A DNA stretch of 64,000 nucleotides from an uncultured Flavihumibacter sp. (GTDB taxonomy: Bacteria > Bacteroidota > Bacteroidia > Chitinophagales > Chitinophagaceae), in the NCBI GenBank assembly GCA_946482545.1, contig CAMLRX010000001.1:1-64000 (forward strand), in the 5' to 3' direction. The notes under the pieces were generated by a model that searched no databases, was not told the origin of the DNA, and was given only the letters and a program-made list of their open reading frames with translations. The position numbers and the translations under genes were made by a program. Shown piece after piece: positions 1-64,000 of the stretch. Numbering within the stretch: position 1 is the stretch's first letter; every line of letters begins with the position of its first letter.

Positions 1-409
1 CACCATAAGTAAGACCATCTTTCACCTGCTCAATCTGAGTTGGATTCAATGCTGTTCCCAGTTTTTTCAAAAAGATCGGATGGAGCGAATCGATGGAGGC
101 AGTCGCAACTGCATGTATGGCCGCCAGTTTGGTGTCTTCAGGTTTTGTTCCGGCCGCTAATGTTCTTTTGTACTGGTTAATCGCCGTATCGCGCCGGGCA
201 TAAATATTGTTCAGGTTATTGTAATGGTGCGCAATGTGAAAGACTGTAGTTTTCGCTTTTGCTGAATCCTCCAGCTTCATGTCCTGTACAATCTTTTCTG
301 CGCGACCGGTTACGACTTTTAAATAAGCTGCTTCAGCAGAGGAACTGGTTTGTGCGGAGAGGGTGAGTTGGGTAAATGCTAAAGCGAGTGGGAAGAGTAC
401 TTTTTTCAT
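1..409 (-). CDS. DUF3826 family secreted protein (partial, C-terminus off window)
   Basis: The gene starts with ATG at 407-409 and runs off the left edge, so about 136 residues are visible. The N-terminus (MKKVLFPLALAFTQLTLSAQ) is a clear signal peptide. The following helical region, with VTGRAEKIVQDMKLEDSAKA, HHYNNLNNIYARRD and a run around IEQVKDGLTYG, matches what I know of the DUF3826 family, which is common in pectin and rhamnogalacturonan loci of Bacteroidota and has no settled biochemical role. It is the last visible gene of the GH67/GH20-like, GH28, GH95, GH2 series and is separated from the GH2 gene by 107 bp that contain a palindromic repeat. Its secretion and company suggest a role in handling pectic oligosaccharides, which is inference. 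The family call is from memory of conserved sequence. Confidence 0.72.
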   Translation of the reverse strand, partial: MKKVLFPLALAFTQLTLSAQTSSSAEAAYLKVVTGRAEKIVQDMKLEDSAKAKTTVFHIAHHYNNLNNIYARRDTAINQYKRTLAAGTKPEDTKLAAIHAVATASIDSLHPIFLKKLGTALNPTQIEQVKDGLTYG

Positions 410-422
410 GTTTGCGTTTTTG

Positions 423-461
423 GCCTCACCCCCGGCCCCTCTCCCTGGGGAGAGGGGCCGG
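423..461. repeat. Interspersed palindromic repeat, copy 1
   Basis: The segment begins GCCTCACCCC and then forms a perfect 13-bp stem (432-444 with 449-461, core CCCCTCTCC/GGAGAGGGG) around a CTGG loop. A second copy with the same GCCTCACCCC lead and the same CCCCTCTCC/GGAGAGGGG stem lies at 6819-6852. Both copies sit at the 5' edge of a minus-strand gene inside the same operon. It could act as an mRNA stem-loop between GH2 and DUF3826. There is no T-run after it, so it is not a typical intrinsic terminator. Confidence 0.8.
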
Positions 462-516
462 CTCGAAGGATGATTATTTTAAGAAGATTGTTATTTATTG
501 ATAGTTACTTTTTGTT

Positions 517-3500
517 TTATTGAATTTCCAGGCCTGCTATGGCCAGGCCTGAAGCATTTTCAGAGATCAGGGTTAGGGTGTAGTTTCCAGCGTTGATGCT
601 TGTTCCGGTATCGGTATGGATTAGTCCCCATTTGTGGGGGAGGTACGGATCGAATACAATTTGCGTTTCTTTCATGAGGGTTCCGTCTGCTGCATGAAGC
701 AGCATGCGGGCTTTGAAAAATTCGTTTGTTCTGTTCACATACCTTAAACGGATGGCATATACATCCGCCACGCCTACGGAAATTTTCCATTGCACCGTGT
801 CACCGGAAGCCTGGTTGAAAATGATGGCATTTTTTCCATTCAGGGTATCGCGCTGCGCACCTGCTCCTTTCAGTACCGTGTTCTCTATTTTATAACCGGT
901 AGTCGGCTTCAGGTCGAAGGCGGGATCCATTTTCATGGGAGGAACTATGGCGATAAACAAATCTTTTCCCTGCTTTCTGCTGAACGCAAGCACTTCGTTC
1001 TTAGTGCCGTTTTTTCTGAAAACTTTCCATCGCTTTTCCACACCCGCAAATGCAATCTCCTTTTCCAGCGACACCCATCCCTTGCCGGGCAATTCATTTG
1101 CAATCCCGCCTTCTACTGCCGCATACCATATTGCATCTTCGTTCAACTGAAGAGATGTGGTTTCCTCCGTTAAAGTTGCAGCTTCCGGAAAGCAAATCCA
1201 CTCAGCGGCATACCATTCAGCAGGAAGCCCACTGATGGTTATTGTTTCTTTCTCTGTTTTACGGTCGCCGAGGTTCAACCACTTTTTAACTATTGCATTT
1301 CCGCTTACTACACTTACCCTTCCCTCCTTTTCATTTTGCTTTACTTTGTTTTTGTTATTTCCCTTCTCTTCAATTTCATCAGCGATAGCGATCGCTGAAA
1401 TAAATGCCTGTCCTGCCGCCACTCCAGGAAAACTGATAACCAATTGGCCGTTTTCAGAATCAGCGCTGATTACTTTTTTAAACACCCTGTTGGGGCCGAT
1501 TTCGCTCCACACATCCAAATTCTTCAAGACTATCTTCTCGTTGACTGCCACATCAAATACACGGTAGCCCGCAGCATTTACGGCCGGGAACCAGGTTTCC
1601 GCAAAATAGAGTTCAACGCGGTACCTGCCATCCGGCACAGGGAACCGGTAAGCAAGTTTAGCCCCACCATACCTCATATATTGGAACAACGGCCATTCCT
1701 TTGTGTCCTGCACAATTTCTTTCCGGTAGCGCTGACTTCCGAAAACAGAAGGCACTCCTTCAAAGGCGTCGCCCCATGAGTTGCTTCCCCATTTTCCGGA
1801 GTCGGAAGAATACCTGTCGGCACTCCAGGTATTGCCATAAGCATCCGTCCAGTCCGGGCCGCCACAATTCACCCGGTACAGGTAGTGCCTGTTTTTTGCG
1901 GGTGCTATGGCTTCTTTCTGTTTGCTTTTCCATTCCTGCAATTCTGGCGCCTCCGGCAGGTGGTGCAGCAAGACTTTATCTTCCGCAACAGGTTTACCCT
2001 TTACGTAACCGACCGCACGCAAAACATTGTATTGAATGAACACATTATCCCATTGGAAATGCGTGCCGATACCCTTATTTTTTTTTCTCCCCAGTGAAAC
2101 ACCCTGCAGGTCGTTCCACAACTCCACTTCATCACAATTGGAGTACACACTTATATTTTTTTGCATACCGGGCTTTGTGAACCTTCCGGGCCAGGTATGC
2201 GAAACGATATATACCATCGGTTCTTTTTCCGCTGGAACAAAGTTACTCCTGAACAGGTAGAAAGCATCAGTCGGTTCGCCCCATAGGGTGAAAACACCTT
2301 TGTAGTTTACGGGTCCGATCCGGTCAATTTCACGGAAGCCTTCTCCACTTTGTGAACGTCCCGGATTCTCGTGGGAGTAGAGCAGCCAATGAAAGTGGCC
2401 TGCTACTTCATTTTTTACGGAATCCGCCAACCGTATTTTCGCCTCCATGATCTCCGTCATTTTCTCCTCGGAGTATCCGTTTTTTTCTCCCTTCTCCCCA
2501 TGAAGATCAATGGACCGCCAGGCACCATATTCGCCCACCAGTATCTGACGCTTCAGGTCGGTCCCATAGGTTTGTGGATCCCCACCATAGGTGCCGGTCC
2601 AGTTCTGGGGCACATCCCAATCTGTGCCGGAACCGCCGTTGCAGGTGGTTACCAGTCTTTCTGAAGATGCACCGGGGTCCATCTGGCGGATGATTTCCGT
2701 GCATTCACGCGCAAAATCTTCGGGCAACGTACTTTCATTTTCCAATCCCCAAAGTATAATGGACGGACTGTTTCTTCTTTCCTTTATCCAATCGTACAAC
2801 AGTTGCTTGAAATTGTTCCGGAACGCCGGGTTATCGAACCAGATGTGCGCGCCGAATTGCGGCCACCAAAGAATTCCACGCTCATCCCATTGTTTCTGGT
2901 AACGAAGGTTATGCGGCTGATGAGCGTCTCTGAACGCATTATAACCCGCATCCACTACCTGTTTTACCCGGGCATTGATTTCTGTTGAAGAAAAAGCATG
3001 GCTCTTTCCCATCGCGTGCTCATATTCCGCCGTTCCGTTTAGAAATACTTTCTTCCCGTTCAGCAAGAACGCTCCACCCTCTTTCAGTGAAGGCCAATGA
3101 ATAGAGCGGATTCCAAACTTTGTCGTTACCCGATCCAATTCTTTTCCTCCGGTGCGCAACACTGTTTCCACCCGATACATGGCAGGGTTGGTATTGCTCC
3201 ATCTTTCGGGATGGTCAATTTTGTTAAAGGAAATGGTGTCTTCTATTGTTTTTCCAGGTTTCAGGTCAAGTTTTTTCACGGACCTTCCAACCAGTTTTCC
3301 CCCCGGAGCATACAATGTATTTTCCACTTCCACAGGTACTGTGACAGCCCCGTATTGTTTCAATTCTACCGTTCCCTTTACTTCAGCCCGATCATTTACA
3401 AGATCATCTTTACTCCAGAAATAGGTCCCGAAGGGTTCCACACGAACTTCGTTGGTCACCACGAGGTGAACCGGCCTGAAAATCCCCATGGGTTGAGATC

Positions 3501-4041
3501 CTTCAGAAAAACCGATTTCGGCACTGCATCCCCCGCAAACCCAGGGCAGGTCGGTGATGCCCGCAGGGTGGTCGGCCCGGACAGCCAGCAGGTTAGGTTT
3601 GCCCGGAACAACGGCTTCCGTAATATCGATCGTGAACGTGGTCCTTCCTCCGGCGTGCTTCCCCACCAGTTTTCCATTCAACCAAACAGTGGCATAAGAT
3701 CCCACCCCTTCAAAGAATAAAAAATATCGCTTGTTGCGCCCCTCATCCGGAACCTGTACCATATTCCTATACCACGCATAACCGTGCCTGTTACCATGCT
3801 TCATTCGCCTTAGTCCTTCATACTGGTCCCAGTTGTGCGGAACGGTAACCGGCAACCACGATGCATCATTGAAGGAATGTTGCGCAAAGTCATTGTAATT
3901 TTTATCCATAGCATCCGCGGCAACAGTCTTCCAGTCGGCGGACAGCTCCATTTCCCAACGTGCATTGCTTTGTGCCGCCAACCTGTTCAGCGGCAGCAAT
4001 AGTATCCACAAAAAGAAATTATATTTTTTCCAGCTTTTCAT
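517..4041 (-). CDS. GH2 family beta-glycosidase with malectin domain
   Basis: Secreted glycoside hydrolase of 1174 residues, probably a beta-galactosidase acting on pectic or other plant side chains. The start is set at ATG 4041 because it opens a good signal peptide (KKYNFFLWILLLPLNRLAAQ); a start further upstream would only add a non-hydrophobic tail. The order is a GH2 jelly-roll (about 25-200, with the VPHNWD motif), an immunoglobulin-like domain, and a TIM barrel with acid/base Glu436 in WGLENES and nucleophile Glu504 in VGEYGAW. A malectin-like domain follows (about 719-885, RVNCGGPDW and YFAETWF), then a C-terminal beta-sandwich resembling CBM6/35 (from about 1045). The first 23 bp overlap the end of the GH95 gene, implying translational coupling. 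The exact sugar specificity cannot be read from the sequence. Confidence 0.9.
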   Translation of the reverse strand: MKSWKKYNFFLWILLLPLNRLAAQSNARWEMELSADWKTVAADAMDKNYNDFAQHSFNDASWLPVTVPHNWDQYEGLRRMKHGNRHGYAWYRNMVQVPDEGRNKRYFLFFEGVGSYATVWLNGKLVGKHAGGRTTFTIDITEAVVPGKPNLLAVRADHPAGITDLPWVCGGCSAEIGFSEGSQPMGIFRPVHLVVTNEVRVEPFGTYFWSKDDLVNDRAEVKGTVELKQYGAVTVPVEVENTLYAPGGKLVGRSVKKLDLKPGKTIEDTISFNKIDHPERWSNTNPAMYRVETVLRTGGKELDRVTTKFGIRSIHWPSLKEGGAFLLNGKKVFLNGTAEYEHAMGKSHAFSSTEINARVKQVVDAGYNAFRDAHQPHNLRYQKQWDERGILWWPQFGAHIWFDNPAFRNNFKQLLYDWIKERRNSPSIILWGLENESTLPEDFARECTEIIRQMDPGASSERLVTTCNGGSGTDWDVPQNWTGTYGGDPQTYGTDLKRQILVGEYGAWRSIDLHGEKGEKNGYSEEKMTEIMEAKIRLADSVKNEVAGHFHWLLYSHENPGRSQSGEGFREIDRIGPVNYKGVFTLWGEPTDAFYLFRSNFVPAEKEPMVYIVSHTWPGRFTKPGMQKNISVYSNCDEVELWNDLQGVSLGRKKNKGIGTHFQWDNVFIQYNVLRAVGYVKGKPVAEDKVLLHHLPEAPELQEWKSKQKEAIAPAKNRHYLYRVNCGGPDWTDAYGNTWSADRYSSDSGKWGSNSWGDAFEGVPSVFGSQRYRKEIVQDTKEWPLFQYMRYGGAKLAYRFPVPDGRYRVELYFAETWFPAVNAAGYRVFDVAVNEKIVLKNLDVWSEIGPNRVFKKVISADSENGQLVISFPGVAAGQAFISAIAIADEIEEKGNNKNKVKQNEKEGRVSVVSGNAIVKKWLNLGDRKTEKETITISGLPAEWYAAEWICFPEAATLTEETTSLQLNEDAIWYAAVEGGIANELPGKGWVSLEKEIAFAGVEKRWKVFRKNGTKNEVLAFSRKQGKDLFIAIVPPMKMDPAFDLKPTTGYKIENTVLKGAGAQRDTLNGKNAIIFNQASGDTVQWKISVGVADVYAIRLRYVNRTNEFFKARMLLHAADGTLMKETQIVFDPYLPHKWGLIHTDTGTSINAGNYTLTLISENASGLAIAGLEIQ

Positions 4042-6901
4042 TGAATGACAATACTCCTCCTTTTCGGGTTTGAATCTGAATTGTTTTTTCACCGTATTTA
4101 AGTGTGCAGGGACCTCCATTGCGGGAAAGTATTTTCACCTGTTTGAGCCTGTTGTTTTCCCAACTCATGTCCAGCACAAAATTCCCCCTGGTACACAGTC
4201 CTTTTACTGCCCCGGAGGCGAATGCTTTGGGAAGCGCCGGCAACAGTTCGATCTGTTCTTCCTGGCTTTGCACCAGCATTTCCGCTACGCCTGCAGCCCC
4301 GCCGAAATTGCCATCAATCTGGAAAGGCGGATGGGCGTCAAAAAGGTTATCATACACGCCACCACGCTCTGTGCCATCTGCGGCTACGGCCGGTTCCAGC
4401 AACCTGTTCAATATTTTAAGTGCATGGTCACCATCCCTGAAACGCGCCCAAAGGTTCACCTTCCAGGCAAGGCTCCAGCCGGTACCATCATCTCCTCTGT
4501 ACAACAGGGATTGCCTTGCGGCCCGCATCAGATCAGTATCTTTCTGCCGGATGTCCGTTCCGGGATACACGCCCCAAAGGTGGGATACATGCCTGTGCTT
4601 ATTGGTGGTATCATCTTTGTCCTGCATCCATTCCTGCAATTGTCCGAACCGGCCGATCTTATTGGGTGCGATACGCGGAACAAGAAGGCTCAGTTCTTTC
4701 CTGAAAGCAGCATCGGTATTTAACACCTGGGCGGCATCGGTACAATTTCTGAAAAGTTCCCGAATCATTTGATGGTCCATGGTTGGACCAGCAACAAGCC
4801 CCCCCTGTTCAGGAGAGTTGGAAGGACTGCTGATGAGGAACCCGGATATCGGGTCTTTCACCAGCGTATGTTTATAGAAAGCCGCGGCAGCTCTGATTAC
4901 AGGGTAAGCTTTTGTCCGGAGGAAGGCAGTATCGCGGGTAAACAGAAAATGTTCCCAAAGGTGCCTGCAAAGCCAGGCCGACCCTCCGGGCCAGATGCCG
5001 TGGTTCGCAGCATTTACAGGGGCAGTTCCCCGCCATAAATCGGTATTGTGGTGCAGTACCCATCCCGGCGCATTGTAATGCTCAGCGGCGGTACGTTTTC
5101 CGGTTTCCGCCAGTTCGGCAATCATTTTGTGCAATGGTTCAACTGTTTCTGCGAGGTTCAGCAAATGTGCAGGCCAATAGTTCATCTGCACATTGATGTT
5201 TGTGGTGTATTTGCTTCCCCATGGCGGCGTGAGCCGGTCGTTCCAAATGCCCTGCAGGTTAGCGGGCTGCGAACCGGGCCTGGAGGAAGCGATCAGCAGG
5301 TAACGGCCATACTGCACATACAATGCCGCCAAAGCGGGATCGGAGACAGGATCGTATTTCCGGATGCGTTCGTCCGTAAAAAGATCCTCCCTTGAACGCG
5401 TTCCCAACCTGAGGGAAAAACGGTTGTATAAACCCGTGTAATCACGGATATGCGCTGCCAGTAATTGATCATATTTTAATTTGGCATTTTGCCCGAGCAC
5501 TCTGAGGCATTTCGCCAAAGGATCACCACTTACATTATTATAGCTTACGAAACTGGTTGCCGCAGTGAGATAAAAAGTTACGGTATCTGCATCCGTCACG
5601 GTAATGGCAGTATCGGAAGCCGTCAGTTGCCCGTTGGAAACCACTTTTAATAAGCTCACGCCTTTCAATATGCCATTCCGGGGTTGTTGCTCCATTCCTA
5701 TCGTATTGTCATTAACCCTGAACAACCGGTTTTGCTTATGCGGACTACTGAAAAACACCTTCAATGGCCTTTCGCGGGTGAACTTCCCGGTGTAACGCGC
5801 CACGATCATACCGGCAGGTGCACTGGCAAAATAAGTACGTGAAAAATCATGGTTGTTGTTGCGGTAAAAAACACCTGCGGTGGCGTTGGAAATATTCAGT
5901 GAGCGCCGGTAATTTTCTGTTTCATTACCCGGTGTTTGCACGTGCAGGTATCCGAAAGGGAGGTAATCCGCATTGTAACGCGGCATCAGCGGTGGCGCCT
6001 CATCCTGCACCTTATATTTCACCTTCCGTGCAATAAACACGGTGTCGGTTCCTGCTTTTTCACCCGTTACATAGAGAAAAGGATCATCTCCTTTTCTACC
6101 GGTAAAACCGCCTTTATCGTGGTAGTTCAACACCTGAATGGCCACCGTGTTTTCACCGGGTCTGAGCATATCTTTGGAAAGCACGTAGCGGCGGGTGGTG
6201 TTCCCGCCTTCCGTATTGCCTACGTTCAATCCGTTTACCCAGGTAATGTCTTCATCCCGTATTTTTCCCAGGTCGAGAACCAGGTTTTTACCCCGCATAT
6301 TTTCGGGGAGGAAGAACTTCATCCTGAACCATATTGATCCATCTGTTCCATCGCCCAGCACTTCTTCCCAACCCTGTAAAGTGGGAAGGCTCATTTCCTG
6401 CCAGTTTTTATCGTTCCACTGCGGATCAGCATATTTATGTGCCATGAGCATTTTGTTTCTCCAGGCATTTCTTTTCTGCGCATATCCCTCTTCGTTGAGC
6501 CGCGTGCCCATAAAATGTTTTTCGCCTAATGCTTCCGCTTCTTTTTGTTTCCCCTCGTTCAGCAAACTCCGGATTTCCGGCAGGTATTTGTAGGCATCTT
6601 TTCTGGCGTATTCGTGGGGCTGGCCACTCCAGAAAGTAGCTTCATTCAGTTGTAACACTTCTTCTTCCACGCCACCGTAAATCATTGCACCCATGGCTGC
6701 GTTGCCGATGGGAAGGGCTTCGGTCCATTTGGAGGCGGGTTTCCCGTATTGGAGTTGCTGGGCTTGGAGGGAGGTGGAGAGGAGGAGGAAAATTGTGATC
6801 CTTGTGCATAGGTTGGACGCCTCACCCCTGCCCCTCTCCCGGGGGAGAGGGGTTACGTTTCCAGCAGCAATTCGGTGCGATACGAGATATTTTGAGGGCA
6901 T
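4019..6901 (-). CDS. GH95 alpha-L-fucosidase/alpha-L-galactosidase with inserted jelly-roll domain
   Basis: GH95 enzymes invert alpha-L-fucose or alpha-L-galactose linkages. Conserved catalytic positions are present: Asn568 and Asn570 in TNINVQMNYWP, general acid Glu698 in SPEQGG, and Asp863 in IDGNFGG. Two things are odd. First, residues about 134-295 interrupt the usual N-terminal domain with a beta-sandwich (GSIWFRMKFFLPE, WVNGLNVGNTEGG, NTVAIQVLNYHDKGGFTG) that looks like the jelly-roll of sialate O-acetylesterases. Second, the only ATG start, at 6901, gives a 30-residue leader whose VTPLPRERGRGEA part is encoded by a palindromic repeat. The hydrophobic signal segment (ITIFLLLSTSLQAQ, 35-48) follows it with no ATG, GTG or TTG in between. 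The gene starts 5 bp after the GH28 stop. In the B. thetaiotaomicron RG-II system a GH95 acts on L-galactose, so both substrates are open. Confidence 0.88.
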   Translation of the reverse strand: MPSKYLVSHRIAAGNVTPLPRERGRGEASNLCTRITIFLLLSTSLQAQQLQYGKPASKWTEALPIGNAAMGAMIYGGVEEEVLQLNEATFWSGQPHEYARKDAYKYLPEIRSLLNEGKQKEAEALGEKHFMGTRLNEEGYAQKRNAWRNKMLMAHKYADPQWNDKNWQEMSLPTLQGWEEVLGDGTDGSIWFRMKFFLPENMRGKNLVLDLGKIRDEDITWVNGLNVGNTEGGNTTRRYVLSKDMLRPGENTVAIQVLNYHDKGGFTGRKGDDPFLYVTGEKAGTDTVFIARKVKYKVQDEAPPLMPRYNADYLPFGYLHVQTPGNETENYRRSLNISNATAGVFYRNNNHDFSRTYFASAPAGMIVARYTGKFTRERPLKVFFSSPHKQNRLFRVNDNTIGMEQQPRNGILKGVSLLKVVSNGQLTASDTAITVTDADTVTFYLTAATSFVSYNNVSGDPLAKCLRVLGQNAKLKYDQLLAAHIRDYTGLYNRFSLRLGTRSREDLFTDERIRKYDPVSDPALAALYVQYGRYLLIASSRPGSQPANLQGIWNDRLTPPWGSKYTTNINVQMNYWPAHLLNLAETVEPLHKMIAELAETGKRTAAEHYNAPGWVLHHNTDLWRGTAPVNAANHGIWPGGSAWLCRHLWEHFLFTRDTAFLRTKAYPVIRAAAAFYKHTLVKDPISGFLISSPSNSPEQGGLVAGPTMDHQMIRELFRNCTDAAQVLNTDAAFRKELSLLVPRIAPNKIGRFGQLQEWMQDKDDTTNKHRHVSHLWGVYPGTDIRQKDTDLMRAARQSLLYRGDDGTGWSLAWKVNLWARFRDGDHALKILNRLLEPAVAADGTERGGVYDNLFDAHPPFQIDGNFGGAAGVAEMLVQSQEEQIELLPALPKAFASGAVKGLCTRGNFVLDMSWENNRLKQVKILSRNGGPCTLKYGEKTIQIQTRKGGVLSFNEKLEKI
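6819..6852. repeat. Interspersed palindromic repeat, copy 2, inside the 5' end of the GH95 gene
   Basis: This segment shares the GCCTCACCCC lead and the CCCCTCTCC/GGAGAGGGG stem with the copy at 423-461. The stem is 10 bp here (6831-6840 with 6843-6852) with a 2-nt centre. It is read in frame on the minus strand as part of the GH95 leader (PLPRERGRGEA), between the only ATG and the signal-peptide core. Confidence 0.8.
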
Positions 6902-6906
6902 GGCAA

Positions 6907-8193
6907 TTATTTGTGGGTGAAAGGTTCCTTTGTAAGTTGGATTTGCTCTTTGATGATGACGTTCTTCAGTTGGATCGCGGTTTTTGCGCGGATATTGATG
7001 TTGCTGAAGGTGACGTTTTCAACAGGCATTTCCTTCAAACCGTTGATGTAACCTGCATTTACTGCGGAGCCGCTGATGTTGCTGAAGTGAATGTTCCGGA
7101 TACGGGGCGTGCGCTCCGAAACGGGTTCTTCCGCTGTTTTCGCGTATTCCATATCAATCACGATAGCGTTTTCGCGGATGTTGCGCATCACGATATTGCT
7201 CATACTGATGTCTTCGATCACACCGCCGCGGCCCCGGGCCGTTTTGATGCGGAGTCCGCGGTCGGTGCCGTCGAACACACAATTGGAGATGACGATATTC
7301 CTTACGCCACCTGACATTTCACTGCCAATTACAACACCTCCGTGCCCCGAAAGCATGGTGCAATTGGTGATGGTATAATTTTCCGCGGGACGGTTCTTCG
7401 TTCTGCCCGGAAGGTCCTTTCCAGATTTAATTGTAATACAATCATCGCCCACACTGATATGGCAATTGGAGATGTGAACATTCGAACAGGACTCCGGATT
7501 GATGCCGTCTGTATTTGGCGAGGGCGGGTTCAGGATAGTGACCGCGTGCACGGTTACGTTGTTACAGAATTCGGGGTTTACTGTCCAGAAAGGGGAATTT
7601 TTGATGGTAATCCCTTCGATAAGCACATTATTGCAGTGCATAAACTGGATAAAAGGCGGACGCAGGAAACCCCGTTTCATCTGCTTCGGATCATCGGGCA
7701 GCAGGATATTCCTGTTCAGGCTGTCGAACATCAGTTGCCATTTGGAACGCGGGCGCTGGTCGGTATAGCCTTCGGCGAAATCCCACCATTTCTTTCCGTG
7801 CCCGTTGATGGTTCCCCTTCCTGTTATGGTGATATTCTCCGCTTCAAACGCGTAAAAAAGCGGGGAGAAACTGGTGACATCCACGCCTTCGTACCGTGTT
7901 TCCACCATGGGCAGGTACTGGTTGAAATCGTCGGAGAAATGCAGTTCCGCTCCGGCTTCAATGTGAATGGTAATATTGCTTTTCAGGTGAATGGGGCCGG
8001 TCAGGTATTTACCTGCCGGGAAATACACCGTTCCCCCGCCCTTGGCTGAAGCCGCAGTTATGGCTTTCCGGATAGCGGTAGTGGCGAGTGCACTGCTGTC
8101 GTTTTTAGCGCCATATTTTTGCACATTGAACCACTGCTGCGCATTGCCGAATAAGCCCTGAAAAAGAAAAAAAGCGATCAGTAAATATTTCAT
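6907..8193 (-). CDS. GH28 polygalacturonase-family pectinase
   Basis: Secreted right-handed parallel beta-helix enzyme of 428 residues that hydrolyses alpha-galacturonosyl linkages in homogalacturonan or rhamnogalacturonan. The signal peptide is MKYLLIAFFLFQGLFGNAQ. All four GH28 signature blocks are visible: SPNTDG, VGDDCITIKSG, GHGGVVIGSE and LRIKT, which supply the three catalytic aspartates, the histidine and the Arg-Lys substrate pair. The N-terminal segment (WFNVQKYGAKNDSSALATTAIRKAI) is typical of bacterial family members. It lies 5 bp upstream of GH95 and 12 bp downstream of the GH67/GH20-like gene, so all are probably co-transcribed. Endo versus exo action, or galacturonan versus rhamnogalacturonan preference, cannot be decided here. 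Confidence 0.93.
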   Translation of the reverse strand: MKYLLIAFFLFQGLFGNAQQWFNVQKYGAKNDSSALATTAIRKAITAASAKGGGTVYFPAGKYLTGPIHLKSNITIHIEAGAELHFSDDFNQYLPMVETRYEGVDVTSFSPLFYAFEAENITITGRGTINGHGKKWWDFAEGYTDQRPRSKWQLMFDSLNRNILLPDDPKQMKRGFLRPPFIQFMHCNNVLIEGITIKNSPFWTVNPEFCNNVTVHAVTILNPPSPNTDGINPESCSNVHISNCHISVGDDCITIKSGKDLPGRTKNRPAENYTITNCTMLSGHGGVVIGSEMSGGVRNIVISNCVFDGTDRGLRIKTARGRGGVIEDISMSNIVMRNIRENAIVIDMEYAKTAEEPVSERTPRIRNIHFSNISGSAVNAGYINGLKEMPVENVTFSNINIRAKTAIQLKNVIIKEQIQLTKEPFTHK

Positions 8194-8205
8194 ATCAACA
8201 TATTC

Positions 8206-10944
8206 TTATTCAAATATCCAATCCACTTCCCGGATGGTTTCCGTTTCCGATAAGCCGGCGTCGTACACCTGCTCAGGAAGTGTTTTCACGAATCCCAGTA
8301 ACAGGCATTTTCCTTTCGCAAGCCGCAGAGTATGTTTTCCCGGAGGAAACGTGTAAGCATGCACGTTAACCGGTGGAAGACCTTTCAGCACGATACCGTT
8401 GGCGATCCAGGATTCAGCCTGACCGTAATCATTTGCGGTGGCGTTGGTTTCCAATTCCGGAGCAGGCAAAAAACCCGGTTGTTTTCCGGTGAAAAAACCT
8501 ACCAGGAAATGCACTTTTTCTTTGGTCGTGAAGCTGATTTCCGTGCCTTCGGTTTGCTGCTTTTCCGGATCAGCTACGATACCGCTCAGCGCTTTTAATT
8601 CCGATACCACTTTGAATATTGTACTTGTATCATTGCTGAACGGGCGTGCGTTTTCCCTGACAGCATAAGCAGGCATCTTCGAAGTTTTTACCTGAGCGGG
8701 TTCCAGTAATTTCCGTGTAACAACAGATGAAACATTTCCAACTTTCGCTAAAGAATCTACTCTTTTTTCAAGCAGCTTCAACTCGTTTTTAAAATGCGGC
8801 TGCACTTCATACCAGTTGATATAAGTAGCATCCACACCACGGAAAGGAATTTTCCTTTGCGCGGTCTGCATACTATTGGCATAGCGGTAAGTGCCTTTCG
8901 TACGTTGGGTAAGTGAGTCGTACCACCGAACGCTCTCTTTCAATGGGGCAATGGCCTTCCGGAGATCATCCACATTTTTCGAGTATTTATACCGCAATGC
9001 GGCCAGCGCTGCTTCGGCCTTATACGCATAATGGAAAGCCAGTGCGCGGTAACAATACACATCATTTTTCCACCGGTTGAACTCCTCCGTGTTTTTCGCC
9101 ACGAATGGTGCGGCTTTTTCTATCGCTTCCACTGCTTTTTCCCCATGTTCTTTCACATCATTGATCACCACCCAGGGCGTTTCGCCGATGTGCTTTTCGC
9201 CTTTGGTAGCTTTCAGCGTATATTCCGCCAGACTCTCTCCTTCCGGGGCCTCAGATTCATACAACATCGTGAACAAGCCGAAGCGGGTAGGATTTACGAG
9301 TTGACTCATCTGCATACCAAGTGTAAGCGTTTGCCTGTTCCCATCCGTGATACCAAACCTGCGCAATAGTTTAGGGGCGATTTCGCCGGTTTCTTCCATC
9401 GCATTGCGTATGGGCGCGGCCTGTTCTTCCTTCATGCCAAAATATCCGCCTATCTGCTCATTCCAGTATTGTATTTCTTCGGTGCGTGGCCTGTGGCAAT
9501 TCCAGGCATACCGGGCCCATTGTTTGTACCAGAGCCAGTCGCGCTCTACCTGAAGCAGTTTTGTGCCCGCGCTGTCAGCGGCATAGGGCCAATCCCAGTA
9601 AGAAGCCTGGGGATAAAGGTGCAGGCCGTTAGACCCATAAATATTGTGCATGGCCTGAACGCTTTTCTGGATAAAGTCGGCTGATGCGTACCGGAAAGGT
9701 TCCAGGTTCGCTAAAATATGTACGTTCTGAATGTGTACTGTACCGATGGTACTCAGTTTTCTGTGGAGTTCGGCCCAGGTGCCCCGTGGTGTGTAGGTGG
9801 TGAGCGCCTCTCCGTTGTACTTCGCCATAGTGTAGAGGTTGCGGTATGTTTTCAGCGCCTCGTCCATTACGCGGGGCGCATCACTGTCGTGGGCCCGTAA
9901 AACAATCGGCGGTTCTTCCGTTATTTTCCTGGCCCTTAATCCGTCTTTTACCCCTGGAATGATGGTCTTTGTAAACCATTCCACATCGTCTTCCCCCACC
10001 CCTTCCATGGCTTCCCCCAATGTAACCAGTAGTCCCACATTGGGATACTTCTCCACAAATGCGGCGATGGATTTCCTGGTATAGTCTGCGATTAAAGGGA
10101 TGATCGGACGTTCTCTGTCCTGGGTTTTGATGCCGTGTTTTTCCGCGAAAGGTTTTGAAACGATAATGTTGTAGAACATCTGGATGATCCAGATTCCGCG
10201 TTTGTCGGCCTCTTCAGCAATGAACCTGTACATGGCTTCATTTTTCTGAAAAGTGGCATCATCTACTTCAAGTGCATAGGGATAGTCTTTCAGCTTCACA
10301 AGTGATGCGAAAGGGTGGCCATTCCAGAGGTACAAGGAATTCATCCGGTTTACAGCTAGGGAATCGAGGTAAGATATCCAGTGCTTTTTGTCGTAGAACC
10401 AGGGAAAGGTCTCTTCCGTGTAAGGGTATTCATAAACGGTTCTGCCCGGCAGGTAATAAGGTTTTTGCAAGCCAATGCAGGCGCCGCGCAGCACCATTTC
10501 CGGCTGATCTGAAAAATCGATACCGGAAGGAATTTCCTTTGAACGGGTGATGCGTTCGGCCAGTTCGAGACATCCATACAGGGTACCCGATGGACCCGCG
10601 CCCCGGATAGCGATATTATCTTTACCAAAAGACTGCAGCGTAAAACTTTCTTTAGAAGTGGTATCTGTTTGAAGGGACGGCGCAACGGATGTATTGGCCG
10701 GCGTTTCAGTGTACAAATACACGGAGAACATGTTGTTTTTTTCACGGGATATCCTCGTGGTGGTATAACCGGCCGACTTCAGCGCATCCGCCAGTTTCTC
10801 CACACCGTACAACACACGCGGTTCAGGTGAAGCAGGCAGCACAATGGTGACCTTCTTCCCGTTTCCCGGGAGAAGATCACCGGCTTGTAAACGATTAAAA
10901 AAACAACAACACAAACAAAAGATTGTGGCAAAGCATCGTTTCAT
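8206..10944 (-). CDS. Putative glycoside hydrolase with GH67/GH20-type N-terminal domain and TIM barrel
   Basis: Secreted protein of 912 residues with a cysteine-rich signal peptide (RCFATIFCLCCCFFNRLQAG). Residues about 25-150 (VTIVLPASPEPRVLYGVEKLADALKS, NIAIRGAGPSGTLYGCLELAERI) resemble the alpha-glucuronidase/hexosaminidase accessory domain that precedes the barrel in GH67 and GH20. A barrel-like region follows (RGACIGLQKPYYLPG, NRMNSLYLWNGHPF, LLVTLGEAMEG, VLRAHDSDAP). The C-terminal half is helical and ends in a small beta-sandwich. I cannot assign it to a named GH family, and the catalytic acids are not certain; the Glu in LVTLGEAMEG and the acidic RAHDSDAP loop are candidates. As first gene of the GH28/GH95/GH2 operon it probably removes a uronic acid or amino-sugar-like residue from pectic oligosaccharides. 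Confidence 0.7.
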   Translation of the reverse strand: MKRCFATIFCLCCCFFNRLQAGDLLPGNGKKVTIVLPASPEPRVLYGVEKLADALKSAGYTTTRISREKNNMFSVYLYTETPANTSVAPSLQTDTTSKESFTLQSFGKDNIAIRGAGPSGTLYGCLELAERITRSKEIPSGIDFSDQPEMVLRGACIGLQKPYYLPGRTVYEYPYTEETFPWFYDKKHWISYLDSLAVNRMNSLYLWNGHPFASLVKLKDYPYALEVDDATFQKNEAMYRFIAEEADKRGIWIIQMFYNIIVSKPFAEKHGIKTQDRERPIIPLIADYTRKSIAAFVEKYPNVGLLVTLGEAMEGVGEDDVEWFTKTIIPGVKDGLRARKITEEPPIVLRAHDSDAPRVMDEALKTYRNLYTMAKYNGEALTTYTPRGTWAELHRKLSTIGTVHIQNVHILANLEPFRYASADFIQKSVQAMHNIYGSNGLHLYPQASYWDWPYAADSAGTKLLQVERDWLWYKQWARYAWNCHRPRTEEIQYWNEQIGGYFGMKEEQAAPIRNAMEETGEIAPKLLRRFGITDGNRQTLTLGMQMSQLVNPTRFGLFTMLYESEAPEGESLAEYTLKATKGEKHIGETPWVVINDVKEHGEKAVEAIEKAAPFVAKNTEEFNRWKNDVYCYRALAFHYAYKAEAALAALRYKYSKNVDDLRKAIAPLKESVRWYDSLTQRTKGTYRYANSMQTAQRKIPFRGVDATYINWYEVQPHFKNELKLLEKRVDSLAKVGNVSSVVTRKLLEPAQVKTSKMPAYAVRENARPFSNDTSTIFKVVSELKALSGIVADPEKQQTEGTEISFTTKEKVHFLVGFFTGKQPGFLPAPELETNATANDYGQAESWIANGIVLKGLPPVNVHAYTFPPGKHTLRLAKGKCLLLGFVKTLPEQVYDAGLSETETIREVDWIFE

Positions 10945-11018
10945 CCCAACAGTTTATTCGTTCCGTGTAAATCCGTTTGGTATCCGGAGCCACACAATGA
11001 TTCAATAAAGAAGCGCAT

Positions 11019-11047
11019 TAAAATTAGGCAAGGATGCCCCCCTCAAA
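11019..11047 (-). promoter_or_regulatory. Bacteroidota-type promoter for the GH28/GH95/GH2 operon
   Basis: On the minus strand, TTTG (11044-11047) is followed after 17 bp by TAATTTTA (11019-11026). This matches the Bacteroidota -33/-7 consensus TTTG...TAnnTTTG in all but the last base. It lies about 75 bp upstream of the ATG of the 912-residue protein and downstream of the AraC gene, so it is the likely start of the pectin operon transcript. An AraC-type site cannot be recognised by eye. Confidence 0.55.
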
Positions 11048-11094
11048 AATGGGAGAAATGGGCTTATTGATGGATTATTTTATCATTTTTAACC

Positions 11095-12003
11095 TCAATC
11101 TTTCTGTAAGGAACGGTATTTTTTAGGGGAAACCCCTATGATTTTCCTGAATCTGCGGGAGAAGTAGTAAGGATCATCGAACCCCATGGTGAGGGCGATA
11201 TTTTTGATAGAATGATCGGTAAAATCGAGTTGCTGGCTGGCCTTCTGCATTTTCATCTGGATGAAATAGTCGATGGGGGCATAGCCGGTTTTCTGTTTGA
11301 ACAAACTTGAAAAACGGGACACCGAATAATTGTAGTGTGCACACAATTCGTTGAGGGAGATGTTTTCGTTGATGTGCTCCTGCATATAGCGGATAGCGCT
11401 CTCCACGCAATCATTTTTATCGTGCGACGCGGCTTCAAAATGTTTGGCGTTATAGATGAACAGGGTAATGAGGTGTGCCAGGTTCATGTTCACAAATAAC
11501 AGGTTATCGATACTGTACCCCAGTTCCAGTGTTTTGTACATCTTATTGAGCAGTTGAATCACCTGTTCATTCGACTTCACATACGCAGGCTGGAAATGTT
11601 TTTCCACGGAATGCTGCTCGTTAAATAACGGTAAGAGGTCTCCGCCGAAATGCACCCAGTGAATGGTCCAGGGCTGTTTGGGATCGCTTCCGTAGGCATG
11701 TTCCACATTACCGGGCAGGATGAAGAATTCATTGGGTTGCACTTTGTATTCCTTTCCGGCCAGTTTATACCATCCATAGCCATCCACACAATAGAAAAGA
11801 AAGTTTTCGGGCAGTCCTTTTTTCCGGTAGGTATAATGACCTTCCGCCCGGGGATAATACCCCAGTCCGCATACGTGTAAACCACCCAGCAGCGGGTTGG
11901 ATTGAACGGAGGATTTCAGTACTGATTTGGGAATTTCGATCCGCTGGCGGCCAAGTCCATACCATATATTCTTGTGCGAGGCACCGTTTTTTCCTGTTTC
12001 CAT
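11095..12003 (-). CDS. AraC family transcriptional regulator with cupin sensor domain
   Basis: Cytoplasmic regulator of 302 residues. The N-terminal half (about 50-130, ENFLFYCVDGYGWYKLAGKEYKVQPNEFFILPGNVEHAYG) is the beta-rich sugar-sensing cupin domain seen in AraC and RhaR/RhaS. Residues about 205-298 form the double helix-turn-helix, with ISLNELCAHYNYSVSRFSSLFKQKTG and the closing SIKNIALTMGFDDPYYFSRRFRKIIGVSPKKYR. It sits between the RhaT operon (69 bp upstream) and the pectin operon (150 bp downstream), both on the same strand, so it may control one or both in response to L-rhamnose or a pectic sugar. The effector is inferred from neighbours only. Confidence 0.93.
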   Translation of the reverse strand: METGKNGASHKNIWYGLGRQRIEIPKSVLKSSVQSNPLLGGLHVCGLGYYPRAEGHYTYRKKGLPENFLFYCVDGYGWYKLAGKEYKVQPNEFFILPGNVEHAYGSDPKQPWTIHWVHFGGDLLPLFNEQHSVEKHFQPAYVKSNEQVIQLLNKMYKTLELGYSIDNLLFVNMNLAHLITLFIYNAKHFEAASHDKNDCVESAIRYMQEHINENISLNELCAHYNYSVSRFSSLFKQKTGYAPIDYFIQMKMQKASQQLDFTDHSIKNIALTMGFDDPYYFSRRFRKIIGVSPKKYRSLQKD

Positions 12004-12072
12004 GGCAGCAATCCAATTAAGTGATCTGTAATTTACAGTTTTTGAAGAAGCGGGTATCCTGTGGCTTCCTGT

Positions 12073-13158
12073 TCAGAGAAAATTTTGTGGCGGTATCCCC
12101 TTTTCAAGGCACGATGCATAGGCCGCTTCCACGCAGGCCATGGTATGCAGCACATCTTCAACGGAGTTTCCAGGTACGGAGATGCTCCCTTCTTTTGCCC
12201 GCATCACCTGTGCCATCGGGCCAATAAATGCATGGGGAAACCAGGAACCACCGGGATCCAACTGCAGCCATGGGCCGGGTGTATTATCCCTTTTCAACAG
12301 GTATAAAAATGTATCAGGTGCAGTGCCGGGATAATTCACGAGGAAACCGAGGCCAATTTTTACCGCACCTTTTGTTCCTTCTACTTTCAGATAGGCCTCC
12401 TGTTCCTGTTCTCCGAAATAGTGGGTATGGTTGGTGTGTATGGCCGCCCTCATCTGATCCCCGTATTCCATAAGGATGTTTGTTTTGACGGATGCCAGTT
12501 CCCGCATATCCGGATGCTTCCAGGTGCGGGCCACAATACCGGAAGGTTCACCAAATAAGGAACGGATCAGATCGATGTAGTGAATGCTGTGGTAAAGTAT
12601 TTCCACCCGTGGAATTGCTTCCAGGAAACGCCAGTTTTCCCAGGGCATGTGTACATTCAGGTAGATTTCGATATCCGTTATTTCACCTAAAGTACCGTGT
12701 TGAAGCAAACTTTTCAGCCCGTTTACCGCGGGTGCATACCTCAGTTGAAAGTTCACCGCTGCCAGCAGTTTTTTCTCCCGGCAAATCCGGTGTATTTCTT
12801 TCGCCTGTTCCATGTTTTCACCCATCGGCTTCTGGATGAGCACAGCGGCTTCTTCCGGCAATAACTTCAATACATCGCTGATGACATTTCCCGGAACGGC
12901 CATATCATAAACCCCCGAAGTTCCTGCTTCTTTCACCAGTTCTTCCAGGGAGAAAAACACCTTGGGAATCGTGTATTTTTCTGCCAGCGCCTGTGCTTTT
13001 TCCAACACGGGATCATAGATTCCGGCCACGTGAAATCCTGCCATCCGGTAAGCTGGCAGGTGCGCATCGTGTACGATTCCACCTGCACCGATCATATAAA
13101 TTTTATGCAGACGGGCAGGAAGATCAATGGAGAATTTTATTTCGGGAACGCTGTTCAT
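12073..13158 (-). CDS. Gfo/Idh/MocA family NAD(P)-dependent oxidoreductase
   Basis: Predicted cytoplasmic sugar or sugar-derivative dehydrogenase of 361 residues. The Rossmann fingerprint is IYMIGAGGIVHDAHLPAYRMAGF (about 20-42). The catalytic-lysine motif, usually EKP, appears as QKP in AVLIQKPMGENMEQA. The C-terminal domain carries the NFQLRYAPAVN segment and a long antiparallel sheet. ATG 13158 is preferred because it leaves 1 bp after the RhaT stop codon; an earlier ATG at 13176 would overlap RhaT. It is the last gene of the seven-gene rhamnose/CoA operon. Together with the adjacent lactonase-like amidohydrolase it suggests oxidation of an aldose to a lactone and hydrolysis to an aldonate, which is inference. 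Confidence 0.88.
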   Translation of the reverse strand: MNSVPEIKFSIDLPARLHKIYMIGAGGIVHDAHLPAYRMAGFHVAGIYDPVLEKAQALAEKYTIPKVFFSLEELVKEAGTSGVYDMAVPGNVISDVLKLLPEEAAVLIQKPMGENMEQAKEIHRICREKKLLAAVNFQLRYAPAVNGLKSLLQHGTLGEITDIEIYLNVHMPWENWRFLEAIPRVEILYHSIHYIDLIRSLFGEPSGIVARTWKHPDMRELASVKTNILMEYGDQMRAAIHTNHTHYFGEQEQEAYLKVEGTKGAVKIGLGFLVNYPGTAPDTFLYLLKRDNTPGPWLQLDPGGSWFPHAFIGPMAQVMRAKEGSISVPGNSVEDVLHTMACVEAAYASCLEKGIPPQNFL

Positions 13159-13159
13159 A

Positions 13160-14206
13160 TTATTCAGAAGCACCAAGATAATTGCCGTAAGTTAGGACAA
13201 GAACGGATACGAGCAGTACCGCCAGGGCGATAAAAAGTTTACGCATGGTACCTTTCCCGCTGCCTTTCCATTCCTTCATAGCCAGGCCTGTAAGGGCGCT
13301 CAGCAGAACAAGCAATATCATGTGAATGGCCCAACTGGTGAATTCATAGGCTCCCATCCGAACGTGTCCCAGTCCGTAAAAAAAGAATTGAAAATACCAC
13401 AATGTTCCTGTGATGAAAGCCATCAGGAAATTAAAAGAAAGTGTGGAGCCCGCGAGCGCCTTGTATTGTCCCCAGGTCTTTTGCCGGGTATGGAGCCATG
13501 CGCAGTACAGGAAGGTAGTAAGGAAGGCGCCTGAATTGGAAAAAATATAGATCACATTGCCCTGGTACTGTCCTGCACCATAACGTGCGGCAATGTCCGC
13601 GATGGGTTGTCCTTCATTAATGGAAAAACCGTATACCGCGGAAAAAATACCTGCCAGTAAACAAAGCGGCAATCCCTTCGCCATAGAGAATTCAGTAGCT
13701 TCTTTTTTTCCGGCATCCAACTCTTTTTCTTTGCTTCTTCCTGCCACACCACACAATGCTATCCCCAGCGCACCGAGGAATATGCCGCCAAAAACAAGTG
13801 CCGATCCGGGTTGTGCCCATAAGGTGCCTAGCTTCCCTTCAATGATCGCTGGCAGCAAAGTGCCGAGGATACATGAAATACCCACGGAAATAGCGTAGGT
13901 GAGTGAATACCCTACGTACCGGATGGCCATACCGAAAGCTGTTCCACCAATGCCATAGCCCATCCCCAACACGAAGGTGCGCAACAACACTGCTGTTGGC
14001 GCTTCGGCGATCACCTGGGCAAGAGAAGGTATGGTGATCCAGGCGATCACGACCGGCAGCAAAAGCCAGCAAAAGAAAGCCTGTGCCAGCCAATAAGTTT
14101 GCCAGGCCCACTGTACCACTTTTTTCTGTGGCGTGAAGCAGAGCGCTGCAAAAGATGCGCCTACGCCATGTAAGAGAATTCCGGTGAATACACCCATGTT
14201 CAGCAA
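13160..14206 (-). CDS. rhaT: L-rhamnose/proton symporter, RhaT family
   Basis: Inner-membrane protein of 348 residues with about ten hydrophobic helices. It aligns along its length with E. coli RhaT as I remember it: MGVFTGILLHGVGASFAALCFTPQKKVVQWAWQTYW near the start, and VLGMGYGIGGTAFGMAIRYVGYSLTYAISVGISCILGTLLPAII for the second and third helices. The family brings in L-rhamnose (and L-lyxose) with protons. It lies 9 bp downstream of the amidohydrolase and 1 bp upstream of the Gfo/Idh gene. Its presence makes L-rhamnose, released by the GH106 and GH78 enzymes nearby, the best guess for the sugar processed by this operon. A related methylpentose cannot be excluded. Confidence 0.9.
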   Translation of the reverse strand: MLNMGVFTGILLHGVGASFAALCFTPQKKVVQWAWQTYWLAQAFFCWLLLPVVIAWITIPSLAQVIAEAPTAVLLRTFVLGMGYGIGGTAFGMAIRYVGYSLTYAISVGISCILGTLLPAIIEGKLGTLWAQPGSALVFGGIFLGALGIALCGVAGRSKEKELDAGKKEATEFSMAKGLPLCLLAGIFSAVYGFSINEGQPIADIAARYGAGQYQGNVIYIFSNSGAFLTTFLYCAWLHTRQKTWGQYKALAGSTLSFNFLMAFITGTLWYFQFFFYGLGHVRMGAYEFTSWAIHMILLVLLSALTGLAMKEWKGSGKGTMRKLFIALAVLLVSVLVLTYGNYLGASE

Positions 14207-14215
14207 GGTTGTTCG

Positions 14216-15067
14216 TTAGAGTTGATACAATGCGGTGGCGGTTTCCCCCAGCACGGCTTCCAGTTCCTTCCGGTCCGGAAGCAGCTTTGACAGCACTTCC
14301 ACGTACGTTTGCCAGGTGTGGGAATAGCTGCCCGCGAGTAAAGATACGGGCCAATCGCCGCCACAAAGGCAATGGTCCGGACCGAAATGTTCCAGCACAA
14401 AAGCCACCGGCGCCTCGATGTCCGCCGCGGTCCACCCGAAGGGTTTTCCGGAGGCAGTGCCCAGCCCGGACAGCTTCGCGTATATATTTTTATTTCCGGC
14501 GGCCACTTTCATCAGCGATCGCCATTCCCTATCCTCTTTTCCACTCATCGGTGGCTGGTTGAGGTGGTCCAGCACCAGTTTCAGCGACGGTATCTGCTCG
14601 GCTACACTGATCGCGTTCTGAAGGTGCGACAACTTCACGCCCACCACATCATAAGGAATGCCAGCTTCAGCAAGTAAACCCAGACTTTCCACCACTTCCT
14701 CCCGTCCTAACCAGTTTTCATCCGGCTCATCATGGATGAGGTGACGCACACCTTTGAAGAACGGACTTTTTTTGAACGCATTGATCGCATGTTCCGCTGC
14801 CGAAGGCTCCATCAACGGTATCCAGCCCACAACACCCTTTATCCATTCAGTATGTGCGGCCAGTTCCAGCATGTACTGCGTTTCTTCCAGGGTATTTGCT
14901 GCCTGCACCAATACACCCGCTTTCACCCCTGCAACCTGTCTCTCATTCTCTAGTTCTTCCAGCGGATAAGAGCGGTTCAATATGGAAGTATTCCCGTCCA
15001 GCCAGCCGTAGCGCAACTTTTCAAGGTTCCAGGTATGAACGTGTGTATCCACTATTTCCAGCTCCAT
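14216..15067 (-). CDS. Amidohydrolase-superfamily sugar lactonase-like protein (COG3618 type)
   Basis: Cytoplasmic TIM-barrel hydrolase of 283 residues. The metal-binding HxH motif is in IVDTHVHTWNLEKLRYGWL near the N-terminus; later barrel motifs include GVRHLIHDEPDENW, LVLDHLNQPP and CLCGGDWPVSL, which carries the conserved aspartate. This pattern is that of the family containing L-fuconolactone, L-rhamnonolactone and 2-pyrone-4,6-dicarboxylate lactonases. With RhaT next to it, L-rhamnono-1,4-lactone or a related lactone is the likely substrate. It is fifth in the operon, 39 bp after the upstream CoA-transferase gene. Confidence 0.85.
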   Translation of the reverse strand: MELEIVDTHVHTWNLEKLRYGWLDGNTSILNRSYPLEELENERQVAGVKAGVLVQAANTLEETQYMLELAAHTEWIKGVVGWIPLMEPSAAEHAINAFKKSPFFKGVRHLIHDEPDENWLGREEVVESLGLLAEAGIPYDVVGVKLSHLQNAISVAEQIPSLKLVLDHLNQPPMSGKEDREWRSLMKVAAGNKNIYAKLSGLGTASGKPFGWTAADIEAPVAFVLEHFGPDHCLCGGDWPVSLLAGSYSHTWQTYVEVLSKLLPDRKELEAVLGETATALYQL

Positions 15068-15106
15068 ATCACCAGTTTAGGTGCCAATGTTACAAATTTG
15101 TTCGCA

Positions 15107-16255
15107 TCAATGGCCGATCCCGAATTGTTTTTCCACCAGCTTGTTGTGTTCTCCCAAAGCGGGCGCCCCGATGTCTGAGACCAACAGTTCGCCATCCACA
15201 CGAATTGGACAGCGTGTAGTAGTAACAGTTAGTCCGCTCGAAGTTTTCACTGCTATTTCCATTTGCAGGTTCCTGTAATTTTCTTCGGCCCGGAGTTCAT
15301 CGTAATTCAGTACCCTTGCGCACCAGATGTCTGCGGGCTGGAGCAGGTCAAGCCAGTAATCCGCAGGAGCCTTCAGCAGATGCGTTGTGAGGATGGCTTT
15401 GATTTCATCCCTGTGGAGGAACCATTCTCCCGCGTCAGCATATTTTTCAAGGCCCTCACAATGCAAGAGCCTGCCCAGCGTAGGCACATCACTCATGGAT
15501 AAAGCGATGAATCCCTGCGCAGTGCGGTAAATGCCGTAAGGCGCAGCAATATAGGGGTTCCCGTTCGACACATTGCTGCGTTGCGGCAACTGATGTCCAT
15601 CGTTGTAAAAGCAGGTCAGTACTTCAAACTGAAAATCGAGTACGCTTTCCATCATGCTTACCTGCACCAGCGCGCCTTCTCCTGCAACAGCGCGTTGTAA
15701 CAGCGCTGCCAGTATTCCCTGTGCGATATGCGTGCCGGCCAGTATGTCCACCACGGCCACGCCCATGGGCGTAGGTTCCGCGTCTCCGTTGTTGCTGAGC
15801 CAGGTAAGTCCGGATAATGATTGAACCAGCAAATCCTGCCCTGGCAGGTCCTTCCAGGGACCTTCAGTTCCGTAACCGCTTATTTCCGCATATACGATAC
15901 CGGGGTTGATGGCTTTCACGGCAGCATAATCCAGGCCAATGCGCTCCATAACGCCGGGGCGGAAATTATGGAGCATCACATCTGCTTTTTCCAGCAATGC
16001 CTTTACTTTCTCCAGGTCGGCTTTGTTTTTCAGATCAGCGGCGTAACTTTTTTTATTGCGGTTGATGGCGTGGAAAATAGTGGATTCTCCTTCCATCACC
16101 ACATCAGAAACATACAGGCTACGGCATATATCTCCGGTACCTGGTCTTTCGATCTTAATCACTTCTGCGCCCATATCGGCCAGCCTCAGTCCGGCTGAAG
16201 GACCAGAGAGGAATTGGCTGAAATCGAGTACCACTATATCTTCCAGTAATTTCAT
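15107..16255 (-). CDS. CaiB/BaiF family (class III) CoA-transferase, paralogue 1
   Basis: Cytoplasmic enzyme of 382 residues that should move CoA between an acyl-CoA and a carboxylic acid. The family start (DFSQFLSGPSAGLRLADMGAEVIKIERPGTGD) and the HNFRPGVMERIGLDY segment are intact. The aspartate that forms the acyl anhydride in this class is most likely Asp170 (GVAVVDILAGTHIAQGILAALLQ). It is clearly paralogous to the gene 12 bp upstream. Tandem, unequal CaiB/BaiF genes can encode heteromers, as in succinyl-CoA:malate CoA-transferase of Chloroflexus. The acid used here is unknown; a sugar-derived acid is suggested by RhaT and the lactonase-like gene downstream. Confidence 0.9.
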   Translation of the reverse strand: MKLLEDIVVLDFSQFLSGPSAGLRLADMGAEVIKIERPGTGDICRSLYVSDVVMEGESTIFHAINRNKKSYAADLKNKADLEKVKALLEKADVMLHNFRPGVMERIGLDYAAVKAINPGIVYAEISGYGTEGPWKDLPGQDLLVQSLSGLTWLSNNGDAEPTPMGVAVVDILAGTHIAQGILAALLQRAVAGEGALVQVSMMESVLDFQFEVLTCFYNDGHQLPQRSNVSNGNPYIAAPYGIYRTAQGFIALSMSDVPTLGRLLHCEGLEKYADAGEWFLHRDEIKAILTTHLLKAPADYWLDLLQPADIWCARVLNYDELRAEENYRNLQMEIAVKTSSGLTVTTTRCPIRVDGELLVSDIGAPALGEHNKLVEKQFGIGH

Positions 16256-16267
16256 TGTAAGCAGTTT

Positions 16268-17434
16268 CTATTCGGATGCTTTAGGGCTCACCGCAAATTT
16301 CAGTTCACCCAGTATTTTTTCCTGGTGTTCTCCCAACAGCGGCGCGGGCTTATCGGACACCAACCTTTCTCCATTGAATCTTATCGGGCAGCGCGTGGTT
16401 ACCATTGATTTTCCGCCCCGTATTTCCACGGATTGTTCCATCTGAAGTGCACGGTATCCCTCATGCGCTTTCATTTGTTGCCAGTTCAGCACTTCGATGG
16501 CCCAGATGTCTTTTTCGCGTAAGCGCTTCAGCCAATGTTCAGCTTCTTCCTGCGCGAGGAAAGAAAGCAGTGTTTGTTTGATTTCGTCTCTTTTACGGAA
16601 GGCTTCTTCCTGTGAATACTGCGCGAGGCCGGTACATCCCAGCACGGCGGCAAGTTCCTGCAAGGGCGTCATGGCGATGGCGATGTATCCATTTTTTGTA
16701 GGATAGATACCGTAAGGTGCGGACAACAACGGGTTTCCGTTCCCGATGGCACTGCGTTGCGGCAGGCGACCACCGTTGAAGTAAGTAGTCAATAATTCAA
16801 ATTGAAAATCGAGGAGGGATTCCAGCAGACTGATCTCAATGTGTGCCCCGGTATTCTTTTTCTGACGGCGGATCAACGCGGCAAGGATGCCCTGCACCAG
16901 TTGTGCGCCGCACAAACTATCGGCTATGGATAGGCCAAAAGGCATGGGATCGTCATCCGCATTTCCGGTAGTATAGGCCAGTCCGCTTACGGATTGCAAT
17001 AAAAGATCCTGTCCAGGCCGCAGTTTCCACGGACCATCTTTTCCATAACCGGAAATTTCACCATAGACCAAACGTGGATTGATCTTTTGAACGGAAGCAT
17101 AGTCGAGGCCTATCTTTTCCATCACACCGGGCCTGAAATTATGCGTCATCACATCCGCTTTTTCAATCAGGGCCTTCACCAGCAACAGGTCGCCGGGATT
17201 CTTGAGGTCAGCGGTAAAACTCTCTTTGTTGCGGTTGATGGTATGAAACAGGAGACTATCTCCATCCACCCACATATTTTTGATGGGCAGTGAACGACAG
17301 GCATCACCCGTCCCCGGCCGCTCAATCTTGATTACGCGCGCACCCATGTCCGCCATTCTCAGACCGGCCGACGGGCCCGATAGGTATTGGCTGAACTCCA
17401 ACACAGTGATTCCCTTCAGCGGCAATTTATTCAT
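16268..17434 (-). CDS. CaiB/BaiF family (class III) CoA-transferase, paralogue 2
   Basis: Cytoplasmic class III CoA-transferase of 388 residues, similar along its whole length to the next gene (EFSQYLSGPSAGLRMADMGARVIKIERPGTGDACRSL). The probable catalytic aspartate is Asp172 (GLSIADSLCGAQLVQGILAALIR). The ATG overlaps the last codons of the solute-binding-like gene by 8 bp (17427-17434), so the two are probably translationally coupled. Both paralogues keep the aspartate, so neither is an obvious dead subunit. They could be two subunits of one enzyme or two enzymes of different specificity. Confidence 0.9.
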   Translation of the reverse strand: MNKLPLKGITVLEFSQYLSGPSAGLRMADMGARVIKIERPGTGDACRSLPIKNMWVDGDSLLFHTINRNKESFTADLKNPGDLLLVKALIEKADVMTHNFRPGVMEKIGLDYASVQKINPRLVYGEISGYGKDGPWKLRPGQDLLLQSVSGLAYTTGNADDDPMPFGLSIADSLCGAQLVQGILAALIRRQKKNTGAHIEISLLESLLDFQFELLTTYFNGGRLPQRSAIGNGNPLLSAPYGIYPTKNGYIAIAMTPLQELAAVLGCTGLAQYSQEEAFRKRDEIKQTLLSFLAQEEAEHWLKRLREKDIWAIEVLNWQQMKAHEGYRALQMEQSVEIRGGKSMVTTRCPIRFNGERLVSDKPAPLLGEHQEKILGELKFAVSPKASE

Positions 17435-18593
17435 AGCGCTCCATTAATGAAGATTCCTGAAAACTCTTTCTGTACAAATGTTCCAACTTTTCCAAAGTTG
17501 TTCTGGCACTTCCGCCATAACGTAGAAATTCCTGCAATGGATATCCGGCTTCGTCCTGAAAATCCAGGTACCCATGGTGCCGCGGCCGTACGAAAGCACG
17601 TTCAAGGGCAGGAAGTGTATTCAAAAAATAATTTTCTGTAAGCGCGTTACTGGTTTCATTGGTCCATGCCGCACGCAATCCTGGTTGTCCACCGCTTTCC
17701 ACGTATAACCCGCACTGCCATTCAGGCGATGCTACCATTTGTGCGAAACGTACCGCTTCTTCTTTGTATGCGGAAGCAGCAGATACAGCTAAACCTGTTC
17801 CACCAAGCGTACTTCTGAATGGTGTACCTCCAAAGGTGGGGATATCTCCATAATCAAGCCGATACTTCGCATAACCATTTCTGCTGTAATTCGAATACCC
17901 GTAAGCGAAAGGGCAATACCAGTAATCGTTTCCCCCGCTCATACGTTCCGCCACGCCAATGGGGTTGAGGTGGAACATTTCTTCCGGCAGCAGGGCATAA
18001 AGTTCCCGCATCAGTTCCAATGCTTCCACTCCTTTCTCCGGGGAAACAATGGATGCGTCCTGTTCGAAAGGCGTTTCTCCCACGGCTATGCAAAACATAT
18101 AAAAATTCATCAGCGCATCAATGGGAATGGCCGGTAGCGCAAGTTTTCCGGCTTTAGCGAGTTGCAATACCTGCTCCCATTTTTTGGGAACGGGCTCATG
18201 GTGCAATTGCAGCAAATCACTTCTGAAACTTGAAACCGGTGTTGCGGCATCAATAGCCAGCGCCCATTGGTGACCGTTATAGTGGTAACTCTTATGGGAT
18301 GCACCCGTGGACAAGACTTCTTGTTCCTGCAGGAATGTTGCGGGCAGGTATTCATCCAATGGGAGCACACAGCCGGTATGTGCGGCGGTGCCCACCCAGG
18401 GATGATCTATGATGAGCAAGTCGTAGGTGTCTGTTAATTTTTCAATGGGAAAGTCGGCGAATTCCTGGAGCGTTCGTTTTTTCCATCGGATTTCAACATC
18501 CGGGAACATTTCCTGGTATCGCTGGCTGGCTGCGAGCAGAGGAGTGATGCCGCGGCTATGCCCCCAGGTTATGCCATTCAACACATGGGCCAT
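17427..18593 (-). CDS. Solute-binding-protein-fold protein lacking a signal peptide
   Basis: Protein of 388 residues with the fold of family 1 extracellular solute-binding proteins: an early LNGITWGHSRGITPLLAASQRYQEMFPDVEIRWKKRTLQEF, DLLIIDHPWVG, a hinge around WALAIDAATPVSSFRSDLL, and GGTPFRSTLGGTGLAVSAASAYKEEAVRFAQMVASPEWQ. From ATG 18593, 11 bp after the MaoC stop, the binding fold begins almost at residue 3; there is no signal peptide, lipobox or hydrophobic segment. An earlier in-frame start would overlap MaoC and still give no signal. No ABC permease or ATPase gene lies nearby. It is therefore probably cytoplasmic and not a transporter part. A sensor, chaperone or enzyme role with the CoA genes is inference. 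Confidence 0.85.
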   Translation of the reverse strand: MAHVLNGITWGHSRGITPLLAASQRYQEMFPDVEIRWKKRTLQEFADFPIEKLTDTYDLLIIDHPWVGTAAHTGCVLPLDEYLPATFLQEQEVLSTGASHKSYHYNGHQWALAIDAATPVSSFRSDLLQLHHEPVPKKWEQVLQLAKAGKLALPAIPIDALMNFYMFCIAVGETPFEQDASIVSPEKGVEALELMRELYALLPEEMFHLNPIGVAERMSGGNDYWYCPFAYGYSNYSRNGYAKYRLDYGDIPTFGGTPFRSTLGGTGLAVSAASAYKEEAVRFAQMVASPEWQCGLYVESGGQPGLRAAWTNETSNALTENYFLNTLPALERAFVRPRHHGYLDFQDEAGYPLQEFLRYGGSARTTLEKLEHLYRKSFQESSLMERYE

Positions 18594-18604
18594 CGTACAA
18601 TCGT

Positions 18605-19048
18605 TTAAGCGTTTCGTTTCTGCGCCAGCAGTATGTGTTCGCACACCATTACCAGTTCCTGGCGCTGGTTGAACACTTCCACCAGTTCCGTTATGAGGCC
18701 GAATCCTGGTTTTTTATGTTCTTTTTTAGCACTGATGGTCACCTTTACCCGGATGGTATCGCCAATGAATACGGGCTTCGTAAAACGCAGTCTTTCGTAG
18801 CCGTAGGTCATGGCCACTTCGTTGATCACCTGGGCGGTCATTCCGATGGCTACACTGAATATCAGGGTACCGTGGGCGATTCTTTTACCGAAGGGCTGGG
18901 TTTTGCACCATTCCTCGTCCATGTGATGCGGGAAGAAATCACCGGTTTGGCCGGCATGGATCACGATATCGGTTTCAGTGATGGTGCGGCCGCCGGTTGT
19001 TCTTTCCTCGTTGGTCTCAAACTCTTCAAAGTAGCGCTGAATGGTCAT
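18605..19048 (-). CDS. MaoC-like hotdog-fold hydratase/dehydratase
   Basis: Cytoplasmic protein of 147 residues. It carries the MaoC/R-specific enoyl-CoA hydratase motif with Asp37 and His41/His42 ([17 protein letters not shown]), followed by the [21 protein letters not shown] helix and the [18 protein letters not shown] strand pair. Family members add water to, or remove it from, the 2,3 position of acyl-CoAs. It is the first gene of the operon, behind a plausible promoter at 19083-19114, and 11 bp upstream of the solute-binding-like gene. With two CoA-transferases downstream, a CoA-thioester dehydration or hydration step is the natural reading. Confidence 0.9.
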
Positions 19049-19082
19049 TTTTTCATCCGGGTTGGTTCAATCAGAATTCAAT

Positions 19083-19114
19083 TAAAAGTAGTTCGGTAAG
19101 GGAGGGGAAACAAT
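19083..19114 (-). promoter_or_regulatory. Probable promoter of the MaoC/CoA-transferase/RhaT operon
   Basis: On the minus strand ATTG (19111-19114) is followed after 20 bp by TACTTTTA (19083-19090), close to the Bacteroidota consensus. It is about 35 bp upstream of the MaoC start codon and within the 98-bp gap after the GH106 gene. The -33 match is weaker than the -7 match. Confidence 0.4.
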
Positions 19115-19146
19115 AGCATATTTCTACAAAATGATGGACTATTTTC

Positions 19147-22100
19147 TTAATCAGTGGTTTCCCATTTCAGGTACACAGCCTGTGCGAGGCCTCCCGGCAG
19201 GAGCGGTACACCGTTCAGCCGGAAGGGCGCGGAGGTGCGGGTGATCCTTTTCGCTTCGGGCAGTTGCTGGTCGCCAATCAGCCTGTTGGCCCAGGTATTG
19301 GAAACGTTGATCCTTATGGTATTCGTTCCTTTTTTAAGCGCATTGGTCACATCAAGCCGGAAGGGCGCGGTCCATACCACCCCGACATCTTTTCCATTCA
19401 CAGAAAGCGAGGCAATGTTGTTAACGGGTCCTGTTTCGATATAATACTGCCGCTTTTTGTTTTTTCCCCTGAAATGAAAACTGGTTTCATACACTACAGT
19501 ACCGGAATAATAACGGATGGAATCGTTGGGGGAAGAACGCCAGTCGAAGGGTTTATTCACTGCTATAGGCTGTACCGGGCCACCGTAAGCTGTGTCGAAA
19601 AAGAGTTTCCAGTTGCTTAAAGTATGTTCGGTCCCCGTTGATGTTACCTGTTTACTGAACTTCGCGTTTCCTGTTTCAGCGCCTACGAGAAAGCAGGTTC
19701 CATTTGGTTCAAGGGTGATGTTGACTTCCCCGTTTTCGTTACAACGGAATTGAGTTCCGGACAGGGGATTCCATTGTTCCCAAACGGTATGTTTTTCACG
19801 AAGGCGTACGTTGATTTGTTTGGAAACACTATCCTGGTTAGAAAGAAAATACACGTCCGTGTTGTCTATGCTGCGGTGGTTCCAGGCGATGTTTTTTTCC
19901 CGGTTTCCATCCTGGTTAAAAAACTGTATATCGGGTGTTATTCCCACTGCGTTGAAAGTCTTTTCCTCCCAGGGCAACAGCACGAATTTTCCCTTGCCAT
20001 AACGCAGTTCTTTGTTCCATTTACTTCCATCAGGCAATATTTCCTGAAAATGCTTCAGCAAGGCTGGCTCGTTGTTTACCATTACCGTTGCACCTTCCCT
20101 CACCAATTGAAGTACCTTCTCTACTGTCTCTTTCGAAAGGAAAGTGCTGTTGGGCGTAAGTTTCATGGTTCCGGGCAATAGCATCGCAGCATAAGCAGCA
20201 CCTCCCGGCAACACGATTTTTCCATCTTTTACTTTGGCAAGATTCAGCAATGCATCTTTATTGAATGAATCGTATTGATACCCATTGAGGGCATCTATCC
20301 AATCTTCGGCTTTGGTCATATTCTTTACATGGCTGACACCTTTGGGCATTTCAGTCATCGGAACACCTTTGTTGCGCAACCTTTCCGCTTCGGCGGCCAC
20401 CCGTTCTTTCCCGAAAATACCGGGCAGCAGTGTTACCAGCCTATCGGGCAATACACTTCTGCGGGGAATATCTTCTCCGGTGAATACGGCCAGGTCGGTT
20501 ACGGGAATGCCTTGTTGCAACACAGACTGGCTCCTGGTAAGATAATCCATCCAGGCCCTGCCCTGTTCCCACCAGGTCTGGTTTTTCTGGAAGAAAAGGC
20601 CCACGCCATCCAGGGTGATCCCGGGTTTCATGGTCGTATCCGGATTATGGGTGAAAACGTGGAACACCAGTTTGTTTACACCCAGCGCCAGGTTGCGGTC
20701 GCCGGTAGTCTTCAGTTGGCCCGGGTGTTCGCTCCAGTCCATGCGTACGGTTGTAAAGGCTTCAGCCTGTACTATTTTTTTCCCGTAGAGGTGTGCACCA
20801 GAAATGGCATCGAGCATGTCGTTGGGTTTATCGTGGGTGGGGCTTTTGTACCAGAACTCACCCATCGGAAGGTCTGCTTTGCTGTAATGGAGCATCCCAT
20901 CTCCGGCCATCGTGGGTGCCATACTTTCGGCGCTGAACCGCGTTCCATAAGCATGGGCTTTTTCTGCCAGGATGGTATAAAAATTTTCCTGGACCAGTTC
21001 TGTAATGGTATTGCGCACGTCCAGCAATACTTTCTCGGAGAAAGCGGCGCTCTCTAATGGAATGCCTGCCATTACAGGCAGGTAGCGCAACAGGTCGTAT
21101 CCTCTTTTTTTGCGGAAGGCCTCGGCGAACACAGGCGACCAGTTCTGGCTGCCGCATTCCCAACTGTCTACATGAAATATTTTGAGTACTTCGCGCGCCA
21201 GTAAGCTATCGGTTTCGGAAAATGCTTTCGCGAACCATTGGTTGAATTGGAGCGTAACCGCATTGGGATTGAACTTATCACATTCCAGCCCCAGCGCCGC
21301 GCCACCGGTATAGTTCGTATGTCCCGTGGACGTATGCCCCATGCGCAGGATTGTCCATTTCCCTTCCGGCGCTTTCCAGGTCAGTTTGCCATGGGCATCC
21401 ATGTGAGCAGAAATATCTCTTAGGGACGCGGTATCCACGCAAACTTCTCTGGGAAGTAATTTTTCATCGGCAGCAGGACTGACGCGCCACACAGATGCGT
21501 TTTTCCCTTCGAACTGATGCACGACCGGGGAAGAAGAAAGCAGGATACCTGTAAGTTTTAGCGTGGGTTTCCATTTGGCGGCATCTATATCTTCCGCGCC
21601 GGGTTCTGTCCCTTCTTTGGAGAAAGCAAACCGGAAATACTTCGCGGTAACTTCAGCGACGGCGTGGGTCACATCTTCATCGGTGTTCTGCCAGCCCTGG
21701 CGGGGTGGTTCCAGCCTGGTGTGATTGGTGAAATGAACACCATCGTTACTGACCTGTATCCACAAACGGTTCGCCTGAAAATTGTTGCCACCCGTATTGA
21801 TGCGGATACTCCTGCAGGTAAAAGGCGTTTTGAATTCATATTGTATCCAGCAACTGTCTTCACTGCGGAAGCCTTCTTTGTTACCTGGATCATTCAAAAA
21901 AGCGGCGGGCGTACTGTTGCTGGTACTCACTTTCGGCGCTTCGTTAAATGACCACCTTTCCGGTGTTTTTTCACGGTAAGCATAGACCGCGATATCACGG
22001 TAGTAGTTTTCTTTTGATGGCGGTTGCGGGAGTGTTGTTTCCACGGTACTTCCTCCATTCACCGAGGAACTGCTCCATACCAGTTTCTGCATACTTAATT

Positions 22101-22503
22101 CAGGCGTAATCCAGGGACCACCAGCCAGGGCGAAGCCGTCGCAAACATGCATGCCCAGTTGAAGGTTGAGTCTTTTCGCTTCTTTCATCGCAAAATGTAC
22201 CAGACTCCACCAACGGGGCGAAAGCTGAGCAACGGATTCACCCTTATAAAGCGGATGTGGCCCGCCCTGTATCGGCATCAGGTAAGCGCCACCAATGCCG
22301 ACACGCTTCATCGCTTCCAGATCAGCAGTGATGCCTTCTTCCGAATAAGCGCCTTTCATCCAGTACCAGAACACCCAGGGTCTGGCTTCAGCGGAAGGCC
22401 GGAGGAAGGCTTCTTCCAATTGTGCATATCCGCTAGACGATGGCTGTGCGGTACAAATTTTTCCGCAAACAAGCGCCAATAAAAGAAGGTATTTCTTCAT
22501 CAT
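19147..22503 (-). CDS. GH106 alpha-L-rhamnosidase
   Basis: Secreted enzyme of 1118 residues expected to release L-rhamnose from rhamnogalacturonan or related side chains. The signal peptide is MMKKYLLLLALVCGKICTAQ. The N-terminal barrel carries the family-typical PWVFWYWMKGAYSEEGITADLEAMKRVGIGGAYLMP and later KIFHVDSWECGSQNWSPVF and RFSAESMAPTMAG blocks. The C-terminus holds a GH2-like jelly-roll (ETSFHFRGKNKKRQYYIETG, ASLSVNGKDVGVVWTAPFRLDVTNAL, NTIRINVSNTWANRLIGDQ). It follows the second GH2 gene by 20 bp and precedes the rhamnose/CoA operon. Its product would feed RhaT. Confidence 0.9.
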   Translation of the reverse strand: MMKKYLLLLALVCGKICTAQPSSSGYAQLEEAFLRPSAEARPWVFWYWMKGAYSEEGITADLEAMKRVGIGGAYLMPIQGGPHPLYKGESVAQLSPRWWSLVHFAMKEAKRLNLQLGMHVCDGFALAGGPWITPELSMQKLVWSSSSVNGGSTVETTLPQPPSKENYYRDIAVYAYREKTPERWSFNEAPKVSTSNSTPAAFLNDPGNKEGFRSEDSCWIQYEFKTPFTCRSIRINTGGNNFQANRLWIQVSNDGVHFTNHTRLEPPRQGWQNTDEDVTHAVAEVTAKYFRFAFSKEGTEPGAEDIDAAKWKPTLKLTGILLSSSPVVHQFEGKNASVWRVSPAADEKLLPREVCVDTASLRDISAHMDAHGKLTWKAPEGKWTILRMGHTSTGHTNYTGGAALGLECDKFNPNAVTLQFNQWFAKAFSETDSLLAREVLKIFHVDSWECGSQNWSPVFAEAFRKKRGYDLLRYLPVMAGIPLESAAFSEKVLLDVRNTITELVQENFYTILAEKAHAYGTRFSAESMAPTMAGDGMLHYSKADLPMGEFWYKSPTHDKPNDMLDAISGAHLYGKKIVQAEAFTTVRMDWSEHPGQLKTTGDRNLALGVNKLVFHVFTHNPDTTMKPGITLDGVGLFFQKNQTWWEQGRAWMDYLTRSQSVLQQGIPVTDLAVFTGEDIPRRSVLPDRLVTLLPGIFGKERVAAEAERLRNKGVPMTEMPKGVSHVKNMTKAEDWIDALNGYQYDSFNKDALLNLAKVKDGKIVLPGGAAYAAMLLPGTMKLTPNSTFLSKETVEKVLQLVREGATVMVNNEPALLKHFQEILPDGSKWNKELRYGKGKFVLLPWEEKTFNAVGITPDIQFFNQDGNREKNIAWNHRSIDNTDVYFLSNQDSVSKQINVRLREKHTVWEQWNPLSGTQFRCNENGEVNITLEPNGTCFLVGAETGNAKFSKQVTSTGTEHTLSNWKLFFDTAYGGPVQPIAVNKPFDWRSSPNDSIRYYSGTVVYETSFHFRGKNKKRQYYIETGPVNNIASLSVNGKDVGVVWTAPFRLDVTNALKKGTNTIRINVSNTWANRLIGDQQLPEAKRITRTSAPFRLNGVPLLPGGLAQAVYLKWETTD

Positions 22504-22523
22504 GAATGCCAGCTTAAAAATAA

Positions 22524-24893
22524 TCAGCGCACCTGCAATACGATCCTTTCTTCGGGCAGCCCTTTTGCACGGGCCACCACTTCAATAGTCCCTTTCTTCC
22601 CCATCGTGGAAAGAATAGCCAGGCAACGGCCCTGCCAGGTCTTTCGTTCAGGGCGGGTATAGCTCTCAAGGCTCACCGGGTTCGCATTGCCCACACCAAT
22701 AATTTTGCCATTGCCTTTTATTTCAAATGTTACCAGGCGCTCTTCTTCGGGCAACCTATTCCCACGCGCATCAAGTATTTCAGCGGTGAGGTAGGAAAGA
22801 TCCGTTCCGGTAGCCGAAAGCGCGGTTCTGTCGGCGGTCAGTTTCAGTTTTTGGGCTACTCCCGCCGTTTCCACGACTTGCACGTTCACCTGTTTACCGC
22901 CGGAATAACCTACGGCGCGCAGCACGCCGGCAATATAAGGCACCTGCCACACCAACCGGTGTTTATCCTGCTCCGCGAGGTTCTTTTTACCAAGCGATTT
23001 TCCATTCAGGAACAACTCAACGGTTTCGCAGGAGGTATAAACTTTCACGGCAAGCGGCTTCCCTTCATATCCTTTCCAGTTCCAGTGTGCTTTCACATCT
23101 TCCCATTCCCACCTGCTCCAGTCGAGCTTATTTTTATTCGTATCAAATGACAGTTTGGGTGATTGAACAAACAAAGAAAGCTGGTCCTTTTTCCAAAGCG
23201 CATCACGGTAATAAGACTGTGACCTTTTCCAGCCACAAATATCAATATCGCCGCAAAAAGCGAGGTTCCAGGGAAAGAACCGCTGCGACTGCGGGAACCC
23301 GAGCCATCCAATACTGGCCTCACCGATATAGTCGAAGGCGGTCCAGACAAAATCACCGATCACATACGGGTGTTTTTCTACCTGCTTCCAGTAATCGTAT
23401 GCATCAATGGGGAAGGATTCCGAAGCATACATCACGCGGTTGGGTACCCGAAGATGGTCCTGTTCGTATTTGTCGAAAGCATAGTTGTAACCGGCCACAT
23501 CAAGGGTGCCGAAAAGGGAGTCTTTATCAGGTGCCACGCCATTTACGCCGTTGGTTACGGGTCTGGAAGGATCAAGTGCGCTTACAAACTCAGCTAATTT
23601 TCTGGAAAGCTGCGCCACTTCAGGCCTTTCCCGGCGGGGAATCTCATTGCCGGTGCTCCACATAATGATGGAGGGATGGTTCCGGTCGCGAAGGAGCATA
23701 CTTTCGAGGTCGCGCTGCCACCATTCGGAGAAGTGTACATTGTAATCGGCGGGATTCTTTCCTTCGTTCCAGGTATCGAAAGCCTCGTCAATCACCAGCA
23801 TTCCCAGCCTGTCGCAGGCATCCAGGAACGCGGGCGAAGGTGGATTGTGCGCGGTGCGGATGGCATTGTAGCCGGAAGCCTTCAGCAAGGCCACTTTTCT
23901 TTCTTCCGCACGGGGAAAAGATTTCGCACCCAAAGGACCGTTATCGTGGTGCACACAGCCACCTTTCAGTTTAATTGTAGTGCCGTTCAGTTGAAATCCT
24001 TTATCAGCGCTGAAAGCAATGCTCCGGATGCCAAAATTCGTACGGGTTTCTTCCAGCAGTTGCTGTCCCTCATAAATGGAAGAAACCACCTGGTACAGCG
24101 CCGGGTTTTCAATATCCCACAGTATTGGATCTTTCACCTGCAAGGTATTTTCGATCTTCTGCTCCATTTCGCCGGCAAGTGTTGTTTCCACCAGCGCCAC
24201 CTGTTTTCCCGCACCGTCAAGTAACTGTGTTTTTAACCGTGTACTCCCGGTGTTTTTTCCGTGCCGCAGCAGTGTGGTTACCACCTTAATGGTAGCGCTT
24301 TTTGCACTTACTTCCGGTGTGGTCACATACACGCCCCAGGGTTGAATGTGTACTGCCGGGGCCATGCGCAACCATACATCACGGTAGATGCCTGAGCCCG
24401 AATACCAACGGGAGTTCTCCCCTTCATTGCGGACACGCACCGCTATTATATTATCATTACCGGCCTTCACCTTGCCGGAGATATCGAAATAAAAAGAAGT
24501 GTACCCATAAGGGTGTTTTCCCAGTTTCTTTCCATTCAGCCAGAAATCAGCATTCATATATACCCCATCGAAATGGAGGTAGAGTTTTTTTGACGTATCT
24601 GCGGGCGCAACGGAAAAAAACTTCCTGTACCAGCCGGTACCACCTTGTGTGAAACCAGTGCTTACCTGACCGATCGCGCCGTTGAAAAAAGGAGATTTTG
24701 TACCGGGAATGTCTTCGATGCTCCAATCGTGTGGAACGTCCAACATTTTCCAGGCAGTGTCTGGAAAATCAACTTCATGTGCGCCGTCGGCCGCTCCGCG
24801 GAAGAAGCGCCAGTTGCTGTTGAAAGGAATGGTTTGGGGAAAACCGGAAAGTGCGAAGCAAAGGCAGACAAGAAAAATAGACAAGCGTTTCAT
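22524..24893 (-). CDS. GH2 family beta-galactosidase-like enzyme
   Basis: Secreted GH2 enzyme of 789 residues with signal peptide KRLSIFLVCLCFALSGFPQ. It has the sugar-binding jelly-roll (FPDTAWKMLDVPHDWSIED, YSGSGIYRDVWL), an immunoglobulin-like domain and a TIM barrel with RTAHNPPSPAFLDACDRLG. The acid/base is Glu417 in WSTGNEIPRRE and the nucleophile Glu492 in MYASESFP. C-terminal domains (CETVELFLNGKSLGKK; TADRTALSATGTDLSYLTAEILDARGN) are the DUF4982 and Ig-like/invasin-like modules frequent in Bacteroidota galactosidases. It heads a two-gene unit with GH106. The overall form suits a beta-galactosidase, but other beta-glycosides are possible. Confidence 0.92.
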   Translation of the reverse strand: MKRLSIFLVCLCFALSGFPQTIPFNSNWRFFRGAADGAHEVDFPDTAWKMLDVPHDWSIEDIPGTKSPFFNGAIGQVSTGFTQGGTGWYRKFFSVAPADTSKKLYLHFDGVYMNADFWLNGKKLGKHPYGYTSFYFDISGKVKAGNDNIIAVRVRNEGENSRWYSGSGIYRDVWLRMAPAVHIQPWGVYVTTPEVSAKSATIKVVTTLLRHGKNTGSTRLKTQLLDGAGKQVALVETTLAGEMEQKIENTLQVKDPILWDIENPALYQVVSSIYEGQQLLEETRTNFGIRSIAFSADKGFQLNGTTIKLKGGCVHHDNGPLGAKSFPRAEERKVALLKASGYNAIRTAHNPPSPAFLDACDRLGMLVIDEAFDTWNEGKNPADYNVHFSEWWQRDLESMLLRDRNHPSIIMWSTGNEIPRRERPEVAQLSRKLAEFVSALDPSRPVTNGVNGVAPDKDSLFGTLDVAGYNYAFDKYEQDHLRVPNRVMYASESFPIDAYDYWKQVEKHPYVIGDFVWTAFDYIGEASIGWLGFPQSQRFFPWNLAFCGDIDICGWKRSQSYYRDALWKKDQLSLFVQSPKLSFDTNKNKLDWSRWEWEDVKAHWNWKGYEGKPLAVKVYTSCETVELFLNGKSLGKKNLAEQDKHRLVWQVPYIAGVLRAVGYSGGKQVNVQVVETAGVAQKLKLTADRTALSATGTDLSYLTAEILDARGNRLPEEERLVTFEIKGNGKIIGVGNANPVSLESYTRPERKTWQGRCLAILSTMGKKGTIEVVARAKGLPEERIVLQVR

Positions 24894-24969
24894 TGAACAT
24901 CGTTTTTAGCTGAGCAGCAATCCCGGCCACATCCTTAAACTTACCACGAAATTACCGGACGTGGAAATC

Positions 24970-25000
24970 AAAAAAAATGAGCCGCGGGGAACCGCAGCTC
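24970..25000 (-). terminator. Rho-independent terminator after the propeller glycosidase gene
   Basis: A 9-bp stem (24979-24987 with 24992-25000, one G-U in the minus-strand RNA) with a 4-nt loop is followed on the minus strand by A and then eight T (24970-24977). It lies 138 bp past the stop of the minus-strand gene at 25138-26220 and separates it from the GH2/GH106 unit. Confidence 0.75.
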
Positions 25001-25137
25001 GTGCCATGATTGATTGCGTTTGCCATATTAGATAGACACGATTGAAGTGCCTGAATATGCTTGATTGCTGTTGTAAAACTACATTCCTTATCCCCTGAAA
25101 AAAATGTCAGTTTTGTGGAAATTGATGGAATATTTTC

Positions 25138-26220
25138 CTATTTGCTATCCGGCTTTAGTGGTTCCGAAGTAGCCACGGCAATGGTACGGTTGTCTTTATT
25201 GTCCACTGCACAGTAAAAATGATATACGATTCCCCGGTGTTTTACCACAAAAGATTTGTGGGCGAAACGCGCATCGAATGGTGTGGTGGAATTGATGAGG
25301 TCAGGGCCATCCCAATCGGTCCAGTTCACTAGGTCGTAGGAGCAGGCGAACCGGTTGAAAGCATCTTTCCTTCCTTCCCAGAACGCGCCGAAATAGAACA
25401 TTACCCAGAGATCATCCATTTTCTGTAAAACGGCATCTCCGGTGATGCCAACGGGGTGGTGCATCACCGGTTCCGTTCCATATCTTTCCCAATGGATCAT
25501 ATCGTTGGAAACGGCCATTCCTATCCGCTCAAACCAGCGTGTTTTCAGGTTGTTAACTGCGGTATCCCCATTCGCATTGTAATACATCACGAAGGGATAG
25601 CCCGTTGTTTTTTGCACATCGTACACCACTGAATTTTTGAATTGTTTTTTGTTTTCCCACCAGCGCACATCTTTATCTGTAGAAGAAAGCACAGGCGCCT
25701 GGAGGCGTCGCCATTCATGCGCTTTAGAAGGATTTTTTTTCGTGTATGCAATACCGGTTGAAAGCAATCCCGCTTCATAACCAGGTGTGTTCCCGCCGAA
25801 ATAAGACATCCAGTATTTATTATTATGTTTCTTCAGTTCGTAAGAACCTCCCCAGGTGGGATCCTGTAAGGCAATGTAGCCGGCCTTCTGAAAGCCGTCC
25901 CAAACAGTACTATCGCCCATCGAAAGTATTTGTCCTTTTTTTTCCCAGTGGAGGAGGTCGCGGCTTTCGGCGAGGTGTGTTTCATAACCTTTTCCATCAA
26001 AAACGATGTAGGTCATGAACCATTTTTTCCCTTTGCGGAAAACACTGGGACAATCCACTTTTTTTGTACTATCATCTCCGGTGAGGATCACCCCATATTT
26101 GAATGGTGTTTTCACTGCTTCATAAACGGCCTGCATTTTTTCGGGTGTAACCCTTTTTTGCGCGGAGACGGAGAGCGAGACAAGAAAGATGGTAAGGTAG
26201 AATAGAGAACGGTGTGGCAC
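25138..26220 (-). CDS. Five-bladed beta-propeller glycosidase-like protein (GH43/GH117/GH130 type)
   Basis: Secreted protein of 360 residues with signal peptide HRSLFYLTIFLVSLSVSAQ. Repeated blade motifs are visible: KKVDCPSVFRKGKKWFMTYIVFDGKGYETHLAESRDLLHWEKKG, ALQDPTWGGSYELKKHNNKYWMSYFGG, IGMAVSNDMIHWERYG and DDLWVMFYFGAFWEG. The SxDLxHW pattern is typical of the GH43/GH117/GH130 propeller superfamily. The Asp in DCPSVF is a candidate catalytic residue. The subfamily and substrate are not recognisable; its position beside GH2 and GH106 suggests an arabinose, galactose or similar side-chain linkage. It stands as its own transcription unit. Confidence 0.75.
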   Translation of the reverse strand: MPHRSLFYLTIFLVSLSVSAQKRVTPEKMQAVYEAVKTPFKYGVILTGDDSTKKVDCPSVFRKGKKWFMTYIVFDGKGYETHLAESRDLLHWEKKGQILSMGDSTVWDGFQKAGYIALQDPTWGGSYELKKHNNKYWMSYFGGNTPGYEAGLLSTGIAYTKKNPSKAHEWRRLQAPVLSSTDKDVRWWENKKQFKNSVVYDVQKTTGYPFVMYYNANGDTAVNNLKTRWFERIGMAVSNDMIHWERYGTEPVMHHPVGITGDAVLQKMDDLWVMFYFGAFWEGRKDAFNRFACSYDLVNWTDWDGPDLINSTTPFDARFAHKSFVVKHRGIVYHFYCAVDNKDNRTIAVATSEPLKPDSK

Positions 26221-26295
26221 AATCGCGTTTTTTGATACGATTCAAAGTTAGGAGATGGAGGGGGATGTACTATCCGGTGCTGTCGGGGTGAGGCT

Positions 26296-26322
26296 AAAAA
26301 GCCGGCAGAAAATTCCGCCGGC
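26296..26322 (-). terminator. Rho-independent terminator after the two-component system
   Basis: GCCGGC (26317-26322) and GCCGGC (26301-26306) form a 6-bp GC-only stem around a 10-nt loop, followed on the minus strand by TTTTT (26296-26300). It lies 92 bp after the stop codon of the response regulator gene. Confidence 0.7.
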
Positions 26323-26414
26323 ATATCGAGAGGGTGGATTATCGGTTAAAGTGATAAGCAGAAACAAAAATCACCGTTTCGGATAAAAGAAAAAATCCCA
26401 CAATAAGGGGATAT

Positions 26415-27041
26415 TTACACCAGTCTTTCGCGGAAAGCTTTGCTCAGCGCTTCGGCCTGGGAACTCACATGGAGTTTATCGTAAATATGTTTAATATGCG
26501 TACGCACCGTTTCTATACTGATACCCAGGTCGTTGGCAATGAGTTTGTAACTGTTGCCTTTGGCGAGTGAGTGCAGAATATCTTTTTCGCGAGCGGTCAG
26601 TTGGTAGTCGTTAGGTGAGCCGCTTTGTTGCATGTTCTCGATGACCATTCTTGCAATGGAAGGACTCATAGGCGCCCCGCCCCGCAATACTTCGCGGATA
26701 GAGCCAAGCAGGCGGTCGGAGACGAATTTTTTCAGCAGATAGCCATTGGCACCTGCATACACTGCGTCAAAAACATGGTTGTTGTCATCAAAAACCGTGA
26801 GCATAATAATTTGCACGTCCTTGTTCACCAGACGTATTTTTTTCACGGCTTCAATACCGTTGATGCCGGGCATATCAATATCCATCAGGATCACGTCGGG
26901 GTGAAACATTTCGAGGTGTTCATTCAACCTGGAGCAATCGGGGAAAGCACCGGAAACTGTAAAATCGTCGGTGAGGGCGATGAGGTTGCACAGGCCCTCT
27001 CTTAAACTGGCGTTGTCTTCATAGATCAATATTGAAACCAT
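26415..27041 (-). CDS. NarL/FixJ-type response regulator
   Basis: Cytoplasmic DNA-binding regulator of 208 residues from ATG 27041, which begins the receiver domain directly (MVSILIYEDNASLREGL). The phosphoacceptor is Asp54 (VILMDIDMPGI), and the conserved Thr and Lys appear in IIMLTVFDD and YLLKKF. A LuxR-type helix-turn-helix closes the protein (LTAREKDILHSLAKGNSYKLIANDLGISIETVRTHIKHIYDKLHV). It is 56 bp downstream of a HisKA_3 kinase on the same strand and is surely its partner. Targets are not evident from the sequence. Confidence 0.95.
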   Translation of the reverse strand: MVSILIYEDNASLREGLCNLIALTDDFTVSGAFPDCSRLNEHLEMFHPDVILMDIDMPGINGIEAVKKIRLVNKDVQIIMLTVFDDNNHVFDAVYAGANGYLLKKFVSDRLLGSIREVLRGGAPMSPSIARMVIENMQQSGSPNDYQLTAREKDILHSLAKGNSYKLIANDLGISIETVRTHIKHIYDKLHVSSQAEALSKAFRERLV

Positions 27042-27097
27042 TCTACTGTATTTGGTTTGTAACTTACTATTTGTTCTTCCCGGCACCAATACCCTAA

Positions 27098-28357
27098 TCA
27101 GGTGAAGGGCACTTCGAGACAGATCGATGTTCCTTTTTCGGGTACGGCATCCATAATCAGCGCGCCACCCAGTTCGCCTGCCCGCACCTGCATGTTGCGG
27201 AGTCCGTTGCCGGAATATTCCAGTGAGGGATCGAAAGAACAGCCGTTGTCGGAGATGCAGAGCCGGAAGCTTTTTTCAGAAGACTCGAAACTCACTACAA
27301 ATTCATTACCCCTGCTGTATTTCACCATATTGTTCAGGGCCTCTTTGTACACGAGGTAAACATTCTTGCGCTGTTCCAGGTTCAGTTTTACTTCTTCCAT
27401 CGCGGCCTCGTTGCGGAAATGGTAAGCGATCTGCATGGGCTCCAGCATTTCGGCGGCCAGTTCCTTCATGCGGATCAGCAGTTTGCAGAACGTATCGTTC
27501 GCTGGGTTGATGGCCCATACAATATCGCTCATACTCTCCATGAGTCCGGCTGAATATTCCCTGATGCGGTGCAGGTGGTTGTTCAATGCCGGAGGATCAT
27601 CCATCTGTTGCAGGGCCACTTTACTGAGGATATTAATGGAGGTGAGCGTTGAACCCATTTCATCGTGCAGGTCGCGGGCGATTTTCGCGCGGAGCTGCTC
27701 TTCGATCAGGAAACGGGAAATACGTACGGCGCAGAGATCAGCCACATTCCGCAGTAACTTTTCATGGTAAAGTGTATAAAATCCTTTTTTCGGATGTTCC
27801 GTATCGATTACCCCAAACAAAGCGCCATCGATGATGATGGGCACGGCCAGTTCAGCCAGACGCAACTGTTCATCCACGATATACCTTTCATCTTTGGAAG
27901 TATCCTGTATACGTTCCGCTTTCATGGTTTCCGCCACACTGCCAACAATCCCTTTCCCCAGCGGTATTTCTATGGGGTTGAGTATTTCCTTTTTGTGCGG
28001 ATTCTTCGGACCACAGGCAGCTTTCTGCACCAGCACTTTTCTTCCCGGATCATACTGATAGATCACACAATCCCTGAAACCCGGCAGGAGCAATACATTG
28101 CGGGCGATTTCCCAGAAGATATCCTCCACGCTTGATCTGCCATACAATGAAGTCGCGAAACGGTTGAGTGTTTTCTCCAGCAGTATCTTTTCCCGCAGTG
28201 ACCTGATCCACCAGAAAACAGCCACGGCCGCCAATAATATGATCAGGAAGAGCACCCAGTCGCGGCGGAACGAAGGCAATACAAAAAGGAACTCATCTGC
28301 ATGCAGCAATATGCAGCGGAATAAATGGGGAGCAGGTATGGTTTGAAGTGGATTCAA
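27098..28357 (-). CDS. NarX/DesK-type sensor histidine kinase with GAF domain
   Basis: Kinase of 419 residues. A single membrane helix (VLFLIILLAAVAVFWWI, about 35-51) is followed by a GAF sensor (about 60-215, IPLGKGIVGSVAETMKAERIQDTSKDERYI). The HisKA_3 dimerisation helix has His231 in ARDLHDEMGSTLTSINIL, and a HATPase domain follows (NNMVKYSRG; SGNGLRNMQVRAGELGG). No ATG lies near the N-terminus: the longest frame begins with TTG at 28357, after an in-frame stop 12 bp upstream. The true start could also be the GTG of Val35. It pairs with the downstream NarL-type regulator and diverges from the sigma factor gene. Confidence 0.9.
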   Translation of the reverse strand: MNPLQTIPAPHLFRCILLHADEFLFVLPSFRRDWVLFLIILLAAVAVFWWIRSLREKILLEKTLNRFATSLYGRSSVEDIFWEIARNVLLLPGFRDCVIYQYDPGRKVLVQKAACGPKNPHKKEILNPIEIPLGKGIVGSVAETMKAERIQDTSKDERYIVDEQLRLAELAVPIIIDGALFGVIDTEHPKKGFYTLYHEKLLRNVADLCAVRISRFLIEEQLRAKIARDLHDEMGSTLTSINILSKVALQQMDDPPALNNHLHRIREYSAGLMESMSDIVWAINPANDTFCKLLIRMKELAAEMLEPMQIAYHFRNEAAMEEVKLNLEQRKNVYLVYKEALNNMVKYSRGNEFVVSFESSEKSFRLCISDNGCSFDPSLEYSGNGLRNMQVRAGELGGALIMDAVPEKGTSICLEVPFT

Positions 28358-28432
28358 TACAACAGATCACGACCTCGTAAATTTAATCAATTAGGGCCGG
28401 AAAGCCACCTGTTATCCTTAACTTGCCCGGAA

Positions 28433-28993
28433 ATGGGCGCCTCCCCAAGATATGAACTTGAACCGCAGGAATGGATCAGCCGTTATGCCGATCTGCTCTA
28501 CAGCTATACCCTGGCAAGGGTGAAACCGGCTGAAACCGCACAGGACATTGTGCAGGATACTTTTTACAGCGCTTTCCGGGCAAAGGAACAATTCAACGGC
28601 ACAGCATCGGAGCAAACCTGGCTGTTCGCCATCTGCCGCAACAAAATCATTGACCATTTCAGGAAACTGAACCGGTCGCTGGAGATTTTACAGGCTGAAC
28701 ATGCTATTTATTTTGATGAAGCCGATCACTGGAAAAAGGAACAATATCCAAAAGCCTGGCCAGCGGCTGCAGATGGGGCGCTTTATGGAAAAGAATTCAT
28801 GGCAATTCTGCACCGTTGCCGGAAAAAATTGCAGGAAGTGCAGGAAGCCGTTTTTGTGCTGAAATACCTAGAAGATATGAGCAGTGAAGAAATTTGTAAG
28901 GTTTTAGCGATCAGTCCGTCTAATTACTGGGTACTGATGCACCGGGCAAAACTAAACCTGCGCCGCTGCATAGAAAAAAACGGATGGAAATGA
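28433..28993 (+). CDS. Sigma-70 family RNA polymerase sigma factor (ECF-like)
   Basis: Protein of 186 residues from ATG 28433; longer frames would run into the divergent kinase gene. Region 2 is ISRYADLLYSYTLARVKPAETAQDIVQDTFYSAFRAKEQFNGTASEQTWLFAICRNKIIDHFR, and region 4 is LQEVQEAVFVLKYLEDMSSEEICKVLAISPSNYWVLMHRAKLNLRRCI. Its last 10 bp overlap the start of a small zinc-finger-like gene, the usual arrangement for an ECF sigma factor with its anti-sigma factor. It is distinct from the FecR-linked sigma factor at 60985 and has no SusC partner nearby. The signal it serves is unknown. Confidence 0.92.
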   Translation: MGASPRYELEPQEWISRYADLLYSYTLARVKPAETAQDIVQDTFYSAFRAKEQFNGTASEQTWLFAICRNKIIDHFRKLNRSLEILQAEHAIYFDEADHWKKEQYPKAWPAAADGALYGKEFMAILHRCRKKLQEVQEAVFVLKYLEDMSSEEICKVLAISPSNYWVLMHRAKLNLRRCIEKNGWK

Positions 28994-29235
28994 AAGGAAA
29001 AAACGGGCTGATGCTCACGTGCAGTGAAGCTACCGATTATGTTTCTCGGCTGGAAGAAGGGAAACTGAGTTTCTCCCAACGGGCAAAGTTACGGCTGCAC
29101 CTGTTGCTCTGTCACCTTTGCAGGAAGTTCAGTGTGCAGAACGGCATTATCATCCGTATGGCAGGAAAGGAACAACGGGAAGAAACGCTTCCTCCGCAGG
29201 TGAAAAAAGCCTGGGAAGAAGCGTTAAAAAACTGA
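28984..29235 (+). CDS. Small anti-sigma factor-like protein with zinc-finger motif
   Basis: Protein of 83 residues overlapping the sigma factor gene by 10 bp. The segment LTCSEATDYVSRLEEGKLSFSQRAKLRLHLLLCHLCRKF resembles the HC2-type anti-sigma zinc finger, with His and two Cys in HLLLCHLCRKF and a Cys at the start. There is no membrane segment, so it would act in the cytoplasm by binding the sigma factor. ATG 28990 two codons later is an equally good start. The stop lies 1 bp from the converging stop of the peroxiredoxin-like gene. Confidence 0.75.
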   Translation: MEMKGKNGLMLTCSEATDYVSRLEEGKLSFSQRAKLRLHLLLCHLCRKFSVQNGIIIRMAGKEQREETLPPQVKKAWEEALKN

Positions 29236-29236
29236 G

Positions 29237-29821
29237 TTAAAGGTGTGAAAGTATTTCCTTCACGCTGGGCCTTTTCCGGTAATCCATATCGAAATACCGG
29301 TAAATAATTTTTCCTTTCTCATCAATGATGTACACGGCGGGAACCGGGAGGTTGGCACCATTCTCTCCATTCACTTCCGTGAGATCGATCTTGAATTTCT
29401 TATACTGGTCGATCGTTTTTTGTTCTACCGGGAAAGCCACTTTATAGGCCTGCATGATCTTCAGTCCCTGGTCGTGAAGAATGGGGAAGTCTGCCTTTGT
29501 TTTGGCCACGGTTTTTGTGATGTTCTCCTGCTTTTCCGGTGTAATGGCCCAGATTGCGGCGCCTTTTTCCAGGATCAAAGCTGAAGAGTCCTGCAGGGCA
29601 GACAACTGCCGGTTGCAATATGGGCACCACTCACCACGGTAGAACACAAGCACCACTTTCCCTTTTTTTAATGCGCTGCTAAGTTGTAATTTTTGTCCAT
29701 CGCCGGTGCTGGCCGCAAAGTCTGGCGCGGCATCGTTCACCAGCAACCCAGATGGATCATTCTGGGCAAAAAGAACTGTTCCGAACAATAAGGCTAAAAC
29801 AAGACTGGATAACTTTTTCAT
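29237..29821 (-). CDS. Secreted AhpC/TSA-type peroxiredoxin-like protein
   Basis: Thioredoxin-fold protein of 194 residues with signal peptide KKLSSLVLALLFGTVLFAQ, so it acts in the periplasm. The active site is Cys66 and Cys69 in YRGEWCPYCNRQ. Strands typical of AhpC/TSA follow (AIWAITPEKQENITKTV, LPVPAVYIIDEKGKIIYRYFDMDYRKRPS). The WCPYC spacing fits a thiol-disulfide or peroxiredoxin-like redox role. It diverges from a DoxX-like gene across a 97-bp gap that contains an inverted repeat. Confidence 0.9.
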   Translation of the reverse strand: MKKLSSLVLALLFGTVLFAQNDPSGLLVNDAAPDFAASTGDGQKLQLSSALKKGKVVLVFYRGEWCPYCNRQLSALQDSSALILEKGAAIWAITPEKQENITKTVAKTKADFPILHDQGLKIMQAYKVAFPVEQKTIDQYKKFKIDLTEVNGENGANLPVPAVYIIDEKGKIIYRYFDMDYRKRPSVKEILSHL

Positions 29822-29862
29822 GAAACTTTTTAAATGTTTGTAATGAATACGCCCGGTTGAAG

Positions 29863-29890
29863 AAAACCTTACACCGCATTGTAAGGTTTT
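29863..29890. promoter_or_regulatory. Inverted repeat between divergent redox-related genes
   Basis: AAAACCTTACA (29863-29873) and TGTAAGGTTTT (29880-29890) form a perfect 11-bp inverted repeat with a 6-bp centre. It lies between the start codons of the peroxiredoxin-like gene (minus) and the DoxX-like gene (plus). ACCTTAC-N8-GTAAGGT resembles operators of the MerR class. As both genes are transcribed away from it, a terminator role is unlikely. No MerR gene is visible in the window. Confidence 0.5.
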
Positions 29891-29918
29891 TTGCTACCAG
29901 CCGTATTCACCTTAAAAA

Positions 29919-30326
29919 ATGAACACCAAACTCCTCTGGGTACTGCGCATACTGCCCGCAGTGGTATTGCTGCAAACTTTATACTTCAAGTTCAGCGCAG
30001 CGCCCGAATCGGTTTACATCTTTTCCACCATGGGCATGGAACCCGGTGGACGCCTGCTCACCGGTGTACTGGAATTGCTGGCCGCGCTCCTGTTGTTATG
30101 GCCCCGGTTCACCGCCTGGGGAGCCTTGCTGGGCTCGGGTCTCATGTGCGGCGCTTTGCTGGCGCACTTTACTGTATTGGGAATAGTCGTCATGGACGAT
30201 GGTGGACTCCTTTTTTTCTATGCGTGTATGGTATTGTCCGCCTGTACCGCTTTGCTTGCGCTGGTGAAAAACAACAATCCCGCGATGCTTTTTTTCCGTA
30301 GATTTAGTCAGAACAAATCAGTGTAA
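29919..30326 (+). CDS. DoxX-like membrane protein
   Basis: Small inner-membrane protein of 135 residues with four predicted helices: LLWVLRILPAVVLLQTLYFKFS, LTGVLELLAALLLLWP, AWGALLGSGLMCGALLAHFTVLG and LLFFYACMVLSACTALLALV. The VVLLQTLYFKFSAAPES opening and ELLAALLLLWP are typical of the DoxX/MauE-like group, often linked to thiol or quinone redox chemistry. It diverges from the periplasmic peroxiredoxin-like gene and is followed 14 bp later by the DinB-like gene. The function is not established. Confidence 0.8.
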   Translation: MNTKLLWVLRILPAVVLLQTLYFKFSAAPESVYIFSTMGMEPGGRLLTGVLELLAALLLLWPRFTAWGALLGSGLMCGALLAHFTVLGIVVMDDGGLLFFYACMVLSACTALLALVKNNNPAMLFFRRFSQNKSV

Positions 30327-30340
30327 AACTTCTATTCTAT

Positions 30341-30844
30341 ATGACCGGTATTCAACATGCCCTTGGTATTGTATTCCACCAACTCAATCATCTTTTACAA
30401 CATTTGCCGGCCCATCATTACAAACAAGCCTGTCACACCTTAATGGGCGCTTCCATCGGGCAGCACACCAGGCATATCATCGAAATGATGCAGTGCCTGG
30501 CGGAAGGATACCTTTCCGGCACCGTGAACTATGAGAACAGGAAACGTGATCTCTTGCTGGAAACCTGTATTCAAACGGCAAAAGACACCCTCGGGAAAAT
30601 CGAGGCCAGCCTGCCTTCACAAGACAAAGCCATACAACTGGAGGTGCGCTACCATCCCGACAGCCAGGAACATACGGTGATCCAGACCAATTATTTCCGG
30701 GAACTGATCTACAATATTGAACACGCCATTCACCACATGGCGCAGATCAGAACAGGGGTGCAGGAAGTCGCGCCCATTGAATTGCCCTCTTCTTTCGGCG
30801 TGGCCTCATCCACTCTAAAATACCGGGAGCAATGTGCACAGTAA
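30341..30844 (+). CDS. DinB-like four-helix metalloprotein
   Basis: Protein of 167 residues. Histidines in GQHTRHIIEMM and in NIEHAIHHMAQIRTG match the metal-binding triad of the DinB/YfiT superfamily, whose members include thiol-dependent transferases of low-molecular-weight thiols. The last 13 bp overlap the start of the NRDE gene, so the two are probably translated together. The specific reaction is unknown. Confidence 0.85.
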   Translation: MTGIQHALGIVFHQLNHLLQHLPAHHYKQACHTLMGASIGQHTRHIIEMMQCLAEGYLSGTVNYENRKRDLLLETCIQTAKDTLGKIEASLPSQDKAIQLEVRYHPDSQEHTVIQTNYFRELIYNIEHAIHHMAQIRTGVQEVAPIELPSSFGVASSTLKYREQCAQ

Positions 30845-31569
30845 CTTTTGTTCCGGGAGATAACGGTGTTTTACTGGGCTCAAGCAGGGATGAAAACACG
30901 GGGAGAACGCCCGCTTTATCACCGCAATGGTATGGTTCATCCGGCAAACGATTGCTTTATCCCAGGGATCCAAAAGGCGGAGGCACCTGGATCGCGATGG
31001 GTGAGAACGGCCACACGGGTATATTGCTGAACGGCGCGTTCATTAAACACGAATACCGCCCCCCCTATTCCCGGAGCCGGGGCACCATCCTCCCTGCCAT
31101 ATTGCTGCATGAAGACCCTGTAATGGCATTCCGTAACCTCCCTCTTGCAGGTGTGGAGCCCTTTACCATTGTGTTGTATGGAAACAATACCTTGTTTGAA
31201 TGCAGGTGGGATGAAAAGGTCCGGCATATCTGTGAACTGGATGCGGCAACCGCGCACATCTGGTCATCGGCCACACTCTATGATGAAACGATGGCATCGG
31301 AGCGGAGAAGCTGGTTCAATACCTGGCTCACGCAGCATCCGGCTACTTCCGCGGATGCACTGCGCAAATTCCATCTTACGGGAGGCATGGGTGCCGATAC
31401 GGCTTATACCATCCGGATGGAACGCGAAACATCTATGCGCACGGTAAGCATCACTATTGTTGCTATCACCTCCGCTTCCGCGTCTATGCGATATACTGAC
31501 CTGCTGAACGAAGCGCAGACGGAACTCAGTTGCCTTCACGCAACGGCTGCGGCTTCCGCGGACGTATAA
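30832..31569 (+). CDS. NRDE/TANGO2 family protein
   Basis: Protein of 245 residues starting with MCTVTF, where Cys2 becomes the N-terminal nucleophile expected in this Ntn-hydrolase-like family, followed by the signature LLGSSRDENTGRTPAL (an SRDE variant of NRDE). TWIAMGENGHTGILLNG is a further family block. The biochemical role of the family is not settled; the eukaryotic member TANGO2 has been linked to Golgi organisation and lipid or haem handling. Its 3' end overlaps the converging NADH dehydrogenase gene by 44 bp. Confidence 0.88.
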   Translation: MCTVTFVPGDNGVLLGSSRDENTGRTPALSPQWYGSSGKRLLYPRDPKGGGTWIAMGENGHTGILLNGAFIKHEYRPPYSRSRGTILPAILLHEDPVMAFRNLPLAGVEPFTIVLYGNNTLFECRWDEKVRHICELDAATAHIWSSATLYDETMASERRSWFNTWLTQHPATSADALRKFHLTGGMGADTAYTIRMERETSMRTVSITIVAITSASASMRYTDLLNEAQTELSCLHATAAASADV

Positions 31570-32806
31570 TCAACCTGAGCGTCGGGTCGTTTGTAATGAA
31601 CGACCAGAACCAGTTGTAAGCCAGTTTTGCTTTATTGCGGTAACCGGCAATGGGAATGATGTGAATGAACAGCCATACGAACCAGGCGAAGATTCCTTTA
31701 AAGAAGGCTTTCGGCAGGTCCACCACAGCTTTGAATTTAGAGATAATGGCCATACTGCCTTTATCGTTGTAGGTGAATGGTTTGGGCTGTCCGCCTTTCT
31801 CCATGATGGTGAGGTTCTTTGCAAGCAGAACGCCCTGCTGGATGGCTACCTGTGCCAGTTGCGGGTGTCCGTTAGGGAAAGCGGGATCGGAAGTTTGAAA
31901 ACACAGATCTCCCAGGGCGAAGACATTTTGCGTGCCTTTCACCCGGTTCAGTTCATCTACCAAAACCCTTCGTCCCCGACCAATATTTTCCGCGGGCAAA
32001 CCGGGTACTTCCCGGGCGATCACTCCTGAGGCCCAGATGAGCGTTGGTGTGGGAATGGTGCGCCCGTCGGCCAGCAACACTTCTCCGTTGGTATAATCTT
32101 TTACAGGGGTATTAAGGATGATGTTCACCCCCAGTTCCTGCAATACTTTATAAGCTTCTTCCTGCGATTTTTTACTCATGGGCCCCAGCAGCGCCTTTCC
32201 AGCATCTACCAGGTAAATATTGGAATGTATGCCACGAATTTCGGGGTAATCTTTGGCGCCCACGTTCCTTCCCATTTCCGCCAGCATACCCGCCAGTTCC
32301 ACCCCGGTGGGGCCGCCGCCAGCAATCACCACATTGAGCGCTTTCTCCCTTTCTTTCAGATCGCTGATGCGTGTGGCCTTTTCGATATTAAGGAGCAGAC
32401 AGTTGCGCAGGTGGAGCGCATCATCGATGGTTTTCATCGGCAATGCCCCTTTCTGTACATTCTCCATTCCGAAATAATTAGATTCCGTGCCCAGGGCCAG
32501 CACCAGGTAATCGTAGGAGATATTGCCCGTTTCCGTTTCAATGTAATTTCCGGCAGTATCCACCCGCAGCAAACTGCCCAGGTGGAAGCGAAGGTTGTTC
32601 TTGTGCTGGAACATCTTACGGAAGGGATAACTGATGTTGGAAGGCTCGATAAAGGCCGTTGCCACCTGGTAGATGAGCGGAGGAAAGAAATGGTAGTTGT
32701 TTTTATCTACCATCAGCACGTCAAAATACGGATTATCCGTCAGTTTTTTAACGAGATTAAGCCCTGCAAAACCACCACCCACAATCACCACTTTCTTCTT
32801 TGCCAT
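31526..32806 (-). CDS. ndh: Type II NADH:quinone oxidoreductase
   Basis: Membrane-associated flavoprotein of 426 residues that passes electrons from NADH to quinone without pumping protons. The FAD-binding GGGFAGLNLVKKL is at the start and the NADH-binding VVIAGGGPTGVELAGMLAEM in the middle. NVFALGDLCFQ precedes the quinone-site motif AQVAIQQG. C-terminal amphipathic and hydrophobic helices (AFFKGIFAWFVWLFIHIIPIAGYRNKAKLAYNWFWSF) anchor it to the inner membrane, as in other Bacteroidota homologues. Confidence 0.95.
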   Translation of the reverse strand: MAKKKVVIVGGGFAGLNLVKKLTDNPYFDVLMVDKNNYHFFPPLIYQVATAFIEPSNISYPFRKMFQHKNNLRFHLGSLLRVDTAGNYIETETGNISYDYLVLALGTESNYFGMENVQKGALPMKTIDDALHLRNCLLLNIEKATRISDLKEREKALNVVIAGGGPTGVELAGMLAEMGRNVGAKDYPEIRGIHSNIYLVDAGKALLGPMSKKSQEEAYKVLQELGVNIILNTPVKDYTNGEVLLADGRTIPTPTLIWASGVIAREVPGLPAENIGRGRRVLVDELNRVKGTQNVFALGDLCFQTSDPAFPNGHPQLAQVAIQQGVLLAKNLTIMEKGGQPKPFTYNDKGSMAIISKFKAVVDLPKAFFKGIFAWFVWLFIHIIPIAGYRNKAKLAYNWFWSFITNDPTLRLIIRPRKPQPLREGN

Positions 32807-32937
32807 ATCTGTTGATTTTAGGAATGAACTTTCAAAAACCGTTCTACCGGCTTTGTTGGGGGATATGTAAAGGTAGGGTGGGTTTCAGGGAAAAACGACA
32901 CACAATTTGGTGATTTTGTGTAGCATTTTACTACGGG

Positions 32938-33867
32938 TCAGGGACTGGTGCGCAGGAATTCAAGGTACTGGTTAAAAAAAGGCGAAACAGGTTCCCCGGG
33001 CGCGGCGGCCCGCACAATATCTTCTACTTTCGCCAGACTTTCGGCCCTTACCGCGGCTACTTTTTTAGGTGCAAAAGGGTATGCTTTCGCCGCCATTTTT
33101 TTATCACTTGCAGAGAGTTTATTGTTGGGCGCGATAAAGCAGGGCGAAGCCTTTCCTTTTACGAACATCCAGGCGGGGAAGGAATAGTGCATCACCGATT
33201 TCCGGTCGTGGAGGGAATAGGTAAGTCCGCCACCGGGCATCTCTTTCATATTATGGTTCACGGTAGCCTTCGACCAGTTATTGGGTGGACCGCCCAGGTA
33301 TTTGTAAAGTTTGGGCCAATCGAAAGCACATTCCGCATCCGGCGACTGGTGCTCGTGGTGGAAACCGAGTGCATGGCCGAATTCATGCAATACGGTCGCC
33401 TCCCAGCCATCGGGAAGCATTTTGTCAAAGCCCTCATAATTCATAGTAATCTCCCCTTTCGGGGCGATGTCCTCATCTTTGGAATCGGTGCCTATCAGGG
33501 ACCAATACCCGTTGTAAGAGAAACCAATCCTGATATGGGAAGCGTCATTCTTTCGCCACTTGCGGTATTGCTTTGTCTGCTTATTGTAGCCGAAATCAAA
33601 CTGAATATTGGCGTGCGCGCTCCACAAGGCGGCTACTGTCGCAATCTTTTTGTGGAGTGCAGGGTCGCCACCTTTGAAACTCACTTTTAATACGCCGGGC
33701 TGCCAGAGTTTGAGGTCCTCGAATACCAATTCAACAGCATGTCCACCGGGGAAAGACGGAGCATTCCTGCGTCGGGCGGCATCGCGCTGCTCCATGCGCG
33801 CCTTCATGAAGTCCGGATACCCTTCCATAACGGGTACGGCTTCCTGGTTGCGGGTTTGTTTTGCCAT
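32938..33867 (-). CDS. Astacin-like (M12A-type) zinc metallopeptidase without signal peptide
   Basis: Metzincin of 309 residues from ATG 33867. The extended zinc motif HExxHxxGxxHE is complete (His161, Glu162, His165, His171; HEFGHALGFHHEHQSP), and the Met-turn is SVMHYSF with Met226. An upstream in-frame extension would cross the start of the divergent GH78 gene and gives no convincing signal peptide, so ATG 33867 (MAKQTRNQEAVPVMEGYPDF) is preferred. Astacin-type enzymes are normally secreted and made as zymogens. Export here would need a non-Sec route or a missed start. No T9SS C-terminal domain is evident. Confidence 0.88.
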   Translation of the reverse strand: MAKQTRNQEAVPVMEGYPDFMKARMEQRDAARRRNAPSFPGGHAVELVFEDLKLWQPGVLKVSFKGGDPALHKKIATVAALWSAHANIQFDFGYNKQTKQYRKWRKNDASHIRIGFSYNGYWSLIGTDSKDEDIAPKGEITMNYEGFDKMLPDGWEATVLHEFGHALGFHHEHQSPDAECAFDWPKLYKYLGGPPNNWSKATVNHNMKEMPGGGLTYSLHDRKSVMHYSFPAWMFVKGKASPCFIAPNNKLSASDKKMAAKAYPFAPKKVAAVRAESLAKVEDIVRAAAPGEPVSPFFNQYLEFLRTSP

Positions 33868-33982
33868 AGCAATGATTTTTAAGGATGCTACCAACCGCTT
33901 AACCAGCATTGTGAATGCAATGTAAATGTAAGACCATTTACCGGCACAATTCATAACTTGGGTAATACCTCCACTGATTTTT

Positions 33983-36655
33983 ATGAAGAAGAACAGCTTC
34001 CTGATTTTCCTGCTCCTGGTTTCCTTTACGTTAACGGCGCAACAAGCCCCCCTGTTCACGTTGCAATGCGAACACCTTCCAACCCCTATCGGCCTTGATG
34101 CGCCCAGGCCCCGGCTGCAGTGGTCCGTAAATACACCGGCGCGGCAACAAACGCATTACAGGATTATGGTGGATACCGACTCCGCGAAACTGGCAAAAGG
34201 TTCTGCAACCTGTTGGAACTCCGGAAAAACAGTTTCCGCGCAAACACTGGTTTCCTACCAGGGGAAAGAACTGGCACCGTTCACCCGGTATTTCTGGAAA
34301 GTGGAAGTATGGACCGATCCCGGGAAAAGTCCGGTTTCCTCCCCCATTGCTTATTTTGAAACGGGCATGATGGAAGGAAAAAACTGGCAGGGCGCATGGA
34401 TTGCTGATGGCCAGAATATGCATTTCAAACCCGCCCCTTATTTCCGCAAATCCTTCCAGACCAGTAAAAAAATACAATCGGCCCGTGTTTATATCGCGGC
34501 AGCAGGGTTATTTGAACTCTCGCTGAACGGTGAAAAAACGGGTACCCAACGGCTTGATCCGATGTACACCCGTTTTGATAAACGCAACCTGTACGTCACC
34601 TTTGATGTTACCCCGCAAATAAAACCAGGCAACAACAGCATCGGCGTTATCCTTGGCAACGGCTGGTACAACCACCAAAGTACGGCTGTCTGGAACTTTC
34701 ACAAAGCAGGCTGGCGCGCAAGACCCTCCTTCTGCCTTAACCTGCGCATTCAATATACAGACGGCAGCGTGGAAACCATCGCAACCGATACATCATGGAA
34801 AACCGCCACGGGCGCCATCACCTTCAACAGTATTTATACCGCTGAACATTACGATGCAAGACTGGAACAGAAAGGATGGAACACGCCGCAATTCAATGAT
34901 ACCCGCTGGCAAAGGGCCATTCTTTCCAAACCGCCTTCCCCGCACATCACGGCGCAAGCGCTCCACCCCATTCGTGAGGTGGAAACAATTCGGCCCATCT
35001 CCATGAACCGCATCAACGACTCCGTTTCCGTATTCAACCTGGGCAGAAACATCTCCGGCGTAATCAGCATAAAGGTAACAGGACCAGCAGGAACGATCAT
35101 CCGGTTGAAACACGGCGAAAGGCTTCTTCCCAATGGAAGAGTCGATCTCTCCAATATTGATGTGCACTACCGGCCCAAAGGAAACGATGATCCCTTCCAG
35201 ACCGATATCTTCATCCTTTCCGGCCAGGGCGAAGAATTTTTTAAGCCCCGCTTCAACTACAAAGGATTTCAATATGTGGAAGTACATAGTTCTCAACCGG
35301 TAAGCCTTTCCAAAGAAAGTATTACCGGTTATTTTATGCACAGTAATGTGCCTTCCATTGGTCATATCCGTTCCTCCAATCCAACACTTAATAAAATCTG
35401 GGAGGCCACCAATAACGCTTATTTATCCAATCTTTTCGGCTACCCTACTGATTGTCCGCAACGGGAAAAGAATGGCTGGACCGGCGATGCGCACATTGCT
35501 GTGGAAACCGGCCTCTACAGTTATGATGCCTTTACCATCTACGAAAAATGGATGGCCGACCACCGCGATGAACAACAACCCAACGGTGTGCTTCCCTCCA
35601 TCATCCCCACCTGGGGCGGATGGGGTTACGAATGGGGAAACGGTCCCGACTGGACCAGCACCATCGCCATCATTCCCTGGAACCTGTACCTTTTTTACGG
35701 TGATGTGCAACCACTGAAAGACTGCTATTCCAACATTAAAAAATATGTTGACCATATCAACGAAATCAGTCCTTCCGGACTCACCGACTGGGGACTGGGC
35801 GACTGGGTGCCCGTAAAATCCGTTTCTCCCAAAGAACTCACGTCTTCGATCTACTATTTCGTAGATGCCACCATTCTTTCCGAAGCCGCAAAGCTACTAG
35901 GTAACAATAACGATCATGCGAAGTACAAATTACTTGCTCAAAAAATACGAAACGCCATCAATACCAAATACCTGGATACCGCCAAAGGCATTTACGGCAG
36001 CGGGTTGCAAACCGAACTGAGCGCACCGCTCTGCTGGGGCATCGTGCCCGATGCGCTCCGCGCCAAAGTAGCCGCCAACCTCCACCAGCGCGTAGCAGCA
36101 GATGGCTACGCCCTGGACGTGGGCATTCTCGGCGCCAAAGCCATCCTGAACGCACTCAGCGAAAACGGCTATGCCAATACCGCTTACCAACTCGCTTCCA
36201 GGGAAACCTATCCCTCCTGGGGATGGTGGGTGAAAAACGGCGCCACCACACTCTACGAAAACTGGGACATCAACGCGAAGTCGGATATTTCACTTAACCA
36301 TATCATGTTTGGGGAAATAGGTGCATGGCTGTACAAAGGACCTGGCGGCATTAAACCCGACCCTACTCAACCAGGTTTTAAAAACGTATTGCTGCAACCT
36401 CATTTCGTGGACGGGCTGGAAAACTTCGAAGCAAGCCACCACGGGCCTTATGGTGAAATCGTTTCTTCCTGGCGGAAAGAAAAAAACAGGATCATCTACA
36501 ACGTAGTAATTCCTTTCAACAGCACCGCAACTTTACGATTGCCCGCAGGGATGACCTTGAAAACCATTAAAGGAGCTGCGCCTGAACCAAATGGAGTTGC
36601 GTTTCGTCTTTATGCCGGTACGTATACTTTTGAACTCGCCAGCGTTTCGCATTAA
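33983..36655 (+). CDS. GH78 alpha-L-rhamnosidase
   Basis: Secreted inverting rhamnosidase of 890 residues with signal peptide KKNSFLIFLLLVSFTLTAQ. It has the N-terminal fibronectin-like domain (CEHLPTPIGLDAPRPRLQWSV), the Bac_rhamnosid jelly-roll (SARVYIAAAGLFELSLNGEKTGTQRLDPMYTRFDKR) and the (alpha/alpha)6 barrel. The signature DCPQREKNGWTGDAHI contains the candidate acid Glu495. SWGWWVKNGATTLYENWD near the C-terminus supplies the base-side glutamate. It is the only plus-strand glycosidase in the window and forms a single-gene unit apart from the pectin operon. Released rhamnose would enter by RhaT. Confidence 0.95.
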   Translation: MKKNSFLIFLLLVSFTLTAQQAPLFTLQCEHLPTPIGLDAPRPRLQWSVNTPARQQTHYRIMVDTDSAKLAKGSATCWNSGKTVSAQTLVSYQGKELAPFTRYFWKVEVWTDPGKSPVSSPIAYFETGMMEGKNWQGAWIADGQNMHFKPAPYFRKSFQTSKKIQSARVYIAAAGLFELSLNGEKTGTQRLDPMYTRFDKRNLYVTFDVTPQIKPGNNSIGVILGNGWYNHQSTAVWNFHKAGWRARPSFCLNLRIQYTDGSVETIATDTSWKTATGAITFNSIYTAEHYDARLEQKGWNTPQFNDTRWQRAILSKPPSPHITAQALHPIREVETIRPISMNRINDSVSVFNLGRNISGVISIKVTGPAGTIIRLKHGERLLPNGRVDLSNIDVHYRPKGNDDPFQTDIFILSGQGEEFFKPRFNYKGFQYVEVHSSQPVSLSKESITGYFMHSNVPSIGHIRSSNPTLNKIWEATNNAYLSNLFGYPTDCPQREKNGWTGDAHIAVETGLYSYDAFTIYEKWMADHRDEQQPNGVLPSIIPTWGGWGYEWGNGPDWTSTIAIIPWNLYLFYGDVQPLKDCYSNIKKYVDHINEISPSGLTDWGLGDWVPVKSVSPKELTSSIYYFVDATILSEAAKLLGNNNDHAKYKLLAQKIRNAINTKYLDTAKGIYGSGLQTELSAPLCWGIVPDALRAKVAANLHQRVAADGYALDVGILGAKAILNALSENGYANTAYQLASRETYPSWGWWVKNGATTLYENWDINAKSDISLNHIMFGEIGAWLYKGPGGIKPDPTQPGFKNVLLQPHFVDGLENFEASHHGPYGEIVSSWRKEKNRIIYNVVIPFNSTATLRLPAGMTLKTIKGAAPEPNGVAFRLYAGTYTFELASVSH

Positions 36656-36760
36656 TGTTGCGTCGTAGCGTTGCGAAGTAGGAAGCAATTGCGAGAGATT
36701 ATTTTTTTCACGCAAAGACGCCAGGTAGCAAGGACGCAAGGAACGGTTGAGGTGCTGCTT
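36656..36760. repeat. Interspersed repeat, copy in GH78/GH30 gap
   Basis: Two modules follow each other. Module A (36658-36700, GTTGCG...GCGTTGCGAAGTA...GAAGCAATT) is 38/43 identical to the reverse complement of about 40727-40769. Module C (36703-36740, TTTTTTTCACGCAAAGACGC...GCAAGGACGCAA) matches about 40654-40692. The repeat starts directly after the GH78 stop codon. It appears to be a rearranged or partial copy of the element at 40610-40769. Confidence 0.7.
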
Positions 36761-36806
36761 GTTGTAGGAGATTATTTTCTTGTTTGAGATTGGGCAACGG
36801 AGGTGA

Positions 36807-38240
36807 TCATTTTATTACGATAGTAGTGATGCTGTGCGGAGAACTGGTGGTGGGCGCTGCTGTTCCGTTCATCCAAACATGGTATGGTATTTCAAGATCG
36901 GTAGTATTCAGCACCACAACAATTATGCTTCCGTCGGGATTTTGGAATGCCGTTGTTTGCAGTTGTTCGCGGCTGGAAGAACTGATTATGCGCTTCGCAC
37001 CGGGTTTTACGAATTTGGAGAAATGGCCGAGGTAGTAGTAGGAATTGGTATACAATAACTTTCCGTTCTTTGTATCGGCGTGGATGGGCGCGAAACAAAA
37101 ATTCCCTACATGATTGGGACCTCCACGTTCATCGAGGAGGATGTTCCAATCGGTCCAGGCGACGGTGCCATTGTTGAAATCGTTCACCATGGAGGTGCCG
37201 TAACGTTCTCCCAGGCTCCAGTCGTTGATGCGTGAAAGGTCGAATTTTTCTATGCAACCTTCGGTGAATACGAGTTTTTTATCGGGGAAGGATTCGGAAA
37301 CCTGCTTCAGGTTCTGGAACTGCATATTGCCGCCGGTCCAGGTTTCGTACCAGTGGAAGCCGATGCCCCAGATGTAACGTGCGGCGCCATCATCGGACAA
37401 TAAGGTGTTTGCGCGTTGGTAGATCAGGTCGCGGTTATGGTCCCAGGCAATCAGTTTCTTATCTTTCATACCTGCTTTGGACAACGTGGGACCGAGGAAT
37501 TCTTTCACAAAATCACGTTCTTCTTCAGCGGAATAGATGCAGGATTCCCAACGTTGCTTTGCCATGGGTTCGTTCTGCACCGTTAATCCCCAAACGGGTA
37601 TGCCTTGCTGTTCATAGGCATGGATGAACTTCACATAATAGTCCGCCCATGTTTGCCGGAATTCAGCTTTCAGTTTACCGCCCTGCAACATGCTGTTGTT
37701 GGTTTTCATCCATGCGGGCGGACTCCACGGACTTACATACAGATCCAGTTTTCCGGCGGTGGCCATTGCTTTTTTAATGAACGGTATCTTGTACGTTTCA
37801 TCGTGGCGCACATTAAAACTTTTCAGCGCAACATCATTGTCGGTTACATAAGTATAAGATTCGCTGGAGAAATCGCAACTGTTAATGTTCGTTCTCGCCA
37901 ATGTGTAGCCGATGCCTTTTACTGGATCGAAATAGGCGGTGAGTAGTTCCTCTTGTGCCTTGGTTGGTAATTTGGCGAAGGTTTCCGCTGAAGCGTCAGT
38001 AAGCGCGGCACCGATACCGGTGATCTCCTGGAAATGCCTGTTACCGGACACAAACACACAGGGTTGTGTTTCAAGGGGTTGTGGCATGGGTGTGAATTTC
38101 AACGCTGCTGTTTGCTGTAACCGCATCGTTGTATTTTTTGCGGTAGTGAACACCGTTGCCTGTGGTCCCGAATCCTTTTGCTGGGCAAATAATGCCGTTC
38201 CCGCCAGTAAGGCTGCGGGTAAAAAAATGTTCCTGGTCAT
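36807..38240 (-). CDS. GH30 family beta-glucanase/glucosidase (no lipobox)
   Basis: Secreted enzyme of 477 residues from ATG 38240, which opens the signal peptide TRNIFLPAALLAGTALFAQQ; a longer start would run into the upstream GH30 gene. The (beta/alpha)8 barrel plus beta-sandwich is clear: FQEITGIGAALTDASAETF, YVSPWSPPAWMKTNNSM, acid/base Glu224 in LTVQNEPMAKQRWESC and nucleophile Glu327 in LVFTEGCIEKF. Such sequences belong with beta-1,6-glucanase and glucosylceramidase-like members. It is the last gene of the glucan operon, 16 bp behind a second GH30. The probable substrate is beta-1,6-branched glucan. Confidence 0.92.
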   Translation of the reverse strand: MTRNIFLPAALLAGTALFAQQKDSGPQATVFTTAKNTTMRLQQTAALKFTPMPQPLETQPCVFVSGNRHFQEITGIGAALTDASAETFAKLPTKAQEELLTAYFDPVKGIGYTLARTNINSCDFSSESYTYVTDNDVALKSFNVRHDETYKIPFIKKAMATAGKLDLYVSPWSPPAWMKTNNSMLQGGKLKAEFRQTWADYYVKFIHAYEQQGIPVWGLTVQNEPMAKQRWESCIYSAEEERDFVKEFLGPTLSKAGMKDKKLIAWDHNRDLIYQRANTLLSDDGAARYIWGIGFHWYETWTGGNMQFQNLKQVSESFPDKKLVFTEGCIEKFDLSRINDWSLGERYGTSMVNDFNNGTVAWTDWNILLDERGGPNHVGNFCFAPIHADTKNGKLLYTNSYYYLGHFSKFVKPGAKRIISSSSREQLQTTAFQNPDGSIIVVVLNTTDLEIPYHVWMNGTAAPTTSSPHSITTIVIK

Positions 38241-38256
38241 TTGTTGCTGTTTTCCG

Positions 38257-39729
38257 TTACCACACAAAAGTGCCCACGGCCCCGCTATCGAGCGTGACGG
38301 TAACAATTTTTTCGTTGAATTTGATATTGAAGGTTTCTGCAGTATTTGCTTTGTTCAGAACAATAAGCACTTTCCTGCCATCAGGATTTTTGAAAGCCAC
38401 GTTCAGCAAGGCACCGGCGTGATTGGAAGCGATCCGTACTGAACCCGGACGCACGAATTTGGAAGCGTGTGCGATAATGTAATAGGCCACGTTCCTGCTC
38501 ACCGTATTCCCCCCAATCGTTAATGCCCCAAGGCAACTGCTGCAACCTCCGTTTGTAAAAGGGCGGTAATTGGGATCGGCAGCCAGGTTCCATTCCAGCA
38601 CGTTCCTGCTCCAGTTTCTCGTGGCTCCGATGATAAGGTTCTCAATATGCCATTGCAGGTCGTTTCCGAAATTACCGGGACCGCCCACCCATTGTTCCGT
38701 GAAATAAACGGCTTTGTCGGGATGCGCGTTCCGTACCTGCGTAAGCGCGGAAATAGGTCCGCCATACAAATGAAAAGCGGAACCATCCACATATTGTTTC
38801 GCATCGGGATCGTTAAGGATAGCCAATGGATAATCCGGCCGGTCGGCATTATGATCGTAAACGATGATTTTGGTGGAAAGACCTGCGTTCCGGAAAGCCG
38901 GTCCCAGGTGGTTCTTTATAAAATCAGCCTGCTCCGAAGCCTGCATCACCATGCTGGGATTGTTTCCGCCATGCAAAGGTTCATTCTGTGGTGTAATGGC
39001 ATCAATAGTAATGCCTTCGGCCTTCATCGCCTGGATGTATTTCACGAAGTATTTCGCGTAAGCGGCATAATATTCAGGCTTCAGGCTCCCGCCCACAAAA
39101 GCGTTGTTCGTTTTCATCCAGGTGGGTGCGCTCCACGGTGATCCGAGAATTTTGATGGACGGAAACAACGCGGTGATCTTTTTCAAAACGGGAATCAGAT
39201 TGGCCCTTTCGGGATCAATGCTGAATTTGGCTTGGTCCACATCGGTTTGCCCTCCGGGCAGATCATTGTAGGTGAAAGGCGCTGCGCTCAGGTCTGATGC
39301 TCCAATGCTTACACGCAGATAACTTACGCCGATATGTGTACTGTCCCAGGCGAAAAGTTCCTTCAGCAGGTTGTCTTTTTGCGCGACGGGAAGCGCGTTG
39401 ATGAGCGTGGCACTTCCTCCCGTTAAAGTATAACCGAAACCGTCGATAGGCTGAAATTGCTGTGTGGTATCCACTTCAATGGTGGCGTTATTATTGGAGG
39501 CGTTGGCGAATAACAATGCCTGGTTCTGCTTCGCGAACAGCACCGACTGGTCTTTTTTGGTAAGATAAAACGCCACATCGGAGCGAACAGGCACCGGGGG
39601 CGGATTGGGTGTTGGCGTGGTGCCGCCGGTTCCACCCGTTTTTTTGCTGCAACCGCCCGAACAGGCTGCCGACACTGCAAAAGCGACGCACAGTGCCGCT
39701 ATAAGGTATATAGGAGGTTTCCGCTGCAT
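38257..39729 (-). CDS. GH30 family beta-glucanase, probable lipoprotein
   Basis: Enzyme of 490 residues with acid/base Glu250 (DAITPQNEPLHGG) and nucleophile Glu345 (AVYFTEQWVGG). The barrel blocks QPIDGFGYTLTGGSA and ILGSPWSAPTWMKTNNAFVGG fit GH30. The N-terminus (IYLIAALCVAFAVSAAC) ends in Cys23, suggesting lipidation although the lipobox is not canonical. A Gly/Thr/Pro linker (residues 31-48) would hold the enzyme away from the membrane, possibly at the cell surface. It differs clearly from the neighbouring GH30, so the pair probably covers different steps, for example endo at the surface and exo in the periplasm. Confidence 0.92.
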   Translation of the reverse strand: MQRKPPIYLIAALCVAFAVSAACSGGCSKKTGGTGGTTPTPNPPPVPVRSDVAFYLTKKDQSVLFAKQNQALLFANASNNNATIEVDTTQQFQPIDGFGYTLTGGSATLINALPVAQKDNLLKELFAWDSTHIGVSYLRVSIGASDLSAAPFTYNDLPGGQTDVDQAKFSIDPERANLIPVLKKITALFPSIKILGSPWSAPTWMKTNNAFVGGSLKPEYYAAYAKYFVKYIQAMKAEGITIDAITPQNEPLHGGNNPSMVMQASEQADFIKNHLGPAFRNAGLSTKIIVYDHNADRPDYPLAILNDPDAKQYVDGSAFHLYGGPISALTQVRNAHPDKAVYFTEQWVGGPGNFGNDLQWHIENLIIGATRNWSRNVLEWNLAADPNYRPFTNGGCSSCLGALTIGGNTVSRNVAYYIIAHASKFVRPGSVRIASNHAGALLNVAFKNPDGRKVLIVLNKANTAETFNIKFNEKIVTVTLDSGAVGTFVW

Positions 39730-39737
39730 GTGGTTGT

Positions 39738-40583
39738 TTATTTGTCGATCATTTTAAAAACGCGTACATAATCCACTTCCATATTCACGGGCAATACGCC
39801 GGGGTCAATGCCCTGCGCACCGCCCCAATCGCCGCCAAAGGCGATGTTCAGCAGCAGGTGGAATTTCTGGTCGAAAGGCCAGGTTGCGTGTCCTTTGCCT
39901 TCGTTCACATGCTGGAAGAGGAACTGGTTGTCGATGTATCCGCGCACGGCATACGGGGTCCAGTCCACACGGTACACATGAAAATCAGTGGTGGCGGTTT
40001 CGACCATTCGCGTAGCTGTTTTTTGCGTATTGATCTTAAAGTTGTACGCTTCCGTGTGCGTGCTGATGTGCACTTTGTTGAGTTCATAGCCCACATGTTC
40101 CATGATATCTATTTCCCCGGACTTGGGCCATCCGCCGTAAACATAGTCGGTGGGCAGCATCCAGATTGCGGGCCAGGTTCCTTTGCCCGCTGGCAGTTTG
40201 GCTTTTATTTCGAAACGGCCGTAAAGGAAATCCGCTTTTTTGCGGGTAACCATACGGGCAGAAGTGTATTCTCTGCCGCCCATGGTTTCTTTACGCGCGG
40301 TGATGGTGAGTTTACCATCGGCCACCTTCGCGTTGTTGATGGTGTTGGTGTAATACTGCAATTCATTATTGCCCCATCCCGAGCCGCCGATATCGTAATC
40401 CCACTTCGTTGCATCGGGTAAACCGGTATAATTGAATTCATCGGACCAGGAGGGATTGGCCTCGAATGTCCAGCCTTTGTCAACGGGAGCGCCGCCGATG
40501 ATGGTAACGCCCTGGGTTACTTTGCTTTTGCTGGAGCAACCGGCAAGGAGGAGGAAGATGGTGGCGTGGAGAAGGTGTTTCAT
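39738..40583 (-). CDS. GH16 family endo-beta-1,3-glucanase (laminarinase-type) lipoprotein
   Basis: Lipoprotein of 281 residues from ATG 40583, with lipobox LAGC and Cys16; a GTG six codons upstream is less likely. The jelly-roll active site GEIDIMEHVG supplies nucleophile Glu157, Asp159 and acid/base Glu162, in the beta-bulge form of laminarinases. GTWPAIWMLPTDYVYGGWP and HLLLNIAFGGDWGG are also family typical. It is likely the surface endo-enzyme that cuts beta-1,3-glucan for the SusC/D transporter. It lies 8 bp upstream of the first GH30 gene. Confidence 0.95.
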   Translation of the reverse strand: MKHLLHATIFLLLAGCSSKSKVTQGVTIIGGAPVDKGWTFEANPSWSDEFNYTGLPDATKWDYDIGGSGWGNNELQYYTNTINNAKVADGKLTITARKETMGGREYTSARMVTRKKADFLYGRFEIKAKLPAGKGTWPAIWMLPTDYVYGGWPKSGEIDIMEHVGYELNKVHISTHTEAYNFKINTQKTATRMVETATTDFHVYRVDWTPYAVRGYIDNQFLFQHVNEGKGHATWPFDQKFHLLLNIAFGGDWGGAQGIDPGVLPVNMEVDYVRVFKMIDK

Positions 40584-40609
40584 TTTGTTTGTTTTTTTCA
40601 CGCTGCCTC

Positions 40610-40769
40610 ACGTTGCGTCGTGGCGTGAGATTTTATATTTTCAGAAAGCGATTTTTTTTCTCGCAACGACGCGGAGAAGCAAGGACGCAAAGACTCGTTG
40701 TATTTCAGTGGGCTGCTTTTTTTTATTTCTCGTAATTGCTTCATACTTCGCAACGCAACGGCGCAACGT
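40610..40769. repeat. MITE-like palindromic element of about 160 bp
   Basis: The element is bounded by inverted repeats: ACGTTGCGTCGTGGCG (40610-40625) and the complement CGCAACGGCGCAACGT (40754-40769), 14 of 16 matching. It contains a TTTTTTTTCTCGCAACGACGC...GCAAGGACGCAAAG module (about 40654-40692). Parts recur at 36656-36760. It has no gene and sits in the gap between the glycan-binding protein gene and GH16, inside the glucan operon. Confidence 0.65.
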
Positions 40770-40787
40770 TGGTGGTTGAGGTGCAAG

Positions 40788-40835
40788 GGATCGGTGCATT
40801 TGGGGAGGCTTTACACCTGTTCAACGCACCGATCC
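40788..40835. repeat. Long-loop inverted repeat downstream of the glycan-binding protein gene
   Basis: GGATCGGTGC (40788-40797) and GCACCGATCC (40826-40835) are perfect 10-bp inverted repeats separated by 28 nt, just after the stop codon of the glycan-binding lipoprotein gene. No T-run follows on the minus strand. It may be a processing or stabilising stem in the operon mRNA, or a partial terminator. Confidence 0.5.
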
Positions 40836-40843
40836 TTTGTTGT

Positions 40844-41716
40844 TTACATTCTTCTTAATTCAACGTTATCGATAGAGATACCGCTGGTACCAAGGTTGGC
40901 GCCGCCTGTTTTGATGAGGAGGTAAACGGTTCCACCGGTGGTGAAACTGATTTCTCCGTTCTTTCCTTTTTGCGCACCTTCACAGGCGAGTGTGGCGAGG
41001 TTTCCGTTGAAAACAGTGTTGCCGCAACCAGCCCAGGTATTCAGGGCGAATTTGTTGCCGCCGGAACTGTAATCCGCTCCGGCAACGGGTGCGGTGGTTC
41101 CGAAATACACTTCGAACCAAACATCAGTGGCACCGCTTCCGGAAACGATCATTCCGAATTTATACTTCTGGTTCGCCACCACCTGGATGGGCTGGTAAAT
41201 GGCCGCGTGGCCCCAACCGCCACCGGTGGCGGTCATCTTTCCGTTCGCCATGTTAAAATCCACACCAGCAGTGATGATGGACTTGGTCCATTTGCTTTCA
41301 TCGCCGGCATTGAATTTTCCCCCCATTACCAGATTGCCGGCTACCGGATCGGAGGTGGCCACATTTAGGGAAGCGGGTGCGGCATCATAATAGGTTCCGC
41401 CTTTTCCCATGGCCTGCATTTTCAAGTTGTAAGTGCCCGCATCGGGGTAAAAAACCGTATCGCTTGTTTTTCCTTTAACGAAACCCGCGCCATTGTCAAT
41501 ATCCCAACGTTGCGTGATGGAACCGGCGGTGGTGTTGCGGATCACATAGGTATTTGTTTTGCCTTGCACGGGTGTAACGCTGAATGTTGGCGTGAGCGCT
41601 TCTTCCAGGCCGTGATCATCAATAGCCATTTCAGGCGTGCAGGAGGTGAGTGCAAGGGTTACCGCGGAAATGGACAATGCCGCGGACATATATTGGTGAA
41701 GGAATGTACGTTTCAT
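40844..41716 (-). CDS. PKD-domain surface glycan-binding lipoprotein
   Basis: Lipoprotein of 290 residues (signal ending LALTSC) in the SusE/F position after SusD. An N-terminal PKD-like domain (TFSVTPVQGKTNTYVIRNTTAGSITQRWDIDNGAGFVKGKTSDTVFYPDAGTYNLKMQAMGKGG) is followed by a CBM4/22-like beta-sandwich (GGKFNAGDESKWTKSIIT, GWGHAAIYQPIQVVANQKYKFGMIVSG). The aromatic residues in the second domain would bind glucan. It has no catalytic motifs. It is likely a surface glycan-binding protein that hands substrate to GH16 and SusC/D. Family names are by resemblance. Confidence 0.85.
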   Translation of the reverse strand: MKRTFLHQYMSAALSISAVTLALTSCTPEMAIDDHGLEEALTPTFSVTPVQGKTNTYVIRNTTAGSITQRWDIDNGAGFVKGKTSDTVFYPDAGTYNLKMQAMGKGGTYYDAAPASLNVATSDPVAGNLVMGGKFNAGDESKWTKSIITAGVDFNMANGKMTATGGGWGHAAIYQPIQVVANQKYKFGMIVSGSGATDVWFEVYFGTTAPVAGADYSSGGNKFALNTWAGCGNTVFNGNLATLACEGAQKGKNGEISFTTGGTVYLLIKTGGANLGTSGISIDNVELRRM

Positions 41717-41746
41717 ATTTTCTGATTTGTTGGTGGATGAATGGGA

Positions 41747-43261
41747 CTACCGGTATTCTTCGTTCTGAACAAGTTTGGTGTTCTCCAGTTCGAGCAAAGG
41801 AATCGGCAATACTTCATGTTTTCCGGCCACGAATCCTTTGGAGGCCAGCGCAGTTGCGGCCCTTCCCCAGCGTACCAGGTCGAACCAACGGTGCCCCTCA
41901 CCCGCTAACTCCAGTCTTCTTTCGAGCACAATATTATCAAGCGTAAGTGCTACCGGGCCAAGTCCCACGCGGTCGCGTACTTCATTCAGCAAAGCGGCGC
42001 CTCTTGTAAGGTTACCACCGGAGCCACGGAGTATGGCTTCTGCTTCCAGCAGATAGGTATCTGCAAGACGAATCTCGTACATATTCTGCGGGAAGTTCAG
42101 CTCCATGGCACCTCCGCCGGTGGAACGGTTCGACTGGCGACCGATGAATTTCTCCAGGAAGTAACCGGTATTGTTGTAACCGGGCGTATAGTCGGCGATA
42201 CCATTGGCTTTCAGGCTATCCAGGTTGGCAATGGTGGCATTGTACCGGGGATCGAAATGGATGGCGTTGAAGAGGCCTGGCGTTACTACGAGAAAGCTCC
42301 AGCCTGAAACATAGTCCGGTGCACCGGGCGTAAGTGGCGAATAACCACGGGGACCAGTCATGATGCTCAGTACATTGCCCTCGGTGCAGGCGATACAACC
42401 CCAGTCGCCGGAAGAAGTGCTGGTATAACCTATCTCGAAAATGGACTCGGTATTGAATTTGTTGTTCGACTTCCAGAGGTCACTGAAATTATCGAGGAGT
42501 TTATACCCGTATTGGCTTGTTCCACCCGGTGTCCCGTTCACTACGGCAAATTCGGCAGCCGCGTCGTTGAAGCGTTCGAGTTGCAGGTACACTTTACCCA
42601 GCAAGGCATGGGCGATGCCCTGCGTCATTCTTCCCCCTTCGGTAGCGGCAGGCACTGTGGGCGGAAGGTCGGGGATCGCTTCCTGCATATCTTTTACAAT
42701 CTGCGCATATACGTCTGCGGGAGCCGCTTGTGTAACGTTGTACATATCGGAAGCGGGTACCGGTTCGGTGAAGAGGGGCACGTTTTTGAACAGGCGCACC
42801 AGGTCGAAATAGAAATACCCACGCAGCAGTTTTGCCTCGGCGATGTATCGTTTTTTCAGGGTTTCATCCATCGGCACGTCATTCATTTTCTGCAAAAGGA
42901 TGTTTGCACGGAATACGCCTGAGAAGCCTTTCCGCCACAACTCGCCCTGCGGGCCACGATCGGGACTGAGTGTGTAGTTCGACCACAACTGGAGATCATT
43001 CACATCCGTAGCGTTACCGCCCCCTGCGAGGTGGTCATCGGAAGCGGCATCCAGCGCATTCACTTTAGTAACGAGTCCACCCCCGGTCCAGCCCACCACA
43101 TCGTACACAGCAACGAGTCCGTTATAAGCTTCGGTTGCATTGCGGTAATAGTTCGATTCCAGGTTCAGTCCTTTTGGTTCCACTTCCAGGAATCCTTTGC
43201 TGCAGGAACCCAAACCAAGCGTTCCCAAAGCAAGTGTTGTATATAGAAGGAATTTGTTCAT
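41747..43261 (-). CDS. SusD/RagB family glycan-binding lipoprotein (beta-glucan locus)
   Basis: Outer-membrane lipoprotein of 504 residues with lipobox LGSC near the start and the N-terminal FLEVEPKGLNLESNYYRNATEAYNGLVAVYD. TPR-like helices (AEAKLLRGYFYFDLVRLFKNVPLFTEPV, HALLGKVYLQLERFNDAAAEF) and the terminal VLERRLELAGEGHRWFDLVRWG are diagnostic. It forms the lid of the adjacent SusC transporter, 30 bp upstream, and binds the oligosaccharide before import. Confidence 0.97.
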   Translation of the reverse strand: MNKFLLYTTLALGTLGLGSCSKGFLEVEPKGLNLESNYYRNATEAYNGLVAVYDVVGWTGGGLVTKVNALDAASDDHLAGGGNATDVNDLQLWSNYTLSPDRGPQGELWRKGFSGVFRANILLQKMNDVPMDETLKKRYIAEAKLLRGYFYFDLVRLFKNVPLFTEPVPASDMYNVTQAAPADVYAQIVKDMQEAIPDLPPTVPAATEGGRMTQGIAHALLGKVYLQLERFNDAAAEFAVVNGTPGGTSQYGYKLLDNFSDLWKSNNKFNTESIFEIGYTSTSSGDWGCIACTEGNVLSIMTGPRGYSPLTPGAPDYVSGWSFLVVTPGLFNAIHFDPRYNATIANLDSLKANGIADYTPGYNNTGYFLEKFIGRQSNRSTGGGAMELNFPQNMYEIRLADTYLLEAEAILRGSGGNLTRGAALLNEVRDRVGLGPVALTLDNIVLERRLELAGEGHRWFDLVRWGRAATALASKGFVAGKHEVLPIPLLELENTKLVQNEEYR

Positions 43262-43291
43262 TTGATTTACTGTTTGAATGAAGAAAACGGG

Positions 43292-46200
43292 TTAGAAAGA
43301 AAGGTTCACGCCTGCCATGAAGGAGCGTGCCTGGGGGTAGAATCCACGGTCGATACCTGCACCTGATCCACCGCCGATCTCAGGATCGTACCCAGAATAT
43401 TTGGTGAAGGTGACGAGGTTCTCGCTCATCAGGTACACCCGGGCACGTGCCAGTCCGGCTTTGCGGATCAGGGCAGCGGGCAGCGAGTAGCCGATCTGCA
43501 ATACTTTGATGCGGAAATAGTCGCCGTCTTCAAGGTAGAAATCAGAAGGGTTGGTGAAGTTGTTGTTCCTGTCGTCTCTTGTCAAACGGGGGTAGCTGTT
43601 GGTGGAACCTTCGCCTGTCCAGCGTCCCAGGGCTTTGCGCTGCCAGTTGGCTTCCTGCACTTCGAGCCTGCGCAGTCCCTGGTAGATTTTGTTTCCTGCG
43701 CCACCCTGTCCGAACAGCACCAGGTCGAATCCTTTGTAAGCCGCGTTGAGGGTCATGCCGTAAGTCACGGTGGGCAATGCGTTGCCGAGGATCATGCGGT
43801 CGTTCTCATTGATTACGCCGTTGCCGTCCACATCTTTCCAGCGGAAATCGCCGGGCACTGCGTTGGGTTGAATTTTTCGGCCATCTTTGTCCACGTAGGC
43901 ATCAATCTCTTCCTGGTTCTGGAAGATGCCCATGGTTTTGAACCCAAAGAAAGAGTTGAAAGGCTGTCCGATAATGGACCTTGTAATCGGATAGGTGGTA
44001 GTTTGAACGGTTTGCTGGTTGGTGGTGGAGAAAAGAATGCCATCTCCGAGGTAGGTGATTTTGTTTTTATAATGGGAAATGTTTCCGTTCAGAGAAAGAT
44101 CAAATTCACCCAGTCTTCTGCGGTAGCCGAGTTCCAGTTCCAATCCTGTATTCTCCATATCCGCCACATTGGCCGCAGGATTGGAGATGGCGCCTACATA
44201 CCCGGGGATGCGTGGGTTCATGAGGATGCCGACGGTTTTCTTTTTGAACCAATCGAAGGCTACAGTAAGGTTATTCACCAATGTTGCGTCAAAACCGATA
44301 TTGGTCTGGCGGGTTTCTTCCCATTTCAGGTTGGGGTTAGCCGGTGCGTTTGGACTGTACCCAATCAGGTAGCTGCCGCTGGTTCCGAAAGCATAACTTC
44401 TGCCACTGCCTATCGTGGATACGTAAGCGAAATCACCAATCTCATCGCTACCAACAACGCCGTAACCACCGCGCACCTTTAAGAAGTTCACCACATCTGT
44501 TGCGGGGAAGAAAGATTCTTTGGTGGCCACCCATCCCATGGAGAAAGATGGGAACACGCCGTATTTGTTGTTGGAGCCGAAGCGGGAAGAACCATCCCTT
44601 CTAACCAACGCCTGCACCAGGTATTTTTCTCCGTAATCGTAGTTCAACCTTGCGAAGAGAGAACTCACATAATGTTCCTGGCTTTCGCTGCCGCCGGATA
44701 CTTTCTGATCGGCGGGCACATTGAAGTTGAGGGAAGCATCATCGAAATTATCCGCGGGAATATTGAAATAAGTAACGTTAACATTCCGGGAAATGCCGTC
44801 TGAGTAAGCGCCTTGTCCAACGAGCAGGGTGAGGTTATGTTCCCCGAAACCTTTGGTGTAAGAAGCGGTATTTTCCAGGTTCCAGCGGAGGTTCCTGTTG
44901 GAGCCTCGGTTGTAGGAAGTTTGCGAGGTCACCACGGTAGGTTTGAGCCATGCCAGTGGGGAGAAACTTTCACCGCCCCAGAAGGAGAGTTTGCCGCCCA
45001 GTGTGGAGCGTAGTTTTAATCCTTTGATGGGTTCGGCTTCCAGGAAAGCGTTGCCGATGAGGTTATCGCTCCAGCCATAGTTGCCGAGCCGCGTTTGGAT
45101 GTACGCGAGCGGATTGGTGAACTCCTGGCCTACGATCTGGGGAATGGCATAAGGATTCCCGAACTGGTCGCGCCGGATGCCTGCACCGTTCATGTTACCT
45201 GGCGTGGGCAGGTAAGGTGCCATGGCGAGTTTGGCGGGGTCGGTTTCAATTACGGGTGTAATGGGATCCAGGTTGATGGCGGAACTGAGTGGACCACCGA
45301 ATTCACTGTTGGTATTGCCGATGCCCAGCGTTTTTTCATACGCATAGCCGAGGTTTTGACCGAAAGTGATCCAGGAAGCAAGTTTATGGGTAGAATTCAG
45401 GCGGAAGTTGAGCCTTTTGAATTTAGAGATATCGGTAGCCACGATACCTTCCTGGTTGAAGTAGCCGAAGGAAGCGAAGTAAGTAGAACGCTCGTTTCCG
45501 CCGGATATACTGAGTTCGTGGGTCTGACGGCGGGCACTGTTGTTGAAGATCACGTCCTGCCAGTCGGTGCCTTCACCATAAATAGTTGGGTCGGCGAAAG
45601 GCTTTGCCTGTCCGGCGGCTACGGCAGCTTCATTGCGGAGCGTCGCGTATTCGGTGGCATTGAGCAGGTCGAGTTTGCGGGTGGGCGCCTGGATACCATA
45701 GTAACCATGGTAATTGACGCGGAGCGCACCGGATTTTCCGCGCTTGGTGGTCACCAGGATCACCCCGGCGGCAGCACGTGCGCCATAAATAGCCTGAGAG
45801 GAGGCATCTTTCAGTACTTCAATGGATTCGATATCGCTCTGGTTGAGGTAGCCGATGCCGCCATTGTCCACTACCACACCATCCACTACCCAAAGGGGGT
45901 TGTTGTTGTTGAAAGAGGTGATGCCACGCACCCGAACGGTAGCGCCCGCACCGGGCTGGCCGTTATTGGTGGCGATGGTGACCCCTGAAGTACGTCCCTG
46001 TAACGATTGTTCTATTCTGTTCAGGGGCATGTTTTCCAGATCGGAGGCCTTCACGCTGGAGATGGCCCCGGTTACCACACTTTTTTTCTGGGTGCCATAT
46101 CCCACCACCACTACTTCATTCATATTGGTGGCATCGGCATCGTTCATGACAATACTCACTTTTCCATCTGCCGGAACGGTTACTTCCTGGTCGAGCATAC

Positions 46201-46444
46201 CCAGGTGGGAAACGACCAGTACTGTACCGGTTTTCGGAACGGATATGCTGAAGTTGCCTGACTCATCTGTAACGGTAGCGAATTCAGTACCTTTTATTTT
46301 TACGGTAGAACCCGGCAAGGGGTCGCCGGTTGTTTTTGCAGTCACCTTTCCCGAGGCAGTTTTGCGTTCCTGGGCGGAAGCATGGAAGAAGGCGCACTGA
46401 AGCAAGAGAAAAATGCTTAATGGAAGCAACGTTTTCAATTTCAT
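43292..46444 (-). CDS. SusC-like TonB-dependent glycan transporter (beta-glucan locus)
   Basis: Outer-membrane barrel of 1050 residues from ATG 46444; a TTG two codons upstream is less likely. The signal peptide (MKLKTLLPLSIFLLLQCAFFHASAQ) is followed by a carboxypeptidase-regulatory-like domain, the NEVVVVGYGTQKKSVVTGAIS TonB-box region and plug (LQGRTSGVTIATNNGQPG, ASSQAIYGARAAAGVILVTTKRG), and the barrel ending in GVNLSF. There is no STN domain, consistent with control by the SusR-like regulator rather than by FecR/sigma signalling. It is the first gene of the operon SusC-SusD-binding protein-GH16-GH30-GH30. Confidence 0.97.
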   Translation of the reverse strand: MKLKTLLPLSIFLLLQCAFFHASAQERKTASGKVTAKTTGDPLPGSTVKIKGTEFATVTDESGNFSISVPKTGTVLVVSHLGMLDQEVTVPADGKVSIVMNDADATNMNEVVVVGYGTQKKSVVTGAISSVKASDLENMPLNRIEQSLQGRTSGVTIATNNGQPGAGATVRVRGITSFNNNNPLWVVDGVVVDNGGIGYLNQSDIESIEVLKDASSQAIYGARAAAGVILVTTKRGKSGALRVNYHGYYGIQAPTRKLDLLNATEYATLRNEAAVAAGQAKPFADPTIYGEGTDWQDVIFNNSARRQTHELSISGGNERSTYFASFGYFNQEGIVATDISKFKRLNFRLNSTHKLASWITFGQNLGYAYEKTLGIGNTNSEFGGPLSSAINLDPITPVIETDPAKLAMAPYLPTPGNMNGAGIRRDQFGNPYAIPQIVGQEFTNPLAYIQTRLGNYGWSDNLIGNAFLEAEPIKGLKLRSTLGGKLSFWGGESFSPLAWLKPTVVTSQTSYNRGSNRNLRWNLENTASYTKGFGEHNLTLLVGQGAYSDGISRNVNVTYFNIPADNFDDASLNFNVPADQKVSGGSESQEHYVSSLFARLNYDYGEKYLVQALVRRDGSSRFGSNNKYGVFPSFSMGWVATKESFFPATDVVNFLKVRGGYGVVGSDEIGDFAYVSTIGSGRSYAFGTSGSYLIGYSPNAPANPNLKWEETRQTNIGFDATLVNNLTVAFDWFKKKTVGILMNPRIPGYVGAISNPAANVADMENTGLELELGYRRRLGEFDLSLNGNISHYKNKITYLGDGILFSTTNQQTVQTTTYPITRSIIGQPFNSFFGFKTMGIFQNQEEIDAYVDKDGRKIQPNAVPGDFRWKDVDGNGVINENDRMILGNALPTVTYGMTLNAAYKGFDLVLFGQGGAGNKIYQGLRRLEVQEANWQRKALGRWTGEGSTNSYPRLTRDDRNNNFTNPSDFYLEDGDYFRIKVLQIGYSLPAALIRKAGLARARVYLMSENLVTFTKYSGYDPEIGGGSGAGIDRGFYPQARSFMAGVNLSF

Positions 46445-46467
46445 ATGCAAGCGTTTGTTTGGTTAAT

Positions 46468-46484
46468 AAAAGAGTAACTCTTTT
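46468..46484. promoter_or_regulatory. Perfect palindrome in the SusC leader
   Basis: AAAAGAGT-A-ACTCTTTT is a perfect 8-bp inverted repeat with a single central base, 23 bp upstream of the SusC start codon and downstream of the probable -7 element. The 1-nt centre does not suit an RNA hairpin loop, so protein binding or a larger-loop structure is more likely. Confidence 0.4.
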
Positions 46485-46505
46485 CAATCGTTAGAAATCC
46501 TATGT

Positions 46506-46618
46506 TAAAAGTAGGTCACTATTCCCCTTTCCGTCAGAAAAACACCACCTCAATACCACATCAATTACCTCAAAAACACCTGAAAAACGGCCATTTCACC
46601 ACCTCAATACCACATCAA
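46506..46618 (-). promoter_or_regulatory. SusC promoter with two tandem-half-site operators
   Basis: Read on the minus strand, two identical 22-bp sites (46597-46618 and 46543-46564) each consist of TTGATGTGGTA followed by TTGAGGTGGTG, that is two 11-bp direct half-sites. Their starts are 54 bp apart. The proximal site ends 29 bp before TACTTTTA (46506-46513), a good -7 element; no TTTG lies in the usual -33 window. The same arrangement occurs upstream of GH5. The pattern is that of an activator site overlapping the -33 region, probably for the divergently encoded SusR-like regulator. Confidence 0.75.
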
Positions 46619-46654
46619 CTGAAATGAAATGGTTTTCATTTCCGGAATGCTAAA

Positions 46655-48418
46655 CTAATCTAGTTGAAAACTGAGCGATTTGAGGTTGAAGCCTCCGGAC
46701 TCCGCCAGTATCCTCAGCGCCTGTTCCCCTTCTGGTATTTCTATTCCGGGCAGGGTTACTGTCTGCCATTTGTGGTGCCCACCCGTAGCGGGAATGGCGA
46801 TGGAACCCAGTTTACCCGAACCGTTCAGCAGCGCCAGCCTTCCCCCATGCTTTTCTGCGGCCACTTCCAGTTTGATGGTGTATTTCCTGTTTTGCGGTAC
46901 ACGTACTGTGTATTGCCACCACTCCCCTGGCTCAGTATGACTGATGTAGACCTGGTTGGTATCCGGATCCCGGCTGATGTCTGCTCCATCGTTCCTGTAG
47001 GTACGTCCCTTGTTCCCACCGCGGGCACCACCATCGGCGATGTGGTAATCTGCAGTGTCCACATCATAATAAGCGTAGCCATTTCTACCGAGGTCGTAGT
47101 CTGAAGCATTGATTTTCAGGCCATTTACCAACTCATTCTTTTGAAAAGGAAGGGTTTGGGTGGAGAAAGGCTGCCGGATCATGGCATCCACCACATCAGC
47201 ATGAAAAATGTTGTTTTTAAGTTTCAGGTCGTTGGCCAGCGCCAGCAATCCTTTTGTGGCGGTCTCTTTTTCCGGACGGTCTCCTTCCCCGTTCCAATAG
47301 CGGACAACCTCATCATATCCGGGATTGGATCTGATTTCCAGCGGATTATTGCTGCCCAACTTTTTTAAGGGCCACCATGCCCATCCGATGTTGTGGGTTT
47401 CCAGCAGGTGAATGGCTTCTGTGAACCAAACATTTGAGTTCTCTCCCGTTTCACCAAGCCATACAGGCACATTGTGCTTTTCCCGGGTGTCCAGGATATG
47501 CTGGATATCGGCCTGGCGGTTGTGGTTCCAGTATTTGTGGAAACTGAGGGCCATGTTTTTGTCCCAAACCGGGAGGATATTGTTGTAGTTGTTGCCCCAA
47601 CCATTTCCTTCGATGATGATGAGGTGTTTTTTATCCACTTCGCGGATGGCCCTTGTAATATCCACCATCAGTTTGCGGAGGGGTTCGTTCTTCTTTTCTT
47701 TCAATCCGTTTTTATCATTTACGGGATCTTCGAAACCATAGTTGGGTTCATTAATGATGTCGTAGGCGCCGATCCAGGGTTCATTGGCGTAGCGTTGGGC
47801 CAGTTTGCGCCAGAGCGCGACCGTTTTGCGCTGGTTCTCCTGGCTGTGCCAGAGCATAGGTTTAGACAAATCTCCGTCGGAGATGTTCAGGTCGTTGCCT
47901 TGTCCGCCGGGAGCAGCGTGCAGGTCGAGGATCAGGTACAGTTGGTTGGCCCTGCACCAGGCGAGCAGACTGTCGGTGAGCCGGAAGCCTTCTTTCAGCC
48001 AGGTATCTTTTCCTTTAATGGGTTCTTTTTCAATGGGTAAAGTGTAGAGATTATAATGCATAGGAAGGCGTACTGAGTTGAACCCCCAGGCTTTCAGGGA
48101 ATCTATATCCGCACGGGTGGTGTGGTTGTTCAGCCAGGCCTGGTAAAAAGTTCCGGTATTTTCCTTCCCAATCAGTTCTTCCATGCGGGAACGGATCTTG
48201 TTTTGCTGACCATCTTTATAAATGCGCAGCATATACCCTTCCTGCAGCATCCATCCGCCGAGGCCTATCCCCTTCAGGAGAACGTTCTCCCCTTTTTCAT
48301 TAACGATCCGCTGACCATCGGCCCTTAGATAGCCCTGGGCGAAAATGCCGGAAGAAGTACAAAAAATTAAAAGCAGTGAAGCGAGGAGTCTGGCGTTTTT
48401 TTGAAGCATCGTGTGCAT
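46655..48418 (-). CDS. GH5 family beta-glucanase with C-terminal CBM6-like domain
   Basis: Secreted enzyme of 587 residues; ATG 48418 is chosen, with ATG 48409 close behind and a TTG upstream less likely. The signal peptide is LLASLLLIFCTSSGIFAQ. The GH5 barrel has NEKGENVLLKGIGLGGWMLQEGYM, the acid/base Glu224 in YDIINEPNYGF and nucleophile Glu323 in VWLGETGENSNVW. Residues about 455-587 (NQVYISHTEPGEWWQYTVRVPQNRKYTIKLEVAAEKHGGRLALLNGSGKLGSIAIP) are a CBM6-like module. It has its own copy of the operator/promoter seen before SusC, so it is co-regulated though not in the SusC operon. Confidence 0.92.
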   Translation of the reverse strand: MHTMLQKNARLLASLLLIFCTSSGIFAQGYLRADGQRIVNEKGENVLLKGIGLGGWMLQEGYMLRIYKDGQQNKIRSRMEELIGKENTGTFYQAWLNNHTTRADIDSLKAWGFNSVRLPMHYNLYTLPIEKEPIKGKDTWLKEGFRLTDSLLAWCRANQLYLILDLHAAPGGQGNDLNISDGDLSKPMLWHSQENQRKTVALWRKLAQRYANEPWIGAYDIINEPNYGFEDPVNDKNGLKEKKNEPLRKLMVDITRAIREVDKKHLIIIEGNGWGNNYNNILPVWDKNMALSFHKYWNHNRQADIQHILDTREKHNVPVWLGETGENSNVWFTEAIHLLETHNIGWAWWPLKKLGSNNPLEIRSNPGYDEVVRYWNGEGDRPEKETATKGLLALANDLKLKNNIFHADVVDAMIRQPFSTQTLPFQKNELVNGLKINASDYDLGRNGYAYYDVDTADYHIADGGARGGNKGRTYRNDGADISRDPDTNQVYISHTEPGEWWQYTVRVPQNRKYTIKLEVAAEKHGGRLALLNGSGKLGSIAIPATGGHHKWQTVTLPGIEIPEGEQALRILAESGGFNLKSLSFQLD

Positions 48419-48453
48419 TTGAAGAAGTGGCAATGAATCGATTTCCGATGCTG

Positions 48454-48566
48454 CTAAACTAGCCCCTCACCGTTTAAAAACGGTTTTTTCCACCACTTCA
48501 ATACCACATCAAAAAGTGAAAACACCGTATAAATGCCGTTTTTTCACTACATCATTACCACATCAA
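48454..48566 (-). promoter_or_regulatory. GH5 promoter with two tandem-half-site operators
   Basis: On the minus strand the distal site (48545-48566) reads TTGATGTGGTA then ATGATGTAGTG, and the proximal site (48491-48512) TTGATGTGGTA then TTGAAGTGGTG. They start 54 bp apart, and the proximal site ends 29 bp before TAGTTTAG (48454-48461). All three spacings equal those of the SusC promoter. The sites lie between GH5 and the divergent regulator gene, so they may also influence the regulator's own promoter. Confidence 0.75.
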
Positions 48567-48607
48567 TCAAATTTTCCTACCTTTCCTTCGCCATAAATTG
48601 ACTGAGG

Positions 48608-51478
48608 ATGAGAAAATTCTTTTCCGTGGTTTGTTTCTTTTTATTGCTGAAAGGAACAGCCCAAAATACGATTGCGCTTCCCGAAATCATCAACTATACC
48701 AGGGAGGCTTCCAATTCCGGGACCCAGAACTGGAAGATTGGCCAGGATAAACTGGGGATCATGTACTTCGCGAACAACGAGGGACTGCTCAGTTTTGACG
48801 GCAGCAACTGGAAAAAGTATCCCCTTCCCAACGAAACCATCGTCCGCTCCCTGGCCATCGCCGAAGACGGCCGCATCTACATCGGCTCTCAGAGTGAATT
48901 CGGTTATTTTCACCCCGATCAAAACGGGATACTCAGTTATACCTCTATCAAAGTACCCAATACCGAAAAAGACTTTGCCGACATCTGGGATGTGATCCCC
49001 ATCGGACCCAAAGTGTTTTTCCGCGCCCACCGCAAACTTTTTATGTACAGTAGCGGTAAAGTGACCGCCTACGACGCGAAAAACTGGAACTTCATGGGGT
49101 ACGCGAATGGCAACCTCATCGCCCACGAGATCGAAAAAGGCATGCTCCGTTTCCACGATGGGGTGTGGAAACCCTTCCTGGAAAAAGGGGCGCTTCCCCC
49201 TAACGCACGCATCACCTCTTTTACAGCCATCTCCAAAGACAGCGCCCTGCTCACTACCCTCCGGCATGGTATGTTCATCCTCCGGCAGAACGAACTCACT
49301 CCATTTAATACACCCACCACACAAAAGATCGCGGAAGAAAACATCTACGCTTCTACCATGATCAGCGCCGATAAAATCGCCGTGGCCACCAATATGGCCG
49401 GCTGCTTCATCATTAATAAAAAAGGGGAATTCATCCAGCGACTTTCCAAACAGGATGGGCTCCAGAACAACAACGTCCTCTCCATCTTCACCGATAAGGA
49501 CCAGAACCTGTGGATCGGCCAGGACAATGGCATCGACCTCGTAGCCTATAACCAGGCCATCAAACATATTTACCCCGACAACCAGGAGCACAGCGCCGGT
49601 TACTCCGCGTTGATCCATCAGAACAACCTCTACATCGGCACTTCCCGCGCCTTGTTCAAAGCGCCGCTTCAACCCGGCGGGGACCTGAGTTTTGTGCACA
49701 GCAGTTTCAACCCCGTGGCCAATAGTAAAGGGCAGGTATGGAGCCTCGCGGAAATTAACGGTCACCTGCTGATGGCGCACAACGAAGGCGCATACGTGGT
49801 GGAAAATAATGCCGCCATTCCTTTTGATGTAAGCACCGGATTCTGGACCTTCTTCCCCTTATCCAACCTCTCCCCTTCGGAAGGCGTGGCCGCGGGCACC
49901 TACAACGGGATGAATTTTTACCACTACAAAAATGGGAAGTTCACCTATACAAACACCCAAACATTTTTTGAATCGGCCCGCTTTATCGGGGTGGAAAAGA
50001 ATATGGCCTGGGTGGCACACCCCTACAAGGGCCTCTACAAAGTATCGCTCGACAATGGTGTTCATCCCACCAATACAACTTACAAAGACCGGGGAAAGAT
50101 ATTGTCGCAAAACCGGAACTTCATTTACAAGGTAAAGAACAGGATCATCCTTTCCAGCGACAACGGTCTCTTTGAATACAATACCGCCAAAGGCGATTTT
50201 GAACCCTCGGCCTATCTCCGCGGTATCTTCGGTCCAATCTCCGTTCAATACCTGAAAGAAGACGAAACAGGAAACATCTGGTTCGTATCCGACAAAAGGC
50301 TGGGTGTAGTGGAATTCATCCAGGAAAAACCACGCATCACCTTTCTCCCTGAGCTCAACAACAAAGTAATGGCCAACGGGTATGAACACATCTACCCCTA
50401 CAACAACCAGAACATTTTTGTAGCGGGCGAACAGGGATTCTACCATATCAATTACGACCTCTACAAAAAGGACCGGGAACAACTCACCGTACTCATCAGC
50501 ACGGTGAAGACCCTGGGCAACAGAGACAGTACGGTTTTTGGCGGATACCAGGCTTCTTCAGGTACACCAAAGCTCCATTACAACCAGAACTCCCTTCACT
50601 TCGATTTCGTTTCTCCCCTGCATGGTCAGCAGGACAATATCGAATACACGTATTACCTGAAGGATTTTGATAAAGCATGGAGTACCTGGTCTAAAAAACG
50701 TGAAAAGGAATACACCTATCTCCCGCCAGGCACCTACACTTTTATGGTGAAGGCGCGCAGGTTCGAGGGCGAAGAGTCGCCGGTGCAAAGTTTCAGGTTC
50801 GTGGTACTGCCACCCTGGTACCGTACCGCCTGGGCCTATCTGGTATATGCGCTTATCGCACTCGCGGCTTTGTATGCGGGGCACAAATGGCAGCGCCGCA
50901 AATTCATCCGGCAACAGGAGCGCCACGCGGAAGAACAGAAAAAACTACAGTACCTGCACCAGCTTGAACTGGAAAGAAATGAGAAAGAGATCATTCGTCT
51001 CCGCAACGAAAAACTCGAAGCCGAAATACAATTGAAAAACACGGAACTCGCTTCCACCACCATGAACCTGGTGCAGAAAGGAGAAATGCTGCACAAGGTG
51101 AAAGAAGAGTTTCAGAAACTCAAGAAAACCGATAACAAGGAAACCTCCGATGAAGAATACAAAAAAATCATGCGGATGCTGGAGGAACACAAACTCCGGA
51201 ACGACTGGGAACAATTCGCCGTACACTTCGACAAGGTGCACAGCGATTTCCTGGTATCCTTAAAAGAACATTATCCCAGGCTAACGCCCAGTGAACTGAA
51301 GCTATGCGCCTACCTCCGGCTGAACCTCTCCAGCAAAGAGATCGCGCAGATCATGAACATCACCATTAAAAGCGTGGAACTGAGCAGGTACCGGTTGCGG
51401 AAGAAACTGGGCATCCCGGGCGAGATCAGTTTGTTCAACTTTTTACTGGATTTCCATTCGACCGCAAATGCAGTATAG
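48608..51478 (+). CDS. SusR-like membrane sensor-regulator (Reg_prop/Y_Y_Y/LuxR HTH)
   Basis: Inner-membrane regulator of 956 residues. The signal peptide (RKFFSVVCFFLLLKGTAQ) precedes a large periplasmic region of Reg_prop beta-propeller repeats (GIMYFANNEGLLSFDGSNWKKYPL, DKDQNLWIGQDNGIDL). A triple-tyrosine domain (YTYYLKDFDKAWSTWSKKREKEYTYLPPGTYTFMVKAR) precedes one membrane helix at about 738-757 (AWAYLVYALIALAALYA). A coiled coil (about 765-860) leads to a C-terminal LuxR-type HTH (about 893-940, LTPSELKLCAYLRLNLSSKEIAQIMNITIKSVELSRYRLRKKL). There is no kinase or receiver domain, so it is a one-component sensor that binds DNA from the membrane. Its place beside the glucan genes and the shared operators make it their probable activator. 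Confidence 0.9.
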   Translation: MRKFFSVVCFFLLLKGTAQNTIALPEIINYTREASNSGTQNWKIGQDKLGIMYFANNEGLLSFDGSNWKKYPLPNETIVRSLAIAEDGRIYIGSQSEFGYFHPDQNGILSYTSIKVPNTEKDFADIWDVIPIGPKVFFRAHRKLFMYSSGKVTAYDAKNWNFMGYANGNLIAHEIEKGMLRFHDGVWKPFLEKGALPPNARITSFTAISKDSALLTTLRHGMFILRQNELTPFNTPTTQKIAEENIYASTMISADKIAVATNMAGCFIINKKGEFIQRLSKQDGLQNNNVLSIFTDKDQNLWIGQDNGIDLVAYNQAIKHIYPDNQEHSAGYSALIHQNNLYIGTSRALFKAPLQPGGDLSFVHSSFNPVANSKGQVWSLAEINGHLLMAHNEGAYVVENNAAIPFDVSTGFWTFFPLSNLSPSEGVAAGTYNGMNFYHYKNGKFTYTNTQTFFESARFIGVEKNMAWVAHPYKGLYKVSLDNGVHPTNTTYKDRGKILSQNRNFIYKVKNRIILSSDNGLFEYNTAKGDFEPSAYLRGIFGPISVQYLKEDETGNIWFVSDKRLGVVEFIQEKPRITFLPELNNKVMANGYEHIYPYNNQNIFVAGEQGFYHINYDLYKKDREQLTVLISTVKTLGNRDSTVFGGYQASSGTPKLHYNQNSLHFDFVSPLHGQQDNIEYTYYLKDFDKAWSTWSKKREKEYTYLPPGTYTFMVKARRFEGEESPVQSFRFVVLPPWYRTAWAYLVYALIALAALYAGHKWQRRKFIRQQERHAEEQKKLQYLHQLELERNEKEIIRLRNEKLEAEIQLKNTELASTTMNLVQKGEMLHKVKEEFQKLKKTDNKETSDEEYKKIMRMLEEHKLRNDWEQFAVHFDKVHSDFLVSLKEHYPRLTPSELKLCAYLRLNLSSKEIAQIMNITIKSVELSRYRLRKKLGIPGEISLFNFLLDFHSTANAV

Positions 51479-51532
51479 CGTATTCAGGGAGATGGCATTA
51501 ACCCGTATCTTCGCCCCTCAAACAAAATTTTT

Positions 51533-51829
51533 ATGCTCGCACACCACGTCCTTTTCTGGCTGAAAGCCGATACCACTGAAGAACAGAAGGCCGCCTTCCG
51601 CAAAAGTTTGGAAACACTTGAAAAAGTTGAAAGCGTAAAAGCTTTCCATGTAGGTACACCCTCTTCTATTGACCGCGCCGTAGTGGATACCAGCTATACT
51701 TTCTCCCTGGTGATCTTCTTTGAAGACATGGCCGGACACGATCTTTACCAGGTGCACCCGCTGCACACCGGTTTCCTCGAAGAATGCAGGGCTTATTTCG
51801 AAAAAGTAATCATCTACGATTCCATCTAA
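51533..51829 (+). CDS. Dabb (stress-responsive A/B barrel) domain protein
   Basis: Small cytoplasmic protein of 98 residues. It opens with LAHHVLFWLKADTTEEQKAAFRKSLETLEKVESVKAFHVGTP and ends with YQVHPLHTGFLEECRAYFEKVIIYDSI, the typical ferredoxin-like dimeric Dabb fold. Family members range from olivetolic acid cyclase to proteins with no known role. It is followed 12 bp later by a hotdog thioesterase gene. Confidence 0.93.
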   Translation: MLAHHVLFWLKADTTEEQKAAFRKSLETLEKVESVKAFHVGTPSSIDRAVVDTSYTFSLVIFFEDMAGHDLYQVHPLHTGFLEECRAYFEKVIIYDSI

Positions 51830-51841
51830 AGCAAAGAAAAT

Positions 51842-52258
51842 ATGATCTGGACAAAACCGGTCGATCTTGAAAAACTGAATAACCTGCCACCGAACATGGC
51901 ATCTTATATCGGTATTGCGTTCACCGGTTTTACCGACAATACCCTTTCTGCCCGTATGCCCGTTGACCACCGCACGCACCAGCCCTTCGGCATCCTGCAT
52001 GGCGGCGCTTCGGTTGTACTGGCAGAAACTTTGGGGAGCGTGGCCAGCCTGCTGCTTATTGATGAACAGCAGTTCCGGGCCGTTGGACTGGAAATCAACG
52101 CCAATCACCTTCGCCCTGTTAAAGAAGGATATGTTCACGGTGTTTGCAGCCCCATTCACATCGGACAGAAAACACATGTATGGGACATCAGAATCACGAA
52201 TGAAGCCGGCAAACCTGTTTGCGTGAGCCGCCTCACCGTTGCCATCATTCCCGTTTAA
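51842..52258 (+). CDS. PaaI/MenI-type hotdog acyl-CoA thioesterase
   Basis: Cytoplasmic protein of 138 residues. The motif QPFGILHGGASVVLAETLGSVAS carries the HGG loop and the catalytic glutamate of the PaaI/DHNA-CoA thioesterase group. NANHLRPVKEGYVHGVCSPIHIGQKTHVWDI is the second family block. It hydrolyses an acyl- or aryl-CoA; 1,4-dihydroxy-2-naphthoyl-CoA in menaquinone synthesis is possible, but no menaquinone genes are adjacent. Confidence 0.93.
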   Translation: MIWTKPVDLEKLNNLPPNMASYIGIAFTGFTDNTLSARMPVDHRTHQPFGILHGGASVVLAETLGSVASLLLIDEQQFRAVGLEINANHLRPVKEGYVHGVCSPIHIGQKTHVWDIRITNEAGKPVCVSRLTVAIIPV

Positions 52259-52264
52259 ACCGCT

Positions 52265-52486
52265 TTACTTCAGCAATCTTGGGTCAAACACACAATGCGG
52301 ACCCGCAAAAAAATTCCCCAGGTGTGCCCTGCGTTGAAATGCCGAGACATCAAAGCGCGCGTCCAGCTTCTCTTCCAGCTCGGCATGGCTGTTCTCCATA
52401 AAATTGCCCTGTTTCTTTTTACTTCCCTTCGAAAAACTTACATAGATCCTGGCGGATCCGGGAAGATTGATTCCAATTGTTTTCAT
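52265..52486 (-). CDS. Small hypothetical protein
   Basis: A 73-residue open frame on the minus strand ending 6 bp from the converging thioesterase stop. It starts MKTIGINLPGSARIYVSFSKGSKK and ends HCVFDPRLLK. I recognise no family. It is soluble, has no signal peptide, and fills an otherwise empty gap, which is the main support. It could also be chance. Confidence 0.4.
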   Translation of the reverse strand: MKTIGINLPGSARIYVSFSKGSKKKQGNFMENSHAELEEKLDARFDVSAFQRRAHLGNFFAGPHCVFDPRLLK

Positions 52487-52636
52487 TTTTTGCGTTTTAG
52501 ATGATTAAACACATCCATACGCAAGCATCATTCTGTTAAATACGAAAGCCCGCTTTGTAACAGCAGGCATTCGTTAACGGTATTCATAGTACGGCACGAT
52601 GGCCGTCAATTCATTTCAGCAAGGCAACGTTGATTT

Positions 52637-52924
52637 TTATAAGATCCGAACCTGCTTCCCGGCCTGGAGCGCTTTTCCTACCAGGCTCATATCGGCTTCA
52701 TCGGGAGCGGAAACGATCACGAGGTGAATGGATTCATCCTCCAGTATATCGCTCGTATTGTGCACCAGTTCGGCGCCTGAAAACTTCTCTTTTGTAAGCG
52801 CGGCGGTCTCTTCTTTCAGCATCACTTTTTTAACATGATACCCGTTGAAACTCCCGGTTTCATCGATCAGATATGGATCTGTTGGTTGATTAAACTCAAT
52901 CAGCCCTGCATTCATTGTTTCCAT
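52637..52924 (-). CDS. Short Gfo/Idh/MocA N-terminal-like protein
   Basis: A 95-residue frame whose second half (GAELVHNTSDILEDESIHLVIVSAPDEADMSLVGKALQAGKQV) matches the end of the Rossmann domain of Gfo/Idh/MocA oxidoreductases (pattern: D-ILED-I-LVIV-P-H--A--AL-AGKHV). The GxGxxG loop before it is absent and the protein stops where the EKP catalytic motif and C-terminal domain should begin. No remaining parts were seen nearby. It may be a decayed gene or a stand-alone regulatory domain. It lies upstream of, and divergent from, the LacI-type gene. Confidence 0.55.
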   Translation of the reverse strand: METMNAGLIEFNQPTDPYLIDETGSFNGYHVKKVMLKEETAALTKEKFSGAELVHNTSDILEDESIHLVIVSAPDEADMSLVGKALQAGKQVRIL

Positions 52925-52975
52925 CTCACGTGGCTTTTAATTATAGATCAACAAGTGCAAAAATAGGTAAAATTC

Positions 52976-52995
52976 TTGTTTAAACGTTTAAACAA
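52976..52995. promoter_or_regulatory. LacI-type operator palindrome in the regulator's promoter
   Basis: TTGTTTAAAC followed by GTTTAAACAA is a perfect 20-bp palindrome with the central CG step typical of LacI-family operators. It lies 95 bp upstream of the LacI-type gene and just before TAAAATTG (53000-53007), a plausible -7 element. It also sits 52 bp upstream of the divergent short Gfo/Idh-like gene. Autoregulation is the natural inference. Confidence 0.75.
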
Positions 52996-53089
52996 ATCGT
53001 AAAATTGCGTAGATTGGCATTCTGAAAACGTAAATAGCGGGAACACAATAACTTCGGTTCCGATATTTTTTTCTTTCTAACGGATTGCC

Positions 53090-54088
53090 ATGCAGAAAAA
53101 AACCTCCTTAAAAGATATCGCTCAACTGGTGGGTGTTTCCACCGCGCTCGTGTCTTATGTGTTAAACAACAGGAAGGAAGGCCGGATAAGCCGTGAAGTG
53201 GCGCAGAAAATAAGAGCTGCGGCGGCGGCCCTGAATTACCGGCCCAACCAGGCGGCCAGGAGCCTGAGAAGCAGCAAAACGCTCACCATCGGATTGATCG
53301 TGGCCGATATCGCCAACCCCTTCTCGGCATCGCTGGCACGCATCATTGAAGACGAAGCAGACCTACAGGGTTATACGGTGATCTTCGGCAGTTCCGATGA
53401 AAACCCTGAAAAATTCAATAAGCTGCTCGAGGCATTGCTCAACAGGCAGGTGGACGGGCTTATTCTTTCCCCGCCGCAAAATTCAGAAAAAGCCCTGCAG
53501 GCACTCGTGGAACAGAAAACCCCATTCGTATTGCTGGACCGCTATTTTTCGAGCATCACAGCCGATACCATCTGCCTAGATAACCACGCAGCCACCAACG
53601 CCGCAGTGCAACACCTCCTGCAACAACAGAAAACCCGCATTGGCATGATCGCTTACCGCACCACGCTGGAACACCTGCAGGATCGGAAGAACGGGTACAT
53701 CGACGCACTGAAAACTGCCGCCATCCCTTTTAACCCATCTTTCCTGAAAGAGATTGATATTGTTGTGACGGAAGAAGCGGTAGAGCAGGCAATAAACGAA
53801 CTGCTGCTATTACAGGAACCACCGGAAGCCATTATCTGCGCCTCCAACCTCATCGCCACCAAAGCGCTGAAGTTGTTGCGATGGAAGTACCGTAACACTT
53901 CTTCGCTACCCGAAATTTTGGGCTTCGATGAAACGGACCTCTTTCATTTTGTGGATCCGCCACTTACGTACATCAGGCAACCGTTGGTAGAGATGGGCAG
54001 AAAGGCCACTCACCTACTGCTGGAGCAGATGAATGACCGTTCAGAAAGAGCCAGGGTTTTCGTAAAGGGCGAGTTAATAACAGGGTAG
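53090..54088 (+). CDS. LacI family transcriptional regulator
   Basis: Cytoplasmic repressor-type regulator of 332 residues. The HTH and hinge (KTSLKDIAQLVGVSTALVSYVLNNRKEGRISREVAQKIRAAAAALNYRPNQAARSLR) occupy residues 3-60, followed by a periplasmic-binding-protein-like effector domain (TIGLIVADIANPFSASLARIIEDEADLQGY, GLILSPPQNSEKALQ, ILGFDETDLFHFVDPPLTYIRQP). The effector sugar is unknown. Neighbouring genes that could be targets are the phosphoesterase/SusD/SusC operon, which converges on it, and the short Gfo/Idh-like gene that shares its promoter region. Confidence 0.95.
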   Translation: MQKKTSLKDIAQLVGVSTALVSYVLNNRKEGRISREVAQKIRAAAAALNYRPNQAARSLRSSKTLTIGLIVADIANPFSASLARIIEDEADLQGYTVIFGSSDENPEKFNKLLEALLNRQVDGLILSPPQNSEKALQALVEQKTPFVLLDRYFSSITADTICLDNHAATNAAVQHLLQQQKTRIGMIAYRTTLEHLQDRKNGYIDALKTAAIPFNPSFLKEIDIVVTEEAVEQAINELLLLQEPPEAIICASNLIATKALKLLRWKYRNTSSLPEILGFDETDLFHFVDPPLTYIRQPLVEMGRKATHLLLEQMNDRSERARVFVKGELITG

Positions 54089-54100
54089 TATAAACGAAGA

Positions 54101-55033
54101 TTAATCGGTTGTTTTTTCTACGTTCCATCCATAATCAACATACCGCCAGGAGATGTTCTCTCCGTTGATATCGAACAACATAAATCCTTCTTCGGTATAT
54201 CTTTTTCCTTTCCAGGAAAATCCGGAAACCGCACCACCTGTAATGAAACGGGTTTTACCGAACACCAGGATATCTTCCTGCCAATGTAAATGTCCCTGCA
54301 ATACGAGCCGGAGGTTGTGCCTGGAGAAAAGATCGAACACTTCTTTCCGGTTGCTGATGTGCAAGCCTTCCGGACTTCTGCCCGCTCCGGAAGGCGGATA
54401 GAACTGGTGGAAGGTGGACATCAGCGGGATGTGTACGGTAATCACAACGGGTGTGGTGGTATCTGTTTTAGCCAGTTCTTCTTTTATCCAATCCAGCTGT
54501 TCCTTTCCGATCACACCTCTGTATTCTTTCTTATTGTTCACATCGATAGAGTTCAGGACGAAGAATTTCCATCCTTTGTGGGAGAAGGAATACCAGGATT
54601 TTCCGAGGTATCTTTCGAACATACCCCATTTGTAATCGGGATGTGTGGAGTCCACATCGCTTTCTTCGTAGATGCCGAACAGTTCGTGGTTTCCGATGCA
54701 GTTGTGCACCGGCATTTTAAAGCCCGCGCTCATTTTTTTATAGAGCGAGAACAGGGTATCGGCACGTTTCTGGTTGCCGCGCATCACATCAAAAACCAGG
54801 TCTCCGCCGGTAAGTACGAAATCGGGTTTTAACCTGTTCACGGAGTCGATGGCGATCGCGAATGCTTTGGGCGCACCGGCTTCGGGTTTGATGTGGATAT
54901 CTGTCAGGAACGCAAACTTAAATTTACCTGGTTTTTCTTTGGTTGATCCATTGACCGATTGTGCGGAAACGATGGCGGGCAGCAGCATACATGCAACCGC
55001 AGCCAATATTTGATTGAAAAAAAATCTGTACAT
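54101..55033 (-). CDS. Secreted calcineurin-like metallophosphoesterase
   Basis: Exported protein of 310 residues (signal peptide FFFNQILAAVACMLLPAIVSAQ). The dimetal motifs are complete: FLTDIHIKP, LTGGDLVFD, NCIGNHELFG, ITVHIPLMS and LQGHLHW. It should hydrolyse phosphate mono- or diesters in the periplasm or at the surface. It lies 18 bp downstream of a SusD gene in the FecR-SusC-SusD operon, so a phosphorylated substrate taken up by that SusC/D pair is suggested. The substrate is not known. Confidence 0.93.
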   Translation of the reverse strand: MYRFFFNQILAAVACMLLPAIVSAQSVNGSTKEKPGKFKFAFLTDIHIKPEAGAPKAFAIAIDSVNRLKPDFVLTGGDLVFDVMRGNQKRADTLFSLYKKMSAGFKMPVHNCIGNHELFGIYEESDVDSTHPDYKWGMFERYLGKSWYSFSHKGWKFFVLNSIDVNNKKEYRGVIGKEQLDWIKEELAKTDTTTPVVITVHIPLMSTFHQFYPPSGAGRSPEGLHISNRKEVFDLFSRHNLRLVLQGHLHWQEDILVFGKTRFITGGAVSGFSWKGKRYTEEGFMLFDINGENISWRYVDYGWNVEKTTD

Positions 55034-55051
55034 AATATCTGAATGAAATGA

Positions 55052-56728
55052 TTAATTGTAATCAGGATTCTGGGGCATTTCCTTAGTAAGATTGGCATCT
55101 ATCACCGATTGCGGGATCGGGAATAACAGGTCTCTTTCCACCACGAACTGGCCACCGTTCTTATTGTATTTTTTCACCCGTTCCAGCCATTTCCCGGTAC
55201 GCAGCAAGGTGTAGCGGCGGTGTTCTTCCAGCACCAGTTCCCTTGATCTTTCATCCAGGATAAAATCGAGTGATACTTCTGAAGCATCGATCTTTCTGGC
55301 GTGTGCTCTTTCCCGTAATATATTGATGGTGTTGGCCGCGTCCTGCGGGCGGTTGAGCCGCCATTCCGCTTCTGCTTTCAGCAACAGGGTTTCAGCGGAG
55401 CGGAGGTAAATCTGATCGTTGAACCCGGGGGAGAGAATCACATTTTCGGGGTCCACCCAATCTGCTTTGCGGGAGAAGGGCCAGTCCACACGACTTCTAC
55501 TTGCCGTTGTGATGTCTGCACTCCATTTCAGGTGAATGGTATCGCCATATTTGTACCCTGCTGGCAACCGGTCTGCCGGATATGGCGCGTTGGTATTCGC
55601 ATCGCCCAATACAAAATATTTCCGGATGGCATAACCGGAACCTCTGTCGTCGTTGCTTTCATAATTATCGATGGCGAACTTGGTGAGCGACATTCTGCCG
55701 AATCCCTGTCCGCCGCGGTCGGCGGTGATCTGTAAAGGAGAAACGGATCCTACACGGATGGAAATGTACCTGCTGTGATGGTCTCTCCGCAGGATCGGGT
55801 TCACGCCACCGCCGATGGTCTGGAGCTGGTACTGGAATACCCAGAGCGCTTCGGTATTTCCTTCCTCGCGGTTGCTGTTTCCTTCTTTGAACATATCCAT
55901 GAAAGCCACACCCGGCTTGGAAGCTTCCGTTCCATAACGGGCGGTGATCAGTTTGTACGCGGGTTCGTTCGCCACGAGGTTCGCGTAATACAAGGCACTG
56001 TCATACTTCTGCTCCACCATATAGGTTTCCGCGAGGTAGTGACGGATCGCACCTTTGGTGATGCGTCCGGCAAGAGAAGGTTCAGTGCCGATGTGTTGTT
56101 CGGCCATTTTCCAGTCGGAGATCATTTGCGCGCGCACGGTAGCCACGGGTGTTCTTTCCCAATCGGTTCTGATGTTGGAGCCGAGTGATTCTTCGAGGTT
56201 CAGCGGAACGGCGCCCCATCCGTAAGTAAGGTGGCGGTATGCCCATGCGCGGATGGCCCTGGCTTCGGCGATCACACGGTTCTTGTTTTGCTCCTGGTCG
56301 CCATCGCCCCAGTCGATATCCTTTTTATCCGTAGCCTGGTTGATGATGGTGTTGGAAGCATTTACCACCTGGTACAACCAGTTAAAAACGCCTTCATAAA
56401 AAGTACTGGAAGGCGTGTTGGCGTTGCCCCATGTTTCAGATATCTGGGAAAAGCCGCTAACGGTATGGTTGGTGACCATATTATCGGTTCCGTTCATCAT
56501 CATATTGCAGATAAGGGAAGTGCCGCCGTCCAGCCCCTCTCTTTCTTTGCGCACCAGGGAATACAAACCATTGAGGCCCGATTCAAAACCGGCCATGCTG
56601 GTGTACAGCGTTTCGGTTGTGATGAGGTGTGGCGGACGTTCCTCCAATAATGCTTTGTTACAGGCTACGAAGCCCAGTATACCGGTTAAAAGCAGCAGGC
56701 CCGTGAATGAGCGATTGTATTTTTTCAT
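55052..56728 (-). CDS. SusD/RagB family lipoprotein (second locus)
   Basis: Outer-membrane lipoprotein of 558 residues from ATG 56728, which opens the signal (MKKYNRSFTGLLLLTGILGFVAC) with the lipid-modified Cys just before NKALLEERPPHLITTETLY. TPR-like helices (ARAIRAWAYRHLTYGWGAVPLNLEES, AIRHYLAETYMVEQKYDSALYYANLV) and the terminal ILDERSRELVLEEHRRYTLLRTGKWLERVKKYNKN are SusD signatures. It pairs with the SusC gene 38 bp upstream. Confidence 0.95.
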   Translation of the reverse strand: MKKYNRSFTGLLLLTGILGFVACNKALLEERPPHLITTETLYTSMAGFESGLNGLYSLVRKEREGLDGGTSLICNMMMNGTDNMVTNHTVSGFSQISETWGNANTPSSTFYEGVFNWLYQVVNASNTIINQATDKKDIDWGDGDQEQNKNRVIAEARAIRAWAYRHLTYGWGAVPLNLEESLGSNIRTDWERTPVATVRAQMISDWKMAEQHIGTEPSLAGRITKGAIRHYLAETYMVEQKYDSALYYANLVANEPAYKLITARYGTEASKPGVAFMDMFKEGNSNREEGNTEALWVFQYQLQTIGGGVNPILRRDHHSRYISIRVGSVSPLQITADRGGQGFGRMSLTKFAIDNYESNDDRGSGYAIRKYFVLGDANTNAPYPADRLPAGYKYGDTIHLKWSADITTASRSRVDWPFSRKADWVDPENVILSPGFNDQIYLRSAETLLLKAEAEWRLNRPQDAANTINILRERAHARKIDASEVSLDFILDERSRELVLEEHRRYTLLRTGKWLERVKKYNKNGGQFVVERDLLFPIPQSVIDANLTKEMPQNPDYN

Positions 56729-56766
56729 AACACACAAGTTGAGTGTAGTAATTTGAAATGGTTCAT

Positions 56767-59700
56767 TTATAATCCGATCGTAAGGCCGAGTACCCATTTT
56801 TTCTGAAGGGGGATAGCGCCTCTTCCATCGAGCAGTTCGGGGTCCATTCCACGCCATTGGGTGAACGTAAACTGGTTCCTGGCGGAGAAATAAGCACGGC
56901 ACTGACGCATGCCTGCTGACGAAAGCAGCGGTGCGGGCAGGTCGTAGGAAACGGTAATATCTTTTACCCGCATAAAACCTGCATTTTCGTAAACACTGGA
57001 AGATATACCGCCCATAATGTTGGCGTTCACTTCGTTCTTATACCATTCATTGGTAGGGTTCTGATCGGTCCACCAGTTTTTGCGGATGGTATTCCTGCGT
57101 ACTTCGGAACTAACGGGTGCATCGGCCATCTGGCCATTCACCCGCGTCATGCCGTGCATGCCATAGAGAAAGAAATCGAGTTGTAAGGCTTTCCAGCGAA
57201 CAGTATTCCCGAAGCCCCAGGAGAATTTGGGGTCCTGTTGCCCGATCACCTGGCGGTCGTCTCCGGTGAGTTTTCCATTGGCATCTGCATCCAGCAATTT
57301 CACATACCCGGGTTTGGAACCCCAGGCAGCGGCTTCCTGCGCTTCGTGGGTTTGCCATACGCCCGCCCATGCGTAATCGTAGTTCACGAGAATGGGTTTC
57401 CCGATAAACCAGGCGTTCACGAGATCATCCAGTTCGGTGCCGTTCTCATTGAGTTGACCGTAGAGTGCAACAATGCGGTTGCGTACCGTGGAGAAATTAC
57501 CAAAAGCGCTCCAGCTCAGGTGTTTGCTTTTGAAAAGTTGCGCGTTGAGTTGCAGTTCCAAACCGGTGTTCCGGGTCTTGCCGATGTTCTGGGTAATGGA
57601 GCTGATGCCCTGTACACTGGAGATGGTCCTGTTCAGTAAGAGGTCTTCTGTATTACTGCGGAACATATTCACGGTTCCGGATAAGCGCTCATTGAATACG
57701 GCAAAGTCCAGACCTGCATTGAGTGAGCGGGTGGTTTCCCATCCGAGGTTGTCCTGTCCCAGTTTGATGGGAACAAAACCGGGTTGTGTTTGCGATCCTG
57801 CAACGGTGTTCTCTTCTCCCAATCTTGAGATGGATTCATAGGCATTTACTGCCTGGTTGCCGTTCAGTCCGTAAGAAACACGGAGTTTCAGCAACTGAAC
57901 AAAGGATGCACTTTGGAAGAAATTTTCGTTTGAAATATTCCAGGCCGCGGCCAGTGATGGGAAGAAACCCCATTTGGTGGCTGCGCCGAATCCGGAGAAT
58001 CCGTCTCTTCTGCCGGTGAAGGTGAAAAGATAACGGTCATCGAATCCATAATTCAAGCGAGCCATTTGAGAGAGCAGGACGGTCCTGGAAAAATTGTATT
58101 CCGGTACCAGTTGTTCAGCCTGTGCCATGGCATACCAGGTGAGGAAATCGTTGGAGAAACCCTGTCCCTGCAAGCTGTTGCCGGTGAACTGGTTTCTTTC
58201 ATAACTATATAGAAGGGTAGCGAATATATTGTGTTTGCTGAACCTGCGGTTGTAAGAAAGAATATGCTCCACCAGGTCGTTCACTTCGCGAAATTCGGAA
58301 GTATTGGCCACGCCCCGGGCTTCCAGTCCCAGCTTGGTGTTCCTGCCCGCGTAACTGGCGGCATCGGCATACTTTCTGCGTACGCCGGTATTCAAGCGGT
58401 AGGAAAGTCCTTCCAGGAAAGGGAAATTCAGTTCTGCGAAATTATTGGTCACCAATTGAAAGGACCTGTCTTTATCGAGGATATTGATAGGTTCCAACGG
58501 GTTCCGGATATCCTGAAATTCGGGCCAGGGATAGATCGAAACATTCCCGGAAGGATCGTAGGGATTAATCAGTGGATTTTTTCTGAACACCAGGTTATAG
58601 TCTATGGCGGCGCCATCCTGGTTCTCGAAGGTGAACTGGTTGCGGGAACCAAGCAAAAGCCAGGGTGTTACTTTCACATCGAGGTTGATGCGGCCGGAAT
58701 ACCTTTTGTACTGATCGGTTACCGAAAGGCCTTTCACATCCAGCACACCGCCTCCGATGTAAAAATTCGCCTGCCCGATGGCGCCTGAGGTAGAAAGATT
58801 GTGTTGCTGCGCCCTTCCTTCACGCAAAGCGAGATCGGCCCAGTTCACGAACTTCCCTTCGTTGTAATTGTCCAGTTCGGTGGTGGTGAGTTTTCCCGGT
58901 TCACGGATTTCCTTGAATGCGTAAAACTCCGTTGCCGACATCGTTTCGGGCAGTTTGGTGTATTGCTGGAAACTGGTTCTTCCATCGTAAGTGATCTGTG
59001 TCTTTCCTTTCACCCCTGCTTTGGTGCTCACAATGATTACGCCGTTGGAACCCCTGGATCCGTAGATCGCGGCGGCAGAGGCATCTTTCAATACTTCCAT
59101 GGACGCGATATCGTTTACATTGATATCCCGGAGCTGGCCACTGTACGGCGCGCCATCCAGCACAATGAGTGGTGCATTGCTGGCGAGGATACTGTTCCTT
59201 CCCCTGATGAGAATGGATTCCTGCGAAGCAGCGCCCGCCTGTGTTTGCTGGATCATCACCCCTGGAATGGCCCCCTGGATCACCTGCGCGATGTTGAGGT
59301 TGGGCACTTTTTCGAACCTTGATTCAGGCACTTTCACCACGGCTCCGGTAATGTCTTTTCTTTTCTGCTTTCCGTAGCCTACCACCACCACATCGTTCAA
59401 CGAAGCGGCCAGTGGTTTCATCACAAACAGCAGTGCTTCATCTTTCGAGAGGTCCACATTTCTCCGGGTGAGCACCTGTTCCGCGAACCCAATGCCAGAA
59501 GCTGTGAAAGTGTAATTTCCTTTTTCTTTCAGCGTAAATTCAAACATACCCTTTCCGTTGGTAACGGTGTTCCGGGCACTATCTTTACCTGGTTCTTTCA
59601 TCGCAATGGTGATGCCTTCCAGCGGCTGACCGCTTTCATCTTCCACCAAACCTTTCACGCGGGCGCTTGCCACCTGCGCGGTAGCTGCGGAAGAAAAAAT

Positions 59701-59790
59701 AAACCCGAGCGCCACCAGCAACAGGCGCGTGTTTCTGAAACGGATGGGCAATAGATGTCCCTTAGCCCTTTTCCGGCTTTTTGGTATCAT
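56767..59790 (-). CDS. SusC-like TonB-dependent transporter (second locus)
   Basis: Outer-membrane receptor of 1007 residues. After an unusually basic leader (MIPKSRKRAKGHLLPIRFRNTRLLLVALGFIFSSAATAQ) the mature protein begins directly with the carboxypeptidase-regulatory-like domain (ARVKGLVEDESGQPLEGITIAM), then NDVVVVGYGKQKRKDITGAVV and the plug (VIQGAIPGVMIQQTQAG, DASAAAIYGSRGSNGVIIVSTKAG). The barrel closes with KKWVLGLTIGL. No STN signalling domain is present although the gene is 18 bp behind a FecR gene. Confidence 0.95.
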   Translation of the reverse strand: MIPKSRKRAKGHLLPIRFRNTRLLLVALGFIFSSAATAQVASARVKGLVEDESGQPLEGITIAMKEPGKDSARNTVTNGKGMFEFTLKEKGNYTFTASGIGFAEQVLTRRNVDLSKDEALLFVMKPLAASLNDVVVVGYGKQKRKDITGAVVKVPESRFEKVPNLNIAQVIQGAIPGVMIQQTQAGAASQESILIRGRNSILASNAPLIVLDGAPYSGQLRDINVNDIASMEVLKDASAAAIYGSRGSNGVIIVSTKAGVKGKTQITYDGRTSFQQYTKLPETMSATEFYAFKEIREPGKLTTTELDNYNEGKFVNWADLALREGRAQQHNLSTSGAIGQANFYIGGGVLDVKGLSVTDQYKRYSGRINLDVKVTPWLLLGSRNQFTFENQDGAAIDYNLVFRKNPLINPYDPSGNVSIYPWPEFQDIRNPLEPINILDKDRSFQLVTNNFAELNFPFLEGLSYRLNTGVRRKYADAASYAGRNTKLGLEARGVANTSEFREVNDLVEHILSYNRRFSKHNIFATLLYSYERNQFTGNSLQGQGFSNDFLTWYAMAQAEQLVPEYNFSRTVLLSQMARLNYGFDDRYLFTFTGRRDGFSGFGAATKWGFFPSLAAAWNISNENFFQSASFVQLLKLRVSYGLNGNQAVNAYESISRLGEENTVAGSQTQPGFVPIKLGQDNLGWETTRSLNAGLDFAVFNERLSGTVNMFRSNTEDLLLNRTISSVQGISSITQNIGKTRNTGLELQLNAQLFKSKHLSWSAFGNFSTVRNRIVALYGQLNENGTELDDLVNAWFIGKPILVNYDYAWAGVWQTHEAQEAAAWGSKPGYVKLLDADANGKLTGDDRQVIGQQDPKFSWGFGNTVRWKALQLDFFLYGMHGMTRVNGQMADAPVSSEVRRNTIRKNWWTDQNPTNEWYKNEVNANIMGGISSSVYENAGFMRVKDITVSYDLPAPLLSSAGMRQCRAYFSARNQFTFTQWRGMDPELLDGRGAIPLQKKWVLGLTIGL

Positions 59791-59808
59791 AACTTATGTT
59801 TAATGTAA

Positions 59809-60876
59809 TTATTGAGGGGCGATGAAGAAGCCTTGTTCCTTTTTAAGAATTTTCACACCATATAAGACAGCGATACGGTTCAACGCGCGTTCAAGGTTTT
59901 CACCCGACCGGAAAGTACCACTGAACAACTGATCGTTTGCTGGCAGATCGGGTGCAATCACCTGCTTTCCGACAGCTCTGTTCAATGCGTTCACCACCGT
60001 TTCAAGGGATGCGGCTTCCAGTTTGATATCATGGTTGATGAACCAGGTATTTAAGACTGATTTTTTGGCGTTGGATATGTTCTTCGTTTCCCGGATCACT
60101 TCGTGTTTTACCAGCGCCCCATTCGCCGTGGCCGATTCTCCCGGATTAAGGTAAACAACAGGAATATCTTTTGGAACGATGGGTGCCGTACCTGTTTGCA
60201 ATACCCGCCGGAATTGAACGGAATCGGATTCCCACACAGCTACTTTCCCGGTTCTCAACTGAACATGACTGCCGCGATCCTGGTCGGAGACCATAAAACT
60301 TGTACCCAAAGCTCGAACCGCCATAGAAGCTGTATGCACAACGAAAGGGTGTTCCGCATCTTTCTTCACATCATAAAATACTTCTCCTTCCATATACACC
60401 AAACGTACCGTTTCCCTGTGATACCACTTCAATACAGCCCCGGCTTTCATTTTCACCACTGAGCCATCGGGCAACGAAGCGGAAGTATCGCTTGAAGCAT
60501 GCAACTCATAGGAATCCGGATCTGAATATTGTGCAATAGCTCCGCTGTTATTTTCTCTTATATCCTCAACAACTGTGATTGATTTTTCCTGCTTATCACG
60601 GAGCAGAAAAATGGTGAGTATTACAGCCAGCACTGACGCTGCGGCGAGTGCATACACCGGCATTTTAATCCCCTTCTTCCGTTCCACCGGTCTTATCTGC
60701 GCCCACGCTTCATCCAGGTAATCCGTATCGTTTTCAGCACACAATTTTTCCTCCTGCGCTGCCGTTGGCTTCCCGGAACGTGTTTCCAGCCATGCGCCGT
60801 ATTCCTCCAACTCTTCGCTGGTATTGGTTCCGTGCAGGATCCGGTCTATGAGATAATATATCCGTTCGTTGGTCAT
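59809..60876 (-). CDS. FecR-type anti-sigma factor
   Basis: Single-pass inner-membrane protein of 355 residues from ATG 60876 (MTNERIYYLIDRILHG). A cytoplasmic sigma-binding part (1-70) precedes the helix at about 74-92 (VYALAAASVLAVILTIFLL) and the periplasmic FecR domain (GSVVKMKAGAVLKWYHRETVRLVYMEGEVFYDVKKDAEHPFVVHTASMAVRALGTSFMV) and the DUF4974-type end (LEAASLETVVNALNRAVGKQV). It diverges from the ECF sigma gene and precedes SusC by 18 bp. It should hold the sigma factor until the transporter signals. Confidence 0.93.
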   Translation of the reverse strand: MTNERIYYLIDRILHGTNTSEELEEYGAWLETRSGKPTAAQEEKLCAENDTDYLDEAWAQIRPVERKKGIKMPVYALAAASVLAVILTIFLLRDKQEKSITVVEDIRENNSGAIAQYSDPDSYELHASSDTSASLPDGSVVKMKAGAVLKWYHRETVRLVYMEGEVFYDVKKDAEHPFVVHTASMAVRALGTSFMVSDQDRGSHVQLRTGKVAVWESDSVQFRRVLQTGTAPIVPKDIPVVYLNPGESATANGALVKHEVIRETKNISNAKKSVLNTWFINHDIKLEAASLETVVNALNRAVGKQVIAPDLPANDQLFSGTFRSGENLERALNRIAVLYGVKILKKEQGFFIAPQ

Positions 60877-60984
60877 ATTGCCCTTCTTGCAAACAGATAC
60901 CACTTACCCGCAGAAACCCCCATAGGTTTTTCATCTTTTTCCGAACAATGGAAAATGTTCACAAAACGTTCATTGTATGTTAAT

Positions 60985-61596
60985 ATGCGGCTATCAGGGA
61001 AGGGAATAATTTCGATAAAAATTTCAACCATCCATTCCACTGAGAACGATACCGCAAAAGCATACTGGCGCTCCTTCAAAAGAGGGAACATGTTTGCGTA
61101 TGAGCAACTGTACCGCCACTGCGCTCCGGTTTTATGGGAAAGGCTGAAAATACTCACACGCGATACAGATGCCGCCAAAGATATTTTGCAGGAGATTTTT
61201 ATAGGATTGTATGAGAAGAAAGAAAAACTTCCGCTGGAACTGGATGTGGTATCTTACCTGGTGCAATCGGCTAAATTCAGGTTTTACAAACAGATCAGGT
61301 CTGAAAAGATAGCGGAGAAATACCAGGATTATATTGCAGCACAACCAGGAGATTCAACTTTAATACCACTTTTCGGGGAAACCGATGATACGATTATCCC
61401 GCAACTATTGCGCACCATTCAGGCATTGCCGGAACGTTGCCGGGAAGCGTTTATTCTGTTTCATTTCCACCAGCATTCTTATAGGATGATTGCGGAAAAG
61501 ATGGCTATTTCGGTTAAGACCGTGGAAAAGCATCTGGCCTATGCGCAGAAAAAACTAAAGGAGATGTATCCTTCATTTGTGGCGCGCCAGAAATGA
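60985..61596 (+). CDS. ECF-type RNA polymerase sigma factor (FecR-linked)
   Basis: Protein of 203 residues from ATG 60985; ATG 60955 is also possible. Region 2 is AYWRSFKRGNMFAYEQLYRHCAPVLWERLKILTRDTDAAKDILQEIFIGLYEKKEKLPLELDVVSYL. Region 4 is LLRTIQALPERCREAFILFHFHQHSYRMIAEKMAISVKTVEKHLAYAQKKLKEM. This is the RpoE-like form expanded in Bacteroidota. It is divergent from its FecR partner with a 108-bp shared promoter region and should activate the SusC/SusD/phosphoesterase operon. Confidence 0.95.
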   Translation: MRLSGKGIISIKISTIHSTENDTAKAYWRSFKRGNMFAYEQLYRHCAPVLWERLKILTRDTDAAKDILQEIFIGLYEKKEKLPLELDVVSYLVQSAKFRFYKQIRSEKIAEKYQDYIAAQPGDSTLIPLFGETDDTIIPQLLRTIQALPERCREAFILFHFHQHSYRMIAEKMAISVKTVEKHLAYAQKKLKEMYPSFVARQK

Positions 61597-61613
61597 ACTG
61601 CCAGAAAGTGCTA

Positions 61614-62177
61614 TCACGACTTCCGCACATACTTCGTTAATATCACAATGGTCTGTTCATTAATTTTCCCTTCAATGTGTTCCGGGTTTTCCTGTACCAG
61701 CCTGATCTTTCTTACGATCGTGCCCTTCGGTGCCATGAAGTTCGTTCCTTTCACATTCAGGCCCTGTGTGAGCACCACGGTATCGCCGTTGCTGAGCGGC
61801 GTTCCGTTGCTGTCTTTATGAACCTCCACTGTTTCAAAAGCGCTGAGGGCCCAGTTCAGCACAGCGTCATCCGGCTCCACCGCGTTCATAATATCGGCGG
61901 CCCAATCCTGTTCTTTGTTGGCGTACAGTATCCTGTAGCTCAGGGCCTGCACACTGGGTTCAGGGTTCCAGATGCTTCCCGCAAGGCATTGCCAGTGTTG
62001 CGCCGCATCTATGTTGTCCATCATAGCAAGGCAGGTAGGACACAACGCCACTTCGTTTTCAATGTAGTCGTTGTTTTTCGGACTCACGGCAAAGGCTAAG
62101 GCCGCTTCCTCCACAGTACACAATTCACAGGTGCCCTGGCAACGTTCTTTCAACGGCGTGGTGATGCTGGTATTCAT
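61614..62177 (-). CDS. PhnA domain protein
   Basis: Cytoplasmic protein of 187 residues. N-terminal cysteines (ERCQGTCELC and ALCPTC) form a zinc ribbon, and the C-terminal SH3-like PhnA domain is VEVHKDSNGTPLSNGDTVVLTQGLNVKGTNFMAPKGTIVRKIRLVQENPEHIEGKINEQTIVILTKYVRK. E. coli PhnA was named from its operon but is not needed for phosphonate use; the role of the family is unclear. It ends 17 bp from the converging sigma factor stop. Confidence 0.93.
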   Translation of the reverse strand: MNTSITTPLKERCQGTCELCTVEEAALAFAVSPKNNDYIENEVALCPTCLAMMDNIDAAQHWQCLAGSIWNPEPSVQALSYRILYANKEQDWAADIMNAVEPDDAVLNWALSAFETVEVHKDSNGTPLSNGDTVVLTQGLNVKGTNFMAPKGTIVRKIRLVQENPEHIEGKINEQTIVILTKYVRKS

Positions 62178-62292
62178 ATTCGTATCGCCCCGGTTATCTT
62201 GTGGGACGCGGGGCGCAAGTTACGTTTCTTCCCTGGCATTCAGAAAAGAACCACCGATCCTGTTATCTTTAACAGCAAATTCTTTGGCATCC

Positions 62293-62666
62293 ATGAAAGC
62301 ATATTTCCGGTTCAGTATACGCTACTTCTGCTCACCATTTTTTTGTTCGCTATAGAAGTACTGATCGCAAAGTACCTGCACGACCGGATCATCAGGCCTT
62401 ATGTTGGCGATGTGCTCGTAGTGATGCTCATCTATTGTTTTGTACGCAGCTTCTTCAGATTTCCTGTTTTGCCCACGGCCATCGCCACGTTGTTGTTCGC
62501 GTTTCTGATCGAAACACTTCAGTATTTCAATATTGTTCACCTGCTAGGACTTGAAAAATACTACCTGGCACGTGTAGTGATCGGCACTTCCTTCGAATGG
62601 ATAGACCTGATCGCCTATACAATCGGCACCCTGATTATATTAGGGGTGGAGAAAGCAAGAAGTTAG
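62293..62666 (+). pseudogene. DUF2809 family membrane protein, apparently frameshifted
   Basis: The reading frame from ATG 62293 gives MKAYFRFSIRY and then leaves the family pattern. The frame one base back, entered at about 62325, continues LLLTIFLFAIEVLIAKYLHDRIIRPYVGDVLVVMLIYCFVRSFFRFPVLPTAIATLLFAFLIETLQYFNIVHLLGLEKYYLARVVIGTSFEWIDLIAYTIGTL, a full DUF2809 protein with four hydrophobic helices. Joined, the two parts look like an intact family member, so one base seems missing near 62323-62325, by mutation or sequencing error. The uninterrupted alternative would need a TTG start at 62199 and translation of apparently non-coding DNA. The function of DUF2809 is unknown. Confidence 0.65.
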
Positions 62667-62700
62667 TCTTTCAATATTACAATTTTCCTTAAATTGTAGT

Positions 62701-64000
62701 ATGATCCCCGACACAACCGAACGCTCCGTTTTAATAGGCGTAAGCGGCCATCGCGATCTTCGGCCCGAAGACCTTATCAGGATACAGCAGGAACTCCTTT
62801 CCAAAATAAAGGAGCTTACCACACAGTGCAATTCCCCGGTGCTGATCGCCGGTACCGCGGCAGGCACGGACACAATGGTAATGCAACTCGCTAAAACGGA
62901 ATCCCTTCCGCTCTTAGACCTGAACGCGGTTGTTCCCCGCGAACAGCAGGAATCCGACGACAATTACTATGCGAGACAGGCAGATTACCTCCTGGGCCAT
63001 TGCACCCATATCGTTGTGGCCTGGGATGGTATTTACACCCACAAACCTGGCGGCACTTCCGAAATTGTGCGCGGTGCGCTGCACGCGAAACGCCCCATCA
63101 CTATTCATCATCTTGTAACGCCAAGAATATCCAATCTCTTTCCCATAGCCAGTTTGCTGGAAGAAGTGATCGATTATAAAAAGAAGAAATTCCTGCGGAT
63201 TCCTTTCGCGATTCATTTCAGTTGGATCATACTTGAAAACAAGAGCATACCCAGGCACAATGGCCATGTGCTGAATAGTAACAATGGGGAGTTTACCTGG
63301 AACTATCTTTTGCCCGTATTGTTCATCGCGCTTACATTGGTATTGGGCATAACCGGCTTTGGCCTGCACGACAACTGGTCTGATACCTGGCTGAATTATA
63401 TTTTTAAATCCATCAATCTTGTCACCTTCAACGAATCTGTTTTTAAGGAAACACCCAACTGGCTGATGAATGCTGCGCGCATTTCCGGACTGCTGGCCGT
63501 TTCCCTCACCTTCATTTACGCCTTCCGCCTGGCCTTCAAACCGCAATATGAAAGCCTGAAAAGAAGACGGTGGAAAAAACGCGGCTTTAACCTCGTAACC
63601 GGTCTCAACGAAATGAGTTTCGATCTTATCAAAGATCTCTCCTTCCACAAAGAAAGAACCGTGCTGCTTCATGCGGATGAAAACGATACATTTGGTCCCG
63701 ACCTTGAAAAAATGAAAAACGTGATTGTGGTGAAAGGAAGCCCTTCATCGGCCACCATGCTGAAAGCTGTTCACTTCGGTTCCGCGAATAAGGTATTTGT
63801 AATGTCAGGCGATGATACGCAGAACGTGCGCACCATGCAGGAACTGGACATTCTTACAACACCCGGTCCTGATCCTGAAACGCCGGACCGCTTCGTACAT
63901 ATCCGCGATGAGCACCTTCGGAAATTCCTGAGAAACAATCTCAGCAGGTATTCCATCAACCGCTCCAACTTATTCAATATTTACGAGAATACTGTGCGCA
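62701..64000 (+). CDS. SLOG-like/two-TM/RCK-like fusion protein (partial, C-terminus off window)
   Basis: From ATG 62701 the frame stays open to the window edge (433 residues). Residues about 9-140 look like a SLOG nucleotide-binding domain: LIGVSGHRDLRPEDL, LIAGTAAGTDTMVMQLA and AWDGIYTHKPGGTSEIVRGALHAKRPI. Two membrane helices follow (about 203-221, LPVLFIALTLVLGITGFGL; about 261-279, ISGLLAVSLTFIYAFRLAF), with a segment between them (WLNYIFKSINLVTFNESVF) placed like a K+-channel pore loop but lacking TVGYG. From about 297 a Rossmann-like region (FNLVTGLNEMSFDLIKDLSFHKERTVLLHA, VIVVKGSPSSATMLKAVHFGSANKVFVMSGDDTQNVRTMQEL) resembles RCK/TrkA-N. The architecture suggests a ligand-gated ion channel; all domain calls are by eye. 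Confidence 0.65.
   Translation, partial: MIPDTTERSVLIGVSGHRDLRPEDLIRIQQELLSKIKELTTQCNSPVLIAGTAAGTDTMVMQLAKTESLPLLDLNAVVPREQQESDDNYYARQADYLLGHCTHIVVAWDGIYTHKPGGTSEIVRGALHAKRPITIHHLVTPRISNLFPIASLLEEVIDYKKKKFLRIPFAIHFSWIILENKSIPRHNGHVLNSNNGEFTWNYLLPVLFIALTLVLGITGFGLHDNWSDTWLNYIFKSINLVTFNESVFKETPNWLMNAARISGLLAVSLTFIYAFRLAFKPQYESLKRRRWKKRGFNLVTGLNEMSFDLIKDLSFHKERTVLLHADENDTFGPDLEKMKNVIVVKGSPSSATMLKAVHFGSANKVFVMSGDDTQNVRTMQELDILTTPGPDPETPDRFVHIRDEHLRKFLRNNLSRYSINRSNLFNIYENTVR

Follow-up and report, generated by a model that had tools for sequence, protein, structure and literature searches.

Paired 22-bp boxes at the SusC and GH5 promoters as a candidate operator of a membrane-anchored LuxR-type regulator in Chitinophagaceae

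The locus and its four 22-bp boxes

The window, i.e., the entire 64-kb stretch of DNA analyzed in this study, harbors a putative glucan locus in which genes for SusC- and SusD-like proteins, a GH5 glucanase, a GH16 enzyme, and two GH30 enzymes are encoded on the minus strand, divergently from a regulator gene (Table 1). Within the GH30 pair (36807-39729), one enzyme is similar to BT3312, the endo-1,6-beta-glucanase of entry 5NGK (PMC5481569), and the other is closer to GH30 chains such as 2wnw; starting the first frame at its TTG makes the two overlap by 50 bp. As far as it is described in the relevant parts of PMC5481569, the 1,6-beta-glucan locus of Bacteroides thetaiotaomicron likewise comprises a regulator (BT3309, of the SusR type), a SusCD pair, and a GH30 enzyme, whereas the locus in the window has a GH5-CBM6 enzyme, a GH16 enzyme, and a second GH30 enzyme. 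We infer that the substrate is a fungal-type beta-1,6/1,3-glucan. Farther along, at positions 53090-59790, a gene for a LacI-type regulator is found together with another SusC/SusD pair and a metallophosphoesterase; none of the four 22-bp sites described below lies there. An Rfam scan of the window returned zero matches.

Table 1. Coordinates of genes, boxes, and promoter elements at the locus
Feature	Position	Strand	Basis or occurrence
GH30 enzyme, second	36807..38306	-	
GH30 enzyme, best solved match 5ngk	38257..39729	-	
GH16 enzyme, same locus and strand	39738..40601	-	
SusD-like protein, downstream of SusC	41747..43261	-	
SusC-like TonB-dependent transporter, candidate target gene	43292..46450	-	
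-7-like element TACTTTTA, SusC promoter, gap 29	46506..46513	-	same gap at SusC genes of 11 further loci
Proximal box, SusC promoter, TTGATGTGGTATTGAGGTGGTG	46543..46564	-	sequence; also G040
Distal box, SusC promoter, two tandem 11-bp half-sites, TTGATGTGGTATTGAGGTGGTG	46597..46618	-	arranged alike in the near relative G040
GH5 glucanase with CBM6/35 module, candidate target gene (first ATG 48418)	46655..48433	-	
-7-like element TAGTTTAG, GH5 promoter, gap 29	48454..48461	-	gap 29 in 51/62 loci
Proximal box, GH5 promoter, TTGATGTGGTATTGAAGTGGTG	48491..48512	-	sequence; G040; relatives' loci
Distal box, GH5 promoter (regulator-proximal box), TTGATGTGGTAATGATGTAGTG	48545..48566	-	sequence; G040; relatives' loci
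-7-like element TACCTTTC, regulator's own promoter, 11 bp from regulator-proximal box	48578..48585	+	relatives
Regulator, 956 aa, divergent from GH5	48608..51478	+	Pfam domains, hydrophobicity
LuxR/GerE HTH of regulator (residues 892-938), recognition helix ITIKSVELSRYR	51281..51421	+	Pfam

The regulator begins with a signal-peptide-like start, followed in order by a Reg_prop propeller, a Y_Y_Y domain, and one hydrophobic membrane segment (residues about 740-758), beyond which 198 residues contain a coiled-coil-like stretch and the LuxR-type helix-turn-helix (HTH). Judged by domains and hydrophobicity only, this is the layout of the SusR family (periplasmic sensor, membrane segment, C-terminal HTH). 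Pfam matches were confined to Reg_prop, Y_Y_Y, GerE, and a weak Sigma70_r4_2 overlap; a histidine kinase, a receiver, or an AraC-type HTH, as in hybrid two-component systems, was not found among them. In NCBIfam, residues 759-946 matched BT3442_fam weakly (25.6 bits versus a cut-off of 940). The DNA-binding domain of SusR has been described as resembling no other known domain (main-text parts of PMC3878776), whereas the regulator in the window has a Pfam LuxR/GerE HTH. Relatives of its C-terminal part include Chitinophagaceae, e.g., Sediminibacterium ginsengisoli and Niastella, and the homolog in the near relative G040 is 98% identical. The window thus probably derives from a member of this family.

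All four 22-bp sites were present on the minus strand, base for base, at the coordinates given in a preliminary description of this DNA. Each consists of two tandem 11-mers, and the two SusC-promoter boxes are identical 22-mers. The distances that had been claimed were confirmed on the sequence as well: sites start 54 bp apart in the SusC and GH5 promoters alike, and the end of the proximal site is separated from a -7-like element by 29 bp in both. A degenerate 22-mer pattern matched at the four sites only within the window. The 11-mer TTGATGTGGTA had 44 matches with up to 2 mismatches (shuffle mean, 16.9; largest, 34; n = 100 shuffles), and it occurs without mismatch only four times, as the first half of each of the four sites. 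The half-site consensus is WTGATGTRGTR.

Rarity and conservation of the box pairs

A motif search across the genome had been suggested as a check on whether the repeat occurs widely. In the 4.8-Mb genome of G040, the window pattern with up to 3 mismatches matched four places, all within this locus and with both site pairs 54 bp apart as in the window, and the reversed pattern matched none (0 versus 4 forward). The repeat is therefore not widespread in this genome. Using a broader pattern and allowing 2 mismatches at most, we detected 35 sites in 18 of 22 genomes (18 matches for the reversed pattern), 23 of which were at the regulator locus and 12 away from it. Ten of the latter were inspected. 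Three lay in SusC-like frames at a DDVVVIGYG stretch; the same 22 bases account for a fifth, unrelated match that the broader pattern added in G040. Two others formed one pair in genome G086, 62 bp apart and with TAATTTTA at gap 29. The remaining five had no second strong site nearby, and four of these were inside some open frame. The extra pair (G086:C1:4497884-4497967; L151, L160) is located away from the regulator loci fetched from that genome.

A strong homolog of the regulator was found in 153 of 394 genomes of the family. From these, 100 loci were taken in protein-score order, which together with the window yielded 101 loci chosen by regulator homology. A site was called if at least 18 of 22 positions matched in the 400 bp upstream. 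On the strand of the divergent target gene, a site was present in 71 of 101 loci, as scored with a consensus drawn from the window and from loci that are among the 101 tested; shuffled sequences gave a mean of 0.2 loci. No locus (0/101) had a site on the opposite strand within 400 bp, none (0/101) had one on either strand of the coding control, and a clear site within 400 bp was absent from 30 of the 101. Reversed upstream regions scored in 61 of 101 loci. Since WTGATGTRGTR is nearly its own mirror image, reversed-pattern controls are weak, and our conclusions therefore draw on comparisons with shuffles, with coding stretches, and with the opposite strand.

The spacing of the boxes was likewise conserved. 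With the partner box allowed anywhere between 21 and 149 bp, a spacing of 53-55 bp was found in 58 of 70 loci, 43/44 bp in 4, and other values in 8. After collapsing at 60% regulator identity, the corresponding numbers were 16 of 23 clusters, 2, and 5; this unrestricted count replaces an earlier value of 18/20 clusters obtained with only five spacings admitted. Conservation amounted to 0.53 bits per base in the spacer versus 1.2-1.45 bits in the boxes. The operator-like architecture proposed in the preliminary description is thus conserved next to regulators of this class in related loci, and its geometry is retained there as well. In a de novo search for 11-bp repeats with long spacing among the 38 loci without an admitted pair, no locus whose recognition helix is of the VET type exceeded the shuffled maximum of 40. 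The site-poor VE[ILV] loci L059, L073, L121, L125, L131, L133, and L136 did exceed the shuffled maximum, and they carry TGATGTAGT-like repeats.

Distances to the -7-like elements and link to the recognition helix

Of 62 loci with an admitted pair (five spacings allowed) and enough sequence, 51 had a TAnnTTTG-like element at gap 29 (5 or 6 of 6 bases matching; shuffle mean, 0.77; maximum, 5). The -7 element had played no part in choosing the box pairs. By 60%-identity clusters, gap 29 was found in 16 of 20. Of 18 chosen loci, 15 had a second pair located farther than 600 bp from the regulator, and L041, L093, and L102 had none. In the window, in G040, and in 10 further loci (L039, L070, L076, L080, L085, L086, L090, L095, L097, and L116), this second pair has a spacing of 53-54 bp, precedes a SusC gene, and has a -7 element at exactly 29 bp. 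The SusC genes behind these second pairs are at least 56% identical to that of the window (99% in G040). L069 and L071 have a second pair with gap 29, for which no downstream gene was read, and the second pair of L135 has a spacing of 44 bp and no -7 element at 29.

The divergent promoter of the regulator was associated with the boxes as well. In 38 of 63 loci, its own -7-like element, commonly TACTTTC, follows the regulator-proximal box at a distance of 10-12 bp (shuffle mean, 2.1; maximum, 7). Because this distance is kept, we regard the boxes as one operator set between two divergent promoters. In 9 of 10 loci with the helix VELGRHR, a TAnnTTAG element was found at 27-28 bp and not at 11 bp, and self-limitation of the regulator therefore need not be general.

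The preliminary description had further pointed to the lack of TTTG in the -33 region as a sign of activation. Neither 29-bp gap contains TTTG, so the observation itself stood; its interpretation did not. TTTG at a 19- to 22-bp spacer was found in 4 of 60 operator promoters and in 0 of 48 other intergenic TAnnTTTG elements of the same loci. As other promoters in these loci lack TTTG too, its absence is no evidence for an activator, and we rejected it as a signature of activation. For Flavobacterium johnsoniae it has been reported that no -33 motif could be identified (PMC7366714). In several loci the gap contains a weak TGTAG about two helical turns past the last half-site; this may be a fifth, degenerate half-site close to -33.

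Could the boxes be a structural or selfish repeat, or the product of a recent duplication, with no regulatory role? The identical 22-mers of the two SusC boxes would fit this explanation. We nevertheless consider it extremely improbable: the geometry is kept in most clusters while the spacers are less conserved, the distance to the -7 element is fixed, and the genome of the near relative has only four copies of the window pattern.

The half-site covaried with the recognition helix. With TIK-VEL-type helices (15 loci), base 8 of the half-site is G in 95%; with SVRG-VEI-type helices (48 loci), it is A in 81%. Among loci with a VE[ILV] helix, 71 of 76 had a site no farther than 600 bp away, as did 1 of 24 with a VET helix; one further locus was cut off in the HTH. 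Both contrasts count loci without correction for shared ancestry; the TIK-VEL group may be one lineage, and base 8 may therefore reflect one event. The VE[ILV]/VET contrast is moreover confounded with having a divergent SusC neighbor: by ORF calling, 8 of the 24 VET loci have a divergent neighbor, most VET regulators have no SusC gene next to them, and L106, alone among the VET loci in having a divergent neighbor of SusC size, carries a site. Helices of VET loci such as L046, L050, L051, L053, and L058 read VETSRYR or VETGRYR, and these loci mostly do not face SusC. G040 encodes two full-length proteins of the regulator's kind, the second of which (49% identity) has a VET helix and no site upstream.

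The covariation also bears on whether another DNA-binding protein uses the boxes, such as an AraC-type hybrid two-component system or the LacI-family protein encoded at 53090. In favor of this reading, the LacI-family gene lies about 4.5 kb away in the window, and the near relative has three frames of ~1,400 aa with matches to the regulator's residues 650-805. However, LacI operators are inverted repeats and the boxes are direct repeats. Across the 101 loci, which were picked by the 48608-type regulator, the boxes adjoin this regulator, and base 8 varies with its helix. Predicted sites of hybrid two-component systems have an average spacing of 21 bp (main-text parts of PMC3878776). Another binder is thus very unlikely.

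The rule was also followed into a wider set of 41 homologs (40 further loci and L001). Six of them (L170-L174 and L177) reached 18 of 20 core matches and exceeded their own shuffles; the rest were negative or weak. L170, L171, and L174 (36-43% identity) keep a spacing of 53-55 bp and gap 29. L172 and L173 have a spacing of 53-54 bp, a -7 element at 32, and a TGTAGTG-type half-site, and L177 has a spacing of 44 bp and no -7 match at 29. L198 and L202 (30-31% identity), which have a GH30 gene nearby, show a different repeat upstream of SusC: two copies of GATGTGTTTTTGTA are separated by about 33 bp, and 84-87 bp upstream there is a related site. Since most wider homologs were negative or weak, the operator rule, as judged from sequence, belongs to a clade and is not phylum-wide.

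Proposed mechanism and relation to known operators

We consider it likely, with a probability of roughly 0.8, that the four sites represent a single operator present in two copies, through which the regulator encoded at 48608 would activate GH5 and SusCD and maybe limit itself. The operator would consist of two 22-bp boxes about five helical turns apart on one DNA face, each composed of two head-to-tail 11-bp half-sites. The regulator is predicted to be a one-component inner-membrane protein whose periplasmic propeller would sense a glucan oligosaccharide, with one membrane helix and a coiled coil coupling the propeller to the cytosolic LuxR-type HTH. In the most likely arrangement, one box would be occupied by both HTHs of a dimer, and the two boxes by a pair of dimers. 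The promoter-proximal box would lie just upstream of the -33 place, i.e., in the position of an activator that contacts sigma/RNA polymerase. At the GH5-regulator divergence, the operator would sit 11 bp from the -7-like element of the regulator and cover its -33 region. From this position, the operator in its bound state should turn on GH5 and SusCD, and it may hold back the regulator gene.

The same regulator might instead bind the boxes to repress its targets, with glucan relieving repression. One operator does serve two divergent promoters, the regulator-side box would overlap the -33 region of that promoter, and LuxR-type regulators can act as repressors. The GH5 and SusC boxes, however, are wholly upstream of the polymerase site with a fixed gap of 29 bp, which is an activator position. 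SusR has been shown to activate its operons (main-text parts of PMC3878776), and in the BT3309 locus pustulan raised bt3314 10-fold and other genes ~100-fold, but did not induce the regulator gene (as given in parts of PMC5481569). Hence, repression is unlikely, and activation by the divergent regulator remains the preferred reading.

The preliminary description knew of no operator of this form; long-spaced direct repeats had, however, already been predicted in 2013 for four SusR-like regulators of Bacteroides, with 67 or 77 bp between centers, and same-face DNA binding by dimers was inferred (Ravcheev et al. 2013, main-text parts of PMC3878776). These operators, a prediction by footprinting, and those described here have in common two conserved boxes on the same strand, a long unconserved spacer, and membrane-anchored regulators of polysaccharide utilization loci (PULs). 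Boxes in the window lie upstream of SusC/SusD and glycosidase genes, which are candidate targets of the adjacent regulator. In contrast to the 67 or 77 bp in Bacteroides, the spacing is 54 bp in the window and 53-55, less often 43/44, and once 62 bp here in general. Sub-repeats of 11 bp, a fixed 29-bp gap, and a position between promoters are features of the present operators that the main-text parts of PMC3878776 do not mention for the Bacteroides ones. The operators of hybrid two-component PUL systems are likewise direct repeats upstream of SusC-type genes, but they have a 21-bp average spacing, and their regulators have an AraC-type DNA-binding domain as well as receiver and kinase domains (same parts of PMC3878776).

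Our literature search, which covered only a minority of subscription journals, found no report of boxes spaced 53-55 bp apart, of 11-bp sub-repeats, of a constant gap of 29 bp, or of an operator placed between two promoters, and no experimentally defined operator for SusR or propeller-LuxR PUL regulators; the SusR mechanism has been described as remaining undefined (parts of PMC6874557). Long-spaced direct repeats had thus been predicted before for SusR-like regulators, and the spacing class of 53-55 bp and the regulator's own -7-like element near the other box appear to be new.

At the level of the single box, the closest likeness is to the PhoB box, which is also 22 bp long, made of two head-to-tail 11-bp half-sites, and located just upstream of the polymerase site. 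PhoB, however, is a soluble response regulator of another HTH family, and its unit is not known to include a second box five turns upstream, whereas the operator in the window has such a box and a membrane-anchored candidate regulator with a LuxR-type HTH.

More tentatively, at somewhat less than even odds, a single rule may hold for this regulator clade within the Chitinophagaceae. Two boxes with four tandem LuxR-HTH half-sites in total, near-whole turns apart (five, less often four, once six), would be placed at a fixed 29 bp from the -7 element of the glycan gene and 10-12 bp from that of the regulator. A membrane-anchored protein would hold the DNA at the inner membrane with four HTHs, switch the glycan genes on, and throttle itself, TIK-VEL reading GTGGT and SVRG-VEI reading GTAGT. 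The natural variants of helix and half-site would then form a series for a recognition code, and the operator geometry offers a direct design for tests of binding and phasing. The fixed distance between operator and -7 element would make target promoters and start sites predictable from sequence across many Chitinophagaceae.
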